DNA from: Histomonas meleagridis
Taxonomy: Eukaryota > Parabasalia > Tritrichomonadida > Dientamoebidae
DNA length: 64,000 bases
Assembly (NCBI GenBank): GCA_020186115.1
Contig: WSYJ01000025.1
Span: 434,001 to 498,000, forward strand
Reading direction: 5' to 3'
The position numbers and the translations under genes are program-made. Of the stretch, positions 1 to 64,000 are shown piece by piece. The notes under the pieces were generated by a model. That model saw only the letters and a program-made list of their open reading frames with translations, was not told the origin of the DNA and ran no database searches. Each line of letters opens with the position of its first letter. The stretch's first letter is position 1.

Positions 1-366
1 TTAAATTTTTTTCCAATTATTGAATGCTTGCTATCAAAGTTAATGCGGAAATCTCATGAGATTTTGTTACCCAAAAAATAAAGAATAATCGATTAAAAAT
101 TATATTTCATGAGTTAAAATTTTTTGATTTAAAATATAAATTATTGTATAATTCATGGAATGAAAAAAGAAGAAAAAAAATCTGTTTTTTGGGAGATGAA
201 GCACCTCTATTTGTACACATGTTTCCAGCTTAAATGAATTGCACGCGGTGTATCATTACCACAATGTGTAATCGCATGTCAAACATCAGTTACGTTCCGA
301 ATGCAAATTGTATCAACACAAGAATTTCACCTAAAACATAAACTTTTACATACAAATTTCTAATTT
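1..366. other. Gene-free left edge
   Basis: AT-rich sequence downstream of the minus-strand hydrolase gene. I see no open frame, repeat or RNA gene that I can support here. Confidence 0.5.
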
Positions 367-2751
367 TCATTTGTCGTCAGATGACATGTATATTCGGTTG
401 AGCGGAATTTGCACTGGCATTAGTTTCGGCACCTCTTTGCACCCCAAAAATGGATCCTCAGACGCTGGCGAGCGAATTGCCGCAGGAGGCATCGGCGGCA
501 GCGTTTGGCGCGGATGCGAGCGCGACCTATGCAGCGATTGGCTCGCGCTGCTGTACGACGGCATCGGCGGCACAGGCACGTGGTTGCCCACCGACGAAAT
601 CGTTGGCTTCTTTGGGAGAGGCGGCAGCGGGTGATGGCACGGAGGAGCTTCATCAGTTGCATCGTGCTCATTGTCATTCGGTAATTGCTTAGTTTCAGTA
701 GTAACTGATTGAAGATTTGCAACGTCTTCAATTGGTGCATCTTGCTCATTGTCATTTGGTAATTGTTTCGGTTCTTCTTTTAGTTCTATTTGATGACTTG
801 CATTATCTTCATTAGGTGCATCTTGCTCATTATCATTTGGTAATTGGTTAGTTTCAGTAGTAACTGATTGAAGATTTGCATTGTCTTCATCAGGTTTGCT
901 TTGCTCATTGTCATTTGGCAATTGCTTCGGTTCTTCAGTAGGTACTGACTGGTGACTTGTATTACTTTCTTCATCAGATTTGTTTTGTTCATTATCATTT
1001 TGTACTTGTTTAGTTTCTTCATTAGATTTAATTTGATGATTCGCATTGTCTTCATCAGGTTTGCTTTGCTCATTATCATTTTGTACTTGTTTCGGTTCTT
1101 CATTAGGCTCTATTTGATGATTCGCATTATTGTCTTCATCATTTGGAATTTGCTTTGTTTCTTCATTAGATTTAATTTGTTCGTCACCATTTGAGTTTTG
1201 TTTTGTTTCTTCCTCATTGTGCACTGCTTGCTGATTATCACCAAGTGCTTCTTCATTCGGTTTAGTTTGCTGTAATTGTTCTTTATCATTTTCAACTGTT
1301 TGTTGTGTTTCTTTATTTTGTTGATCATTCATTGATTGAAGTATGGCTTCATTCTCTTTCATTTGCTGTAATTCTAATTGTTGTTGTGGCGTTAATTCTT
1401 CATTATGAGGCATTTCAGAAAGTTCAACTTTGGGACTGTTCTCAGATAGAGGCGACAAAGGAGTTAAGCTTTCGAGTTGCTTTTTTTCTTCTTCTTCTTT
1501 TTCATTATTTTCTTTCTTTTCTCCATTGATTTCTTGGATATTTGGTGGATGTAAGTCAATAAGTGATACTTTCGAATGATGTCTTCTTTTCTTTCTTTTC
1601 GATTCATCAAGACTTTGTTCGCCACCAGATGATGTATTATATTTCATTGATCTTGCATGACTCCTTCTACGTACGTGAGAGTGTTGACGTGACATATTTG
1701 GCGCTGGGGCTGCACCCAGGGTGGGCGTGGCGGTTGTGTTAGTTTTTGAATCGCTTTGTGACGAGTGAACTTCACTCTCATATTGTTCGATGATTTTGTT
1801 GTCGCCGACGTCTGGAGAGTGCTGAACCATAGCATTAAATGATGAGAAGTGGAATGTTGTTTGTTGGAGTTTGCGGCAATCAGAAATTTTGAGATTATCT
1901 GATGGAAGCCCAAGTTGATCAAAAGCAAAAATAACTCCTAAGGTAATCCAATCAATCTTACGTCGGCTATTGTGACCTCCTGGTAATTGCATAATGTATT
2001 TGTTCTTGGAATTGTAACTTTCGTATAATAATTTACATTGTTCATATGGTATAAATTGATCTTTTTCAGCATGACCAAAGACAACTGGTGCTTGTGGACC
2101 ATGGCTAACAGCAACTAATGGTGAGACTTCATCGAAATTGAAATTGGCAACAGATATAACTTTCTTACGAAGATACCATATTGCCATAGAAACAAATACT
2201 GCTGGAAACTTCATGGAAGAAGCAATGGCAGTACACATATCATCAACAGAAGTAAATGATGAGTCTGATATTTTTCCAACAACAAGTGGATTTTGTACAA
2301 GAAGAGCTGTAGAAGCCCCCATTGATCTTCCCCAGAGAACAAATGGGCCTAAATTAAATGTTTGATGAAGAACATTTAGAAGATAATTTGTATCTTGTTG
2401 TTCAAAATAGCCAAGGGAAACATAGTCACCTTCACTACATCCGCATCCTGCGAAGTCGAAACAAAATACAAATACACCATATGGGCAAAAATTAGGAACT
2501 AAAAATTGACCTTCAAGTTGAGATGAAGCATTTCCATGGAGATAGACAACACAAGGGCCTCCATTCAATGGAGAAAATTGTGCTGCATGATAAACTGATC
2601 CAACTAAATTAATTCCTCTATTATTTGTGAATGAGACTGGATGACGTAGAAAATTAGCGCCTCCTTCAACCGTGAGGCATAGTGATAATTCTTTTATATT
2701 ATAATTTGTTCTTGGTGGCCGAATCAAAGCGTTGATCGCACGCTGCGCCAT
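367..2751 (-). CDS. Alpha/beta hydrolase with long Glu/Asn/Gln-rich repeat tail and proline-rich C-terminus
   Basis: The 794-residue protein starts at an ATG. Residues about 45-275 form a serine hydrolase fold of the ABHD13/ABHD17-like type: oxyanion-region HGN at 72-74, nucleophile elbow GRSMG with Ser143, probable acid Asp231 in HAEKDQFIP and probable base His260 in PGGHNS. All three catalytic residues are present, so the domain should be active on an ester, thioester or peptide; the substrate is unknown. Residues about 300-410 are Ser/Arg/Lys-rich. Residues about 430-690 are a degenerate tandem repeat of about 27-30 residues built on NEEPKQ.NDNEQ..DEDNA. The last 90 residues are Pro-rich with PPLPKKP-like SH3-ligand motifs. 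The DNA for the Pro-rich end (about 440-640) is much richer in G+C than its surroundings. There is no signal peptide. The repeat tail is probably disordered. It is divergent from the armadillo-like gene at 2940. Confidence 0.85.
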   Translation of the reverse strand: MAQRAINALIRPPRTNYNIKELSLCLTVEGGANFLRHPVSFTNNRGINLVGSVYHAAQFSPLNGGPCVVYLHGNASSQLEGQFLVPNFCPYGVFVFCFDFAGCGCSEGDYVSLGYFEQQDTNYLLNVLHQTFNLGPFVLWGRSMGASTALLVQNPLVVGKISDSSFTSVDDMCTAIASSMKFPAVFVSMAIWYLRKKVISVANFNFDEVSPLVAVSHGPQAPVVFGHAEKDQFIPYEQCKLLYESYNSKNKYIMQLPGGHNSRRKIDWITLGVIFAFDQLGLPSDNLKISDCRKLQQTTFHFSSFNAMVQHSPDVGDNKIIEQYESEVHSSQSDSKTNTTATPTLGAAPAPNMSRQHSHVRRRSHARSMKYNTSSGGEQSLDESKRKKRRHHSKVSLIDLHPPNIQEINGEKKENNEKEEEEKKQLESLTPLSPLSENSPKVELSEMPHNEELTPQQQLELQQMKENEAILQSMNDQQNKETQQTVENDKEQLQQTKPNEEALGDNQQAVHNEEETKQNSNGDEQIKSNEETKQIPNDEDNNANHQIEPNEEPKQVQNDNEQSKPDEDNANHQIKSNEETKQVQNDNEQNKSDEESNTSHQSVPTEEPKQLPNDNEQSKPDEDNANLQSVTTETNQLPNDNEQDAPNEDNASHQIELKEEPKQLPNDNEQDAPIEDVANLQSVTTETKQLPNDNEHDATDEAPPCHHPLPPLPKKPTISSVGNHVPVPPMPSYSSASQSLHRSRSHPRQTLPPMPPAAIRSPASEDPFLGCKEVPKLMPVQIPLNRIYMSSDDK

Positions 2752-2939
2752 TTTGAATTATTTGAATAGGAACCGAAAAACCGCAAAAAATATAAAATAA
2801 GTCGTATTCAACCAAAAACTGACAACGTGTTTTACACTTCAATTGGTTATTATTATTTTTGAATCGAATATGATCGTAATGGCGGTTAAATAAACGGCGG
2901 TTATTATCATATCTTGTCGACCGTTAAAATACAAATAAC
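2752..2939. promoter_or_regulatory. Short divergent promoter with several CGGTTA/ACCGTT elements
   Basis: This 188-bp gap separates two divergent genes. It contains GGCGGTTA (2881-2888), ACGGCGGTTATT (2894-2905) and GACCGTT (2919-2925), all variants of the AACGGTTA element found upstream of many genes here. No TATA box is obvious. Trichomonad promoters are known to rely on an initiator and short motifs such as M3; equating these elements with M3 or Myb sites is inference. Confidence 0.45.
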
Positions 2940-4262
2940 TTGAACAAGTTTTATCATATATTACTTGATGATCCTATTTATTTGAAAGAGACTAAACCAG
3001 AAGATGAAATAAAGCATTATTATAAGAAAATTATTGATGACCAAAAAGAACTCAAATATTTTGCTGATTTAATTTCTCAATATGAAAATACAAATATTAA
3101 ATATGATGAATGCCTTCCAAATTCAGATGAGATATTTTTGATTGAATTGGCTAAAAATCCACCTCCAGATTTTTCATATGAGGTTTTTAAAATCCTTTCC
3201 TTCTTTACTAATGGACAACAAAACACACAGAAACTTGTTGACTTAGGATTATTTGACATTCTTATAGATCATCTTAATAATAGTCGATTTCAAGAAGCCG
3301 CTGAGCCACTTACGTTTACTCTTATTCATCTTATGAAAGAAATTCTTTCCAGAGATCCAACTCTTCTTCGAACTTTTCCGATCAATGTTATTTCCAATTC
3401 ATCAATTCCGTTTGATTATATCCTTAACATTTATCTTACATGTTCACAATATTGTATTGACACTGAAGTTTCATTTAACATCATCAATTTGATCATGGAA
3501 CGTAATTTCAATATTGATGATTTTTATCCACGTCTTGCATGGCTATGTTATTATCTTGTTAAAACGAATCCAGAGAATGTCATTTTAATCATTGATCATC
3601 CCAAAATTTCTACTTTAGAAGATAATTTATTTTTCAAACTTTCCGAATTTGTCCCATCGAAAAATCCGAAATTTTTAATTCCATTTTTCCAATTTCTTCG
3701 AATTTCGATTCCAGAAATCGACAACGCAAGTGATCTTCTTGCATATATTCGCATGAACATTCATCCGTTATTAATTATAGAGATTGTACATGAGTTTGTA
3801 CAACAAGCGAATGTACAAAAGAATGGAATTTCCGTATTGAGGAATCTTTATAAAAAAGGGATTTTGGACATGACAATCGTAAACACGTTCGAATTTATGG
3901 AACATTTATATCACATAATTAACTCGTCTGCTATGGAAGTGAAAAGATTCGGAATTATTTTGTTGGGAGAGATAATCGGAGAGATAAATTATGAAATTGT
4001 CGAAAAGTTTTGCGACGAAACGTTTTTGAATTTGTTGTTTGATTATTTGGAAGGGTTTAGTGATTATAAAATAATTGTGCCTGTTGTAAATGGAATAATT
4101 AACTCGGCACAATATAACGACGAGTGCTTCTTGAGAATTATCCACAAAATTAATGAAAACGATGTGATAAATGTGCTGGCAAATATAATCGCGTACGAAG
4201 GAGATAACAATTTGATCGATTTTCAAAGGCATTTGGCTGAATTAATAGAAGAAAATAAATAA
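2940..4262 (+). CDS. Armadillo/HEAT-like helical protein lacking an ATG start
   Basis: An open frame of 440 codons rich in Leu, Ile and Asn, with helical pairs resembling armadillo-like proteins (for example around VSFNIINLIMERNF and GISVLRNLYKKGI). No specific family is recognised. The frame has no ATG at its 5' end: the first possible initiator is TTG at 2940, the upstream frame reaches a stop at 2925-2927 without ATG, and the first internal Met is near residue 130. A single T-to-A change at 2940 would give ATG followed by a plausible N-terminus (NKFYHILLDDP). The long intact frame suggests recent function. The start may be mutated, mis-sequenced or non-AUG. The stop codon lies in an AATAAATAAA context typical of trichomonad 3' ends. 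Confidence 0.7.
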   Translation: MNKFYHILLDDPIYLKETKPEDEIKHYYKKIIDDQKELKYFADLISQYENTNIKYDECLPNSDEIFLIELAKNPPPDFSYEVFKILSFFTNGQQNTQKLVDLGLFDILIDHLNNSRFQEAAEPLTFTLIHLMKEILSRDPTLLRTFPINVISNSSIPFDYILNIYLTCSQYCIDTEVSFNIINLIMERNFNIDDFYPRLAWLCYYLVKTNPENVILIIDHPKISTLEDNLFFKLSEFVPSKNPKFLIPFFQFLRISIPEIDNASDLLAYIRMNIHPLLIIEIVHEFVQQANVQKNGISVLRNLYKKGILDMTIVNTFEFMEHLYHIINSSAMEVKRFGIILLGEIIGEINYEIVEKFCDETFLNLLFDYLEGFSDYKIIVPVVNGIINSAQYNDECFLRIIHKINENDVINVLANIIAYEGDNNLIDFQRHLAELIEENK

Positions 4263-4772
4263 AATCGAAATGTTTTTTTATTTTATATAATATAAATATT
4301 AAGTTATTAATTGTGTTACTAAATTGAGCTTCTTTTCTTATTTAATATCTTATTTTATTTAATTATTGAATTGATTTTAATGCAGAAGATACTTATTTTC
4401 TTATTTGATATTTCATAATAAAATTTGGAAATTATTTAAAATAACACAATCTATTGCATATAGAATAATCATATTAAAGTAGTTAAATTTCTTTTTGACG
4501 AATATGAAATTAATATTATTATTAATAATGTTGGATTTCAGACTAATACATAATTTTTGGTCATTCCATTAATTTCCTTACGAAACTGAATGCACCGAAC
4601 TAAGTGTTATGTTTCATCATTATCATTATAAATTTTTTAAAAATATCAATTTCTAATTCGAAAAAAAAATTTTTTTTGTTGATTTTTTACTTAATTCGAA
4701 CTTTTTTGTAATATAACTCATATTCAAAATAGTTCGCAAAATTACGTTTCTGTAATTTATATCTGTAATTTA
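4263..4772. other. Intergenic, convergent 3' ends
   Basis: This 510-bp AT-rich gap lies between the converging armadillo-like and BspA-like genes. No gene or repeat is seen beyond short A/T runs. Confidence 0.5.
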
Positions 4773-7700
4773 TTAAATTTTGACGATTTTATTATCTTCC
4801 ACAAAATCCGTTGCAAATGGGTCTTCATCGAGGTCTTCATTTTGGAAGCCTGTCCTGAAGTCGACCATTTTTTCTTCTACTTCATCATTTACCACTTTTT
4901 CTTCTACTATTGTCTTTTTATTCCTTATATATAACAATGCGATGATAAGTGCTGCGACTATAACAACAGCAGCGATAACAATACCAACAATAAGTCCAAC
5001 ATTTGTTGAGTTTTCTTTTTCATGTTGATCCACTTGTGTTATTAATTCTGAATAAAAACTATAATATGTTGTGATTAATGACATTGTAGTCATATCAATT
5101 TGAAAGTCGGCCAATATAAATGTGTAACCTGAATTGAAATATGTATAAGTGTATGAATTTGTTGCAAATACACTATGCACTCTTGTGTTAGTTTCAGAAA
5201 TAACATGTACAATCGAATTAGTGACTGTTACATCGGGTGGTAATGATTCAGTAAATGTATTCGATAATGTAAATACATTACTTTGAGTGTATGTGTTCGA
5301 TCGAGTAAATACATTTGATTTAGGAAATGTGTTCGATCTCGTTAATGTATTCGATTGAGTATAAGTGTTAGATTGTGTATATGTATTCGACTGTGTATAT
5401 GTATTTGATTGAGTAAATGTATTTGATTGAGTAAATGTATTTGATTGAGTAAATGTATTTGATTGAGAATATGTATTCGATTGACTAAAAGTATTCGATT
5501 GAGAATATGTGTTAGATTGACTAAAAGTATTCGATTTTGTAAAGGTATTAGAGAATGTATTTGACTCTGAAAATGTGTTTGATTGACTAAATGAATTAGA
5601 TTGAGTAAATGTATTCGAAAATGTCTCTGATGCTGTAAATGTGTCTGAGAATGTATTTGATTGTGAAAACGTGTTTGACTGTGAAAATGTGTTTGATTGA
5701 CTAAAAGTATTTGACTGAGTGAATGTGTTTGATTGAGTAAATGGATTCGATTTAGTGAATGTGTTTGATTGACTAAATGTGTTTGATTGACTAAAAGTAT
5801 TTGATTGAGTAAAAGTATTCGAGAATGTATTTGACTTTGTAAATGTATTTGATTGAGTAAATGTAAGTGTTGGAAGTGGTTCACATTCCCCAACTGGATA
5901 CATTGATGCAGGTAAATTACCAAAATAATTTTCTTTATATGATGGAAGTGTTATTACAGAAGTTGCAGAAATTCCAATCGATGAAAATGCATTAGTCCCA
6001 ACGTCTGGTGAAGAATCACCAGTAAAGTAAATACATTCTAGATTTGAACAAAATCGAAATGCTGAATCACCAATAGTTTTTAAGTTTCTTCCAAATGTTA
6101 TTGAATGTAAATCAGAACATAAGAAAAATGCAGAAGCTTCAATGGTGGTAACTGAATCAGGAATTATAATATTAGTAAATTTCTTTGATGATTGAAATGC
6201 TGAGACTCCAATAGTTTCAACCTTTTGTCCAAATATAATTGTTTCTAATTTAGAACTTGAAACAAATGCATATGAACGAATTGTAATAACTGTATCAGGT
6301 ATTGTATATGAAGTTGCTTGTCTTCCGACTGGATAAATTATAAGTTCTGTTTTGCCTTTATTATAAAGTACTCCATCGTCATTATTATTAGAGAAATATA
6401 CATTGTTAGAATTAACATTAATGGACTCAAGTTGATTACAATCATAAAATGGATTAGATGCAATCGATTGAAGTGAACTTGGAATTTCAACTGTTTTTAT
6501 ATTCGAACATGATTGAAACATATATGAACCAATTTCTGTTAAACCTTCTTCGAAAACAATTGTTTGAAGACCTGTACACATATAAAATATATTAGAACCA
6601 AATAATGTAATTGACCCAGGAATTGTAATTGAGCTTATTGATGTACAGTATTCAAATGCATGATCATTAATGGTATTAACATTATTTCCAATTGTAACTG
6701 TTGTTAAATATGAACAATAACGAAATGCATATTCTGCAATAGAATTTACAGTGGTTGGAAGTGTAAATGTTTGACTTTGTATTCCAATCGGATAACAAAT
6801 AAGTTGTGTTAAATCTTTGTTATATAATATGCCATTATCATCATTAGCATAATTTTGATTTGATGTTACGACAGAAATGGAGACAAGATTAGTACATGAT
6901 GAAAATACATTTGATCCAATTGTGGTAACTCCACTTGGTATAAGAATGGATTTTAATGACGTACATGATGAAAATGAATAACTATCAATAGTTAAAACAC
7001 TAGTTCCAAGTGAAACTGTTTGTAGTTGACTACATGCTTCAAATGCATATGTCTCGATTGTCTCAACTTGTCCTCCAATTTCAACACGAGTTAATAAAGG
7101 CCACTGTGAAAAAGTACGTGATGGAATTGTGACAATTTCACCTTCAATGATTAGGGTTTTCGTTATATTTTTATACTGATTTGTAAATTCAGTAGTCATA
7201 GATATATAAAGACTATCTTCATTGATTAGTGTTTGTAATGAACAAGAGCAAAACAAAAAGAAAGGGAGATTATATAAATCATATTTCTCTTGGAATTTTT
7301 TAGAAAAAATTTTATTAATATACAAAAAAGTGAAGATCATAATCAAAGAAATAGTAAACAAAATATTCAAATTATCTTTAAATAGACCAGAAGCATTGTA
7401 ACCAAATAAACGATATGTAACAGAATTAATATTTAAATATTTACTTTTTAATATCGTTGATGTTGTATAGCTTTGGATTGAAGATCTACGAATTGTATTT
7501 ACATGGTTATATTTAAAATTATGTAAATGTGTTGATAAAGTCTGTATGATAGGTAAATCAATTTTCTCGATCAAAATATTGCCATCGATTTTTTGTTCAA
7601 CTAATGAATTACTCTCTTTAGCAAGATGTTCTTGACAAATATTTGCAAATAAAATTATAATAGTTGCAGCAATCATCGGAATACCAGATTTGTGCAACAT
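4773..7700 (-). CDS. BspA-like leucine-rich-repeat surface protein with TQSN repeats
   Basis: The protein has 975 residues. A hydrophobic segment lies at residues 7-22, a second at 111-129 and a short one at 145-155. Residues about 165-600 are LRR_5/TpLRR (BspA) repeats, recognisable by AF..C..L..I.IP..VT.I units interrupted by NDDGVLYNK...LI.YP insertions. Residues about 613-820 are roughly 33 copies of a Thr/Ser/Asn hexapeptide of the form NTFTQS/NTFSQS. A membrane span follows (about 900-925, VGLIVGIVIAAVVIVAALII), then a 50-residue acidic cytoplasmic tail with EDPFATDF. This is the layout of trichomonad BspA surface proteins: external LRRs, a Ser/Thr stalk likely to be O-glycosylated, one span and a short tail. 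DPF is a known AP-2 alpha-appendage ligand motif, so endocytosis is a plausible inference. The two hydrophobic segments ahead of the LRRs are unusual; the usual signal peptide may correspond to the segment near 111-155. Confidence 0.9.
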   Translation of the reverse strand: MLHKSGIPMIAATIIILFANICQEHLAKESNSLVEQKIDGNILIEKIDLPIIQTLSTHLHNFKYNHVNTIRRSSIQSYTTSTILKSKYLNINSVTYRLFGYNASGLFKDNLNILFTISLIMIFTFLYINKIFSKKFQEKYDLYNLPFFLFCSCSLQTLINEDSLYISMTTEFTNQYKNITKTLIIEGEIVTIPSRTFSQWPLLTRVEIGGQVETIETYAFEACSQLQTVSLGTSVLTIDSYSFSSCTSLKSILIPSGVTTIGSNVFSSCTNLVSISVVTSNQNYANDDNGILYNKDLTQLICYPIGIQSQTFTLPTTVNSIAEYAFRYCSYLTTVTIGNNVNTINDHAFEYCTSISSITIPGSITLFGSNIFYMCTGLQTIVFEEGLTEIGSYMFQSCSNIKTVEIPSSLQSIASNPFYDCNQLESINVNSNNVYFSNNNDDGVLYNKGKTELIIYPVGRQATSYTIPDTVITIRSYAFVSSSKLETIIFGQKVETIGVSAFQSSKKFTNIIIPDSVTTIEASAFFLCSDLHSITFGRNLKTIGDSAFRFCSNLECIYFTGDSSPDVGTNAFSSIGISATSVITLPSYKENYFGNLPASMYPVGECEPLPTLTFTQSNTFTKSNTFSNTFTQSNTFSQSNTFSQSNTFTKSNPFTQSNTFTQSNTFSQSNTFSQSNTFSQSNTFSDTFTASETFSNTFTQSNSFSQSNTFSESNTFSNTFTKSNTFSQSNTYSQSNTFSQSNTYSQSNTFTQSNTFTQSNTFTQSNTYTQSNTYTQSNTYTQSNTLTRSNTFPKSNVFTRSNTYTQSNVFTLSNTFTESLPPDVTVTNSIVHVISETNTRVHSVFATNSYTYTYFNSGYTFILADFQIDMTTMSLITTYYSFYSELITQVDQHEKENSTNVGLIVGIVIAAVVIVAALIIALLYIRNKKTIVEEKVVNDEVEEKMVDFRTGFQNEDLDEDPFATDFVEDNKIVKI
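5235..5865 (-). repeat. 18-bp tandem repeats encoding the NTFTQS stalk
   Basis: About 33 imperfect copies of an 18-bp unit inside the BspA-like gene. Third-codon changes and F/Y, T/S substitutions separate the copies, and all indels keep the frame. Segments FSNTF and FSDTFTASETF interrupt the pattern. Confidence 0.85.
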
Positions 7701-8468
7701 TTATATACTTGTAAACCATATAAAAGCTTTCGCCATTACTTTTCTATAACAGTTCAATTGAACAGTTGGAGAATTCAGAGCAATGGTCACTAATTGATCT
7801 AAATTCAACTGTAAAATAATTCATTGACAGAGTGGGTCAATCCATTGAAAAATGTTGCTTGGTTTACTTCACTTTTGAACATTTAACCTCCCTAACCGTC
7901 GTTATAAAATGAATGATCATCGTAATTTCCGAAAATTTACACAAAAAATTGTGTTGATTAATTTTACGAAAAGTCAATTAACCGAGTGTTTTCAATGCTA
8001 TGGCTGCAAAAGAAATTTTCCGGTGACCAATTATTAGCAAAAAGAAGTGTGTTGCTTCCTTCTTTGAATGTTCTTTAAACATCTTATTCTCTTGATATGA
8101 CTTTTTTTTGCAGGTATCATTCAAAATAAACAGTGAGAAAGAAAAAATTATTCATCAAAATTAACCATTTTATGTTTGCATATTGAAACTTCAGCAAAAT
8201 ATTTTAATGTTTGTGGGTTTTTTGCTTAAGGTCACATGAAATACAATGAGATATACATGGAAAATCCAATAACAATTTTCATTACTCACACAGTAAAAAT
8301 GATAACCACAAAATTAAAAAGTATTTCATTAACTAATGAGTTAGTTCAAAGATGAGACTAAATCTTTCTATCGTTGATTTTACACATAAAACTGTAAAAC
8401 TTTGTGCTTGTGAAAATGAAAGATCGGAATTTGATCATAAAACCGTTTTCGTACGTTAATTTTCAAAA
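7701..8468. other. Divergent intergenic region
   Basis: This 768-bp gap separates the divergent BspA-like and coiled-coil genes. It holds TAACCGTCGTTA (7893-7904) and, near the coiled-coil gene, AACCGTTT at 8441-8448, 21 bp before the ATG. Both resemble the recurrent promoter element of the window. No gene is seen. Confidence 0.45.
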
Positions 8469-9617
8469 ATGAGTGATTCCGAAGATCTTGACCAAATTGA
8501 TCTCACTCGTGATATTACTTCGGACTCTAATACAAACAATTTAACTAATAATGAAAGTAAGGTTGCAAAAATGCCTGATACAGAAATATTAAAGTTAAAT
8601 AATCAAATTGATGAAGTTGAAGAAAAGATTTCAAAGCTAAACCAAGAAATTAAATCCAAAACTTCTTTATTTGAGTCAGAAATTCAACGCCTGGAAGGAG
8701 AAGTTTCAAAAAAGAAAGTTGATATTGACACACAATTATCCAAACTTCGTCAAGATCAAATGGAAGAAATCTCCAAGTTAAAACAACAACAAGAACAAGA
8801 AATACAATCACTAAAAAAAGATTATGAAAAATCCCAAAAGCAACGATCTCTCTTTACAACTCGTCATAATGAAGCACTTAAAGCACAAAAAGAGTCCCAA
8901 ATTGCAGATTTAAAGCATCAGCTCGAAATGAAAAAGATTTCCATAAATGAAAATGCGATAAATGCTGTTACTACAGTCCAACAGAACAAGATCGAGCTTC
9001 AACAACGTGAGGCCGAACTTCAAGCAAAAATTGAAATTCTTGACAATGAGATCACAGAAATACATTCATCACGAAATCAAGATCTTCAAAACACACGGAT
9101 TCAGATTGATGAAACAAGCCTTGCCTTTGAATCTCGACGTCGTGATCTTCAATCCAAGATTGAGAAATATCGTGAAGAGCTCCAAAAACGTAAGCAGCAA
9201 TATAATGAACAAATTATTTCGATGGAACAACGTAAACAAAAAGAAAAAGAGAAACACTCCAACGAAATTAAAGCTGCAAATGAACGACTTCAACGAGTAC
9301 AACAATTGTCTGCTAAAATGGAGAAAAGAAATCAAAGTCAATTGCAAGTTACAAAACAAGACATAGAGAAACTAAAGGAATGTATCGAAAGAGCGAAACA
9401 AAGAGAAGAAGAGCAAATGGAAGAAGTTCGAACACAGATGGATAAGTTACAAGATGCAATACAAGATAACATTGCATTGGAACAAGAAATAGACGACATA
9501 AAGAAGGAAATAGAACATATCAAAAAAGAAAATGAAGATATGAGAAAAGAGAGACAAAAACTGGACTCTGTTTTATATAATTCGCGTATGTCAAAAACTA
9601 AAGCTTCGTTTCAATAA
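8469..9617 (+). CDS. Coiled-coil protein
   Basis: The protein has 382 residues. After an acidic, Ser/Thr/Asn-rich head of about 30 residues, the rest (about 35-375) is an almost continuous coiled coil rich in Lys, Glu and Gln, with no membrane segment or signal peptide. No named family is recognised; such proteins often serve cytoskeletal or centrosomal roles, but that is not shown here. The ATG follows TTCAAAA and an AACCGTTT element 21-28 bp upstream, typical of the very short leaders in this genome. The stop codon overlaps CAATAAATATT. Confidence 0.8.
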   Translation: MSDSEDLDQIDLTRDITSDSNTNNLTNNESKVAKMPDTEILKLNNQIDEVEEKISKLNQEIKSKTSLFESEIQRLEGEVSKKKVDIDTQLSKLRQDQMEEISKLKQQQEQEIQSLKKDYEKSQKQRSLFTTRHNEALKAQKESQIADLKHQLEMKKISINENAINAVTTVQQNKIELQQREAELQAKIEILDNEITEIHSSRNQDLQNTRIQIDETSLAFESRRRDLQSKIEKYREELQKRKQQYNEQIISMEQRKQKEKEKHSNEIKAANERLQRVQQLSAKMEKRNQSQLQVTKQDIEKLKECIERAKQREEEQMEEVRTQMDKLQDAIQDNIALEQEIDDIKKEIEHIKKENEDMRKERQKLDSVLYNSRMSKTKASFQ

Positions 9618-9739
9618 ATATTAATATTGTTATAATTTTTTTTATTAATTTTGTTTTAGTAAAACATTCGATGAGTTTTCCGATAAAAAAAAAAGTGTAT
9701 TCAAATTTGAAAACTTTACATATTATCGGTTAAAAATAG

Positions 9740-11095
9740 ATGAGGCTTCCAAAGGCGCTTCGAAAAAATTCTCGCCTCATCTTGAAGACAGCAAAAGTTT
9801 TTCTTGATATTGCAATTATTATTGCAATAATTATTAACATATATATATATTTTGCAAATCCATATAAAAAAATTAATATCATAAAAAATTATAAACAAGT
9901 GGAAAATCGTTTACCTCCAGAACCTACACCTTTTACATATACAGACGAAGAACTTAATGAAGCCATTAAACAATTACGTCTTCCAACTTGGTCACGCAGT
10001 TATACTCCATGTACTTCACCAAAGAGCGAAGTCACATGTTCTCAAATAGTTTATGCATGGCAAACAATCAAACAATATATTGATTACATAGATAAAATTC
10101 CACTCGAAGAACGAGAATATATTCGAACCAACCATGTTTCTAATGGTGTTGGTAATCGTATTGGTATGGACGTAGCCATGCTACTTCTAGCTATGATGAC
10201 AAATCGATCTGTAGTTGTCGAAGGAGTTTTTATTGAAGCTGGTATAACCACAAATAAAAGTGGTAATGCATATGGTTATCATCATCCAGTTTATAATATG
10301 AATTCTACGTTTTCTAAGATTCTTTCAAATCGAGCTGTAGCCGAACTTTATACTTTTTATCATTGGTATCATAACAATTATTATTCGTATCGTGGGAAAA
10401 CACTTTATCTCCAAACATTAGTATTTTCTCCGATGATTTATGTTCAACATCAACTTGCCACTTTTGCCATAAAGCATTTTGGCATGCATGCAGTTTATTT
10501 TTTAAGTAATTTTCTTATAAAAATCCCAGAAGACAAACTTAACTATGTAAAAAAATTATTCAAGGATGTTCCTAAGAATGTACGAATCTTTGGTATTCAT
10601 ATTCGGTTTCATCAGCCAGGACATTTTTTTACATATGGCGTTGAACAAAACATGAAAGCTATGGTTCCATTTCTCAATGATAAACTTCGTAATAAGCCAA
10701 CTGTCTTTGCATTTTCATCAGACAGTAAAGAAATGGAAAAAGAATATTTAAAAGTATATAAAGAAAAAACAATTTTAACAAACTCGATAAAAATTCCTGA
10801 TTTTGATCATAACTCAGCGCTTGTGGATATTTTGTTTTTAATGTATACGAATCAATGCTTGTTAACATTTAGATCGACTTTTTCATATACAATAATGTCG
10901 AGAATGTGCAAAAGAGGTTATTATATAGAAAAGGAATCGTCCGAAATATTTCAAGCGTCAAATTCTCAAGCGGGAGCAATATCGATGCAATATCATACAT
11001 GGGATTTTCATGATTGGCAAACTAATCGAAGATTTTATATGTTGGATAAGAATGAAGAATGTTTCAGATATTTCTTTAATTATCTTGTTTTGTAA
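9740..11095 (+). CDS. Type II membrane glycosyltransferase-like protein (fucosyltransferase fold)
   Basis: A basic N-terminus of about 18 residues precedes a membrane anchor (about 19-39), then a luminal domain to residue 451: the layout of a Golgi transferase. NGVGNRIGMDVAMLLLAMM (about 135-153) resembles the GN(R)...A...A motif of fucosyltransferases (GT37/GT23/GT11 group). GIHIRFHQPG near 285-293 matches the HxRxxD/P donor-binding strand of these enzymes. TNQCLLTFRSTFSYTIMSR near 370-388 matches the late S.FS.T motif. Fold assignment rests on these three motifs only; the acceptor and linkage are unknown. It is the second gene in a same-strand pair, 122 bp after the coiled-coil gene. Confidence 0.65.
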   Translation: MRLPKALRKNSRLILKTAKVFLDIAIIIAIIINIYIYFANPYKKINIIKNYKQVENRLPPEPTPFTYTDEELNEAIKQLRLPTWSRSYTPCTSPKSEVTCSQIVYAWQTIKQYIDYIDKIPLEEREYIRTNHVSNGVGNRIGMDVAMLLLAMMTNRSVVVEGVFIEAGITTNKSGNAYGYHHPVYNMNSTFSKILSNRAVAELYTFYHWYHNNYYSYRGKTLYLQTLVFSPMIYVQHQLATFAIKHFGMHAVYFLSNFLIKIPEDKLNYVKKLFKDVPKNVRIFGIHIRFHQPGHFFTYGVEQNMKAMVPFLNDKLRNKPTVFAFSSDSKEMEKEYLKVYKEKTILTNSIKIPDFDHNSALVDILFLMYTNQCLLTFRSTFSYTIMSRMCKRGYYIEKESSEIFQASNSQAGAISMQYHTWDFHDWQTNRRFYMLDKNEECFRYFFNYLVL

Positions 11096-11719
11096 TAAAG
11101 TTTGTTTTTAACTCTTTTTAATTATTATATATGATTAAAACTCTATTCATTTTGTTATACATAAGAAAAAAGGTATTTGAAATTTTAGCATTTTTAAAAA
11201 TTAAATGAATCAGCAAAAACTGGGAATTTCTTAAAGAAAATGAAATTTCATAAAAAATATAAATTGTTTGATTGAATCACCAAATATTGAGCTTGTTAAA
11301 TATATATTAGAATATTATATCAAAAAGAAATTGATATTAATGATAAAGATATATATTTCTTTTACTTATTTTAATAATCTCATATTTCAAAATAATGTTT
11401 GGAATTTATTTAATACAGTGTTTATAATTGCATCTAAATGGTTACAAGTAAATCGCAAAATTACTTCTTAAACAAGAAGGAATTGATATCAATGCTGAAT
11501 TAAGCATTAAGTAGTTAGAATCTAAAAACAGAATATCCAAATTCATTAAATAACCATTAAAATGAAGAAGCTTGAAATGTTATATGAATTTTTTTGTATC
11601 GCATTGTCACTTTTAATAAAAGTTGTCAAATTTGACGATCATTTGTTATTTGAAAATAAAAATTTTGAGCGTATTTTAAACGTTCTCCGAGTTTGATGCG
11701 GTTGAAAGAAACTGTTTAT
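11096..11719. other. Intergenic region holding an ankyrin relic
   Basis: The gap between converging genes carries the ankyrin fragment described separately at 11260-11515 and otherwise only AT-rich sequence. Confidence 0.5.
11260..11515 (+). pseudogene. Ankyrin-locus relic (two degenerate units)
   Basis: The translation reads SPNIELVKYILE...EIDINDKDIY, then the characteristic spacer with TTTCAAAATAATGTTTGGAA (about 11384-11403), then a second unit (TVFIIAS...) with an internal deletion, ending KLLLKQEGIDINAE before stops. It is the same unit-plus-spacer structure as the large ankyrin arrays, but here frames are broken inside the repeats. No N-terminal domain is present. Confidence 0.75.
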
Positions 11720-12580
11720 TCAGCAAATGTCATCCTCACCTTCGAGCAGCTTCTTGACTTCTGTGAAGGTTGTGACCATCCAATTATCGAGTTTCTTAAA
11801 TTGATCATATTCCGCTAGAGCATTTTGGAATGCTTCAACATCTCTCTCATCAATAGCTTTAAGAGTAGCTTGAAGCATAGCACACTCACGTGTTCTCTCC
11901 CATCCAGGGTTAAGGTTAACAAAGTCTCTTAACATTTTTTCTGCACCAACTGCATCATCTCCAGCCATCTGACATGCAATTGCCTTTGTGAAGTACTCAC
12001 CTGCGGCGAGCTGAGTAAGTCTGTCACCCATTCTGCGTTCTGCAACATCTTTGTACGAATTGGCAGCTTTGAGCCAATCTTTCTTCATGGATTGAAGATC
12101 AGCAATCATGGCAAGTTGAGTAGCTGCTTGAATTGGCTGGTTCTCGTCATCGTAAAGCTGAGCAGCATCTGTTAATGTGTCTATAGCACTATCAAGATCA
12201 CCGTTATCTTGGAATAATTTTGCAGCGTCAACAAGAAGACGTGCAGCATTTGTTGCTTTTGAGTTCTCGCGATAAATTTGTGATGCGAAACGGAATGCTT
12301 CAATTGCTTTTGAAGTCGTTTCTGGATTCTTTGCAAACATTTTACCGGATTCTGCAGCTGCTGAGGCGGCTTCATTAAGAGAATTCAATGCTTGGAAGCA
12401 ATCAGCAGCTCGTGTATAAGCATCACCAGCACGCTCGAAATTACGAACAGATTTATAAGCGTTTCCTGCTTTCATAAACAAATCACCTGCTTCTGAGTAC
12501 TTGCCTGATTTATCAAAAACTCGGAATTTCTTAAGTGCCTTTTCTGCATTGGCATAGAAATCGTCCCCACGATTAGACAT
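11720..12580 (-). CDS. Alpha-SNAP (soluble NSF attachment protein)
   Basis: The 286-residue protein matches alpha/gamma-SNAP in length (about 295 usual) and in its stack of TPR-like helical pairs: AGDLFMKAGNAYKSVRNFERAGDAYTRAADCF, AARLLVDAAKLFQDNGD, AIDTLTDAAQLYDDENQ. SNAP recruits the ATPase NSF to assembled SNARE bundles for disassembly after fusion. The C-terminus KKLLEGEDDIC keeps the acidic tail that contacts NSF but ends in Cys, not the usual Leu-Arg/Leu. The start is an ATG preceded, on the minus strand, by AACGGTTATTCATTTTTTAA, which combines the recurrent element with a TCATTTT initiator-like site. Confidence 0.93.
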   Translation of the reverse strand: MSNRGDDFYANAEKALKKFRVFDKSGKYSEAGDLFMKAGNAYKSVRNFERAGDAYTRAADCFQALNSLNEAASAAAESGKMFAKNPETTSKAIEAFRFASQIYRENSKATNAARLLVDAAKLFQDNGDLDSAIDTLTDAAQLYDDENQPIQAATQLAMIADLQSMKKDWLKAANSYKDVAERRMGDRLTQLAAGEYFTKAIACQMAGDDAVGAEKMLRDFVNLNPGWERTRECAMLQATLKAIDERDVEAFQNALAEYDQFKKLDNWMVTTFTEVKKLLEGEDDIC

Positions 12581-12605
12581 TTAAAAAATGAATAACCGTT
12601 GCCGA
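12581..12605 (-). promoter_or_regulatory. SNAP promoter: AACGGTTA element plus TCATTTT initiator-like site
   Basis: Read on the minus strand, AACGGTTA (12593-12600) runs directly into TTCATTTTTTAA and the ATG at 12580. TCA followed by YTT-type sequence is the known trichomonad initiator. The transcription start would then lie about 10 bp before the ATG. Confidence 0.5.
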
Positions 12606-13294
12606 TGCAAGCTTTCAAATTAAAAGGCAAGTTTTTGCAAAGTGAACTTTTTAATTGCTTTACTTTTGCTGTTTCATTTGGCCAAATATTAGTCATTTTT
12701 TGTGATACATTTACCCCAATAATATATATATATAAATAAACTTATAGAATGAATAAATATATGGGATAGTTAGTAATAAAAATAGAAAGAACAAATTTTT
12801 ATTACAAAAATTTCCTCAGAGTTAGAGAAAAAAGAATTTGAAAAAAGAAATTCGATTTGACAATAAGGGCAGCTCACATGCAACAAATTATAAACGGATT
12901 TTGTTTGTGGTGAACTACAAAATTAGTTGAATTTATTGAATAATTTTATTTTCGTTTTTTGCTTGGTGTTTCTGGCATTCAATTATTTACAATGACAAAA
13001 AGCCCCAAAACCCGAATGTTGCAACAACTTTCCTTTTCTTCAAATAATTTTTCAGTTATAATGAAAAATAATTTTAGTATTTTCATCAATTTCTTTTTGT
13101 TTAACCATTTTTATGTAAAAAGCTTTTTTCGAACTTTACATAAAAATCACACTAAAAAACATATCATAATGACATATAAATATTTATATAAATCTAAATT
13201 CATACTAAAAGGATTAAAGCAGCTGTTGTTATTTGGTACTTCAATTAACATAACCGCCAAATCAATTTGAGCATCAAATGTCACTTTTCTAACA
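12606..13294. other. Intergenic
   Basis: About 690 bp between two minus-strand genes. A 103-codon frame at 12959 starts without ATG and has no recognisable composition; I do not call it a gene. A short AT dinucleotide run lies near 12720-12735. Confidence 0.5.
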
Positions 13295-14506
13295 TCAATA
13301 GTCCCACATACAAAGTATTCCGTCGCCGCCGCACGTCAAAAAAGAGTTTCTTCTCGGGTGATGTTCGATTTGGAACACAGTATTTTTATGTGCATGTATT
13401 GTACAGAGTAATTCGCCTGTTTCTTGTTTCCATAATTTAATGCTTTCATCTTTCGACCCTGAAAATAAATATTCATCATTAGGACTAAAACAACAAGAAA
13501 CAACAAAACTTGTATGACCAATCAAGTTTTGCTTACATACAACTAAATCTTGAATATCCCATATTTTAAGTGTATTATCTTTAGAAGCCGTTGCAATCAT
13601 TTTGTTATTGTTGGAAAGAGAAGAACGTAATAATGAGTCCTGATATTCGATAATTGTATTCATCGGAACAGTAAATGAAGAATTACATAAACCTACAGCA
13701 CCTGAAAGAAAAGAAATGAAAAGATATTGGTCATCGTTACTTAGTGCTAATGATACAATTGACTGTCGTTCTTCATTCATATTGTATTCAATACGTTTGA
13801 CAAGTGTAAAATCTGGAAAGCTCCATACACAAATAACGCCATCGTAGCCTCCAGTAAGCATATATTTGGAATCTGATGTAAATAAAATTGATGAAACAAC
13901 ATCATAATGACCTTCAAGACTTCCTACAAATGTATTTTCTTCGAGAGAGTACACTAGAATACGATAGCAGCTTCCATTAAGTGCAATATATTTGTTATCT
14001 GGGGAAAATTTTAATACTCGAGTATGCATTTCTATTTGTTTGACGTAATGTGGTAGCGCATAATTTAAAATGAGAGAACAATCATTTGAATCTAGAATGA
14101 AAAGAGTTCGCCCGTTCGAAAATGAGAATAAATCTCCGGTGGAATTGAAAGCAATTGCACAAACTAAGGTATTGGAGTTTAGAGCATATCTCAGCTTGAT
14201 GCTGTCATTGTCGAAAAAGGCATTATTGCTTTCAATTGACCAATCTATTGAAGTAAGATGGAGTGCATAGGTTGGTTCTTTAAAGAAATTTGAAAATAAA
14301 CTCTTCTGCGGATTTTCGAAGTCAAAAGCTTCGGGCGTATCAAGTTGGCGTTTGAGAATTTGATATGCATAATTTATTTGATCTGTTTGGAGATCCCTTC
14401 CCCCATTGTTTGTTCGGTTTGGGTTGTCTTGCCTGTTTGGGTCTTGTTCCTGTTCGCCGTTTACGCCAAAATTCGGGTCGTAACCATTGGGGTTGAAGCC
14501 ACTCAT
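13295..14506 (-). CDS. WD40-repeat protein
   Basis: From the ATG at 14506 the protein has 403 residues; the frame extends upstream only through a non-ATG codon. An Asn/Gly/Asp-rich head of about 40 residues is followed by WD40 blades from about residue 95 to the end: LEGHYDVVSSILFTSDSKYMLTGGYDGVICVW, SASKDN-type TASKDNTLKIWD, GHTSFVVSCCFSPNDEYLFSGSKDESIKLW, HAHKNTVFQIEHHPRRNSFLTCGGDGILCMW. It probably forms a full propeller. The spacing and sequence resemble general eukaryotic beta-propeller scaffolds (Tup1/TAF5 style); partners are unknown. On the minus strand ACGGTTATTTCAGA lies directly before the ATG. Confidence 0.85.
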   Translation of the reverse strand: MSGFNPNGYDPNFGVNGEQEQDPNRQDNPNRTNNGGRDLQTDQINYAYQILKRQLDTPEAFDFENPQKSLFSNFFKEPTYALHLTSIDWSIESNNAFFDNDSIKLRYALNSNTLVCAIAFNSTGDLFSFSNGRTLFILDSNDCSLILNYALPHYVKQIEMHTRVLKFSPDNKYIALNGSCYRILVYSLEENTFVGSLEGHYDVVSSILFTSDSKYMLTGGYDGVICVWSFPDFTLVKRIEYNMNEERQSIVSLALSNDDQYLFISFLSGAVGLCNSSFTVPMNTIIEYQDSLLRSSLSNNNKMIATASKDNTLKIWDIQDLVVCKQNLIGHTSFVVSCCFSPNDEYLFSGSKDESIKLWKQETGELLCTIHAHKNTVFQIEHHPRRNSFLTCGGDGILCMWDY

Positions 14507-15002
14507 TCTGAAATAACCGTCCAATTTGTATGCGTTACATGTTGTCGTTAGAAAAATTTAATAAAAAGAAAAAAACTTCTTTTGTATGAAAAAACGAAAT
14601 GACCATTTAGGTCGCGTGAAATTATACTGAGAATGTTTTACCACAGATATCTTATGAATTTACAATATCACCAAAGACAAGACACAAGGAAAAAACTTAA
14701 AAAAATTTTATCAATATATCATTTAATAGATGAGAAAATTTTTAGATAGTTTCTAATTTGAGAGTGCCTTAGAGAAGACATTTTACTCCTTAATGTTTAT
14801 AATTCACAAAATGTTAGGATTTTTGAGAAATTAGAATTTTTAAAATCGGTCACATAAATTGGTTGAAAAGCAGTGATTTTGATCGTTTTTAATAGAATCG
14901 TGTTCAAAAAGTGGAATAAAATCGAATATTTTCGAACAAACCAAGAAGTTTTTGTTTGACATGTAAACAATACAATTCTAACCGTTGGAAATACGTTCGT
15001 CC
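14507..15002. other. Divergent promoter region
   Basis: A 496-bp gap between divergent genes. TAACCGT sits at 14514-14520, 8 bp from the WD40 start, and TAACCGTT at 14979-14986, 17 bp before the coiled-coil ATG. The 5' leaders must be very short. Confidence 0.5.
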
Positions 15003-18000
15003 ATGAGCAAAACAAATTTCCCTACAGATGAGGGAAATCACTACCAACGTGGGTTGGCTCTAATGGATGAATGCTTAACATCAAATTTTACTGTTGATTT
15101 TATGAAAATTAAAGAGAAATTAGATTCTGCATTGATTGATCCGATTAACATAATTTCTCAAATTGTATCCGAAACTTCAGATAATGGTAAATGGGTAAGT
15201 GATGTAGAAGCAATAAAATTTTCTGCTCTGAGAAAACTTGGTGAATTAATAATGAAAAGAAAACTAAGTGGAGAAAATCAAAATGAGTTTTCAAGAATGA
15301 AAGCTGAAATCCAAAAATTGAAAGAGCGTATCAGTGAAATAGAAAATGAGGAAATTCAAAATTCAGAACAAAATCAACGAAAGGCCAATGATTTAATGAA
15401 TGAAATTAAGTCGCTCACCGAAGAAAAACTAAAGATGGAATCACAAATTAACAATTTAGAAAAGAATAACCAAACACTTCAAGAAGAATTAAATACAAAA
15501 AATCGAATAATTCAAAAAATTGAAGAAATAAACAAAAATAACGAAGAAAAAATAAAAGAAACAGAAAACAGAATCAAAGAAAATGAAGAAAAAATACAAA
15601 AATTGGAAGAAGCAAACAAATCAAAGGATGATAAGATAAAGGAAATGGAAAATAAAACCAAATTAAATGAAGAAAAAATAATAAAAATTGAAGAAGAAAA
15701 GAAATCGCTTGAACAAATGTATCAGTCAAAAGAAGAAAAGATAAAAGAAATCGAAAATCAGAATAAAGAAAATGAAGAGAAAATCATTAAAATTGAAGAA
15801 GAGAACAAAATGAAAGATGAAAAGATAAAAGAAATTGAAAGTAAAAATAAAGAAAATGAAGAAAAGATAATTAAAATTGAAGAAGAAAAGAAGTCACTTG
15901 AAGAGGTAAATAAGTCAAAAGAAGAAGAAATCCATGCACTTAATGAAGAGAATAAAATGAAAGAAGAAAAGATAATTAAGATTGAAGAAGAGAAGAAATC
16001 ACTTGAAGAACTTAATATGTCAAAAGATGAAAAAATAAAAGAAATTGAGGAAGAGAACAAAATGAAAGATGAAAAGATAACCAAAATAGAGAATAAAAAC
16101 AAAGAAAATGAAGAGAAAATCATTAAAATTGAGGAAGAGAACAAAATGAAAGATGAAAAGATAAAAGAAATTGAAAATAAAAATAAAGAAAAGGAAGAGA
16201 AAATCATTAAAATCGAAGAAGAAAAGAAGACACTTGAAGAGGTAAATCAATCAAAAGATGAAAAGATACAAAAAATTGAAGAAGAGAACAAAATGAAAGA
16301 TGAAAAGATAAAAGAAATTGAAAATAAAAATAAAGAAAAGGAAGAGAAAATCATTAAAATCGAAGAAGAAAAGAATACACTTGAAGAGGTAAATCAATCA
16401 AAAGATGAAAAGATAAAAAGAATTGAAGAAGAGAACAAAATGAAAGATGAAAAGATAAAAGAAATTGAAAATCAGAATAAAGAAAGTGAAGAAAAGATAA
16501 TTAAAATTGAAGAAGAAAAGAAGACACTTGAAGAAGTTAATAAGTCAAAAGATGAAAAGTTATCAGAAATTGAGAAAGAGAAAAATTCACTTAAAGAAAA
16601 GATTAATGCAAATGAAGAAATGATGTCAATCATTAAAGCAGATAATAATACAATCGAAAAGAAAATTTTGTCAATTGAAGAAGAAAAGAGATCTCTTCAA
16701 GAAAGGAACAGACAAAACGAAGAAAAGATAATAGAAATGGAGGAAAAGAACAAAGAAAATGAAGAAAAAATCACAAAAATTGAAGAAGAGAATAAATTAA
16801 AAGAAGAGAAAATATCTGAAATGGAAAACAAGAACAAGCAAAACGAAGAAAACATACACAAACTTAATGAAGAGAAGAAGTCACTTGAAGAATTAAATAA
16901 AGCAAAAGAAGAGAAAATATCGAAAATGGAAGAAAAGAACAAAACAAATGAAGAAAGAATCAAAGAAATGGAAAAAGAAAACAAAAAGAATGAAGAAAGC
17001 ATCCAAACGCTTAATGAAGAGAAGAAGGCACTTGAAGAATTAAATAAAGCAAAAGAAGAGAAAATATCGGAAATGGAAGAAGAGAATAAAACAAATGAAG
17101 AAAGAATCAAAGAAATGGAAAATAGGAACAAAGAAAACGAAGAAAAAATACAAATACTTAATGAAGAGAAGAAGTCACTTGAAGAATTAAATAAAGCAAA
17201 GGAAGAGAAAATCCAAACGCTTGAAAAAGAAAACAAATTAAAGGAAGAAAAGAATTTGATACTTGAAGAAGAGAATAAATCAAATGAAAACAAAATAAAG
17301 GAAATTGAAGAAGACAACAAGCAAAAAGATGAAAAGATAAAAGAAATCGAAAATAAGAATAAAGAAAATGAAGAGAAAATATTAAAAATGTCCGCAAACA
17401 TAAAATCGAATGAAGAGAAAATCCAAAAAATCGAAAAAGATAACAAAATAAAAGAAGAAAATATTTCAAAGCTTGAAGAATTAAAGAAATCGAATGAAGA
17501 GAAAATCCAAAAAATCGAAAAAGAAAACGAAACGCTCGAAGAAGACAACAAACACAAAGAAGAAAAGATAAAAGCGAATGAAGCAGAGAACGAAACATAT
17601 CGAAGCAAACTTCAGTCAACAGAAAATTTACTTGTTCATAGTAATGACATCATACGAAATGCACAAAACGCATTTCAGACAATTTATAATTTATTTGATT
17701 TCAAAGAAAATCAAAATAATTTATCTCCGAACATTTCAACGGCAGATATTAATTCGAATTTAAATAGTTTCATTACTTTTGCTGATAAACAATTTACAAA
17801 TTATCGTAATACAATTAATGAATATAAAATTAAAGAACAGAAACTTAAAGAAATTAACAAAAATAACGAAAATAAAATGCAGAAATTAAATGAAAATATA
17901 TCTAAACAATTGTTACAAGTTAATGAATTACAAAATGATATTAAAATTCGTGATCAAAAACTTGATGAAGCAATGAAAAGTATCGAAAAACATAAAAAAC

Positions 18001-18923
18001 TTGAAGCCAAAGCAATGCAAGTAGCTAAGAAATGTAAGTCTTTAGATGCATCACTTTCTCATCTAAACAAAATCGATCAAGACACAGTAAATTTAATTAT
18101 TAAAGCATTTCCAACGCTTAAATCCAATTATTCAAATGATTTGCCGCTGAACAAATTAATTGAATTGTTTATAAATCAAATCGTTTCAAATTTCAATACA
18201 AAATTCACTTCACATTTCACTTCTCTAAACGAATTCGTTCAACAATTCAATAGCAAATATGACGTTTTCATATCACAATTCACTGAATTTAAATCAAAAT
18301 TTGAACAATTTCTCAGCAATTTTAATGATATAATTAATTCTTATAATGATACATTACAAATAGTTTTCCCACAATATCCAACAGTATCAACAAATATAGA
18401 TTCTAAAGCAATACATAGAAAAATAATTAAATTACAAGCAATACTTTTATCAACATTTCAGTTAATACCAAATATCACTGTTCCACATAAGCTTCAAATT
18501 TATAATTCTGCGCTTGGATTACGCAAATGTCTTTTATCAAATAAAGTCGATAATAACGAACTTTTTAAGGACATAAGCGTAACAGAACTTAAAAATACAA
18601 ATGGGAAACATTGCGGAAGAATATACGAACTGGAAAAAGCAAATAAAGAAATGATGCAATCATTATATGAGTCAATGCCACTTAAAGATATTGCAAAAAT
18701 GCTTTGCGAAATGTTAGAAATAGAAAGCGTTGAAAATGCTGACGAAAAGAAAATTGTTGAATTGTTAGCAATGATAAAAGAAAAGGTTGAAGAAGCGGAA
18801 GGAGTTAAGAAAAGGTTTGCTGCATACAAAGAAGTCGTAAATGCATTGTTACAAGGAATTGGAAACAAGGCGCCGCCAAATATTATGCCAATAATCAAAA
18901 AATTGCATAATGCAAAAGTGTAA
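15003..18923 (+). CDS. Giant heptad-repeat coiled-coil protein
   Basis: The first ATG is at 15003 (an upstream in-frame TTG is not needed), giving 1306 residues. Residues about 1-85 are a helical head. From about 90 to 880 the sequence is an unbroken Lys/Glu coiled coil of the form EEKIIKIEEENKMKDEKIKEIENKNKENEEK. A C-terminal helical domain with Asn/Ser-rich loops follows (about 880-1306). Within the coil, blocks repeat every 147 bp (49 residues, seven heptads) and 84 bp (four heptads). The protein resembles golgin, centrosomal or filament-type proteins only in architecture; no conserved GRIP or other targeting domain is visible. Coding-strand composition is extremely A-rich. Confidence 0.88.
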   Translation: MSKTNFPTDEGNHYQRGLALMDECLTSNFTVDFMKIKEKLDSALIDPINIISQIVSETSDNGKWVSDVEAIKFSALRKLGELIMKRKLSGENQNEFSRMKAEIQKLKERISEIENEEIQNSEQNQRKANDLMNEIKSLTEEKLKMESQINNLEKNNQTLQEELNTKNRIIQKIEEINKNNEEKIKETENRIKENEEKIQKLEEANKSKDDKIKEMENKTKLNEEKIIKIEEEKKSLEQMYQSKEEKIKEIENQNKENEEKIIKIEEENKMKDEKIKEIESKNKENEEKIIKIEEEKKSLEEVNKSKEEEIHALNEENKMKEEKIIKIEEEKKSLEELNMSKDEKIKEIEEENKMKDEKITKIENKNKENEEKIIKIEEENKMKDEKIKEIENKNKEKEEKIIKIEEEKKTLEEVNQSKDEKIQKIEEENKMKDEKIKEIENKNKEKEEKIIKIEEEKNTLEEVNQSKDEKIKRIEEENKMKDEKIKEIENQNKESEEKIIKIEEEKKTLEEVNKSKDEKLSEIEKEKNSLKEKINANEEMMSIIKADNNTIEKKILSIEEEKRSLQERNRQNEEKIIEMEEKNKENEEKITKIEEENKLKEEKISEMENKNKQNEENIHKLNEEKKSLEELNKAKEEKISKMEEKNKTNEERIKEMEKENKKNEESIQTLNEEKKALEELNKAKEEKISEMEEENKTNEERIKEMENRNKENEEKIQILNEEKKSLEELNKAKEEKIQTLEKENKLKEEKNLILEEENKSNENKIKEIEEDNKQKDEKIKEIENKNKENEEKILKMSANIKSNEEKIQKIEKDNKIKEENISKLEELKKSNEEKIQKIEKENETLEEDNKHKEEKIKANEAENETYRSKLQSTENLLVHSNDIIRNAQNAFQTIYNLFDFKENQNNLSPNISTADINSNLNSFITFADKQFTNYRNTINEYKIKEQKLKEINKNNENKMQKLNENISKQLLQVNELQNDIKIRDQKLDEAMKSIEKHKKLEAKAMQVAKKCKSLDASLSHLNKIDQDTVNLIIKAFPTLKSNYSNDLPLNKLIELFINQIVSNFNTKFTSHFTSLNEFVQQFNSKYDVFISQFTEFKSKFEQFLSNFNDIINSYNDTLQIVFPQYPTVSTNIDSKAIHRKIIKLQAILLSTFQLIPNITVPHKLQIYNSALGLRKCLLSNKVDNNELFKDISVTELKNTNGKHCGRIYELEKANKEMMQSLYESMPLKDIAKMLCEMLEIESVENADEKKIVELLAMIKEKVEEAEGVKKRFAAYKEVVNALLQGIGNKAPPNIMPIIKKLHNAKV
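15780..16580 (+). repeat. 147-bp and 84-bp in-frame duplications in the coiled-coil gene
   Basis: A segment beginning ACAAAATGAAAGATGAAAAG recurs at about 16141, 16288 and 16435, exactly 147 bp apart. A related pair at about 15804 and 15951 is also 147 bp apart, and one at 16057 is 84 bp before 16141. Both periods are multiples of 21 bp, so heptad phase is kept. Confidence 0.85.
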
Positions 18924-19199
18924 ATTTTAATAAATATATTTGAATAGATAACCGTCTGAAGTTTTACTTTTTGTGTTTTATCGGTACAGTTGTATGTAAA
19001 CTTTAGAAAGTTACTTCACTTTATGAAAATAAAATTAAAAATTTACCTCAAAAATGCACAATTTAATGCATATTGCATAAATTATTGTATGCACTAAGAT
19101 AAAGATTTGCTTGTTATTCATATAATGGAACTTCTACAGTCACACATTTAATGCGCGTCTATAATCAGATCAATTTCAAAAATTCGCTTTTAGCGCCAT
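18924..19199. other. Intergenic with TAACCGT element
   Basis: TAACCGT lies at 18949-18955. It may be the remnant promoter of the BspA relic that follows. No gene is seen. Confidence 0.35.
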
Positions 19200-19809
19200 A
19201 TGAGAAAACTTTATGATGAACCGAATTCACGATATGAAAATATTGAATATTCGAATTATGAAAATGATGGCATTTTATATGATAAAAATATTACGCAAAT
19301 TATTAGTTATCCGAATGGGAAAAGTAAAACATTTTACAATTCCTATTTCAGTTACTTATATGTTTTTTCAAGTTGCATTAATTTAGAAACAATTTTCATT
19401 GTTGAAAATGCTCATTCTATTAATTCATGTGCATTTGTTAATTGTACATCACTTAAATGTCGATTTTATATATTATAATTATACAATTATATATTATCCA
19501 GAATATTTTACTTATATATTTCTTAAATTGAAGATGTAATAATAAACGCCGATGATAATAATACATTAATTATCATTATAATTGTTATTGTAATTGTAAT
19601 AATTATTGTATATGATGATAATGATAATTTTTATGATTAAATATCAAAATAAGAAGCGAAAACAAAATGAAGAAGAAATGAATATTTCAGATGAAATCGA
19701 CAATACTTTTTCAGTTGGGATTAATAATTCAAATATTGAAGAAGATCCATTTGCAGACGATTTCAAAGAAGAAAAATTTATAAGTCAGATACAAGTAAAC
19801 ACATTTTAA
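19200..19809 (+). pseudogene. BspA-like gene relic with preserved cytoplasmic tail
   Basis: Bases 19200-19478 encode NYENDGILYDKNITQIISYPNGKSKTF and CINLETIFIVENAHSINSCAFVNCTSLK, matching the DDGVLYNK...LI.YP and LRR segments of the intact BspA-like gene. After a gap with stops, a second frame (about 19606-19809) encodes the end of a hydrophobic span, a basic stop-transfer and an acidic tail with IEEDPFADDFKEEKF, parallel to DEDPFATDFVED in the intact gene. Most of the LRRs and all of the stalk are missing, and two frames are needed. It is an internally deleted copy of the family. Confidence 0.8.
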
Positions 19810-20036
19810 AAAAAATAAAATTATTATTTTTATTTATTTATTAAATCAATATAAATCATTCATGAATCACAAGTAAATGTTTAAAATATTCAAATATGTA
19901 GGTGTTCTTTATTACGAGCACCAGTAGGAAAACATGCACAGAATGCTCGCTTTCGTGATTCATCATGGAAGAAAGCTTGGAAATTTGATTGAGAAAAAAT
20001 AAATAGAAACAAATAAAACATATATTTATGAACAAA
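19810..20036. other. Intergenic
   Basis: A short AT-rich gap between the BspA relic and the nucleoplasmin-like gene. Nothing further is recognised. Confidence 0.4.
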
Positions 20037-20372
20037 TTACTCTTCTGCCATAACAAACATTGGTGGGACTGATATTGATTTGGGCTCATAGAATCCGGTA
20101 ACGTGTATTGAACAATTGCCTACAACATTTAATAACAAATCTGTTCCTCTAGTTATGTGAATACTCAGTGGATTTGATGTGCGTTGTAGATCCAAATAAC
20201 AAAGAGGAATCTTTTTTTTATCAACTTTCAAAAATAATCTTGCCGATTGATTTTGTTCAGCCTTTGGATCAATGATAGCATTTGTTATCGAAAGTTCCTC
20301 TAGCACTAAGGCTCTATAATCGAATCCAGGTTCGACAATTATCCCAAAGAACGTTGGGAGGTCTTTGGACAT
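20037..20372 (-). CDS. Nucleoplasmin-like (NPL) domain protein
   Basis: From the ATG at 20372 the protein has 111 residues. FFGIIVEPGFDY, LSITNAIID, ARLFLKVDKKKIPLCYLDL and LSIHITRGTDLLLNVVGNCSIHVTGFYEP match in order the beta-strands of the nucleoplasmin-like domain found at the N-terminus of FKBP39/46-type immunophilins, HD2-type plant deacetylases and nucleoplasmins. These domains pentamerise and act as histone chaperones. Here the domain stands alone: there is no acidic tract and no FKBP domain. The function is inferred from the fold. A GATCGTTA element lies about 40 bp upstream. Confidence 0.75.
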   Translation of the reverse strand: MSKDLPTFFGIIVEPGFDYRALVLEELSITNAIIDPKAEQNQSARLFLKVDKKKIPLCYLDLQRTSNPLSIHITRGTDLLLNVVGNCSIHVTGFYEPKSISVPPMFVMAEE

Positions 20373-20933
20373 TGCCACTTTTTAATCCGATTTTTTAAAG
20401 GGAAAATGATCGTTAATTTTTTGCTGTCACTTTTGCTCAACTTGGCACCTGCTTTATAATGAATATAATATCATTTGTTTGATTAAAAAAATGAATCAAT
20501 TTCTTATCTATCATTTATTATTCACCTGAAATTCTTCAGATAAAAATTGTTATTTTTTTTAAATCCATATCATATGGATTCTTCTGAGTGGTTATAATCC
20601 CAAATTTATGAATTCATTATAATTTTCAAATCATTGAAGATTTTTGATAACATTATCTAAATATTCTACATAAGCTTCAAGCTATTCGGTGTTTAGTCCT
20701 AAATCCATTCGGTGTTTTATTATTTTTAATTATATTCACACATTTATAATTCCATTCGATGTTTTGTTATTTTTAATATTATTCACACAGTTCTAATTCC
20801 ATTCAATGTTTTGTTATTTTTAATATTATTCAACACAGTTCTAATTCCATTCAATGTTTTGTTATTTTTACATTCAGCACAGCTCCAACAGAGGTTATCC
20901 ATGTTTTCTTTAATTAACTATTTATACTTTCAT
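20373..20933. other. Intergenic with 47-bp tandem repeats
   Basis: A gap between two minus-strand genes. It contains the tandem repeat listed at 20704-20889 and no open frame worth calling. Confidence 0.5.
20704..20889 (+). repeat. 47-bp tandem repeat, four copies
   Basis: Copies start at 20704, 20751, 20798 and 20846 with TCCATTCRRTGTTTTRTTAT and end in TTCACACAG/TTCAACACAG-like sequence followed by TTCTAAT. The second and third copies differ by one or two bases; the first and last are more diverged. A partial copy (ATTCGGTGTTTAGTCC) lies at about 20684. It sits just 3' of the minus-strand 952-residue gene. Confidence 0.85.
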
Positions 20934-23792
20934 TTATTTTTGTTTGCTTTTTCCCTTCTTGTCCTGCTTCGTGTTGCTGTCCATGTGTGTGTTGAGCTGC
21001 TTCTTGAACTCTATTTGCTCTGTGTTTTGTGTAGCCAAGCACATGTCGTAGAACTGCATTATCAAGTCCTGCGTCTTCTGATACTTTTCGAACTTTGCTG
21101 GCGCCAACTTGATCAAACAAGCGATTGATCCCACTGCCGGTAATGTTGCCTGCACTACTTTCGCGCGAAGTGCTGCCGAGTTACATCCCCATAACCTGAT
21201 TAAGAAATGCATAAACTGTCTAATGACTGCAGGGTCATCACTATTTGCCAAAGTCAAAAACAATTTTTGGATTTGTTCATATGAAAACAATTTCATTCCG
21301 CATTGTAAGAAGTCGACCATTGAATTCATCAATTTCCATGACATAAAGAATTCTTTATTTGATGATTTATCCAAATTGGAAATCAACTTATTCATGAAAT
21401 TAATATTTTCGATAATAGTTAAATTACAACCCTCAACTTTAGAGAACGGTAGCAGCGCCGATAGAACCTGTATTTGGGGCGCCCTAGAATCCGTTATCTT
21501 CTGTGCTATCGTTGTCAGTTTATTTTGATAATTTGCAGCTGAGAAATTTGATATTAAAGAAGGGTTACATAATAATTTTGCAGCTTGTTGGAACATATTT
21601 GAAAAGTTCGATAAGTCAGCATGATCAAATATTGGTAAAAGCAAGAAACCGTTTAAGCACAATTTACATTCATTTAAATGTCCTGCCAAAATTTGTAATA
21701 ACAAAGAACAAAACATATTCATGAATTGGGTAAAGTTATTATCGATGTATATATTCGATGATAATATTATCGACGATATGACTGAACCTTTTCCGTTATA
21801 TATGAATCGTAATAAAAATCGTCGGCCTAAATCATAATTAGAAATTATATTCGCGCGCTTAAAGAAATCTTTTCCGATTAATGAACATATTAAACTTCGC
21901 GTCTTAATCTCTGCTATCATTCCCATTAACCTTGAGTTAGTACTTTTGGTATTAGATTCAAGTGATTTCCATAACTTATTACGTCGTTCCGGGATTTGTT
22001 TAACAACATTCGAATCAAGTTCTCGACAATATTGCATGATTAAGTCAAAGAATAATGTGTCCATTAAATCTTTTTGGAACTCTAAAATAGTCGAAAATAA
22101 ATACAATTGCGATAACGATATGTCAAAGTTTGACGCATTTGATGGCTTAATCAAAGTAATTCGTGGTTCTGGTAATACTAATAATTGTTCTGTTAATGAA
22201 TATAATGAATCTAAATTTTCTGGAGTCTTAATATAATTAAATAAATCAAGACTAAAATTGGGTGTCATTAAATGTGGTAAAATAATGGAAAAGCGTGCAA
22301 ATTGTAATGGCGATAATTTAATGAGAGATAACGCAACAAATAATTTCTTAACAGTAAGATAATGTTGTAAAAATTCCATAATGGTCGAATAAATTGGATG
22401 TTGACGTCGTCGTTTCGTTATTGATGAGCGTAAAGATGAATGCTCGTCAGAACCGTCGGAAACCGCCTTAACGTTCTCCGGTGGAGAATCTTCAATTTTC
22501 TTCGGAACGGACATTGGCTGATCTTCAAGAACATCAACCGCTAATGGTGAGGTTGAGTTTTGTAATAACGATTGACCAAGTTTGGAGGAAGATGATGTTG
22601 ATCGTGGGATTTGACCAAATACTGAATTAGAACGAGAACTAAGATGTGAACTCGACTTACGTTTAACAGAACGTGAACGAATACGATTGGCTTGGTTGGC
22701 TGCTATTTGGAAAGATTCTTGATCAAACCCAACATTTAAAAGATCGAGAATTTGATTCATCCCTGAATGCTCATGTTTGGCAAAGACCTCTAAAATACGT
22801 TTCTCTGCTCGGTCATCAAGAGGTACAGTCTTACTACAAACTAATGGAGTATCAGAATAAATTGCTCTCATATGACACCCATAATATTTGAAGTCAAGAA
22901 GAAACTCTGTTTGGTCAAAGCCAACTACAATACAATTGTCAGGTACAGATGTCATTCGATATCCAGATGGATAATTTGATAGCTTTTTAAGACTTGAGGC
23001 TTCTTCCTCAGTGCCACTAAACGCTAATCCTTTGGCCCATGAAAAGTCGTGCGTCTCTAGTTTTTCTTTTGGTTTTGCTTGCATTTTATATATTGGTGAA
23101 TTTGGAATTAAATCTACTTTGATGTCTAAAGCTTTGGGACGAAGAGGAATTTTAAGGCCTTCGGCGCAAACATTTCTCCAGTTTTTATAAGCTTCTTCAA
23201 AGTCCTGGAATTTATCATATAAAAACGGATATGGTTCACGTGGAAGAAGTTGAGATTGCCATTGAGGTTCTTTTGTGACTTGATGTTTAAAATTGAGTAC
23301 GTCTCTATTTGGATATTGAACTGGAAATGTATCTTCATCTCTAAAATCATATCCACTAAAAATTATTTTGTCCATTACTACATAGTTAATAGGCGTTGGC
23401 GGCATTTTCCTTGGGTTAAATCCTCTGTATTGATGTGATCCAACTTTTACATGATATGGTTTTTGAGGTATACGTAAATCCGCAACAATTGGAGTAGCTA
23501 AGTAGAATCCACTTACTAACTTCTTTGTTTGTTGTTTCCATTCACGACATTCTGAATAATAATTACTTTTAGTTGTAACATTTTCTGGCAAAGGAAAAGT
23601 TTGAGGAGAAATTTCTAACTCCTCTTGTTTTCCTGTTTTTGCTTTTACAGGTCTGTATAGTTTATCATAAATTCTTTTTTTGGAATCAAGAAAAACGGGT
23701 TCTGTGGTCCTATTAGGTTTTGTAGGGCTCTTGGGAGACGAAAGGGTATTGTTTTTTGATTTGTTAATTGATGAATTTTGTGTAACCTTCAT
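20934..23792 (-). CDS. Conserved-looking protein of unknown function, helical C-terminal half
   Basis: From the ATG at 23792 the protein has 952 residues. I do not recognise a family. The first 60 residues are Ser/Lys/Asn-rich. Residues about 90-375 form a Trp/Tyr/Pro-rich region (YYSECREWKQQTKKLVSGFYLATPIVADLRIPQKPYH; PYPFLYDKFQDFEEAYKNWRNVC) that looks globular. Residues about 375-470 are Ser/Arg-rich and disordered. Residues about 470-930 are all-helical with a HEAT/ARM-like look (FAALSLIKLSPLQFARFSIILPHLM-type helices). The tail is Lys-rich (KQDKKGKSKQK). There are no membrane segments. TAACGGTT lies at 23845-23852, about 50 bp upstream. Confidence 0.75.
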   Translation of the reverse strand: MKVTQNSSINKSKNNTLSSPKSPTKPNRTTEPVFLDSKKRIYDKLYRPVKAKTGKQEELEISPQTFPLPENVTTKSNYYSECREWKQQTKKLVSGFYLATPIVADLRIPQKPYHVKVGSHQYRGFNPRKMPPTPINYVVMDKIIFSGYDFRDEDTFPVQYPNRDVLNFKHQVTKEPQWQSQLLPREPYPFLYDKFQDFEEAYKNWRNVCAEGLKIPLRPKALDIKVDLIPNSPIYKMQAKPKEKLETHDFSWAKGLAFSGTEEEASSLKKLSNYPSGYRMTSVPDNCIVVGFDQTEFLLDFKYYGCHMRAIYSDTPLVCSKTVPLDDRAEKRILEVFAKHEHSGMNQILDLLNVGFDQESFQIAANQANRIRSRSVKRKSSSHLSSRSNSVFGQIPRSTSSSSKLGQSLLQNSTSPLAVDVLEDQPMSVPKKIEDSPPENVKAVSDGSDEHSSLRSSITKRRRQHPIYSTIMEFLQHYLTVKKLFVALSLIKLSPLQFARFSIILPHLMTPNFSLDLFNYIKTPENLDSLYSLTEQLLVLPEPRITLIKPSNASNFDISLSQLYLFSTILEFQKDLMDTLFFDLIMQYCRELDSNVVKQIPERRNKLWKSLESNTKSTNSRLMGMIAEIKTRSLICSLIGKDFFKRANIISNYDLGRRFLLRFIYNGKGSVISSIILSSNIYIDNNFTQFMNMFCSLLLQILAGHLNECKLCLNGFLLLPIFDHADLSNFSNMFQQAAKLLCNPSLISNFSAANYQNKLTTIAQKITDSRAPQIQVLSALLPFSKVEGCNLTIIENINFMNKLISNLDKSSNKEFFMSWKLMNSMVDFLQCGMKLFSYEQIQKLFLTLANSDDPAVIRQFMHFLIRLWGCNSAALRAKVVQATLPAVGSIACLIKLAPAKFEKYQKTQDLIMQFYDMCLATQNTEQIEFKKQLNTHMDSNTKQDKKGKSKQK

Positions 23793-24361
23793 CAACAATC
23801 AGTCTTCCTTTTGATCGGTTTGTTCCTTGAATTTTTTAATGATCTAACGGTTTGTTCTCTGGTTTTAAATTCAAAATGTTGACAGTTCTGAAAAAAATAA
23901 AAAAACAAAGAAATTTGTCACAACTCGAAAAGGACTTTAAGTTCTTTCTTGTTTACGAGTAGTGTTAAGTCATAAGAATTACGCCATTCAAATGTTTTTC
24001 GATAGTGAAAGTTATTAATCATTAATAATATATTTTTAAACTGTTGTCTTCTGGCTTACAAATATTGATCACTAACTTACCAAGGAGGGCTCATATAAGT
24101 TGACCAATAACAAATCTGAATTACAACCTGATAATATCAGATTTAATATTTGAAAAAGAAATTTGAATAAAGCATTTCACCTTCCATAATTTGGTTCAAA
24201 ATAAGGTAATAACATCGTTTAACATTAAGAATCGAAGAATTATCTCATCAAATCGGTGTTAACGGTCGCCATCAGTAAATTAATTTGTTTCATTCTTCTT
24301 CGAGTTTTTACTTTAGCACACTCTAAAAATTAAAATTAAAGTTCTATTTTATTAAATATTG
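23793..24361. other. Intergenic
   Basis: A 569-bp gap between minus-strand genes. It holds TAACGGTT (23845-23852) next to the upstream gene start and TTAACGGTCGCCATCAG near 24259. No gene is seen. Confidence 0.45.
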
Positions 24362-25003
24362 TTAGTGTTTTCTTTCTCTCTTCCATTGATAAGAAACATT
24401 TCCCTCATCATCCTCATATGTGGTATGTTCGCCATCTTTAAGGTCTTTTTGTAACTGCATTTCATCATATACTTCTTGAAGCTGATTAACAATTTTTTCT
24501 CTTTGTGCAATTTCTTTTTTCAGTTCTCTGATTTCAGGAGTAGGTTCCTCTGCTGCTTCTTCTTGTTCCTCCTTTTCTTTGGCGGCTAAAGCTTCTTCAA
24601 TTGTTGCAAAAAATCGAGTTGGTTTGGGTTTTGGAGGAGGAATCATTTGTTTTAACTCTTCAAGTTTTTTACGGTGAATCTGCAGTTTCATCTGAATATA
24701 GTTTTGATCACGTGTTTCTAGTAAAAGACGTTGCTCTTTATTAAAGTGACTTAATGGTTTTGATTTTGTTTCTAATTTTTTCTTTTTCGAATCAGTAATC
24801 ATTGAAAAATAAAATTCATCAGGATTTCTTTGTGCTGCCTCTCTTTTCATTTGATGAATAAAATTATCTTTTTCATGTTGATATTTAGCTCTTATTACAT
24901 AATCTTTCTTTTTTTCAAGGAACCCAAGGTGGGCGCGTGAGCTGGGTTGTTGACGCTCTCTTTTTTTCTTTTGATATGGAAACTTCCATTTATTGGAGTT
25001 CAT
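24362..25003 (-). CDS. UTP11: Utp11, U3 snoRNP / SSU processome protein
   Basis: The 213-residue basic protein has the Utp11 hallmarks: an N-terminal RERQQPSSRAHLGFLEKKKDYVIRAKYQHEKDNFIHQMKREAAQRNPDEFYFSMI block aligns with the family core (LEKKKDYVLRA, RNPDEFYFGM). Residues about 130-200 are an acidic/basic helix. Utp11 acts in the nucleolus in early 18S rRNA processing with U3 snoRNA. It is slightly shorter than the human protein (about 250). The gene is divergent from the ankyrin gene starting at 25074, with only 70 bp between. Confidence 0.92.
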   Translation of the reverse strand: MNSNKWKFPYQKKKRERQQPSSRAHLGFLEKKKDYVIRAKYQHEKDNFIHQMKREAAQRNPDEFYFSMITDSKKKKLETKSKPLSHFNKEQRLLLETRDQNYIQMKLQIHRKKLEELKQMIPPPKPKPTRFFATIEEALAAKEKEEQEEAAEEPTPEIRELKKEIAQREKIVNQLQEVYDEMQLQKDLKDGEHTTYEDDEGNVSYQWKRERKH

Positions 25004-25073
25004 ATTTGATTTGACAAACTCTGTTAGGATCTTCTTTTTTAACGTTTTCTATGTAAATCATTTAAAACGCATA
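25004..25073. promoter_or_regulatory. 70-bp divergent promoter between Utp11 and an ankyrin gene
   Basis: The whole space between the two ATGs is 70 bp. It contains AACGTT at about 25041-25046, which fits the known trichomonad M3 motif, and no TATA box. Confidence 0.45.
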
Positions 25074-26423
25074 ATGCCTGTAAAAAGAAGCAAGAAAAAC
25101 AATAATACTAAATCATCAAATTATTATCTTGAAACTCTTTGCGAGCTTCAAAAAATTATATTTAATTTATCTCAAGAAAATTTTGAATTATCAATTGAAC
25201 AAACAATGAAGTTATTTGATATTAATTTTCCTAATTCATGTAATTTAGTTATTTGTAATTTAGCTTATTATGCATTTTTTTCACACAAAGAAATAAATAA
25301 TTTATATATTAAATATTTAGAAAAAATTCAAACAAAAGAAGAAGAAATCTATAAAAATAAATCTAAAGTTTTTAACATTTTTTATAATTGTATATCTAAA
25401 ACACTCACACAAGAATCATTATATTTAATTGAGAAAATGATTGTAGAAAATTTAATTGATGAAAATATAGTTGAAAATTTAGTTGAAAATGTTCAACCAC
25501 TTTATTTTATTCATCGACAAAAAGAAAAAGAAATTAAAAATATCATTAAAACAAATAAACCTCATTTCATCAATATAATGCATTATATAAATAATCATGA
25601 AGAGCTTAAACAAAATGATTGGGAACTTCATAAGAAATTAATTAAAAAAGGACGTAATCCGAATGAAATTGCGAAAATAATTCGAAATGATGAAATCGAA
25701 AAACTTCAAGAAATATCATCACAAGCAAATTTTGATTTTAATCAAATAATTCAATTATCTCTTTATGAAAAATGTTCATTTATTAATCATGAAAATGTTA
25801 CAATAATTGATTATGCAGCATTTTTTTCAGCAGTCAAATGTTTTAAATATTTAATTATAAATGGTGCAAATGTTTTTAACACAGGTAAATATGCTGTTGC
25901 AGGCGGAAATATTGAAATCGTTCATTTATGTGAACAAAATCATTCTTCATTTGAAGGCACATACGAAGCAGCAATTGAATTTCATCAAAATGATATCTTT
26001 AAATATCTTTATGAAAATAATTCCGAAAAAGTTAAAACATTAGAAGAAAATAATTTTCCAATTACTGGTAACTCATCAATTAATTTCAATAGTTTTAATA
26101 ATATAAATTTATGTTCAACTTCTGGTAAAAAAAAGGGACAAAAATATTTAAATATTTTAGGACATTTTTGTATTTTGTATCATAATTATGAAATTTTATC
26201 ATATTTAATTGAAAAAAGAATGAAAAGCAATGAAAAGATGATTTATGAAATTGCATCGCTTGGAAATTTATATCTTATTAAATATTTTAATGAATTTCCT
26301 GATAAAATTTTGTTTCATGCTATAGAATCAGGAAATGATGAGCTTGAGAAATTTATTTTAGAAAGAAAAGTAATTAATATCAATCTTAAAAACAAGATTT
26401 TTTTGATTTATTTTTTGTTTTAA
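25074..26423 (+). CDS. Ankyrin protein, N-terminal (DUF3447-like) part of ankyrin locus 1
   Basis: From the ATG at 25074 the frame encodes 449 residues. Residues about 15-190 are the helical N-terminal region common to the three ankyrin loci here. QLSLYEKCSFINHENVTIIDYAAFFSAVKCFKYLIINGANV and the following units match the DUF3447/ankyrin region of trichomonad proteins. It ends FILERKVININLKNKIFLIYFLF, right after one ankyrin unit, at a stop within the first AT-rich spacer. Compared with the other two loci it carries an extra Asn/Lys-rich insert (about residues 325-360). The reading frame continues, shifted, into the array at 26424-28432, so this may be only the first exon-like part of a larger gene. 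A short protein ending here is the literal reading. Confidence 0.75.
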   Translation: MPVKRSKKNNNTKSSNYYLETLCELQKIIFNLSQENFELSIEQTMKLFDINFPNSCNLVICNLAYYAFFSHKEINNLYIKYLEKIQTKEEEIYKNKSKVFNIFYNCISKTLTQESLYLIEKMIVENLIDENIVENLVENVQPLYFIHRQKEKEIKNIIKTNKPHFINIMHYINNHEELKQNDWELHKKLIKKGRNPNEIAKIIRNDEIEKLQEISSQANFDFNQIIQLSLYEKCSFINHENVTIIDYAAFFSAVKCFKYLIINGANVFNTGKYAVAGGNIEIVHLCEQNHSSFEGTYEAAIEFHQNDIFKYLYENNSEKVKTLEENNFPITGNSSINFNSFNNINLCSTSGKKKGQKYLNILGHFCILYHNYEILSYLIEKRMKSNEKMIYEIASLGNLYLIKYFNEFPDKILFHAIESGNDELEKFILERKVININLKNKIFLIYFLF

Positions 26424-28432
26424 TTTAATGTTTGGAAATTATTTATATTATTTCAACCTGCACTTATAATTGAAACTGTTAAAGAACATGTAGAAATGGT
26501 TAAATTAATACTAGAACAAAAAGGAATTAATGTAAATGTTGATGATATTTAATTATTTTATTTAATATTTGGTTTAATAACTTTTGGTATCAATATATTA
26601 TTCGGAATTTATTTAAATCATTTTCAACAGCACTTATGTATGCATCTGGAAATGGCAACATGGAAATCGCTAAATTACTTCTTAAAAAAAGAGGAATTGA
26701 TGTTAATGCTAAAGACATTTATTTATTTTATTTGATATTTATATTAATAATTTGATATTTCAATCTAATATTTGGAAATTATTTTAATTACTTAGAACAG
26801 CACTTATATTTGCATCTAAAGATGGTAAAAATGAAATAGTTAAATTACTTCTCGAACAAAAAAGAATTGATGTCAATTTAAAAGAAAAAAATTTTTTAAT
26901 TAATTTCTGATTTATATAAAAAATTTAAAATATCAAAATAATATTTGGAAATTATTTAAAATATTTACGACAGCACTTATGTATGCATCTGAAAATGGTA
27001 ATATTGATATCGTTAAAATACTTATTGAACAAGAAGGAATTGATATTAATGCTAAAAGCATGTGTTTATTTTATATAAAATTTGTTTTAATAATTTTTAA
27101 TTTCAAAATAATATTTGGGAATTATTTAAATTGATTCAAACAGCACTTATGCTTGCATCTTCAAATGGTCATATAGAAATAGTCAAATTAATTCTTGAGC
27201 AAAACGAAATTGATATTAATGATAAAGATATTTGTTTGTTATATTTAATATTTATTTTAATAATTTTTTATTTCAAAATAATATTTGGAAATTATTTATT
27301 ATATTTCAAACAGTACTTATGCTTGCTTCTTTAAATGAGCATTCAGAAATAGTTAAATTTCTTCTTGAACAAGAAGGAATTGATATTAATTCTGCGAATA
27401 TTTCTATATTGTATTTAATATTTATTTTAACAATTTAATAACTTAAAACAATTTTTGGAAATTATTTATTATATTTCAAACTGCACTTATGTATGGATCT
27501 GAAAAAGGTTATAAAGAAGTTATCAAATTACTTCTTGAGCAAGAAGGAATTGATATCAATGCTAAAGAATATTTTTACTTTTTCTATTTAGGATTTGTTT
27601 TTATGATTTTATATTTCAAAACAAGATTTGGAAATTATTTGAAGCATTCCAAACAGCATTAATGTTTGCAACTTTAAATGAGCATATAGAAATAGTTAAA
27701 TTACTTCTTGAACAAAAAGAAATTGATGTTAATGCTAAAAGCATTTGTTTGTTTTATTTAAAATTTATTACAATAATTTTTTATATCAAAATAATATTTG
27801 GAATTTTTTTATATTATTTTTTACAGCACTTATTTGTGCTGTTATAAAAGAAAATATAATAATAGTTAATTTACTTCTTAAACATGAAGAAATTGATATA
27901 AATGCCAAAGATGTTTACTTACCATATTTAATATTTGTTTTAATAATTTCCTATTTCAAATGAATATATGGAAATTATTTAAAATATTTAAAACAGCACT
28001 TATGATTGCATCTGATGAAGGTAATACAGAAATAGTTAAATTACTTCTTGAACAAAAAGGAATTGATATTAATGCTAAAAATATTTGATTGTTTTAATTA
28101 ATATTTATTTTGTTAATATGATATTTCAAAAATAATATATGGAAATTATTGAAAGTATTTGATACATCACTTATTAAAGCAACTAAAAAAGGTAATAGAA
28201 ATATCGTTAAATTACTTCTTGAACAAAAAGGACTTGATATTAATGCTAAAAATATATATTTGTTATATTTAAATTTTGTCTTAATAATTTAATATCTCGA
28301 AATAATATTTGGAAATTATTAATAATATTTATGTCATCACTCGCTATTGCATATGAAAAATCTTTTGGTGATATAGTTGATCTCCTTCTTGCACAAAATG
28401 GGATTGATACAAATGTCAAAAAAATAAGATAA
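26424..28432 (+). repeat. Ankyrin array 1: twelve 170-bp units
   Basis: Twelve ankyrin units begin (first Ala/Val/Ser codon of TALM) at 26460, 26630, 26800, 26973, 27143, 27313, 27483, 27656, 27826, 27996, 28166 and 28336. Spacings are 170 bp, with 173 twice; all equal 2 modulo 3. Each unit is an uninterrupted ALM.AS..G..EIVKLLLEQ.GIDINAKD repeat of about 29 codons followed by an AT-rich spacer of about 70-85 bp containing TTTCAAAATAATATTTGGAA. Consecutive units are in different frames and most spacers hold a stop. The last unit ends at TAA 28430-28432. None of the twelve repeats contains a stop or frameshift. Confidence 0.9.
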
Positions 28433-28915
28433 GGAAAACATACAAAAAGTGAATAAACATGTAAACTATTAAAAAATAAAACCAACAATTTTTTGGAAAT
28501 TTTATGGATTTTTTTCATTTAATTGGAATTTTCATAATTAATATATCTAAATAATAATTATTTATTATAAAGAGAAAATATTAACTAAATTATGTGATTT
28601 TAACAATATAATTATTTTTCCATCTATAATTAATAACAACAGTATGTTTCGTAATATGTTTTTAATCCTGATTTTTATCAAGATATTTTTATTTGAAATT
28701 TCGTGTCTACACCTTTATTTTTCCATACACCTCCAACTTTGTAATAAATTTGAATATTCAAATTGGAATTGGTTTGCGGTTGTGTAATTGATCTAAAAGA
28801 ATAAATTTTAAATAAAACAAATGCTCCGTTTTTGGTGAACAGGCCCCTTTCAACCGACCCTTTCAGTTCAAACTGGATCGAATTGTTAAATTAAATTTTT
28901 AACGAATAAATATTA
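28433..28915. other. Gap between the tail-to-tail ankyrin arrays
   Basis: About 480 bp without ankyrin units, between the 3' ends of arrays 1 and 2. No gene is seen. It is the centre of a large inverted arrangement. Confidence 0.5.
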
Positions 28916-29898
28916 AATAAAACGAATAAATATCTTCAGCATTAATATCAATTCCTTCTTGTTCAAGAAGTAATTTAACTATTTCTGTATTACCTTCATC
29001 AGATGCTATCATAAGTGCTGTTTTAAATATTTTAAATAATTTCCAAATATTATTTTGAAATTCTAAATTATTAAAATAAATATTAAATAAAACAAATAAA
29101 TATCTTTAGCATTAATTTCAATTCCTTCTTGTTCAAGAAGTAATTTAACTATTTCTGTATGACCATTTTCAGCTGCAAACATAAGTGCTGTATTAAATAA
29201 TTTAAATAATTTCCAAATATTATTTTGAAAAATTGATATTAAATAAAACAAATAAATATCTTCAGCATTAATATCAATTCCTTCTTGTTCAAGAAGTATT
29301 TTAACTATTTCTGTATGACCATTCCAAGATGCCCACATAAGTACTGTAATAAATAATTTAAATGATTTCCAAATATTATTTTGAATTTCCAAATTATTAA
29401 TATAAATTTTAAACAAAACAAATAAATATCTTTATCATTAATATCAATTCCTTCTTGTTCAAGAAGTAATTTAACTATTTCTGTATGTCCATTTGAAGAT
29501 GCAAACATAAGTACTGTTCTAAATATTTCAAATAATTTCCAAATATTATTTTGAAACATAAAATTATTAAAACAAATACAAAATAAAACAAATAAATATC
29601 TTTAGCATTAATATCAATTCCTTCTTGTTCAAGAAGCAATTTAACTATTTCTGTATGACCATTTGAAGATGCAAACATAAGTGCTGTATTAAATAATTTA
29701 AATAATTTCCAAATATTATTTTGAAATATTAAATTATTAAAATAAATATTAAATAAAACAAATAAATATCTTTAGCATTAATTTCAATTCCTTCTTGTTC
29801 AAGAAGTAATTTAACTATTTCTGTGTAACCTTTACAAGATGCAATCATAAGTGTTGTTCTAAATATTTTAAATAATTTCCAAATATTATTTTGAAATT
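28916..29898 (-). repeat. Ankyrin array 2: six units, minus strand
   Basis: On the minus strand, TALM-type unit starts recur at 170-bp steps: the marker ATAAGT lies at 29847, 29677, 29507, 29337, 29181 and 29011. The single exception is a 156-bp step (29337 to 29181), caused by a 14-bp loss in the spacer. That loss puts two neighbouring repeats into one open frame (29063-29416) reading INAEDIYLFYLISIFQNNIW then TALMFAAENGH. All six repeats are open. Spacers carry the same TTTGGAAATTATTTAAA box as array 1. The array ends abruptly at about 28916 without a C-terminal sequence. Confidence 0.9.
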
Positions 29899-31098
29899 CT
29901 AAATTATTAAAATAAATATTAAATAAAACAAATAAATATCTTTAGCATTAATTTTAATTCCTTTTTGTTTTAATACGTATTCAACAAGTTCAATATTTCC
30001 TGATCCGGCTGAAAACACCAATATATCATGGGGAATTGAATGATCTTTAAGGAAATATTTAACAAAAAAAATATTTCCAATATTTGCTGCTTCATTAATA
30101 ATATCATCATTGATCTTCATTCCTTCTTTAAGTAAATATGAAAATATTTCATAATTATGATATAAAATACAAAGCTTTCCTAATTCTTCTAAATTATGAA
30201 TTTCTTTTAACTTATTATCATAAAAATATTTAAAGATATCATTTCGATGAAATTCAATTGCTGCTTCATAAGCATTATTAAAAGATGAATGATTTTGTTC
30301 ACATAAATGAATGATTTCTTCATTTCCGCCTGCAACTGCATATTTACCTGTGTCTATTAATTTTGCACCATTTATAAGCAAATATTTAAAACATTTAACA
30401 GATCCAAAGAATGCTGCATAATTAATGGGTGTAACATATTTCGTATTTATAAAAGAACATTTTTCATAAATAGATTTATCAATTTTTTGATTATAACTAA
30501 AATTACATCGTGATGATATTTCTTGAAGTTTTTCTATTTCATCATTTCGTATTATTTTCGAAATTTCATTTGGATTATGTCCTTCTCGAATTAATTTCTT
30601 ATGAAGTTCCCAATCATTCTTTGAAAGTTCATCATAATTCGGTAAGGCACTTACAAAATCATATTCCCTTAAACGGATTGCTAATTTATCTTTAGACATA
30701 TAATGTGCAAAATAAGCACTCTGGTCGTTTTTTACAATATTTGGTTCAAGAAAATTATGTTCAATCATAGCTTCAAGAAGATAAGATGATTCATTTGTAT
30801 ACTTATTGATAAGAAATCGACCAAATACATCAAATATATTGGATTTGATTTTATTACTCTCTTCAAATGCTCTTATTTCTTTTATAATATTCAAAAATAA
30901 ATCCTTTTTATTGATTTTAATTACAAAGGAATAATATATCATTTGAATAATAATTAAATCATAAGATAAAGGATGGATTTCATCAAATTTGTTGATTATC
31001 AAACCTAAAGTTCTAGGGAAACTTTCTTCATTCAAACCAAAAATTGCTTGATTTATAGATAGAAGTGTTTCCCAGTTGCAATGTTCCTTTGGCCTCAT
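29899..31098 (-). CDS. Ankyrin protein, N-terminal (DUF3447-like) part of ankyrin locus 2
   Basis: The 399-residue frame starts at an ATG. Its sequence parallels locus 1 and locus 3 throughout: LLSINQAIFGLNEESFPRTLGLIINKF at the start, NDWELHKKLIREGHNPNEISKIIRNDEIEKLQEISS in the middle, SIYEKCSFINTKYVTPINYAAFFGSVKCFKYLLINGAK, then ankyrin-like repeats to IELVEYVLKQKGIKINAKDIYLFYLIFILII and a stop. It stops at the same structural position as the other two loci, after the first typical repeat and 13 residues of spacer. Array 2 follows directly in a shifted frame. Confidence 0.75.
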   Translation of the reverse strand: MRPKEHCNWETLLSINQAIFGLNEESFPRTLGLIINKFDEIHPLSYDLIIIQMIYYSFVIKINKKDLFLNIIKEIRAFEESNKIKSNIFDVFGRFLINKYTNESSYLLEAMIEHNFLEPNIVKNDQSAYFAHYMSKDKLAIRLREYDFVSALPNYDELSKNDWELHKKLIREGHNPNEISKIIRNDEIEKLQEISSRCNFSYNQKIDKSIYEKCSFINTKYVTPINYAAFFGSVKCFKYLLINGAKLIDTGKYAVAGGNEEIIHLCEQNHSSFNNAYEAAIEFHRNDIFKYFYDNKLKEIHNLEELGKLCILYHNYEIFSYLLKEGMKINDDIINEAANIGNIFFVKYFLKDHSIPHDILVFSAGSGNIELVEYVLKQKGIKINAKDIYLFYLIFILII

Positions 31099-31741
31099 GT
31101 GGAAAAATGAGCCATTTCAATTCTTCACAATTTTTATACCAAATATAATCGTTAATAAAAAGTGCAAGTAAACGGTATTCATTCAAAAATTAAAAAATCA
31201 AAAAGTTTTACTTTTTTGCTTTATGAAACAAGAAAAAAATGTCAACATCACATAGAAGTTATAAAAATAAAAAATCAAGAAACCCATCAAATAAAATGCG
31301 TTATCAATATTATTGATGATATAAACAAAATTAAGGCAAACATCAAAAAAAAGTCGACTTTTAAAAGTCGACCATTTTGAATTAAAAATTAAAAAAAAAT
31401 ATAAATATCTTAATATAGAAATGATTAAACACAATTCAACCAAATCTCCACACACAAAATATGTATAACATAATTAATATATAATATAAAAACTTATTAT
31501 AAAGGAAACCTTTGACTGATGAACAGACTCAATAAATGTAAATATAAAATAAGAATCTCAAAAAAAGGATCTTTTATGTTTTTGGGCTCTGAATATGTTA
31601 ACAAGTGTAGAAACGTAATGTCATTACACCTTCTTGATCAGTAAGCACATGAAACTTTTTTTTTATACACATTGACATGAAATATATTATCACAGTCAAA
31701 TTTTTCTTTATTTATTAAATTTAATATATAAAAACATTATT
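31099..31741. other. Intergenic with a 20-bp palindrome
   Basis: This 643-bp gap contains a perfect palindrome GTCGACTTTTAAAAGTCGAC at 31353-31372 and A-rich sequence. An AATCGTTA element lies about 50 bp upstream of the ankyrin gene start. Small frames here have no coding features. Confidence 0.5.
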
Positions 31742-34741
31742 TTATTGAAACATTTGGTATCTTTCTAAGAATCTTTTCATTCTAATTTCATCATTATTTA
31801 ATATTAATGGTATTTGTTGTTGCATTTGTGGTAAATTATTTAAAACTGTTCTAACAAACGCTATCATATTCATTAAAGTATCATTTGGGAATTTATATTT
31901 TTTAAATTTCACTTCTTCCAACGCTAAAGTTTTAATGAATCCGACAACTAACTGAGGTATTACTTGAATAATTTCTTTTGGATGTTTCTGAATTATTACC
32001 AACAATGTTTTATATATAAAATCTCCTTCACTATAATCACCTTTCACTGGTAATTTATCAGAAATAAATTGAAGAATTTGTGGTAATGATACTAAATTTG
32101 GAGAATTTATATATAAATCGAGTAAAGAAGAACAAACATTAGTAATAGTTTCCCAATAATATTTACCATTAGGTTCAACGCTTAAAATTTTTGGACAAAA
32201 TTCTTGTAAATAAAATGGTATATATTCGATGACTGATTGAAGTCTTTCACGGATTAATACACGAAAGAAATATATTGGTTCAGGTAATAATGAGAAATTC
32301 ATTGTTTGAAGTTTAGATACACATAATTGGATAAATATTTTATCGATTTCTCCACCAACATTTACATATAATGCAAACGTTGAAAAGAATTGATATATTT
32401 CTGTGTCATTAATATTCGGCAAAATATTCATAAATATTTGGAAAAATGTATTTGAAGGAAATTGTACAATGTTAAACTTAAACATTGAACAGATTATATC
32501 ATGAATTGATTGCATTGTTTTATAATTATATTTATAATTGATTTGAAATCGTAATTTACGTAAAAGACCTTGAAAACATAATTCTAAAAATTCATTACAT
32601 TTTTCTAATGCTTTTGGATGATTCGAATTAAATAATTTATTATAACATTTGAAACTTATTCGAACTCTTTTTTCTTCTTTACTTTCCATTATAATATTTT
32701 GAAGTTGATCAATTATATTTGTATCAATTTGAGGGAAAATCGAATAAAATTTTGTTGATGTACGTATGAAATAAGTAAATATTTCATATGAATTAAATTC
32801 ATTAAATTTCTGGAAAATAATTATTAATTGATTACACATAGGTTCAATTGCTTGTTTTAATTTCTTTATAATTTCATAAATGATTTGAAATCCATCGATG
32901 ATTAAATCATGATTTAAATCAATTTCAGTATAAAGATCAGAATCCTCATCAAAAGGAGTATGGATTGCATTAATAGCATTATTCATTGCAGATTCATAAA
33001 ATTGTTGATTAAATTCATCTTTAAATCTTAATAAACTAATAATAGATTTTAATGATATATCTCTTAATTGTAAATCATTATTATCATTATTCGATAATGA
33101 AAAGAATAATTGAATTGATGCATCATAAATATTTTTACATTCTTCAGTAGCAAATATTAATAAGTTACATAACGCTTCAATACATGCATAACGAGCTTCG
33201 TTATTTTCTTCATTATTTAATTGACAACCTTCCCATATAATATTTAAGATCATTCCTGCATATTGTTTACTATCTTCTTTACATGATATTATGATACCTG
33301 AAATTGCATACATAATTTGATGTTTTAATGTTATTCTTGAAACTTGATAAAAATTAATAAGTTGAACAAGTAAATCTGTAATGGGTATTATAGTTGATAC
33401 ATCTTCAACTTTACATAATATTAATGTTAATAAATCTAATGATGTATATGAAAGTTCTTCTTTTTGACTATTACAAAATTGTAATATAATTCCAATGACT
33501 TTTTCGGCATAATTAACAAATAATTTGGAATGATATTTAACTAATGATCGTAATATATGAAAAGATAACTCAATAATTGATATATTATTTAATGAAATTT
33601 TGGTTAATATCATTGCCATAATTTCATCAAAATAAAAATCAACTTCTTCAACACATATTCCAATAATTCCATGAAATGCTGATAATACAGCAAATGATTG
33701 TGGTGGTTCTGGTGATGAATTAGAAAGTTCCAATAAAAATTTTATAAGATTTGTGGCATTTGTTGATTTCGCAATTTTATCAAATATGAAATATATAAAA
33801 TGTGAATCTTCTTCATTTTCATATCCATTGCCTTGGAATAATACAGATGAAATTTGAAGGAAAATAGGTATTGCTACACCAAATGATGCTTCAACTTGTG
33901 AGCCATAATGTTTGATTAGACGCTTAATTGGAAATAATGGAAGAGTTCGAAGATGATTTTCTATGTTAGGTGATTGAATGATTTCAATGAAACCGTTAAA
34001 TATATTCTGAGGTGATTCAAAAAGTCCTTCTGATGGGATGGAAGATTGCATATATTGTGTGGCTTTGGCAACATTTGCGTCATTTGATTGTAAGAAACAG
34101 AGATAAAGATGCATCATCATCTTGTAAATCTCGGAAAATTCTTTGGAATATTGATCAGATGGAATGCCTGATTGTTGAAGAGAAGAAAAAAGACCAAAAC
34201 CAAGGACAACAAGTTCAGGATTATTAGATTGAAGTGATTGCATGATTATCATGGCAAGACCTGATTGAAGAGATTGAATTGTATACTGTGGAGATGTGTA
34301 AGGAAGAAAGTTAACCAGCAAGTTTAGAACAATGATTCTTTTTTGGATATTATCAATTGACAATAAATTCGAAATTAATTGTAATAATTCAACCCATGAT
34401 TCACCTGTTCTCTCAAATATTGGAGTTAATGAAAATACAATATGATTGGCTATTGACGTATTGTTTTCTTGGGCTAAAATTTGAACAAGATCTGATAATG
34501 AAATACCTAACTGACCAGATAATAATATATCACAATGATTTTTAATTACTTGTCTCAACGCTAGTGCTGCGTGCTCTCTTATAACAAATGGAATTGATTC
34601 ATCTTTTAATATACTTAATACCTGAATTACACTTTCTGGATTTTGGTAACATTCCATAATTCTTTGTGAAATTAGTGAAATTTTTTCACATTGAGATGGA
34701 TCAATTAATTCTAAATATAATTGGAGAAGATTGTTTTGCAT
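31742..34741 (-). CDS. Importin-beta family protein (importin-4/5-like)
   Basis: The 999-residue protein is all-helical HEAT repeats. The N-terminus CEKISLISQRIMECYQNPESVIQVLSILKDES..FVIREHAALALRQVIKNH has the importin-beta N-terminal (IBN_N-like) pattern, where cargo receptors bind Ran-GTP. Later repeats such as SQKEELSYTSLDLLTLILCKVEDVSTIIPITDLLVQLI and an acidic loop near DEDSDLYTEIDLNHDLIIDGF resemble the IPO4/IPO5/Kap123 group, which imports ribosomal proteins and histones. Subfamily assignment is tentative. The size is right for the family (about 1000-1100). AACGGTTATGATCGTT lies about 30 bp upstream (34770-34785). Confidence 0.8.
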   Translation of the reverse strand: MQNNLLQLYLELIDPSQCEKISLISQRIMECYQNPESVIQVLSILKDESIPFVIREHAALALRQVIKNHCDILLSGQLGISLSDLVQILAQENNTSIANHIVFSLTPIFERTGESWVELLQLISNLLSIDNIQKRIIVLNLLVNFLPYTSPQYTIQSLQSGLAMIIMQSLQSNNPELVVLGFGLFSSLQQSGIPSDQYSKEFSEIYKMMMHLYLCFLQSNDANVAKATQYMQSSIPSEGLFESPQNIFNGFIEIIQSPNIENHLRTLPLFPIKRLIKHYGSQVEASFGVAIPIFLQISSVLFQGNGYENEEDSHFIYFIFDKIAKSTNATNLIKFLLELSNSSPEPPQSFAVLSAFHGIIGICVEEVDFYFDEIMAMILTKISLNNISIIELSFHILRSLVKYHSKLFVNYAEKVIGIILQFCNSQKEELSYTSLDLLTLILCKVEDVSTIIPITDLLVQLINFYQVSRITLKHQIMYAISGIIISCKEDSKQYAGMILNIIWEGCQLNNEENNEARYACIEALCNLLIFATEECKNIYDASIQLFFSLSNNDNNDLQLRDISLKSIISLLRFKDEFNQQFYESAMNNAINAIHTPFDEDSDLYTEIDLNHDLIIDGFQIIYEIIKKLKQAIEPMCNQLIIIFQKFNEFNSYEIFTYFIRTSTKFYSIFPQIDTNIIDQLQNIIMESKEEKRVRISFKCYNKLFNSNHPKALEKCNEFLELCFQGLLRKLRFQINYKYNYKTMQSIHDIICSMFKFNIVQFPSNTFFQIFMNILPNINDTEIYQFFSTFALYVNVGGEIDKIFIQLCVSKLQTMNFSLLPEPIYFFRVLIRERLQSVIEYIPFYLQEFCPKILSVEPNGKYYWETITNVCSSLLDLYINSPNLVSLPQILQFISDKLPVKGDYSEGDFIYKTLLVIIQKHPKEIIQVIPQLVVGFIKTLALEEVKFKKYKFPNDTLMNMIAFVRTVLNNLPQMQQQIPLILNNDEIRMKRFLERYQMFQ

Positions 34742-35153
34742 CTTGAGAGTTTTGGTCGTACAAAATCGAAACGGTTATGATCGTTAAGTGGTGTATTTAC
34801 CTCCATTTTAATTGAATGATTGCATAGAATATTTTGAAAGGTAATGGAAACCGTTTATTGACAAAAGTGCTTTTCATCAACCAACAAAGTCTGCGACTAC
34901 AGTAATTTGAAAAAAAGTAGATTTAAAACTACTAATCTAAAAGAACGTCTTTTGGTACTTTCTTCATAATATTTCGCCTGAGTTCCGTTAAGTTTCCTTT
35001 TCAATCAACAAATTTTACAACCTGCGTCATAAATTTTACAACGCGTTGTAATGTTACACAATTCAATATAATTTATAGAAATATTTCAATTATAACCGCA
35101 GCAAATATTTGTTGTTTTTCATGAAAAACAAATTCCGAAATAAAACAAATTTA
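34742..35153. other. Intergenic
   Basis: 412 bp between two minus-strand genes. It contains AACGGTTATGATCGTT (34770-34785), the longest form of the recurrent element, also seen before the S13 gene as AACGGTTATGGTCGTT. No gene is seen. Confidence 0.5.
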
Positions 35154-36200
35154 TTAATAAATATTGCAACCACCTGTGCATCCACCACCAGCGATTTCTT
35201 GCTCATTATTCTGTTCATTAAGGATATCGTCATCTAATGGATTAGAACCTTTTTCTCCACTCATTTTTAAGCTAATTGATGAAATTTCTGCTATTTTTTC
35301 TGGTGGGAAATATTCCCAATCGAATTTTGGGTCATCATAATCCTGTTCTTTGATAGCTTTTTGTATCATTTGTCTGATGAATTGATAGTTTGGCTCCTCT
35401 TTAAACTCGAGTCTTTTTAAATATTTGTATATTTCGATAAATTGAGGTGGGAGTGATCGGCATAATTCTTGTGGTGTACTTTTCTTCTTAAGTTTAATGG
35501 TGAGTTCTACGTCTTTGCTGCCTGGCCATGGGACGTGGCCCTCGGAAAGTTCGATTACAGAGAAAAACCATGAAAAAAGATCATCGCGTCTTGAAAGTTG
35601 TTTCCCGTTATGAGCATTTAATGATGCGTATCCACAGGTTCCGGTAAATCCTGCCTGTGGGTTCGATTTGATATGCTTGTGGTTGTGTGGTGATATCCAA
35701 TATGATTGAGATAGTCCGAAATCAATAAGGCCGATAGGAAAAGCCCGATTAGGTCGTATAAGAAAATTTCCTGGCTTGATGTCCCTATGGATATAGCCAT
35801 GTTTATGGAATTCTTCAATACAATTAAGCATTTCATTTGATAACTTCAGTGTTGTGCTAAGTGAGAATTTCCTGCTGGGTGCTGCCCTACGGGCTTGAGA
35901 TAAGGAAGGACCAAAAAGTTCCATGACGTAATAGCGAAAATTTTCATAATAACCATCTGTAATAAAAACTGGAAAATAAGGAGACCCTTGTAAATCGTTT
36001 AAGATTTTGATCTCCTGATGTAGGCCTTGCTTTTCTGCATCTAAATATTCGATTTTCATTGCATAAACATTATTTTCTCTTTTTACCATATATATATCAC
36101 CATATCCTCCTGAGCCAATATGGTTAACAATTGTGAATTGATTTATGACTTTTCCTTCTTCAAATTTCTCTCGGAAAAAGTCTGAATCATCCTTATCCAT
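35154..36200 (-). CDS. CK1-family protein kinase with Cys-rich C-terminus
   Basis: The 348-residue protein has a kinase domain from about residue 22 to 290: Gly-rich loop GSGGYG (29-34), Lys49 in VYAMKIE, HRDIKPGN (138-145), IDFGLS (159-164), and TGTCGYASLNAH in place of APE, the CK1 signature. SRRDDLFSWFFSVIEL is the CK1 helix F motif. All catalytic residues are present, so it should be an active Ser/Thr kinase. The C-terminal extension ends GGGCTGGCNIY; two cysteines close to the end, one four residues from the terminus (CNIY), suggest lipidation, though the CaaX match is imperfect. The ATG at 36200 is the first in frame. Confidence 0.9.
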   Translation of the reverse strand: MDKDDSDFFREKFEEGKVINQFTIVNHIGSGGYGDIYMVKRENNVYAMKIEYLDAEKQGLHQEIKILNDLQGSPYFPVFITDGYYENFRYYVMELFGPSLSQARRAAPSRKFSLSTTLKLSNEMLNCIEEFHKHGYIHRDIKPGNFLIRPNRAFPIGLIDFGLSQSYWISPHNHKHIKSNPQAGFTGTCGYASLNAHNGKQLSRRDDLFSWFFSVIELSEGHVPWPGSKDVELTIKLKKKSTPQELCRSLPPQFIEIYKYLKRLEFKEEPNYQFIRQMIQKAIKEQDYDDPKFDWEYFPPEKIAEISSISLKMSGEKGSNPLDDDILNEQNNEQEIAGGGCTGGCNIY

Positions 36201-37561
36201 CCTAGCCTGAAAACTTTATTTTGAATTCATCCATTCAATAACCTATTGAATTTAAATTCCAATTGAAAACACCTAATAACTTATGGTGTATTTTCATTTT
36301 GTAGTTATTTTATTGACTGCCTATTAGTGTAAGATGATTTGGTTTTTATTTGTTTGGTTTTATTTAATATTTTTCCCAATATTTTCATTTTGATTTCCGT
36401 GCCAAAACAACAATTTCCATTCAAATTTTGAAACTTAAGTTTTTTAATTAAATTTACAAATAACCTCCCAAGTATATTTAAAAAGTAAGGACGATAAAAT
36501 GGCGGTTACATAAAACATACAAAAAAAAATTTCAGATTGATAAAGTATTGAAAATATTTTTTATGACAATGGAAATGTCTTTATCACCAAATTCAAACAA
36601 CATAATGAAACCAGAATTTCTTTTACAATAAATATGTTTCAATATTTTCACAGTGAGAATAAACCCATACAAGCAAGTTGATGTGTCATAACTCAGTCAA
36701 TACAAATAAATCTTCGTAGAGATGTTTACGGGGACTCTTTTTATAATGACACTCCGAGTGAAACATCCGATTTAAGCTAGGAGAACCCTTATTGGCAAAT
36801 TCATTAAAAAATAAACTTTAGAAAATGTAACTTTTCGTGTATATATATAAATATTATTTTTGAGGTTTCATGTTGTTTCAGTATCTCAGCTATAAAATTA
36901 TTAGGAGTAAAAAATTATGAGAAAATTTCGATGCCTACATGGAATTGCTTATATCACTTGAACATATAATAATTGAACTGAAAAAAAGTCATGATTTATT
37001 TATACAGAAAACAAGAAATATAATTAATTTAAAATTTCCTTATTCATTTAATGTTGTTGTAAGGAATTTATTATAAATTTGCACGCAAAAAAATTCAATT
37101 GATATTTGGAACTTATTTATAATATTTAAGACAACAACTGAAAATAATTACTTGTTGATAAAGGTACAAAAAAATAAATAAAACATAGAAATGATCTGGA
37201 ATTATCTTTATAAGTGTTAGAAAAAATGATATTAATTGAACTTAAATCTTGTTTCTTTTCGACTGGTAATTTTGCTATGATTTAACATGTTAAACGTTTG
37301 CTATGAATAATTTGCTAATAAGTTTCCCTGTTAGCTCTAATAACATGTGTTTCGCTGTGAAATCAATTTTACATGGTAACAGAGTTTTAAAATTTTCCTT
37401 CAATCAAGCTATTTACTAATGAATAAGGAATTTCGTTTTTATAATAATAATAATTATTATTATTATTATTAATAAATTATAATTATAATACTTATAATAA
37501 TAATAATTATAAATTATAATTTGACGTACAAAACGACCGTTTATCAGAATCGCAAATTGAG
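36201..37561. other. Long intergenic region with an ankyrin-spacer relic and ATT microsatellite
   Basis: 1361 bp between divergent genes. At about 37093-37145 TTGATATTTGGAACTTATTT and following bases match the ankyrin spacer box, without an open repeat. ATT/TAA trinucleotide runs lie at about 37440-37520. ACGACCGTTTATCAG at about 37533-37547 precedes the next ATG by about 15 bp. No gene is seen. Confidence 0.5.
37440..37520. repeat. TAA/ATT microsatellite
   Basis: Runs of ATA/ATT trinucleotides in both orientations, able to fold on themselves, immediately upstream of the promoter of ankyrin locus 3. Confidence 0.8.
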
Positions 37562-38758
37562 ATGAGCCAAGAAAGCGAATCATTTCAATTATTACAGTCA
37601 CTTACTCAAATCATTTTTAATTTAAACCATGAAAGCATATCACAATCAGCTCAATCGACACTTAAATTAGTAAATCCGAAATATCAATATTCATTTAATC
37701 TCATTATTTGTCAATTAATATATTCATCATTTGTATCCAAAATTGACGATGCAAAAATATATTTTGATTATTTAAAGGAAATTGATGATTCCCTTAAAGG
37801 CATTTTTCAATATTTTTGTCAATTTCTTCTGAGTAAAACAACAGAAGAGTCAAAATATCTTCTTGAGAATGTTATTCGCTTAGGCCTTGCTAATCCTAAA
37901 CTTGTAGAAAATAGGCAATCGTTATATTTTGCTCATTTCAAATCGAAAGATGAGATAAATCGTCTTCGATTCTTTCCATTTGGAAAAGACTTTTTTGAAC
38001 ATTATGATGAACTTTCAAAAGATGAATGGGCACTTCATAAGAAGCATATTTATGAAGGAGTTAATCCATTAGAAGTTGCACAAATCATTCGAAATGATGA
38101 TGTTAAAAAACTTCAAGAAATAACATCACAAACTAATTTTAATTTTAGTCAAATAATTCAACCATCACTTTATGAGCGATGTTCATTTATTAATAAAATT
38201 GGAAGTTCTCTTATTGATTATTGCGCATTCTTTGGCGCAATTAAATGTTTTAGGTTTTTACTAATTAATGGTTCAAGCACTAAAAACACCGCAAAATTTG
38301 CTGTTGCTGGAGGAAATCCAGAAATTATTCATTTATGTGAACAAAATGGATCTTCTTTCGATGGTGCATATGAAACAGCAATTGAATTCCATCGAAATGA
38401 TATTTTTTATCATCTTTATAATAATCATATTTCAAAGATTAATGATGTGAACGTTTTAGCAAATAAATGTATTGAGTGTAATAACTATGATATTTTGTTA
38501 TTCTTGGAAGAAGAAGGATTAGAAATTGATCATAATTCACTAATTGTTGAATCAGCAAAAATTGGAAATTTGTTTGTTGTTAAATATTTCTTAGAAACTT
38601 ATAATGCGCCAAAAGAAATATTAACAGAATCTGCTAAATCAAGAAATCTTGAACTTATTAATTTCATTCTTGAACAAAAAGATATTGATATTAATGCAAA
38701 AGATGTTTTTTTAGTTTATCTGATGGATATTTTAATTTATTTAGTGTTTACTTTTTAG
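37562..38758 (+). CDS. Ankyrin protein, N-terminal (DUF3447-like) part of ankyrin locus 3
   Basis: The 398-residue frame starts at an ATG. It shares the whole domain order with loci 1 and 2: LLQSLTQIIFNLNHESISQSAQSTLKL, DEWALHKKHIYEGVNPLEVAQIIRNDDVKKLQEITSQ, SLYERCSFINKIGSSLIDYCAFFGAIKCFRFLLINGSS, then ankyrin repeats ending NLELINFILEQKDIDINAKDVFLVYLMDILIYLVFTF at a stop. As in the other loci the stop lies in the spacer after the first typical repeat. The eight units that follow (38759-40117) are all open, and the last ends in a proper C-terminus, so the functional gene may run to 40117 with the spacers removed. Confidence 0.78.
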   Translation: MSQESESFQLLQSLTQIIFNLNHESISQSAQSTLKLVNPKYQYSFNLIICQLIYSSFVSKIDDAKIYFDYLKEIDDSLKGIFQYFCQFLLSKTTEESKYLLENVIRLGLANPKLVENRQSLYFAHFKSKDEINRLRFFPFGKDFFEHYDELSKDEWALHKKHIYEGVNPLEVAQIIRNDDVKKLQEITSQTNFNFSQIIQPSLYERCSFINKIGSSLIDYCAFFGAIKCFRFLLINGSSTKNTAKFAVAGGNPEIIHLCEQNGSSFDGAYETAIEFHRNDIFYHLYNNHISKINDVNVLANKCIECNNYDILLFLEEEGLEIDHNSLIVESAKIGNLFVVKYFLETYNAPKEILTESAKSRNLELINFILEQKDIDINAKDVFLVYLMDILIYLVFTF

Positions 38759-40117
38759 GTTTGGAATTTATATTTGATGTTTTGTACAACATTAATATAT
38801 GCTTGTAAAAATAATATTTTTGATATTGCAAAATTGGTTTTGAGAGAAGGAATTGATTTAAATGAAAAAGATGTTTTCTATTTTTAATTAATATTAAATT
38901 TTATCAATTAAAGTTTTAAATTTGCTTTTGGAATTTAATCAAATTGTTTTTTACAGCATTAATTTATGCTTGTTATAATGGTTTTATTCAAATCACTGAA
39001 TTACTTCTTTCACAAAAAGGAATTAATGTTAATGAAGAAGATATTTGTTTTATAAATATAATATAAATTTTTATTTTTTTAGAGTTTTGTTTTTATTTAT
39101 GGCGTTTTATTGATGTATTTATAACTGCTCTTTTCCACGCATGTTCAAATGGTCATACTGAAATAGTTAAATTACTTCTTGAGAAAGAAGGAATAAATGT
39201 TAATAATGAAGCAGTATAAATATTATAATTCGATTAACTTTTTATAATTTGGTATTTATTTTTATAATTTGGTGTTTATTTGGTTTATTTTGGAATGCTT
39301 TAGCATATACATGTGGTAAAGGTCGAATTGAAATTGTAAAATTACTTCTTAATCATAAACAAATTGATATAAATGCGAGAAATATTAATTTTCTTTTTAT
39401 GCTATTTATTTAATTTATTTGATTTTTATATTTTAGTTTTGGAATTTCTTTTAATTTCTTTGGACAGCACTTATGGATGCATGTTATAATAATCGTCCTT
39501 TAGTTGTTAAATTACTTCTTGAAAGAAAAGAAATTGATGTAAATTCACGAAATATTTATATGATTTGTTTAATGTTAATTTAATTTTTTTAGAGTTTTTT
39601 GCTTTATTATGGTGTTTAATATAAATGTTTTGGTCAGCATTAATTTATGCATCGAAAGAAGGATATAATGAAATTGTTGAATTACTTCTTCAAAATAAAG
39701 AAATTGATGTAAATGCAAAAAATGTTTCAAATATTTTAATAATGTTTATTGATTTTATTTGATATTTCTTTTAATTTTTCGGATTTTGTGAATATAATTT
39801 TGGACAGCTTTGATGTATGCATGTAGAAATAGTCATTTTGAAACTGTTAAATTACTTCTTGAAAAAGAAGGAATCGATTTCAACGCAAAATCTGTTTATT
39901 TCTTTTAATCAAAGTTTGTTTTGAATATAAAATGTTAAATTTTATTATTTGGAATTTCTAAATATAATTTAATACAGCACTAATGTTTGCTTGTACTCAT
40001 GGTAATGCTAAAATCGTACAATTGCTTCTGGAACAAAAAGGTATTGAAGTTGATGAGCAATCAAAAGCATCAAAAAATGCTGAAATATCCAAACTAATGA
40101 AGGAAAAAGGATATTAA
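38759..40117 (+). repeat. Ankyrin array 3: eight units with diverged spacers and a natural C-terminus
   Basis: Units start at 38789, 38956, 39127, 39297, 39467, 39637, 39807 and 39977: spacings 167, 171, then 170 five times. Repeats read for example ALMDACYNNRPLVVKLLLERKEIDVNSRN and ALMYACRNSHFETVKLLLEKEGIDFNAKS, all without stops. The spacers share little sequence with each other beyond a TTTTGGAATTT-like box 25-30 bp before the next repeat, and most contain stops in both relevant frames. The last unit ends ALMFACTHGNAKIVQLLLEQ then SKASKNAEISKLMKEKGY and TAA, the way ankyrin proteins of this family normally finish. Confidence 0.9.
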
Positions 40118-40540
40118 GCTTAATAAAAATTGATTTATTATTTAGATCATTAATAGAAGGAAAAATTTACTGTGTTATGAAATTTTTTAATTTAGGTATT
40201 ATTTATAGAACATTGTTAATTTTGCGTTTGATGAATCAAACCCTTTTTTGACGAGTTATGAGTAATCAAAATTTAGAAGAAACTTTATTGCATAATAAAA
40301 CTACATATGTAGTTTATAAAATTACACTGGAATATTGCATGTGAATATAACTTTATTAGATTTATGATTAATTTCTGAAGCATAACTAAAAAACCAAATT
40401 ATTGACGTAAAAATGGAAGCTGCTGAATATTTTTATAATTTCGTTGAGAGAACATTTCATAAAAATCTTATGCGAATTTGTTAATAGCACAATGATTGTA
40501 GTAATAATGCTCAATAATAGCAAAATGAAGTATACAAAAT
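40118..40540. other. Intergenic, convergent 3' ends
   Basis: 423 bp of AT-rich sequence between ankyrin locus 3 and the helicase gene. Nothing is recognised. Confidence 0.5.
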
Positions 40541-41956
40541 TTATTCAAGAATTTGTGTCTTCGGCTTCGGGTTTCTAACCTTTGCATTTTTCCACACTCT
40601 AGACGATATTGTGTGTCTTTTCATCGGCTCGTACAAAGCCCTTGCGCCAGAATGTTTCCTATCCATCTTATTCAGCATCCAATCCTCTACTTCATATCCG
40701 CTCTTCTTCATTATGGACGCCACTGGCCTCAAATACGGCTGGTCGTCGATCGTGAAGAAAGTTATTGCGTGTCCGCCTCTTCCAGCGCGGGCAGTCCTTC
40801 CGATTCGATGTATATAAGTAATTGAATTCGGCGGCATGTCAAAGTTTATTACTGTTTTCAGCGCTGCGATGTCGATGCCTCTGCAGCCCAAATCCGTCGT
40901 GATGAGGATTTGCGTGGCGCCTGTCCGAACCATTCGAATTGCTTCAGCTCGTTCTGTGTCGCTTTTCTCGCTGGTCAAGACGGCGCATGGAACTCCTAAC
41001 TCGCCTGCTAAGTCATACGCGCGTTGTTTGTTGGAAACAAAGATCATAACTGGCAATTCGATCGATCCTTCATTTAAGCGTTGGCGGATTTCTACAACTT
41101 TCCCTTTCTCTTTCCCTACAAATTTAAGCTCTTGTGTGATTAATGCTGCAACTGCATGATCATCACCAACTTGAATTCGTATCGGATTGATCAGAAAAGA
41201 TTTCGCAGTCTCCTCAACTTTGGGCATCATGGTGGCCGTGAAAAGAGAAAAATGAAGTTTTCGATTCGATGGAAGCATAGAAAATACTTGATCTGTTTGT
41301 TGAACAAAACTATGGGATAAAAGTTGATCAGCTTCATCAACAACAACATATTCGATTTGCGTAAGATTGGGTTTCATGTCAATAAGACGTTTGGGTGTGG
41401 CAATTAAGATTTGACATTTTGGAATATCACGATTCTTACGTAAAAGTTGAACACGGACTGTGGATGCTTCAGAGAAGCGTATAAATTGTCGGAATACTTG
41501 GGATGCAAGTTCACGTGTTGGCATGAGAATTATACAATTTAATTCATTTTGTGGTTTGTCATTAAGAAGATGAAGAAGTGGTAAAGCATAGGCAAGGGTT
41601 TTACCACTGCCTGTTGGTGAGATCATAATAAATGCACGTTGTGATAAAAAACATGGAATTCCATATTGCTGTGCTGGTGTTGGTTGTGAAAATGATGCAT
41701 TTAATAAAGCAGTTTGAATTTTTTCATTTAATAGAGACCAGTCTTTCATTGGTGGTGGTGGATTATCACCAGAAACAGAAACATGATATTGATCCAAAAC
41801 TGTATAATCTGTAAGTTCACCAAGTGTTTTTGTTTCGCGTTCTTTAAATAATTTCTTTGCTTTTTCATTTGCTTGACCTGTAAATTTTGTGCCTGATGAT
41901 AGAATTCCAGGTTTCATGGATTTTAATTGCTGACCACAAAATCCATTAACGGTCAT
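40541..41956 (-). CDS. ROK1: DEAD-box RNA helicase, DDX52/Rok1 type
   Basis: From the ATG at 41956 the protein has 471 residues. The motifs are in order: Q-motif region PTPAQQ (92-97), SPTGSGKT (113-120), PTRELAS (146-152), VVDEADQ (205-211), FTATM (239-243) where most DEAD proteins have SAT, ITTDLGCRGIDIA, and HRIGRTARAG. AITFFTIDDQPYLRPVASIMKKSGYEVEDWM and QELKFVGKEKGKVVEIRQ are diagnostic of DDX52/Rok1, which acts in pre-18S rRNA cleavage in the nucleolus. Together with Utp11 and S13, this makes three small-subunit genes in the window. It is divergent from the kinase at 41995 with only 38 bp between. Confidence 0.92.
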   Translation of the reverse strand: MTVNGFCGQQLKSMKPGILSSGTKFTGQANEKAKKLFKERETKTLGELTDYTVLDQYHVSVSGDNPPPPMKDWSLLNEKIQTALLNASFSQPTPAQQYGIPCFLSQRAFIMISPTGSGKTLAYALPLLHLLNDKPQNELNCIILMPTRELASQVFRQFIRFSEASTVRVQLLRKNRDIPKCQILIATPKRLIDMKPNLTQIEYVVVDEADQLLSHSFVQQTDQVFSMLPSNRKLHFSLFTATMMPKVEETAKSFLINPIRIQVGDDHAVAALITQELKFVGKEKGKVVEIRQRLNEGSIELPVMIFVSNKQRAYDLAGELGVPCAVLTSEKSDTERAEAIRMVRTGATQILITTDLGCRGIDIAALKTVINFDMPPNSITYIHRIGRTARAGRGGHAITFFTIDDQPYLRPVASIMKKSGYEVEDWMLNKMDRKHSGARALYEPMKRHTISSRVWKNAKVRNPKPKTQILE

Positions 41957-41994
41957 CACCCATGTAAACTATAGAAATATGGCGATCGTTTATT
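41957..41994. promoter_or_regulatory. 38-bp bidirectional promoter
   Basis: The two divergent ATGs (helicase on minus, kinase on plus) are separated by 38 bp containing GGCGATCGTTTATT at 41981-41994. Any promoter elements must overlap the 5' ends of both transcripts. Confidence 0.5.
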
Positions 41995-42918
41995 ATGGAT
42001 TTCCCACAAGAAATTTCAAAATTTAAGGTTTCATTAGATGATTTCCAAAAAATAAAGTCCATTGGATATGGTTCATATGGTGAAGTTTTTCTTGCTAAAT
42101 ATATCCCAAATAATAATGAAGTTGCATTAAAAATTTTCTCTGATAAAATTCTTGAAGGAAAATCAAAGGCATGTTTTTGTAAAGAAATTAAAGTTATGAG
42201 TTTATGCAATAATCCATTTATCGTTAAATTTTTGGGATACACAGATAATTATCCATATTCCATTGCAATGGAGTTAGCTAAATATGGATCTCTTTATGAT
42301 TCACTTAGACATAAGCCTGGTTCACATAAAATTGACTCAACTCAAAAAACAATTATTGCATTAAGTATTTCATATGGAATGTGTGAACTTCACAGAAGAC
42401 ATATAATTCATAACGACCTCAAATCCATGAATATTTTACTTGACGAGAATCTTTTTCCAAAAATATGTGATTTTGGAATATCACGATTTCTTGGTGAAAA
42501 CGAGGAAATCGCAACAAACATCATTGGAACTCCTCATTGGATGGCTCCTGAGATGTTTGAAACAGATGATTATACCGAAAAAGTCGATGTTTATGCATTT
42601 GGAATTTTGTTATGGGAAATTCTCACAGAAGAAATTCCATTCGAAAACATGACATCCTTCCAAGTAATGACAGCTGTATGTATCCAAAAGAAGAGACCTG
42701 AAATTCCTTCAAATACATCACAAGGACTTTCACAACTAATCTCTTCATGTTGGGAACATAATCCTGATAAAAGGCCAACTTTCCAAGAAATATATCAAAT
42801 GTTTCTCACGAAAAAGGCTTTCTTCAATGGGATAAACTTTAAAAAGTTTGAAGCATTGGTTAAATATATTCAAAAGTTTGATAATAATTTCGGAATGGCT
42901 GAAGAAGAAGCCAAATAA
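41995..42918 (+). CDS. TKL-like protein kinase with HND catalytic loop
   Basis: The 307-residue protein is almost entirely kinase domain: GYGSYGEV (24-31), Lys46 in VALKIF, CDFGIS, GTPHWMAPEMF, DVYAFGILLWEILTEEIPF and SCWEHNPDKRPTFQEI. The SCW..P..RPTF ending and the GTP.WMAPE segment place it with tyrosine-kinase-like (TKL) Ser/Thr kinases. The catalytic loop reads IIHNDLKSMN, so the HRD Arg is Asn while the catalytic Asp and Lys remain. It is probably active, with less dependence on activation-loop phosphorylation. There is no extra domain or membrane segment. Confidence 0.9.
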   Translation: MDFPQEISKFKVSLDDFQKIKSIGYGSYGEVFLAKYIPNNNEVALKIFSDKILEGKSKACFCKEIKVMSLCNNPFIVKFLGYTDNYPYSIAMELAKYGSLYDSLRHKPGSHKIDSTQKTIIALSISYGMCELHRRHIIHNDLKSMNILLDENLFPKICDFGISRFLGENEEIATNIIGTPHWMAPEMFETDDYTEKVDVYAFGILLWEILTEEIPFENMTSFQVMTAVCIQKKRPEIPSNTSQGLSQLISSCWEHNPDKRPTFQEIYQMFLTKKAFFNGINFKKFEALVKYIQKFDNNFGMAEEEAK

Positions 42919-43045
42919 CTTCGAAGTTAAGAACTAGATTATGCTATTTCAATCAGAATGTTGAAAAAATAAATGATATCAATATAATAAATTAGTTAAA
43001 GAAAAATACCATTTTTTAATGTTATTTTGCAAATAAAAATTTCTG

Positions 43046-43089
43046 AAAATGGGGCGCCCCATTTTTAACGGTTATGGTCGTTCTTTAAA
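43046..43089 (+). promoter_or_regulatory. S13 promoter: GC palindrome plus TAACGGTTATGG element
   Basis: A perfect 20-bp palindrome AAAATGGGGCGCCCCATTTT (43046-43065) is followed at once by TAACGGTTATGG (43066-43077) and TCGTTCTTTAAA before the ATG at 43090. The ten-base G/C core is exceptional in this AT-rich DNA. The element order suggests a core promoter within 45 bp of the start codon. Confidence 0.55.
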
Positions 43090-43545
43090 ATGGTACGCCT
43101 CCACTCCCCTGGAAAAGGAATTTCAGGTTCAACAATTCCATATCGCAGAACAGCTCCACATTGGCTTCAACTTTCAGGTGAAAATGTTGTCCAACTCATT
43201 TGTGATTATGCTAAAAAAGGAATTAGACCTTCACAAATTGGTGAAAAACTTCGTGATAGCCATGGTGTTGGTCAAGTCCGCGCAGTTACAGGAAATAAAG
43301 TTCTTCGTATTCTAAAAGCTAATGGATTAGCTCCAGCTCTTCCAGAAGAATTATACTATTTGATTAAGAAAGCAGTCAATGTTCGTAAACACCTTGAAAG
43401 GTCTAGTCATGATATCGATGGCAAGTATCGTCTCATCCTCATCGAAAGTCGTATTCATCGACTTGCACGCTATTATAAGTCAAGGCGCATCATTGCACCA
43501 AACTGGAAATATAACGCTCAGACAGCATCTGCTATTACTGCATAA
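43090..43545 (+). CDS. RPS13: 40S ribosomal protein S13 (uS15)
   Basis: The 151-residue length is exactly that of eukaryotic S13. The sequence is the family throughout: [20 protein letters not shown] at the start, [22 protein letters not shown] in the middle, and the uS15 core [22 protein letters not shown] at the end. It binds 18S rRNA in the small subunit. The frame opens upstream through a different ATG (43049, inside the palindrome) only in another frame, which I reject. Confidence 0.98.
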
Positions 43546-44006
43546 ATGTTCACTGATTTTATTAATTCACTAAACAAGATTTAAATCGATCATAGATCTT
43601 TAAAAAACAAATAAGTATGAAATTACTTTACAACCACGCATGGTTGATTTTGAAATAAAGTTCAAGATTTTGAAAATGATCATTCTGCTTTCCACTGATG
43701 ATAAAAATTTTTTTTATAATTAGAATTTGATACTCCAAAAACTGTTAAATTTTGATTTACATTAACATATTTTTCTTTAAGTAATTTAAGTGCTGCATTT
43801 AAATATCTTGAAGATGTTAAAATGCAGGAATAATTTTTTATTAATATTTTCTAAACAATATTTTGAAATATTATATGAAGTGTCTTAGTATTAGCAATTG
43901 GAGTCTTTTAAAAAAAGAAATGAATTGACAATTTCGCACGTTAAAAATCGTACTTTAACGTTCGGTACAGAAAAGTTACATTTTCTCAAACCGATTTTTC
44001 TCCAAA
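43546..44006. other. Intergenic with TAACGTTCGG element
   Basis: 461 bp between two plus-strand genes. CGCACGTTAAAAATCGTACT and TAACGTTCGGT lie about 35-70 bp before the Rab ATG, fitting the M3 pattern. No gene is seen. Confidence 0.4.
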
Positions 44007-44582
44007 ATGAACAACAACACAAAAGATTATAAAGTTATAGTTGTTGGCGATTCAGGTGTCGGAAAAACTAGTATAATAATTAGGTTTCAGTACAATATGT
44101 TTTTAACAGGAAATGAACCAACGATTGGCGCTTCTTTTATTAAGAAAACTCTCAATACCCCATCAGGTCCAATAAACCTAAATATTTGGGATACTGCTGG
44201 TCAAGAAAGATATAGGAGTCTTGTTCCAATGTATTCACGAGGTGCACATGTTGCGATTATTGTATTCGACCTTACAGATCCATCTAGTTTCAAAAACCTA
44301 AATAAATGGGTGGATAGCATACAACAAAATGCTCCTAGTACGTGCCATATAGTAATTGTTGGGAATAAGCTTGATGAAGAAAGTGTCTTTGATAAATCAG
44401 AAGCTATTGAATGGGGAAAGAAGATGGGATTTAATGTGTTTTTTGCGTCAGCAATGAATGGAGAAGGTATTGAAGAACTTTTTACTTCAATATCAGATTA
44501 TATTTTAAATAATCAATCCATAAGAAACGTCCACACCAGCAAAGATCTGAACTCAAATAGTGGTAACAATACATGTTGTTGA
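44007..44582 (+). CDS. Rab GTPase (Rab5/Rab22-like)
   Basis: The 191-residue protein has all G boxes: GDSGVGKT (14-21), effector Thr in EPTIGASF (38-45), WDTAGQERYRSL (61-72), GNKLD (119-123) and SAM (148-150). It ends in CC for double geranylgeranylation. EPTIGASF with the following switch sequence resembles the Rab5/21/22 endosomal group; the exact subfamily is uncertain. It works with SNAP and the flippase of this window only in the general sense of membrane traffic. Confidence 0.93.
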   Translation: MNNNTKDYKVIVVGDSGVGKTSIIIRFQYNMFLTGNEPTIGASFIKKTLNTPSGPINLNIWDTAGQERYRSLVPMYSRGAHVAIIVFDLTDPSSFKNLNKWVDSIQQNAPSTCHIVIVGNKLDEESVFDKSEAIEWGKKMGFNVFFASAMNGEGIEELFTSISDYILNNQSIRNVHTSKDLNSNSGNNTCC

Positions 44583-45282
44583 AACCCCATCGCTTGCGAC
44601 ATTTTTTTTAGTAAACAAATGTTCTATCTATTTAATTTCAAGAAAATGTATCTAAATTCTTACTTGTTTTAGAAACAATTTAATAAAACCTTTTCAAGTA
44701 CATTTTGATTATTAATGCAAAAAATTTAAATCTCAAATTTCAAAAAAAACTCTATTACTAAAGTTATTTTACCACATATTATATAGGTAAATTTGCTGGT
44801 TCTGAGAGTTCGATTCCAAAATTGGATTGTATTTCCCATTCCAACAAGAAAACCGTAGAACGATAAACTTTTCGGTGCAATTCTGTGCTTTACGCATTTT
44901 TTGCACTTTTGTGATTTCTCGAACAAAACCTCAAAAATCAAAGAAAATTTTTTTCTCCAAACAAAACGAGCTCCGCCAAGTCTGGTTGGCTAAGCAAGCA
45001 AAGCTTATTTTTTAAGACGTGAAAGAAGCGGTGGTTCACGTTAGTTAGCACATGTCTTCGTTATAGTAAAAATTGTTTGAAATTGGCAAATGACATTTTT
45101 TGATGAGTTTATTGATAAACAAATAAATGAACGGTGGTTGGGAAATTCCCCATCGGAATTTAATATCAAAATAATCGTTTTCATATTCAATTATCAATCT
45201 CTATGCAAAATTGATATGTTCAAACGTTCTTTTCACAATATTCTCGTTTGAATTTTTATAGGCATAAAATGGCAGTATCAAA
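44583..45282. other. Intergenic
   Basis: 700 bp between plus-strand genes. A GAGTTCGATTCC at about 44806 resembles a tRNA T-loop, but no cloverleaf can be drawn. No gene is supported. Confidence 0.45.
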
Positions 45283-46503
45283 ATGTTTTTTTTCTTTTTT
45301 GAGTTCATTTTTACAGAAAAAATTACTGAAAGTTTAAAGACTCGAGGAGAAAACATATCATGTGGTGATGGCTTGTGCACAGGTTTGTGTATTAACTATA
45401 TTACTTATGAATATTTATTAATTTATAATCAAACGGTTATACACGAAAATGAATCCTATTGTTATGCTGGACATTATGAATGGTGTTTTGTCTCATATAC
45501 CATCTTTATTTGGATTCCAGTAATTTTCATACTCCCTTTAACTCTCACCATTATTTACGTCGGTATTTTCAAAGATCTTTCTTCTATAAAATCCATGAAT
45601 CCATTCTTTTTTTGGAATCGATTATTTTTACAATTTCTTGCAAATCTTTCATTAGGATTTTTTATCAGTTCACTTTACTGTTTACTCAATTATAATGACA
45701 AAACGAGCCCTACCAATCCAACTATTTTAGGCTTATCTGCTTGTTTTATGATTAGCGGTATTTTCTTTTCTTTTCTTTTAGCGATAAATTCCAGAAAAAT
45801 GATAAAATTTGGTTTTTATTATCCACTTATAGGTACTTCAATATGTACCAAAGAAGAAACATTTCATCATATTTCAAATGTGCTTATGTCACCACCAATT
45901 TTTAACATCCAACAAAAAATAGGGAAAAATGTTCAAACAAATAAAAATTTGCATTATAAAACTTGGGAAGAAACTTCGAACTTTAATGGTATTCCAAAAA
46001 ATGATGTAAATGTAATAATTTTCGATGTTAATGTGGAATATTCTAATGAAATGTATCAACAATACATATCAATGTGTTCACAAAACAATATCTTTCTTAA
46101 CATCGAAATCGATTACAACACAAATCCAATAATCACTGGAAGTAAAATAAGTTTTGGAATAAAATTGTTGTTGAAAAATTGGATGAAATATGTTTATTGG
46201 CTCTTTTGCGTGTTCGATTACCAATATATAATTGATTTGCTGTTTTGGGCAAACTGTAAGTTATGCATTGTGAAGAGCATGAAAAAGGCATCAAATGAAA
46301 ATATATATAGAGCAAATGGTCAAATAAACTTTATCAATTTCACTGTTATCATTTGCGAAATGTTAGAAGGTAATTATCTTATGACGTTTCACATAATCAA
46401 TCCCTGTTTAATGATTTTTTTTTTCGATTATGCCCAATCCTTAGTGTATCGCTTCATTACTACGAGGTATTGCAGTATATTTCAAGTGAAAATAACCTTT
46501 TAA
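45283..46503 (+). CDS. Multi-span membrane protein of unknown function
   Basis: The 406-residue frame begins at an ATG followed by a Phe-rich stretch. Cys residues cluster at 27-36 and 60-68 (CGDGLCTGLC; CYAGHYEWC). Hydrophobic spans lie at about 71-94, 112-136 and 148-168, with a possible further one near 310-330 and a hydrophobic C-terminal stretch. The central part (about 185-290) is hydrophilic and Asn-rich. I do not recognise the family. The start is uncertain: another ATG at 45269 is in a different frame that stops after 22 codons, and the N-terminus may be incomplete. Confidence 0.65.
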   Translation: MFFFFFEFIFTEKITESLKTRGENISCGDGLCTGLCINYITYEYLLIYNQTVIHENESYCYAGHYEWCFVSYTIFIWIPVIFILPLTLTIIYVGIFKDLSSIKSMNPFFFWNRLFLQFLANLSLGFFISSLYCLLNYNDKTSPTNPTILGLSACFMISGIFFSFLLAINSRKMIKFGFYYPLIGTSICTKEETFHHISNVLMSPPIFNIQQKIGKNVQTNKNLHYKTWEETSNFNGIPKNDVNVIIFDVNVEYSNEMYQQYISMCSQNNIFLNIEIDYNTNPIITGSKISFGIKLLLKNWMKYVYWLFCVFDYQYIIDLLFWANCKLCIVKSMKKASNENIYRANGQINFINFTVIICEMLEGNYLMTFHIINPCLMIFFFDYAQSLVYRFITTRYCSIFQVKITF

Positions 46504-46830
46504 AATATCAATTAAAACGACAGGCTTGTGAATAGACTTTGAGTCCCCTCCTCGTAGCAAAAAGACATTTGACTTTATGACGTATGTCATATGGTTCTCT
46601 TAATAAACGCCAAACAAAGATGAAAATCATGCTATAGAGCATTTCAAAGAGCAGGCATTACAATTGATTTTAAAATGGGTCTAAGTAAAGTAATAATGTT
46701 ATTACACAACCATTTAAATAAACGATACGATTTAAAATACATTAATCAAATTCTGACTTTCAATAGTTTACTCAATGATTTTTTGGTCTTTTTGATAGAA
46801 AAGCCGTTTGTTTAAATTTTTTCTTGGTTA
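46504..46830. other. Intergenic
   Basis: 327 bp between plus-strand genes, without recognisable elements except CCGTTTG near the next start. Confidence 0.4.
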
Positions 46831-47595
46831 ATGATAAATTCTAGACCAACGATCAGAGTGAAGATGGGAGCTGCTATTCATAAGGTGTATTTTTATCCAA
46901 ATGGAACAGTGCTAGAGATAAAAGAACAGCTATCAAATAAAATTGGATTAAATCCTAACTTTCAAAGGTTAGTATATAAAGGCACACTACTTTCAAACGA
47001 GATAAGCCCTGGTTATTATGGAATAACTGAAGGTTCAACAATTTATCTTTTACCTTGTCAAAACAAGAAAAAAAGAATTCGACCATCTGAACTTTATGAA
47101 AGGCTTTGCAAATGCTTATGGAAACTCTTGTTTTCTTTCAATCCTCAAAAAGATGTATTAATAACTGAAATTATTGATTTGCTTGAAAATCCCATGTTAC
47201 AAGCATTTTCTAGAATTAATCAAGAATCACAGGTAATGATGAAAGAAGCACTATCAATCGTTTCTAATTTCAGAGATACAAGTAGTACTGATGTTGTAAC
47301 AATTGCGCAATTAAACGACTTTACAATATCAAAATTAGAACAAACAACAGAAGGAATTGAAGCTCTAAAAGATTTCTTCAAAATTGGATCCAAAAAAAAT
47401 GAATTTGATTTTTTTGTTCCATCAACAAACTTGGATTATGAGCCATCTATCAATGAGGACCCGCTTCCGAACCCTTGGAAAGGTGATAGGTGCGTACAAC
47501 TAAATGAATGTCAGCAAGAAAATACAGATTCTTGCACTAAAAGAATTTTGTACGGAAATCTCATTAACACATTAAAAGCCAAGTTCACTAGGTGA
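46831..47595 (+). CDS. Ubiquitin-like domain protein
   Basis: The 254-residue protein starts with a ubiquitin-like fold at about residues 6-77: IRVKMGAAIHKVYFYPNGTVLEIKEQLSNKIGLNPNFQRLVYKGTLLS...GITEGSTIYLLP, with the expected Leu/Ile core and no C-terminal GG, so it is a fixed domain, not a modifier. The rest is helical; LENPMLQAFSRINQESQVMM loosely resembles the STI1-type region of ubiquilins, but there is no UBA domain. A role as a proteasome or chaperone adaptor is possible and not shown. Confidence 0.72.
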   Translation: MINSRPTIRVKMGAAIHKVYFYPNGTVLEIKEQLSNKIGLNPNFQRLVYKGTLLSNEISPGYYGITEGSTIYLLPCQNKKKRIRPSELYERLCKCLWKLLFSFNPQKDVLITEIIDLLENPMLQAFSRINQESQVMMKEALSIVSNFRDTSSTDVVTIAQLNDFTISKLEQTTEGIEALKDFFKIGSKKNEFDFFVPSTNLDYEPSINEDPLPNPWKGDRCVQLNECQQENTDSCTKRILYGNLINTLKAKFTR

Positions 47596-47640
47596 ACTGA
47601 ATTGGCGCGTCGGTTGCCTGTTTGTTAATTTGTTGTAAAA

Positions 47641-48045
47641 TCTCTGTTGGTTAATAAACAACTATTCTATTATATGGCTTAAAATTACTACACTCCAAAG
47701 TTGTCTTGTGCTTTTAAATTTAGTAAAAAATTATCAACAAATTCCAGTACCAGGGAATTGTGATGACAATATCATTGGTCCTCCATCTGCCTATGAAATA
47801 AAGTTAATGGATCAAACATTAGGGTTACTGTATCTTGTGGAAACTCGTGGCAACCCAATTTTATTGAATTATATTGATCAGATGTTTCGAGAATATTTGA
47901 ATTAGAAAAGCAATATGATAAGAGCGTTGAAGCACATCATGGAAATAAAATAATAGATTCATTAGAAGAAGTTCTATTATTAGAAGATCAATTTTCCAGA
48001 ATCTCAGTTTTATTATCAGTGATAAAATTAATGTAAAAAAAATTA
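47641..48045 (+). pseudogene. Frameshifted fragment of an unrecognised gene
   Basis: One frame reads SAYEIKLMDQTLGLLYLVETRGNPILLNYIDQMFREYL and stops at 47903-47905. Another frame of the same stretch continues as IFELEKQYDKSVEAHHGNKIIDSLEEVLLLEDQFSRISVLLSVIKLM. Both have protein-like composition and together look like one broken gene. There is no ATG at the 5' end. A run of more than 20 A residues follows at about 48068-48090. Confidence 0.45.
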
Positions 48046-48179
48046 GCGCGATGGAACAGGAAGCAAGGAAAAAAAAAAAAAAAAAAAAAAAGAAATTAAA
48101 GCTCAAGAAAAAACAAATGATTTAAAAAAATAACATATTATTAAGCACACAAACCTTTTAATAAATATTTTTTTATATC

Positions 48180-49090
48180 ATCACAAACAAATTTTAAATT
48201 TAATCAAACAATTAAACCATCACTTTATGAAAGATGTGATTTTATTAATAATGGTGAAGTTCCATTAATTGATTATGCAGCATATTTTGTTAAATGTTTT
48301 AAATATTTATTAATAAAAGTAAGCAAAACAGGTAATTATGCTGTTGCAGGTGGAAATATAGAAATCATTCATTTATTCATGTGAGCAAAACTATCCAACA
48401 TTTGAATATGCAAACGGAATAGAAATTAAATTTCATCAAAATAATATTTTTAAATATATTTATGAAAACAAAATAGAAAATTTCTATGGAATTGATTATA
48501 AACTTTATATTCGTTGGGATGTTAATACTTTTTCATCTGAAACACAACAAAAAGATATTAATAGTTTGGGATCTTTGTGTATTACAAATGGAGGTTACGA
48601 GATTTTCTTATTTTTAGATCTAATGGAAATTTATCAGGATTTAATTAATATAGCTGCTAAAATTGGGAACTTATATCATGTTAAATATATTTCCTTCAAA
48701 ATAATCAAATTCCAAAAGATATTTTGTTTGATTCTGTGAACTCAAACAATATTGAACTTGTTAAATATATTTTAGAACAAAAAACAATTGATATTAATTC
48801 TAAAAATTTTTTTTTTGCTTTATTTAATATTTTATTAAAAAATTTGATGAATTCATTCAAATTATTTAAAACAGCACTTATGGAAGCATCTATAAATGGT
48901 CACATAGAAATTGTCAATTTGCTTCTTGAACAAGAAGGAATCGATATCAATGCTAAAGATATTAATTTATTTTATTTTCTATTCGTTTTAAAAATTTGAT
49001 ATTTTAATATCAAAACAGCGCTTACAATAGCATCTGAAAATAATCAAATGAAAATAAAATATTTACTTCAAAGTAAAAGGAATCAATCGT
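48180..49090 (+). pseudogene. Decayed ankyrin locus 4
   Basis: Fragments in several frames match the ankyrin loci: NFKFNQTIKPSLYERCDFINNGEVPLIDYAAY, then KCFKYLLI, TGNYAVAGGNIEIIHLF, LINIAAKIGNLYHVKYI, then IELVKYILEQKTIDINSKN. One spacer here is open and in frame (about 48810-48870), joining two repeats: NSFKLFKTALMEASINGHIEIVNLLLEQEGIDINAKDINLFYFLFVLKI. The unit step is 144 bp between 48874 and 49018, not 170. Unlike loci 1-3, the N-terminal domain has frameshifts, so this copy is dead. Confidence 0.8.
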
Positions 49091-49324
49091 GCACGGATTG
49101 ACCCCATATGTTATTTTCGGATCGCTCTTCTTCATGAAAAATGAACCGCAACAAACGGAACGTCTCCAGAAAGTTGTTGTTGAAATTAATTAAATGTTAA
49201 ATGCTTTGTCGCTTGTCAGTCTCAATCTCATTTTTCCACCGAAATTTTCAATATGTAACAAAAATGCAAATCTCATGATGCTGCCTTATATTTTAAAAAA
49301 TTGTGTTTGGCGTGTAATCTATTT

Positions 49325-50332
49325 TTAGAGTAGATTAATTCCATTTTCTTCACACTTCTTCACCATTTCATCTGGCCAAATAGAAACCTGAACTTCACCA
49401 ATATGTGCGCAATGAAGGAGGAGCATGCATAATCTTGATTGACCAATACCACCACCGATTGTCAATGGAAGTTTGTCTTCAAGAAGCATTCTGTGATATA
49501 GAAGTCCTTTCCTATCTTCACAGCCAGATTCCTTTAATTGCTTTTCGAGTGATTCTTTGTTGACTCGAATTCCCATAGATGAGATTTCAAATGCTTCTTC
49601 GAGAACAGGGTTCCACATGATTATATCGCCATTTAAGGACCAATCATCATAATCAGGTGACCTTCCATCATGTTTTGTGCCTGATTTCAAAAGTCCACCA
49701 ATTTGACCTAAGAATACGGTACCATATTGCTTGCAAATTTCATTTTCCCTTTGACGTGGAGTAAGGTTCGGATACATATCTTCAAGTTCTTGTGATGTAA
49801 TAAACTTAATTTCAGTTTGAATAAATGGCTTTAATTGAGTGAACTGAGAACAGATTATGCTTTCTGTTTCCTTTAATGCTTCAATAATCAAAGTGACTGT
49901 GCTTTTGAGTGTTTCGATGTTCCTTTGTTCAGCGGTGATTACTTTTTCCCAATCCCATTGATCAACATATATTGAATGAAGATTGTCTGGTTCTTCATCA
50001 CGACGAATAGCGTTCATATCAGTGTAAAGTCCTTGTCCTGGTTTAAAACCATATTTGCCTAATGCAAATCTCTTCCATTTGGCAAGTGATTGTACAATTT
50101 GAACAGTAGCATCAACTGCTGGAACATCAAATGAAACTGGACGTTCAACGCCGTTAAGGTTATCATTGAGACCTGTTTCTGGTTTGACAAATAAGGGTGC
50201 AGAGATACGTGTGAGATTAAGTTTTTCTGCAAGTTTGTGTTCAAATGTATCCTTAGCTAATTTGATAGCAACTTGGAGATCTATAAGCTTTAAAGGGGTT
50301 GAATATCCTTTTGGAATGATGAGTTTATTCAT
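49325..50332 (-). CDS. asnA: Asparagine synthetase A (aspartate-ammonia ligase)
   Basis: The 335-residue protein matches bacterial AsnA along its full length (about 330): LNDNLNGVERPVSFDV, VQSLAKWKRFALGKYGF, GLYTDMNAIRRDE, HSIYVDQWDWEKV, LKSTV, SPDYDDWSLNGDIIMWNPVLEEAFEISSMGIRV and TIGGGIGQSRLCMLLLHCAHIGEVQVSIWP. It makes asparagine from aspartate, ammonia and ATP by a class II tRNA-synthetase-like fold. All catalytic motifs are kept. Most eukaryotes use the glutamine-dependent enzyme; AsnA in trichomonads is regarded as acquired from bacteria. Codon use is not obviously different from neighbours, so the transfer is old. Confidence 0.96.
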   Translation of the reverse strand: MNKLIIPKGYSTPLKLIDLQVAIKLAKDTFEHKLAEKLNLTRISAPLFVKPETGLNDNLNGVERPVSFDVPAVDATVQIVQSLAKWKRFALGKYGFKPGQGLYTDMNAIRRDEEPDNLHSIYVDQWDWEKVITAEQRNIETLKSTVTLIIEALKETESIICSQFTQLKPFIQTEIKFITSQELEDMYPNLTPRQRENEICKQYGTVFLGQIGGLLKSGTKHDGRSPDYDDWSLNGDIIMWNPVLEEAFEISSMGIRVNKESLEKQLKESGCEDRKGLLYHRMLLEDKLPLTIGGGIGQSRLCMLLLHCAHIGEVQVSIWPDEMVKKCEENGINLL

Positions 50333-51266
50333 TGTATAAAAATGGCCAGTAGCAATTGAATTTTGAATGTTGTGTGGCCGAATTTTGAATACGATATTAT
50401 GCCAATAAATTGGAACTCAAAATAAAAATTTTCCAATAAAAAAGCAAAATATTTGAATAACACTTTAATAATAAAAAATTACTTCTCTATCAATTTAATA
50501 TTATTCATTAAATAGGATATTTGCTTTGAGGAATATGAGTTTCAAGCATTATTTTATCGGTTGTGGGGGAGATAATTCAATTTTGAATAAACCAACTTTC
50601 CTATCACCAAGCAAACCCTGTCAAAAAGGCTTCACGAGGACACATTTCTACGAGACAAAATTTATATCATTAAATAAAATTTATTTTAATAAAAAAAATC
50701 TATCAGATTGCCTATAAGGAAATGGTTGAATAGTGGAAATGAAATTTTTGAGCTCAATTCAAAAAGATATTTTTGATCAAATTTTTTGATAATTTTCAAT
50801 TTAACTTTTAAGTTTTTCAAAATAAAAATATATTAATATATTAGTGTCAAAGATAAAACACTTTGCTGCTATATATAATTTTGTAAAAGTTAGAAATTTA
50901 TTTTATAAATCTTGACTTTGTAAATGAATCCGTAAATGTAAAGAAAACTATATCCTTGGGAGAATTTCAATTAGTTGCTGGATCATTAAATACTTTAAAT
51001 ATTAGAATCGATTTCATAATGTACAAAATATTAAGGATGCATAAATGGTGAAAATTTTCAATGAATTCATTTTATTTAGAATATATTCAGTTAATATATT
51101 GGTGAGATTTTTTGTCTCTTAGTTACTTTTAGCTTTTTCTTCATATTTCTTTTTATGATTATAACAAGGAATGTTATAGCAAAATAAATACCTACGGATT
51201 TTTGGGAATGAGTTTAAATGCAGTAAATTATTCAAAATTCTGTGCAATTCCAAATTCTAAGATTTT
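50333..51266. other. Intergenic
   Basis: 934 bp between the asparagine synthetase and a BspA relic. A 63-codon frame at about 50526 has no recognisable features. Nothing is called. Confidence 0.5.
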
Positions 51267-52110
51267 TTGTATTCTTTGATTTTTGAGATAATGAAAATGA
51301 TGTTGTTTGCTGCAATGGCTTTTCTCTCAGGTATGAATAGAAATTCGAGATTACGAATATGCCGACAATTTATCAAAGCAACTTTTCAAACTACAGTTCA
51401 GCAATTGTCAATTCCTAGGCTTTCTCTTTACAATTGGATCAAATTTATTTTTTCTTGCGATAGCTTGGAAGCACTTCAAAATCTGAAAAGGATTTAGGAC
51501 TCTGCTTTTTATACATGCGAAATGTTGCGTATAATTATAATTCCTGATTCTGTGGTTTCGATAGGTGATGATGCATTCACAAGATGCTTGATATTAATTT
51601 CAGTTACAATTGGAAACGGGAGTACAAAATAATAATTTTGGAAATTGAGCGTTTTATCATTGCCAAGAACTTGTAACTGTAGAATTTGGTCAAAATGTTA
51701 GTGCCATTTTGACAAATGCATTTTATAATTGTTACAAATTAACAAACATCACGTTCTCCAAAACTCTTACTTCTATAGAAACTAAATCGTTTACATAATG
51801 CTATAACTTAATAGAGCTGACAATTCCTAGTTCTGTTACAACAATTAAATCTGAAGCTTTTTATCAATGCAATAACCCAAAAAAATTGGATCTAAAATCA
51901 GATATTCCAAGTTTTGATAGCGGTGTATTTCGGTATTGTTCTTGTTTGACATCAGTAGCATTTATTGAAGGTCTTAAATTGATTCCTTCATCAATATTTA
52001 ATACAGGATCTTAAAAATTTACTCAATCTAACATTTATACTAAATCAAATCCATATACTAAAACCTATACATCACACGTATTTTATAAAAAGCATAACAA
52101 ACCTGAAATT
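51267..52110 (+). pseudogene. BspA-like gene relic
   Basis: Several frames, interrupted by stops at about 51495, 51640, 51797 and 52012, encode BspA-type repeats: LRIIIIPDSVVSIGDDAFTRC, LVTVEFGQNVSAILTNAFYNCYKLTNITFSKTLTSIE, LIELTIPSSVTTIKSEAFYQC, and SDIPSFDSGVFRYCSCLTSVAFIEGLKLIPSSIFN. The end reads FTQSNIYTKSNPYTKTYT, the beginning of the TQSN stalk. The membrane span and tail are missing. The start may be the ATG near 51291 (MKMMLFAAMAFLSG looks like a signal peptide). Confidence 0.8.
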
Positions 52111-52607
52111 GAAGAATTATTTTCAATGAGTTTTATATATAACCTAAAAGTAAGATATCTTAAGATCTAATGCTTGATGACCATAAATTTACTTATATTT
52201 TTAAATGTTTTTATATTGTAATTTATTTGAAGAAAAAAATAATCAAATAAATAATATCTGTATAAATATATCATAACTGTTATGATGCATAATTATTCAA
52301 GAATGTTAAATTATTTAAATTTGCATTCACATATATATTTTATCCATTATAAGCATTACTTTGGGTTTTATATTTAAAGGGACCAAACGTTGAATATAGT
52401 ATAAAAAAAAAAAAAAGATTCATAATTTTCACCAATAATATAGTTTATAAACCAAAAGCATTATAATTTTTGCTACTCTTGAATTATAATTCAAATTCTA
52501 CTAAAATAATACTAAAGAAAGAACATTTATTTATTAATATTTTAAATCCAAAACAAAAACAAAATTCACGCAAACAAACCAAACATATGTAACATTTACA
52601 ACAAAAA
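52111..52607. other. Intergenic
   Basis: About 500 bp of AT-rich sequence between the BspA relic and the importin gene. Nothing is recognised. Confidence 0.45.
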
Positions 52608-55600
52608 TTAAGCAGATGAATATCTTTGCCGCATACTTTCTACATTCGATTGAAGGTAATTAGCTCTTAGTTCGTCATCCTCGAGCACGCTTCCAATAAT
52701 TTGCTTTGGATCCGATTGATTTGATAGCAAGAAGTAAAGGATCTTAAACATTTCGATTTGATTTTGTTCGCTAAATTGGAACCTCGCAATTATCGAAGGC
52801 GGATTAGCGAATATTATAATCAACGGCCTCAAAATGAACTCCGCAAATTTCCCATTTTCCAAGTTAAATGTCCAAATTAAGAAATCGGCGATCATCAAAT
52901 TTTCAGAATAATCAATAACTAATGGTAACGCATTTAAGATATTCGGCAACACTATGTCCAAGTTAATTGATTCCGTTCCAATATTCATAATATATGCGAC
53001 AAATGTAACAATGCAATTATCTCTCATCAATAAAAATTTTTCAGTTTTAACAACTGGTATCATTAATTTAGCTAAACATAACTCACAAATCTTTTGCCCA
53101 AACCTTAACGTGATTTCTTTTTCTTTTAATATCATGTCTTTGATACACGAAAAAGAATACGTATCGTTCTCCTTATCGGCCAATTCTAAGGCAAAGTTCA
53201 TAACGTTCACCTTAAACGGCTCGTCCAAAAAGTGCGAACCGACCGATATCATGTCTCCGAAAAAGCGCGCTGCAATTGAACGGAACGGCGGTTTCTCAGA
53301 ATATTTCATAAACAACGGCAAAAAGTTCTGAAGTAATTGAGGGCTTTCTTTTTCGGCCGACATAATTGTCATGTTAATAAACGAATAAACGTTCTCGACG
53401 AGTTCTTTTGAAAAAGTTTCGTTTTCATTTTTCTCATAAATTTTCGCCAAGTACTTATAAGCTATTTCTAACAAAGGCCTTAAAGTATTCGGCAAAGAAT
53501 CATAGTCCAACCATTCGACAAGTTTTTTAGCGGCGTCAAATGCGTCGATTGCAATTCTTCGATCATTTTTATCGCTGACTTTATTTGGTATTATATCGAC
53601 TAATATACTTCCCATTTGATCAGGAATCGCAGCGAATGAACCGAAGTGATGATTAACTAATGATTCCGCCAAATTACCAATTGCGAAACATGTTGCAGAT
53701 TTACAGACGTAAGAAACCGAATCCTTTTGCATTTCACAACAATTCATTATATACATTGTATACTTATGGACAAGTTCACCAACGTTATTTTTCACCAAAA
53801 TGCTTAAAATTCTTAACGCTAAAGAACTCGCAATAAATTGTGGAACATTATCAGCATCGAAATCAAACAACTGTGAAGCATCCGTACCTAACTCTAACAT
53901 ATCAATCGACTTAGCAATAGTTGATCGATATAATTGATTATAATTTATTGATGCGGCTTCACATAGAATCGGTAATATTATATTATTTAAAGGTTTAAAT
54001 GTTAATGGATATTTTTGTATTATTAATTCAAGTGACGAATAACATGAAATAGCTAATGATATATCATTCGAATTGTTTAAGTTTTTGATACAAAATTCAC
54101 TGACTTCGATAACATGTGGCTCGAATATTTCGCCTAAATTAGTTGACGCATGTGATAAACAAACTATAGCAAATGATTTTAGTTGTGCATTTGATTCGTT
54201 TTGTGATAGAAGAATTTCTTTTAATACTTGATATAGTTGTTGGAAATATACCGCAATTTTTAATGTAGAACTACTTGAAAGTGATGCTAAGCATGTTAAA
54301 GCTGATGATTGTAATTCGAAATTCCGAATATTAGTTAAAACATTTATTAGAAATGCATAAGCTTCATCGAATATATAATCACTGTTTTTAGTTAGGTCTA
54401 ATAGCCGTGCGAATATTAATAACAAATCAGAATTTAAATGACATGAAAATGATCGAAATAATGCAGTGATGATACTATCAGTATACTCTGATTGACTACC
54501 GAAACATTTAATAAATCGTTTGGTGACACGTGCGGATACTTCACATAATAACAAAGATGAACCTGTTAAACAGATACAAAGTAATTCAGTAAATTGTGGT
54601 AATTTATCATAATAAAATTCGGGAAATATTTTACACGTTGTTGAAAAACAAAAACATGAAAATAGTTTTCCTTGTTCTGTCGCTGATATTTGCGTACAGA
54701 TATTCCATAATTCATTTAATACTAAATGTGATTTACATAAGTCAGAAATTACTGGTACAAAAAAATCGGCATTTGATAATGAATATGAATCTGTTCGATT
54801 ATAAATACGTGTTGATAAATAAAAGGAGACTTGAACAATAGGTAAAAATAAATTGGTTTCTAGGATTTCATTAGGGAAATTATGACAAATGCATTGGATA
54901 ATTTCATATATTATCATAAGGGAATCAACATTAGGATTAGGAAGTTGGAAGAACGATAGGCACTTTTGGATGAAAATTAACGGGTTCTTGGGAATTTGAT
55001 TAATATCAAAGGCATATACTATAAGGTTTTTGATACGGCATAACGCCATGTGATTATCGTCAAACGTTTTGTCTAAAAGTCCTAATACTATCATTTGATA
55101 TTGTTGATATTTCTCAAGTGATTGTTGATATTGCGGGAAATTGGTAAAGTATACCATGAATTCAAAGGCTGCTAATTGAACTTCTAATATAGTTGAATTA
55201 TATCCTCGATCTATTAACTCAACAAAAAAAATATTAACTTGTTCAGAGGCACCAACAACCAAGGGACCTAGCAGAAGAGCAATTTCTAAGTATGAATCAC
55301 TACCATTCGCTGCTGCCTGAACAATAAATTGGAAAAGTAAAGGACCTAATTCATTAACCATTGCTAATTGAACAGCATTTATAAGGTTAGTCCGTACAAC
55401 CCAAACGCTTTCTCTAACTAAAAGATTTAAAAGAGATATAAATAATTTTTCTCTTGTCTCTGCATTATATTTTGGCCAATTTCGTTGTATTGAAGTACTT
55501 AACGCAACCGCCGCATGAAAACGATCTGCTTGATCCTCAGACGATTGGTAAAATAAAATTAATGAATATACCGATATTGGCTGAGAATAAAATTCATCAA

Positions 55601-55691
55601 GCCATTTGGACGCAAATTGAATGTTTTCATTGTTATTTTGACGAAGAAACAAGAAACATTGTTTGATTTGTTGTTGTGCTGTTGTTTCCAT
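52608..55691 (-). CDS. Importin-beta family protein, second member
   Basis: The 1027-residue protein starts at an ATG and is all-helical HEAT repeats. QFASKWLDEFYSQPISVYSLILFYQSSEDQADRFHAAVALSTSIQRNWPKYN is the importin-beta N-terminal pattern (helix, then RFHAAVALSTSIQRNWP). An acidic stretch LFDFDADNVPQFIASSLALRIL lies in the middle. The length fits a karyopherin. It shares only general family features with the protein at 31742 and is not a recent duplicate. Cargo is unknown. On the minus strand CCCCTTTGAAAGTACTCAAT precedes the ATG, which fits the CCTTT (M5) plus TCA initiator arrangement known from trichomonads. Confidence 0.78.
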   Translation of the reverse strand: METTAQQQIKQCFLFLRQNNNENIQFASKWLDEFYSQPISVYSLILFYQSSEDQADRFHAAVALSTSIQRNWPKYNAETREKLFISLLNLLVRESVWVVRTNLINAVQLAMVNELGPLLFQFIVQAAANGSDSYLEIALLLGPLVVGASEQVNIFFVELIDRGYNSTILEVQLAAFEFMVYFTNFPQYQQSLEKYQQYQMIVLGLLDKTFDDNHMALCRIKNLIVYAFDINQIPKNPLIFIQKCLSFFQLPNPNVDSLMIIYEIIQCICHNFPNEILETNLFLPIVQVSFYLSTRIYNRTDSYSLSNADFFVPVISDLCKSHLVLNELWNICTQISATEQGKLFSCFCFSTTCKIFPEFYYDKLPQFTELLCICLTGSSLLLCEVSARVTKRFIKCFGSQSEYTDSIITALFRSFSCHLNSDLLLIFARLLDLTKNSDYIFDEAYAFLINVLTNIRNFELQSSALTCLASLSSSSTLKIAVYFQQLYQVLKEILLSQNESNAQLKSFAIVCLSHASTNLGEIFEPHVIEVSEFCIKNLNNSNDISLAISCYSSLELIIQKYPLTFKPLNNIILPILCEAASINYNQLYRSTIAKSIDMLELGTDASQLFDFDADNVPQFIASSLALRILSILVKNNVGELVHKYTMYIMNCCEMQKDSVSYVCKSATCFAIGNLAESLVNHHFGSFAAIPDQMGSILVDIIPNKVSDKNDRRIAIDAFDAAKKLVEWLDYDSLPNTLRPLLEIAYKYLAKIYEKNENETFSKELVENVYSFINMTIMSAEKESPQLLQNFLPLFMKYSEKPPFRSIAARFFGDMISVGSHFLDEPFKVNVMNFALELADKENDTYSFSCIKDMILKEKEITLRFGQKICELCLAKLMIPVVKTEKFLLMRDNCIVTFVAYIMNIGTESINLDIVLPNILNALPLVIDYSENLMIADFLIWTFNLENGKFAEFILRPLIIIFANPPSIIARFQFSEQNQIEMFKILYFLLSNQSDPKQIIGSVLEDDELRANYLQSNVESMRQRYSSA

Positions 55692-56770
55692 CTGGGGTTA
55701 TAACAATTGAGTACTTTCAAAGGGGACGAAAATTGTCAATTTTTTTGAAAAGTTTACATGTGCATTTTAAAAAGTTTACATATAGATTATAAAAAGCTTG
55801 CATGTCTGTATAAACGGGCACCCTCATGTCCATTCAATTCGCCGGATACAAATTTTTGCCACTGAATTCGATAATCGGGGATTCATATTGGAGTTTTTAA
55901 AAGTCAAATTATTACAGCCTGTAAAGATCTTGGTACTGATAAAATGTACACTTCATTCCAAAACATATTGTAGATGCTGATATATAAATGTTGCAAATAT
56001 TTTGAATTTAAAAGATGACAAATATTTATATCTTACAATACATTAAATAAATTTGCTTCATATTTATAACACATATTCGGGAAAATTTCCAATTGATTGC
56101 AACCATTTTAATCTTAAAATATTAAGCTGATGTGAAAAAAAACATAAAAATAAAAAAACAAACTATTTTTTCTTCCATTTTTGTTTCAAAAAATCCGACT
56201 TCAAAGCAAAATAGATTTTTCTGAATTGTTTTTATATCGAGTAATGCAGTTTATTTTAAAAAATTTTTGATGCATTACAAGATATTTGAGTTTCAAAAAT
56301 CGATAATTATGACCTTGGAATTATTCGCTAAGACTAATAAAATAAGGAGACACCTTATTGAAGAAATTAACCTCCAAATGATTGCTGATAATGTATTGTG
56401 TACACTGAGCAAAATTGAAATTATCAATATCACATAACAAAAAACTTAAATTTAGATAATGATTTTATCATAATTTTTTTTAAATAAATGAAAGCTTATT
56501 TTTTTCATATATAGCTGTAAATTTTTTTTGATCTTGCAAAAACCTTATTTTATTCCAAAAAAAAAAAAAAAATCTAAACGTACGAATTCCCTGATCAGAT
56601 GGTGGCGTATCAAACCACACTAATTCTTGTAAGTTTATAAAACCAAGAAAATTTCATTTTACTTTCTATAAAACGTAATTTAAAACTGATTTATTTGCTT
56701 TGAACAATCTTAAGATGAATCATTTATTTTTGGATTCCAATTTTTATTCAATGGTTTATTTATGCATTAA
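55692..56770. other. Divergent intergenic region
   Basis: 1079 bp between divergent genes. It holds an M5-like CCCCTTTG just upstream of the importin start and an A15 run at about 56560. No gene or family relic is recognised. Confidence 0.5.
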
Positions 56771-59700
56771 ATGGATGTTGAAACCCAAGTAGACAATGAA
56801 GCTAAAACATTCATTTATAGTTTTCTCCAATCGCTTGATCCAAGCATTGCAGAAGAATATAAAACAGAAGCATTTGAAAATGAACAATCTTTGATGAACT
56901 TGGATATTACTATTTCAACTTTACCAAAAGATTTTTTTCATGTTCTTGTAAACTCAGAAATTCCAAAGACAGATTATCCATCAATTATTTATAATCCAAA
57001 TCCATTTAAGCAATCTCAAAATTTTTTTTCTTCGCCAAGAAAAAAGCACAACGAATTAATCAAACGAAATCTAAGTAGAATTAAACTTACTCATCGAGTT
57101 GTTGGACATACTCGTGGTGTAAAAGTAATTTATTCTGATCCAGCATCACATTTCATTCTTACAGCTTCTGATGATTCAGTGATGAAGCTTTGGCATGCCA
57201 ATACTCTTAGCCTAATGTTTACATATAAAGGTCATCAAGATTCCATTACAGCGATTTCTGTTTCTTCTAATCGAACCTTTATTGCAACAATTTCACAAGA
57301 CAAGACCATTAGAATTTGGTCTCTTATAAATGGTGCTTGTTTAGATGTCATTACAGATAAATCTTCATCATTATTTAAATCTATAACATTTTCACCTAAT
57401 GGTGATTTATTAGCAGCAACCACAGAAAAGGGTCGTGTGTTTATTTGGTCAATGGAAGGCTTCGATTCCACGAAATCGACTGGTTTATCACCAAATCACG
57501 TAAAGACCGTTAATTTACGGTTTCCGGTTAAACATTGCTGTTTTTCGCCAGGTGAAAATCTAATTGCAGTAGCTTTAGAACATGGCGTATTAGCTGTTTT
57601 TTCTGTTTACAATAATTGCCTTTGGACAACTAATATTTGTGATGGTTCATGTGATTATTGTTCATTTCATCCAACAATTTCTACCTTAATTTTCACTTAT
57701 TCTTCGAAGTCTGGGGTCGCTTCAATGTGGGAAATCACTGATAAACTTCGAATGTTACAAGAATTTAATGGCCGACAAATTTTTAAACGATATGGCCAAT
57801 GTTTGTTTTCATTATCGTGCGATTCTTCTTTAGTTTTTTGTTGTTCGTCAACAACATTAGTTACTTGGGCTCAATCAGATGGATCATTATTATCCAAAAT
57901 TGAAAATTTAACAAATATTGTTACAATTTGTCCACATGTCTTTATAAATGAAATCGTTGCATTAGTCACAAAGCAATCTGTGATTTTTGTAAATTGTGAA
58001 ATTGGGAAAATAATTAATACTCAAATGATTCCATGTGAAGGATCAAAACTTTCAAGTGGATGTTGGGACTCTAACGGGATAAAATTTTATGCTGGTGACA
58101 ACGGCGGCTTTTATACATTTCGATTACAAAATGAATCACAAATTCAAACCCCATCGATATGTAAAGTTTCCGAATATTTTTTTCCTTCAGACTTTACGCC
58201 AAGTGAATGGGAAGATCCTAAAGGACAAGTTGAAGAAAAGACTCACACATTAGTTCATTTAAATCCACGCGATCAAATTGTTAACTCACATTTGGAACTT
58301 CTTATTACTGATTATCATCCGTACGAATTCACTGACATTTTTCTGCCCAATTCTCTTCACTCACAATCCAAAAAGTCGGTTTTGTACGAAATTCAATGGC
58401 TTTCAAAATACGCATCAAAAACCGATGAAATAATAACCGCCGAAGATGAAGAAGAAAATTCCATCAAAGAGAAGAAATTAAACAAAATCTTAACTGAAGA
58501 AGCAGAAGCAATCTTTAGCGATGAAGAAGATGAAGTATCAAGTGAAAATGAAGAATCGAAACCAATGAATCATTACCCATTTTGGACAACATTAATTTCT
58601 ACTAATCGTGGAACTTATTTCCCACAATGTCAAGACAAAGTAATTTATATTAGAGAAGGTCATATTGACATGTTAAAAAATGATTCCTCATTATTCCAAA
58701 ACATTACTCCAGATTTCACCAATGAGTTATATTGGCCTGAGATCAGCATATTTCAAATCATCAACATCAATTATTCCAAGTATTATTGTGAGATACAAAT
58801 GTTAAAATTAAATTTGAAAAATCAAAATTCTTTACCGCCAAACACGAACATATTTTTAGAAGAGCTCAACAACATTGATTCATTAGAGATCAATCAAAAC
58901 GAGCCAATCCGTACATTTAATTATGCATTAAGTGATGCTCCATATTTCTTAATCGAAGCTTTACACTTCAAATCAGCTTCAAATGTCTATAACAAGCTCA
59001 AAGTTAATGATGAAATTGTGGCATATTATCGACATAATGGGATCGAAACAGCGTACACTGGCAAAGTTCTTCTTAAGCTGAACAAAACGAATTTGTTTAA
59101 TTCGGTTGAAATCGATTGGGGCGAAGAAGTCACTGAGTTTCTTTCTCCGTGGGAATTTTATTCTGTTAACGACGAAATCGTATTTAAATATCCATTGCCA
59201 ACACCGGAACTAAAGATCAAATTCGACGCGATCTATAAAGTGATCGAAGCAGCGCAACGAAATCGAACATTACGTACCTTCTTTAAGCAGCCTAAGTTTA
59301 GTAATTACATTGTTTATCCATCGGACTTAGGGCTAATCAAACGCCGAATCGAAAATAACTTTTACCGTAACATCGACGGACTTAAATTTGATATATTACA
59401 AGTCATCGAAACGCAAAAGATAATCGACGACGAAAACAATGTAATATCAATACAAATATTAGTCGACAAACTTTTATACGTGTTAAATCATCCAAATGAT
59501 TATAAACAGTTTTTGGACTTCTCCAAATTCGATGACGAAGTTGAAGAAAAGAAGAATTTGTTGTTACACGAAAAGGAAATTAAGAAAAGAGAACAAGAAA
59601 AGGCGCAAAAGAACGCGCTGAACAAAATTAGAAATTCGGATTACGTTAACTACGATGAAATTGAATCGTCGGAAAGCAAAAGTGACGACGATGAATTCAA

Positions 59701-59971
59701 AAACGATTTGAGTGACGACGATGAAGAGTTCGTGAACTTGAGCGAGAACGTTAACAGCGGAAAGAAAAAGAGAAATTACTACAAAAGTGACGACTTTGTG
59801 GTAAGGGATAAAGTGAAGGCAAATTACTCCGACGATAGCGATTTCAGACCAACCGACGATGATACGGAGGATGATGATGATGAGGTGGAATTGGAAGACG
59901 ACGAAAGTAGCGGTGGAAGAAGTAGAAGAACAAGAAAATGGGAATCTAGCGACGAGTTCGAATACGACTGA
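56771..59971 (+). CDS. BRWD/PHIP-like WD40-bromodomain protein
   Basis: The 1066-residue protein starts at an ATG. Residues about 105-480 are WD40 repeats (GHTRGVKVIYSDPASHFILTASDDSVMKLW; GHQDSITAISVSSNRTFIATISQDKTIRIW). Next comes the BRWD-specific segment: TPSEWEDPKGQVEEKTHTLVHLNPRDQIVNSHLELLITDY, YPFWTTLIS...GTYFPQCQDKVIYIREGH, YWPEISIFQI, DEIVAYYRHNGIETAYTGKVL. Residues about 820-910 match the first BRWD/PHIP bromodomain (FSNYIVYPSDLGLIKRRIENNFYRNIDGL..DILQVIETQKIIDDENN). The usual acetyl-lysine Asn appears to be Asp. The tail (930-1066) is highly acidic, ending RSRRTRKWESSDEFEYD. BRWD proteins are CUL4-DDB1 substrate receptors and chromatin readers. This protein is shorter than animal members and has one bromodomain. 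Confidence 0.9.
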   Translation: MDVETQVDNEAKTFIYSFLQSLDPSIAEEYKTEAFENEQSLMNLDITISTLPKDFFHVLVNSEIPKTDYPSIIYNPNPFKQSQNFFSSPRKKHNELIKRNLSRIKLTHRVVGHTRGVKVIYSDPASHFILTASDDSVMKLWHANTLSLMFTYKGHQDSITAISVSSNRTFIATISQDKTIRIWSLINGACLDVITDKSSSLFKSITFSPNGDLLAATTEKGRVFIWSMEGFDSTKSTGLSPNHVKTVNLRFPVKHCCFSPGENLIAVALEHGVLAVFSVYNNCLWTTNICDGSCDYCSFHPTISTLIFTYSSKSGVASMWEITDKLRMLQEFNGRQIFKRYGQCLFSLSCDSSLVFCCSSTTLVTWAQSDGSLLSKIENLTNIVTICPHVFINEIVALVTKQSVIFVNCEIGKIINTQMIPCEGSKLSSGCWDSNGIKFYAGDNGGFYTFRLQNESQIQTPSICKVSEYFFPSDFTPSEWEDPKGQVEEKTHTLVHLNPRDQIVNSHLELLITDYHPYEFTDIFLPNSLHSQSKKSVLYEIQWLSKYASKTDEIITAEDEEENSIKEKKLNKILTEEAEAIFSDEEDEVSSENEESKPMNHYPFWTTLISTNRGTYFPQCQDKVIYIREGHIDMLKNDSSLFQNITPDFTNELYWPEISIFQIININYSKYYCEIQMLKLNLKNQNSLPPNTNIFLEELNNIDSLEINQNEPIRTFNYALSDAPYFLIEALHFKSASNVYNKLKVNDEIVAYYRHNGIETAYTGKVLLKLNKTNLFNSVEIDWGEEVTEFLSPWEFYSVNDEIVFKYPLPTPELKIKFDAIYKVIEAAQRNRTLRTFFKQPKFSNYIVYPSDLGLIKRRIENNFYRNIDGLKFDILQVIETQKIIDDENNVISIQILVDKLLYVLNHPNDYKQFLDFSKFDDEVEEKKNLLLHEKEIKKREQEKAQKNALNKIRNSDYVNYDEIESSESKSDDDEFKNDLSDDDEEFVNLSENVNSGKKKRNYYKSDDFVVRDKVKANYSDDSDFRPTDDDTEDDDDEVELEDDESSGGRSRRTRKWESSDEFEYD

Positions 59972-60539
59972 AATGTTTGTAAATGTTTTGATGTATTGTG
60001 AAAATTTTGAATTTTTGTTATGTTTTGAGACTTCGTGCCAAGAAACCAAATTTAAGTCGACTTCAGATTAATGCAAAATATGAAATGGCATTAAGGAAAA
60101 ATTAAAGAAAAAATTTTGTGCAAATTTCGAACCAGAGCAATTAACTGGAACTCTTTATGTTTCATTGAAAATTACACCTCATCCACCTATAAGAGAAATC
60201 ACTATAACCTTAACACCAAATGGCTCCACAAAAAATTTAATGAAGAATTTTTTAAGCTTTTGTAATTAATAATTTTATTTTGTTATAGCCACTGGATTAA
60301 TCCATATCCAGCAGAAAAACCCTTATTCACCCCATATTTCTTGGTAAAGTAACGCAAAAAATCACCAAAATTGAATAGCTACATATTTAATTGCGATCCA
60401 TACAGTTTCAATATTAATATTTCGAAATATTGAATGGAAAACGTTAACGGCATGATGTTATTTTTTGAACGGCTCCTCTGAGGTTTTTGAAGAGACATCA
60501 CAACTTTTTCTGTGGCTTTGCCTGCGGCATCAATTTAAA

Positions 60540-60800
60540 ATTAGGCGAATGTTTTCATTATGACCATCAATTCCTTCTTGTTCACGAAGTAACTTAAGTA
60601 TTTCTGCATCGCCGCTTATGGATGCTATATAAAGTGATGGAAAATAATAATTCAAATAATTTCCAAATATAAATTTGAAATTTTATATTATACAAATAAA
60701 TTTTAAATAAAATAGTCAAATATCTTCAGCATTAACATTACATTCTTTTTGTTCTAAGATATATTTTACAAGTTCAACATTTTTTTGATTCTGAAGATAA
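60540..60800 (-). pseudogene. Ankyrin relic, two degenerate units
   Basis: On the minus strand, KNVELVKYILEQKECNVNAEDI is followed by stops and the familiar spacer (TTATTTAAAATTTATTTG; ATATTTGGAAATTATTTGAA), then SLYIASISGDAEILKLLREQEGID. It is the same unit-spacer-unit order as the arrays. No N-terminal domain is present. Confidence 0.75.
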
Positions 60801-61068
60801 GATCAAAATATTCATTGATGATTGAAAAATAAATTGTTGCAGCATTTGAAGTCATTCAACGATAAGTGTTAATGAGTCATTAATTAAATTTTATCATTTC
60901 ATATCAATATGCATTTTAAAATTTGTTAATGACATTAAAATTTGTTAATGACATTAATTTTATCGTTATTAACGTTAACCTTCATCGTTCTAATGAAAAA
61001 GAATAAAAACGAACACGAAAAAAGAAACAACTAATATCAGTTGTGAATGTTTTACCTGTTTAAAAATC

Positions 61069-61125
61069 ACTCAATCTAATGCATTTACTCAATCAAAAAT
61101 GTTTTTCGAAAAATCAAGTTCGTTT
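61069..61125 (+). pseudogene. BspA stalk relic
   Basis: Twelve codons read TQSNAFTQSKMF, two copies of the TQSN hexapeptide stalk of BspA-like genes, followed by decay. No LRR is nearby. It is short, but the pattern matches the stalk repeat exactly. Confidence 0.5.
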
Positions 61126-62140
61126 ATAAAATAAATTTGTATTTGAACAAATATAAAACAGGTTTATAATCAATCAATCTTACGTTTTGTACATTATTAA
61201 CTGCATAACGTATACTTTATAATCCACTGAAATGTTAGTGGTTCTGCAATTATTGCATAAGTGCACAAATGAGTCACACAGAATGTTGTTCAAATTTTAT
61301 TTCTTCTTTGAACACAAAACTCTTATCATACATTTGTCACTTTTCACTTTTTGTTACAGTTTACAAATTATTTTTTTTTAAATATATGCAAGCAACATAT
61401 ACTAGTTATAAAACAACAATTAAGCAAATGTCAAGATGTCGATGTAGAAAAAAACGAACATATTAATAAATATGATAATTATGTCTTGAAATATTTTATG
61501 AATATAATGTTTTATCAAGCAAATTATCATAAAATCATATTTATTTTCATAAATCATTAATTAAATAAGTCATTACTTGTAGGATTAACAGCCTACAAAA
61601 TACGTAATTAAGCAAATGTTACCATCAAATTTCGGAGAATTCTTCTTTTTTCACCACAAAAACATATTTACATCACCTTTTTCAACGTTGTTCATGTTCA
61701 ATGGTTAATATGTGTATCGTCCACTTTTTTTCCATTTTTATCGTTTCTGAAAACTTTTTTCACCATCGATCGAAAGCGAGAAAACAAACAATAATTTTTT
61801 GAATTAATTCAAGTACACTCAAACCTATTACTTCAACAACGTAATCTTTTATTTCAAATGTTATTTCAAACGAAAAACAAATATTTCTAGAAGAGTTACT
61901 TGTATTTTTTAATCTGTCTAAAGTTTCTGGTTAAATCAAAAAAGCAACGCAGAAAAAATCTTTTCATGAAATAGTGAAAAAATGTCGTTGAAATGTTCCA
62001 TTTTTTGAAATTGGACAAACCATTTTAGTTTTTTGTCTCATGGTCAGGCCAAGCATTCAATTTTGACAGCCAACCAAAGAAAAAACCGTTTTATTTAGAA
62101 TTTTGAGTTGCCATAATTGAATATTCACTTCATTCATCTC

Positions 62141-62983
62141 ATGAGCAATCTTTTGGTTGAATTTGGTTTGTCTCTTATAGCCAATGAAAATAACCCTCTT
62201 AGTGATGAAATAAAGGAACAGATCAGATCAGCCTTATTAGATTTTATTAGCAATCCTAATCCTTCTAAATCCATAAAAACTATCCAATGTTTCGCAAATG
62301 GGGAAACTGTACTTGAAAGATTAAAAGCAATACAAAGTTGTGCTGATACAATAGCTCCTCCTATACCTTATAATGTTGATGAATATAACGATAACCTTAC
62401 AAGGAAAAAGACAAGAACATGGACAATAAATGAAGATAATAGATTAATATACGCAGTCTATAAGTATGGCGTTTCGAATTGGCCCGCTGTTTCTGATTTT
62501 GTGGGTTATGGAAGGAAAAAGTCTCAATGTTCACAAAGATGGATTAGAGTTCTAGACCCAAAAATCTCTAGATCGCATTGGACGACAGAAGAAGAAGAGA
62601 AATTGTTACTTTTCTATGAAATGTACGGAGATAAGAATTGGATGAAAATAGCCGTTCAAATGGGCAATAGAAGTGATGTACAATGTAGATATCATTATCA
62701 GCAACTATTTAAAAAGGAACAGATTTGGAAGCAAAAAGATAAAAAAACGAAAGAAAATCCATTCACAGTTCTCGATTTATTAATGCCGAAGAAAGTTGAG
62801 GAAATTTCCGCTTCCAAGCATGAAATTGAGGTGCTTAATAACCCATTGCAATTAGATTCAATTCTTAATTGGAACCCATTTGACAGTGAACCAACGAACC
62901 AGAAAAATGATCTAAATGATTTTATCAATCAAACTCCGGATCTTAATGCAAACTTTCCAATCGACGATTCTTTTTGGATTTAA
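62141..62983 (+). CDS. R2R3-type Myb DNA-binding protein
   Basis: From the ATG at 62141 the protein has 280 residues. Two Myb repeats are clear: R2 at about 92-139 (RTWTINEDNRLIYAVYKYGVSNWPAVSDFV...QCSQRWIRVLDP; Trp 94, 114, 134) and R3 at about 145-192 (SHWTTEEEEKLLLFYEMYGDKNWMKIAVQM..RSDVQCRYHYQQLF; Trp 147, 167, third position Tyr). The tail is acidic and Asn-rich, possibly activating. Trichomonad Myb proteins of this size are known regulators that bind TAACGA-type sites. The ATG is preceded by TTCACTTCATTCATCTC, rich in TCA initiator-like triplets. Confidence 0.93.
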   Translation: MSNLLVEFGLSLIANENNPLSDEIKEQIRSALLDFISNPNPSKSIKTIQCFANGETVLERLKAIQSCADTIAPPIPYNVDEYNDNLTRKKTRTWTINEDNRLIYAVYKYGVSNWPAVSDFVGYGRKKSQCSQRWIRVLDPKISRSHWTTEEEEKLLLFYEMYGDKNWMKIAVQMGNRSDVQCRYHYQQLFKKEQIWKQKDKKTKENPFTVLDLLMPKKVEEISASKHEIEVLNNPLQLDSILNWNPFDSEPTNQKNDLNDFINQTPDLNANFPIDDSFWI

Positions 62984-63190
62984 TAAATAGTCAAGAAAAT
63001 CATAATTATGAATGGTTTTCATTTATTTAATTTATGAAATAATTAAAAAAATTTTGAACTTCCCTAAAGTGAGTAAATAAGTATCTCTATGATCTAAAGG
63101 ACATGGTAACTTATCACAAAAACCATTTGATCGCTAATTTTGGTCAAACACTTCGGCAAAATAAATTGTTTATTTTAAAAGTGGCAAAAT
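62984..63190. other. Intergenic
   Basis: About 200 bp between two plus-strand genes, with TGATCGCTAATTTTGGTCAA near 63129. No clear element. Confidence 0.3.
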
Positions 63191-64000
63191 ATGAGGAATG
63201 GTTTCTTAGAAGTAGATGAAACAGAAGATTTATCACCTAGAATATTTACGTTAGAACCAACAGACCAGTTCCCTTCTAACAAAGTTTCTCATCAAAAATA
63301 CAACGCTTTTAATTTAATTCCAAAATTTTTATTCTTACAATTTAGATTTTTCTTTAATTTTTTCTATTTAGCTATTACCTTGAGTCAACTTATTCCAGCA
63401 TTTAGAATCGGATTCTTAATTACATATATTTCACCTCTTGTATTTGTACTAATGATTTCCTTTATCAAAGAAATGTGGGATGAATACCAAACGTATAAAA
63501 GAGATATTGAGTTAAATTCTAAAGAGTATACAGTTATCACACCTCAAGGACCTAAACGTATTAAATCAGAAGAATTATTAGTTGGTCATATTATTGAAGT
63601 TGAAGCAGGTGAAAGAGTTCCTGCTGATTTAATTCTCCTTAAAACAACCGAAGAAGTTGGTTCAGCCTTTATTAAAACAGATCAATTAGATGGTGAAACA
63701 GATTGGAAACTTCGTAGATCATTAGGATTTTCACAATCATGTGATGATTTATTTAGCATCACTGATATCACATTTGAGATCGAACCACCTCAATCGAACA
63801 TATACGAATTTAGCGGCAGGGTGCTCCATAATAACGAATATCAGCCTATCGGCCCCGAGTCGACCGTTTGGTGCAATTGTGTAGTTTCCAGCGGCAAAAT
63901 AACCGGTATCGTTGCGTATACAAGCACCGAAACTCGATCCTCTTTAAATGCAGCGCCTCCATCCATTAAAATGGGAAGATTTGAAAAAGAAATGAACAGA
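63191..64000 (+). CDS. P4-ATPase (phospholipid flippase), Neo1/ATP9-like, 5' part
   Basis: The frame opens with an ATG at 63191 and is still open at the window end (270 codons). KYNAFNLIPKFLFLQFRFFFNFFYLAITLSQLIP (first membrane spans), PLVFVLMISFIKEMWDEYQTYKRDIELNS, GHIIEVEAGERVPADLILLKT and FIKTDQLDGETDWKLR match the N-terminal spans and actuator domain of P4-ATPases. LDGETDWK is the dephosphorylation motif, and the TDW variant with the ETRS...SIKMGRFEKEMNR segment points to the Neo1/ATP9A-B group. These act at Golgi and endosomal membranes without a CDC50 partner. The phosphorylation (DKTGT) and nucleotide domains lie beyond the window. Confidence 0.93.
   Translation, partial: MRNGFLEVDETEDLSPRIFTLEPTDQFPSNKVSHQKYNAFNLIPKFLFLQFRFFFNFFYLAITLSQLIPAFRIGFLITYISPLVFVLMISFIKEMWDEYQTYKRDIELNSKEYTVITPQGPKRIKSEELLVGHIIEVEAGERVPADLILLKTTEEVGSAFIKTDQLDGETDWKLRRSLGFSQSCDDLFSITDITFEIEPPQSNIYEFSGRVLHNNEYQPIGPESTVWCNCVVSSGKITGIVAYTSTETRSSLNAAPPSIKMGRFEKEMNR

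What the first reader, a model, noticed from the sequence alone, without database searches (positions are those of the whole stretch)
25074..28432. Ankyrin locus 1: twelve intact repeats, each separated by a fixed-length, frame-shifting AT-rich spacer
Seen directly: unit starts are spaced 170,170,173,170,170,170,173,170,170,170,170 bp. Every step equals 2 modulo 3, so each repeat is out of frame with the one before, and most spacers hold a stop in the frame of the preceding repeat. All twelve repeats are free of stops. Simple pseudogene decay would hit repeats and spacers alike and would not keep length changes to multiples of three. An ankyrin repeat of 33-35 codons leaves a removable segment of about 65-71 bp per unit. 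Inference: the spacer is removed from the RNA (one cryptic intron per repeat), bypassed by repeated frameshifting, or the units are silent cassettes that donate sequence to the short N-terminal gene. Consensus GT-AG junctions do not give the right frame, so the mechanism would be unusual.
Basis: partly seen in the sequence, partly recalled or inferred. Interest (0 to 1): 0.88.

Follow-up and report, generated by a model that had tools for sequence, protein, structure and literature searches.

The report
Hypervariable ankyrin repeats split by spacers
A poultry-parasite genome holds thousands of single ankyrin repeats; in several hundred examined they vary at their predicted binding surface yet almost never contain a stop codon, while the short AT-rich spacers between them mostly break the reading frame and are likely cut out of the RNA by an unusual route that remains to be proven.

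Summary
The genome matches the Histomonas meleagridis virulent strain (same largest contig). The family is genome-wide: 110 matches to the N-terminal ORF and 5,678 to the repeat framework (control 1).

Downstream repeats behave as coding. In 284 units of 170 bp the repeat frame holds 2 stop triplets against 168 expected from column composition; spacer frames show no such depletion. Codons at ankyrin positions 5, 10, 13 and 14 are hypervariable (14-18 residues each; 1 stop, 201 expected). Spacers vary in length without keeping frame. They are not GT-AG introns: 398 of 420 lack any frame-keeping GT..AG pair, although canonical introns exist in this genome. An exact search found 0 spacer-free junctions against 1,339 with spacer.

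I infer, without RNA evidence, that each spacer is excised from RNA as a non-GT-AG, intron-like element, giving a solenoid with a diversified face. A recombining cassette reservoir is the main rival; ribosome bypass, frameshifting and plain decay rank lower.

The parts
25074..26423 (+). N-terminal ORF of locus 1 (DUF3447/Ank-type), ends inside the first spacer
   Evidence: ORF; PF11929 2.4e-07, PF12796 2.1e-06; 110 genome matches to the locus-2 homologue
26304..26396 (+). diverged ankyrin repeat carried by the ORF itself (limits read by eye from the translation)
   Evidence: Ank_2 match to residues 364-439
26454..26549 (+). repeat 1
26624..26719 (+). repeat 2
26794..26889 (+). repeat 3
26967..27062 (+). 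repeat 4
   Evidence: aligned to designed ankyrin proteins
27137..27232 (+). repeat 5
27307..27402 (+). repeat 6
27477..27572 (+). repeat 7
27650..27745 (+). repeat 8
27820..27915 (+). repeat 9
27990..28085 (+). repeat 10
28086..28160 (+). spacer 10, the one that gives a 171-bp step (0 modulo 3)
28161..28256 (+). repeat 11
28331..28432 (+). repeat 12, diverged last repeat, followed after one more codon by an in-frame TAA
29899..31098 (-). N-terminal ORF of locus 2, same family, facing locus 1
   Evidence: PF11929 3.6e-09
28929..30030 (-). array of locus 2: seven repeats (the first inside the ORF); steps 170 except one of 156
37562..38758 (+). N-terminal ORF of locus 3, same family
   Evidence: PF11929 1.6e-11
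38611..40117 (+). array of locus 3: diverged repeats mostly 170 bp apart; the last repeat runs into a hydrophilic tail and stop

Best explanation
The arrays are likely the ankyrin-repeat half of a gene family with more than 100 loci in Histomonas meleagridis, and each AT-rich spacer is likely cut out of the RNA as an intron-like element without GT-AG ends, which would join the single repeats into one long ankyrin protein with a diversified binding face. Shown: the anatomy (N-terminal ORF, then single repeats about 150-170 bp apart), the genome-wide copy number, the near-absence of stops and the hypervariability of four codons in the sampled downstream repeats, no depletion of stops in spacers, the lack of GT-AG and of trichomonad intron motifs in nearly all spacers tested, and no exact spacer-free junction in the assembly. 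Inferred: that one transcript spans the array, that about 65-74 nt (170-bp units) are removed between the Asp-Ile codons and the variable codon before Thr-Ala-Leu, and that the TGG about 20 nt upstream of each repeat together with the adjoining TTT is the recognition signal. Exact junctions and the machinery are not known.
For: (1) Coding signal in repeats only: in 284 units of 170 bp, 2 stop triplets in the repeat frame against 167.9 expected from independent columns; spacer frames 201/218, 1254/1251 and 98/124. (2) Codons at ankyrin positions 5, 10, 13 and 14 have 33, 31, 29 and 21 forms coding for 18, 18, 17 and 14 residues in 415 units, with 0, 1, 0 and 0 stops where 30, 62, 91 and 19 are expected; numbering follows the alignment to designed ankyrin proteins. 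(3) Within arrays (885 pairs) these codons differ at 0.456 per site against 0.131 in spacers, so most of the diversity arose after repeat and spacer were amplified together. (4) In 443 pairs of neighbouring repeats the inserts are mostly 48, 51 and 68 nt, with rarer longer ones in about 20-nt steps, in all residues modulo 3; five contiguous pairs, in other ankyrin genes, have 9 nt there. (5) TGG sits at -24 in 322 of 420 spacers and TTT stands before the variable codon in 374 of 420. (6) Between arrays the spacer ends differ less (0.11 and 0.10 per site) than the middle (0.19). (7) Exact spacer-free junctions: 0, against 1,339 with spacer. (8) Of 16 homologous proteins read, 11 (36-52% identical, from unnamed contigs) also end at the end of the first repeat or in a spacer-like tail. 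(9) Five arrays end in the same Ile-Leu-stop with a shared flank.
Against: No RNA or peptide evidence was available. The genome paper reports introns as scarce, at most one per gene, from AUGUSTUS trained on transcripts (passages of PMC8529796). No known splice signal is present: GT..AG in frame in 22 of 420, CTAAC in 1 of 420. Spacer ends do not pair clearly better than shuffles (-0.82 against -0.72 kcal/mol, 120 spacers), and four folded stretches gave z-scores of 0.82, -0.82, -0.56 and 0.13. Framework positions 1+2 differ no less than spacers within arrays (both 0.131), and fourfold sites differ as little as the spacer ends (0.097 against 0.102), so purifying selection on the framework or the spacer is not visible beyond homogenisation. 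Units far down the array carry stops somewhat more often (8 of 120 at position 7 or later, 7 of 295 before). Early stops mark last repeats only weakly (10 of 38 against 40 of 388 internal, p = 0.007), and 17 of the 38 'last' repeats are still followed by spacer-like sequence. The pairwise indel analysis did not separate repeats from spacers cleanly (multiples of three: 53 of 114 and 27 of 110). For the proteins of evidence (8) I do not know whether a stop codon or the gene caller sets the end.
Confidence: 0.5

Rival explanations
1. Cassette reservoir: most units are silent and donate sequence by gene conversion or unequal crossing-over to the few units that are translated, namely those behind in-frame 153-bp spacers next to an N-terminal ORF. 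The diversity was selected while units sat in the translated position.
For: Some N-terminal ORFs run on through two or three hypervariable repeats because their spacers are 153 bp and open (open frames of 541 and 611 aa; L102). Arrays are homogenised and recombining (nearly identical alternating units in C1_849171). The four variable codons do not assort freely: 303 distinct combinations in 415 units against 391.6 expected, as shared descent or transfer would give. Units at position 7 or later have stops somewhat more often (8 of 120 against 7 of 295). The layout of an incomplete gene followed by cassettes resembles lamprey VLR loci (recalled; one search gave listings only).
Against: 93 of the 110 rows have an open frame under 460 aa, so few genes would translate a hypervariable repeat; the repeat before the first spacer is not of the hypervariable kind in the three window loci. 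Distal units are still mostly stop-free. No spacer-free copies were found.
Confidence: 0.22
2. Ribosomes hop over each spacer: translational bypassing from a Phe codon shortly after the repeat to the TTT that precedes the next one.
For: TTT precedes the resume codon in 374 of 420 spacers, and an identical codon lies upstream before any stop in 355 of 420, against 58% for control triplets. Bypassing of 50 nt in one phage gene, and of 81 inserts in one mitochondrial genome, is described (passages of PMC5009743).
Against: It would need up to a dozen hops per protein in a nuclear gene. The AT-rich spacers make TTT matches cheap. No stem-loop signal and no stop fixed next to the take-off codon (stops at the first four codons after the repeat: 6, 3, 1 and 12 of 286).
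Confidence: 0.1
3. Programmed -1 frameshifting or plain read-through makes one protein that includes spacer-coded segments.
For: A single -1 switch would avoid stops in 241 of 284 units of 170 bp, and 26 of 46 spacers of 153-bp units are open in frame.
Against: Stops block 43 of 284 and 20 of 46 spacers, so a long array would usually be cut short. Spacer frames show no depletion of stops comparable to repeats. A second repeat family usually keeps in-frame stops in its spacers.
Confidence: 0.07
4. The arrays are decaying or non-coding satellite DNA, and the open repeats only reflect recent amplification of a coding unit.
For: Strong homogenisation; framework and spacer are about equally conserved (0.131 each within arrays). 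15 of the 110 rows matching the N-terminal ORF contain stops.
Against: The hypervariable codons are the most changed sites of the unit yet hold 1 stop where about 201 are expected. That needs selection on protein after amplification.
Confidence: 0.08

Closest known systems
Canonical trichomonad spliceosomal introns (Trichomonas vaginalis types A and B)
   Same: Short AT-rich elements interrupting genes; this genome has such introns, read by me in kinase and DHHC genes (L093, L095, L099, L100)
   Different: Nearly all Ank spacers lack a frame-keeping GT..AG and the GTAYG and CTAAC motifs. T. vaginalis has 63 active introns, and T. stableri 78 genes with one and three with two (passages of PMC12316389), against eleven spacers in this one array
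Non-canonical introns of diplonemids
   Same: Introns without conserved GT-AG ends in protists that keep a spliceosome (abstract of PMC12621601)
   Different: Those introns can pair extensively and bring their ends together; the spacers here do not clearly do so beyond shuffles. Here they fall at one fixed place in a tandem repeat
Translational bypassing (phage T4 gene 60, Magnusiomyces mitochondrial inserts)
   Same: Non-coding inserts, about 50 nt in gene 60, matched triplets at both ends (passages of PMC5009743)
   Different: No stem-loop excess or stop at the take-off site seen; nuclear genes; thousands of copies
Lamprey variable lymphocyte receptor cassettes
   Same: An incomplete gene next to many single-repeat modules with variable surface residues (recalled)
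   Different: Modules lie in one orientation in tandem right behind each gene examined in the window; no assembled spacer-free copy found
Designed ankyrin repeat proteins (DARPins)
   Same: Constant framework with variable surface positions; a repeat aligns to them directly; positions 5, 13 and 14 are also randomised in DARPins (recalled)
   Different: Natural genomic repertoire, position 10 also hypervariable, 34-residue repeat if 68 nt are removed

Membership tests
Ankyrin repeat | match to ankyrin profiles or solved ankyrin structures | tested here: met
   repeat 4 aligns to designed ankyrin proteins; PF12796 matches across the genome
DUF3447/Ank N-terminal protein family | PF11929 above cut-off in the ORF before the array | tested here: met
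   three of three N-terminal ORFs in the window
Canonical spliceosomal intron | GT..AG ends that keep the frame | tested here: not met
   22 of 420 spacers have any such pair of at least 18 nt with the variable codon kept; 329 have no AG before the variable codon
Canonical trichomonad intron | 5' GTAYGT-like and 3' CTAACACACAG motifs | tested here: not met
   GTA[TC]G in 6, CTAAC in 1, ACACAG in 0 of 420; the motif is used in other genes here
Any intron | absence of the spacer from mature RNA | not testable with these tools
   no transcript reads on hand
Diplonemid-type non-canonical intron | no conserved GT-AG | tested here: met
Diplonemid-type non-canonical intron | base pairing that brings the ends together | tested here: not met
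   end duplex -0.82 against -0.72 kcal/mol for shuffles, 120 spacers; four z-scores between -0.82 and 0.82
[quoted passage not shown]
   355 of 420 against 58% for control triplets
Cassette system of the VLR kind | assembled copies without spacer | tested here: not met
   0 exact spacer-free junctions against 1,339 with spacer; somatic copies could be absent from an assembly
Cassette system of the VLR kind | deaminase or other recombination enzyme | not tested
   no search made

The most novel reading that the evidence does not exclude
A protist genome carries a natural library of more than five thousand one-repeat ankyrin modules with diverse residue combinations on the binding face, and assembles them into long binding proteins by removing thousands of introns of a class without GT-AG ends, recognised by a fixed element (TGG about 20 nt before the exon, TTT at its edge).
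Probability: 0.4. Interest if true: 0.94.

Novelty: new variant of a known kind. Interest (0 to 1): 0.82.

Why it matters
If true, a trichomonad thought to have hardly any introns would splice thousands of them by unrecognised rules, and a parasite of poultry would own a repeat-based recognition repertoire comparable in design to DARPins or VLRs. Either part is directly testable with RNA sequence. It would also mean that a large gene family, about 1 Mb of sequence if all 5,678 framework matches are 170-bp units, has been little noticed: of 26 proteins returned for the N-terminal ORF one carried a Histomonas name, the word ankyrin does not occur in the main text of the genome paper, and a library search for Histomonas with ankyrin returned two papers, of which I saw one passage of one, about another ankyrin protein.

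Tried and rejected
GT-AG, GT/GC-AG and AT-AC introns: frame-keeping pairs in 22, 24 and 64 of 420 spacers, rejected as a general explanation. Spacer hairpins: four z-scores near 0. Frame-keeping spacer lengths: refuted by 153-, 150-, 156- and 171-bp steps. Poly(A)-polymerase genes as intron controls: two found, with open frames of 500 and 487 aa and no intron inside the matched domain; introns further out were not excluded. Canonical intron control: GTATGT..ACTAACACACAG gave 0 hits, but that pattern allowed only 39 nt between the motifs, less than the intron in L100, so the zero says little; CTAACACACAG gave 11 hits against 4 for the reversed control, of which I read L093, L095, L099 and L100 as introns in conserved genes. 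A second protein search drew in generic ankyrins, best identity 54% among the 120 listed of 3,422 hits. The indel alignment was too noisy to use. A conserved C-terminal cap was looked for and seen in some arrays only. Part of the output was cut, so L079 and L080 were not fully seen.
Full report
WHAT IT IS FROM. The window is part of contig C21 (434001-498000) of a 43,276,120-base assembly with 121 contigs. Contig C120 is 3,384,422 bases long, exactly the largest contig of the Histomonas meleagridis virulent strain in the genome paper (PMC8529796, passages), and a protein named Histomonas meleagridis lies on a contig of that length (P0012). The paper gives 43,414,808 bases in 187 contigs for that strain, so the held copy is not identical in contig number; it also gives 28.66% GC and introns as scarce, at most one per gene. 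I take the organism to be that species.

OBSERVATION. Twelve repeats of 32 codons start at 26454 and run to 28426, all stop-free in the repeat frame; 8 of 11 spacers hold a stop in the preceding repeat's frame. The steps are 170 or 173 except the tenth, 171, so one of the eleven steps does keep the frame. The last repeat is followed, after one more codon, by an in-frame TAA. The same anatomy appears twice more in the window, on the minus strand at 31098-28929 and on the plus strand at 37562-40117.

GENOME-WIDE FAMILY. The N-terminal ORF of locus 2 has 110 matches in the genome, two of them pieces of one locus; the search scored 109 of 2,351 first-look candidates, so this is a lower bound. 95 of the 110 rows have no internal stop. 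The 21-base framework GTTAAATTACTTCTTGAACAA with up to two mismatches occurs 5,678 times (control 1) and a 27-base spacer end 3,855 times (control 0). From the 68 loci listed, merged with the window into 57 patches, 444 units were taken by profile. Steps between 120 and 200 bp: 305 are 2 modulo 3, 71 are 0, 5 are 1; the commonest are 170 (285), 153 (46), 171 (10), 173 (9), 150 (7) and 161 (6). The 153-bp units lack 17 nt close after the repeat. Twenty further 1.4-kb stretches were fetched; at least nine of them show a second repeat family, 147 or 150 bp apart, usually with two in-frame stops in the spacer, and spacers that grow in steps of about 20 nt (part of the output was cut).

THE REPEATS ARE UNDER SELECTION AS PROTEIN. 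13 of 382 full units have a stop in the repeat frame, against 353 and 380 in the other frames. If the columns of the 284 units of 170 bp were independent, the repeat frame should hold 167.9 stop triplets; it holds 2. Spacer frames hold 201, 1254 and 98 against 218, 1251 and 124 expected. Of 440 units long enough, 415 passed a mismatch filter and 25 were dropped. In them four codons stand out: ankyrin positions 5, 10, 13 and 14, with 33, 31, 29 and 21 codon forms and 18, 18, 17 and 14 residues; 1 stop is seen and 201.4 are expected. Position 9 is also variable, mostly Met, Ile or Val (62% differ from the commonest single codon's residue), and positions 1, 16 and 17 less so (40, 37 and 33%). The numbering follows the alignment of repeat 4 to designed ankyrin proteins. 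That positions 5, 13 and 14 are randomised in DARPin libraries is from memory; the passages I read (PMC8683736) speak of randomised surface positions without numbers. The 415 units carry 303 distinct four-codon faces; free assortment would give 391.6. Within arrays (885 pairs) these codons differ at 0.456 per site, framework positions 1+2 at 0.131, position 3 at 0.165 and spacers at 0.131. So most of the diversity arose after repeat and spacer were amplified as one unit. Against this, the framework is no better conserved than the spacer, so homogenisation rather than purifying selection may explain its sameness, and units at position 7 or later have stops somewhat more often (8 of 120 against 7 of 295).

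THE SPACERS ARE NOT READ STRAIGHT THROUGH. In-frame stops occur in 20 of 46 spacers of 153-bp units. For 170-bp units a single -1 shift could avoid stops in 241 of 284, so 43 are blocked. The gap between the Ile codon and the next Thr codon is 9 nt in five contiguous pairs of other ankyrin genes (L001, L004, L008), and mostly 57, 60 or 77 nt, more rarely 80, 97, 117 and longer, in the rest of 443 non-redundant pairs.

THE SPACERS ARE NOT CANONICAL INTRONS. Of 420 spacers (gap 40-130 nt), 22 hold any GT..AG pair of at least 18 nt that keeps the frame and the variable codon, 329 have no AG before that codon, 6 have GTA[TC]G, 1 has CTAAC and none has ACACAG. Such motifs do exist in this genome: of eleven CTAACACACAG sites I read L095 and L100 (kinases), L093 (kinase-like) and L099 (DHHC protein) as introns with GTAT at the 5' side; L101 has a kinase reading frame after it. 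What the spacers share instead is TGG 24 nt before the Thr codon (322 of 420) and TTT before the variable codon (374 of 420), seen by eye also in diverged repeats such as locus 3, L004 and L071. Between arrays the spacer ends differ less (0.11, 0.10) than the middle (0.19); fourfold sites are at 0.097. Folding of four stretches and end-pairing of 120 spacers show nothing clear beyond shuffles.

NO SPACER-FREE COPY FOUND. A search with two joined consensus repeats (150 of 9,749 candidates scored, list cut) found contiguous repeats only at 60-63% identity (4 places); every listed match at or above 80% was a single repeat or ran across a spacer. The exact pattern from framework end to repeat start with 6-36 nt between gave 0 hits, with 66-96 nt 1,339.

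RELATIVES. Of 16 homologous proteins that I read, 11 (P0001-P0006, P0008-P0010, P0013, P0014; 36-52% identical, from unnamed contigs) end at the end of the first repeat or inside a spacer-like tail. Since the copies found in this genome, the window's own apart, are 55-84% identical to the query, they probably come from a relative, and the arrangement would then predate the split.

HOW IT MOST LIKELY WORKS. Repeats 2 to n carry the mark of selection as protein, no version without spacers was found, and most spacers break the frame. The simplest account is that spacers are taken out of the RNA, one per repeat, by a route that does not use GT-AG. Removing about 65-74 nt from 170-bp units would give repeats of 32 to 35 residues; 68 nt would give the 34 expected from contiguous repeats. 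The junctions are not fixed by my data. A cassette system with few translated acceptors is the main rival; ribosome bypass, frameshifting and plain decay rank lower for the reasons given in their entries.

LIMITS. There is no transcript, peptide or population evidence. Units are related by descent, so expectations from independent columns are not p-values. Most loci were chosen by similarity to locus 2. The search of literature covered an open-access library only.

Noticed in passing
L069, L070, L072, L073, L075-L077, L083, L086: A second ankyrin family with 147- or 150-bp units whose spacers usually keep two in-frame stops and expand in steps of about 20 nt; the 3-bp difference between units lies inside the repeat (Asp-Lys-Gly or Asp-Lys-Glu-Gly).
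   Followed up: partly
L093, L095, L099, L100, L101: Canonical introns of H. meleagridis: GTAT start and CTAACACACAG end in kinase and DHHC-type genes, like the motifs published for T. vaginalis (for L101 only the 3' side was seen).
   Followed up: partly
window 11200-11600 (+), 48500-49000 (+), 60600-60820 (-): Short orphan or decayed pieces of the same N-terminal/ankyrin family with one or two repeats.
   Followed up: partly
L102, L021: N-terminal ORFs that stay open through two or three 153-bp-type spacers, so that spacer-coded segments would be translated in these genes if nothing were removed.
   Followed up: partly
window 4773-7700 (-): Large surface-type protein with leucine-rich repeats of BspA kind, a long Ser-Asn-Thr-Phe repeat tract and a likely membrane segment (judged by eye).
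   Followed up: no
window 14985-18923 (+): 1312-residue ORF, coiled-coil by eye, built of nested 21-, 42-, 84- and 147-bp repeats.
   Followed up: no
window 20695-20870: Clean 47-bp tandem repeat, 3.7 copies, 90% matches, just beyond the 3' end of the minus-strand ORF 20934-23798.
   Followed up: no
window 24362-25003 (-): Short ORF divergent from the locus 1 gene, only about 70 bp from its start codon; a possible shared promoter.
   Followed up: no
P0012: The one named Histomonas protein returned for the N-terminal ORF is filed as a caskin; only PF11929 was listed for it, and the name was not tested.
   Followed up: no
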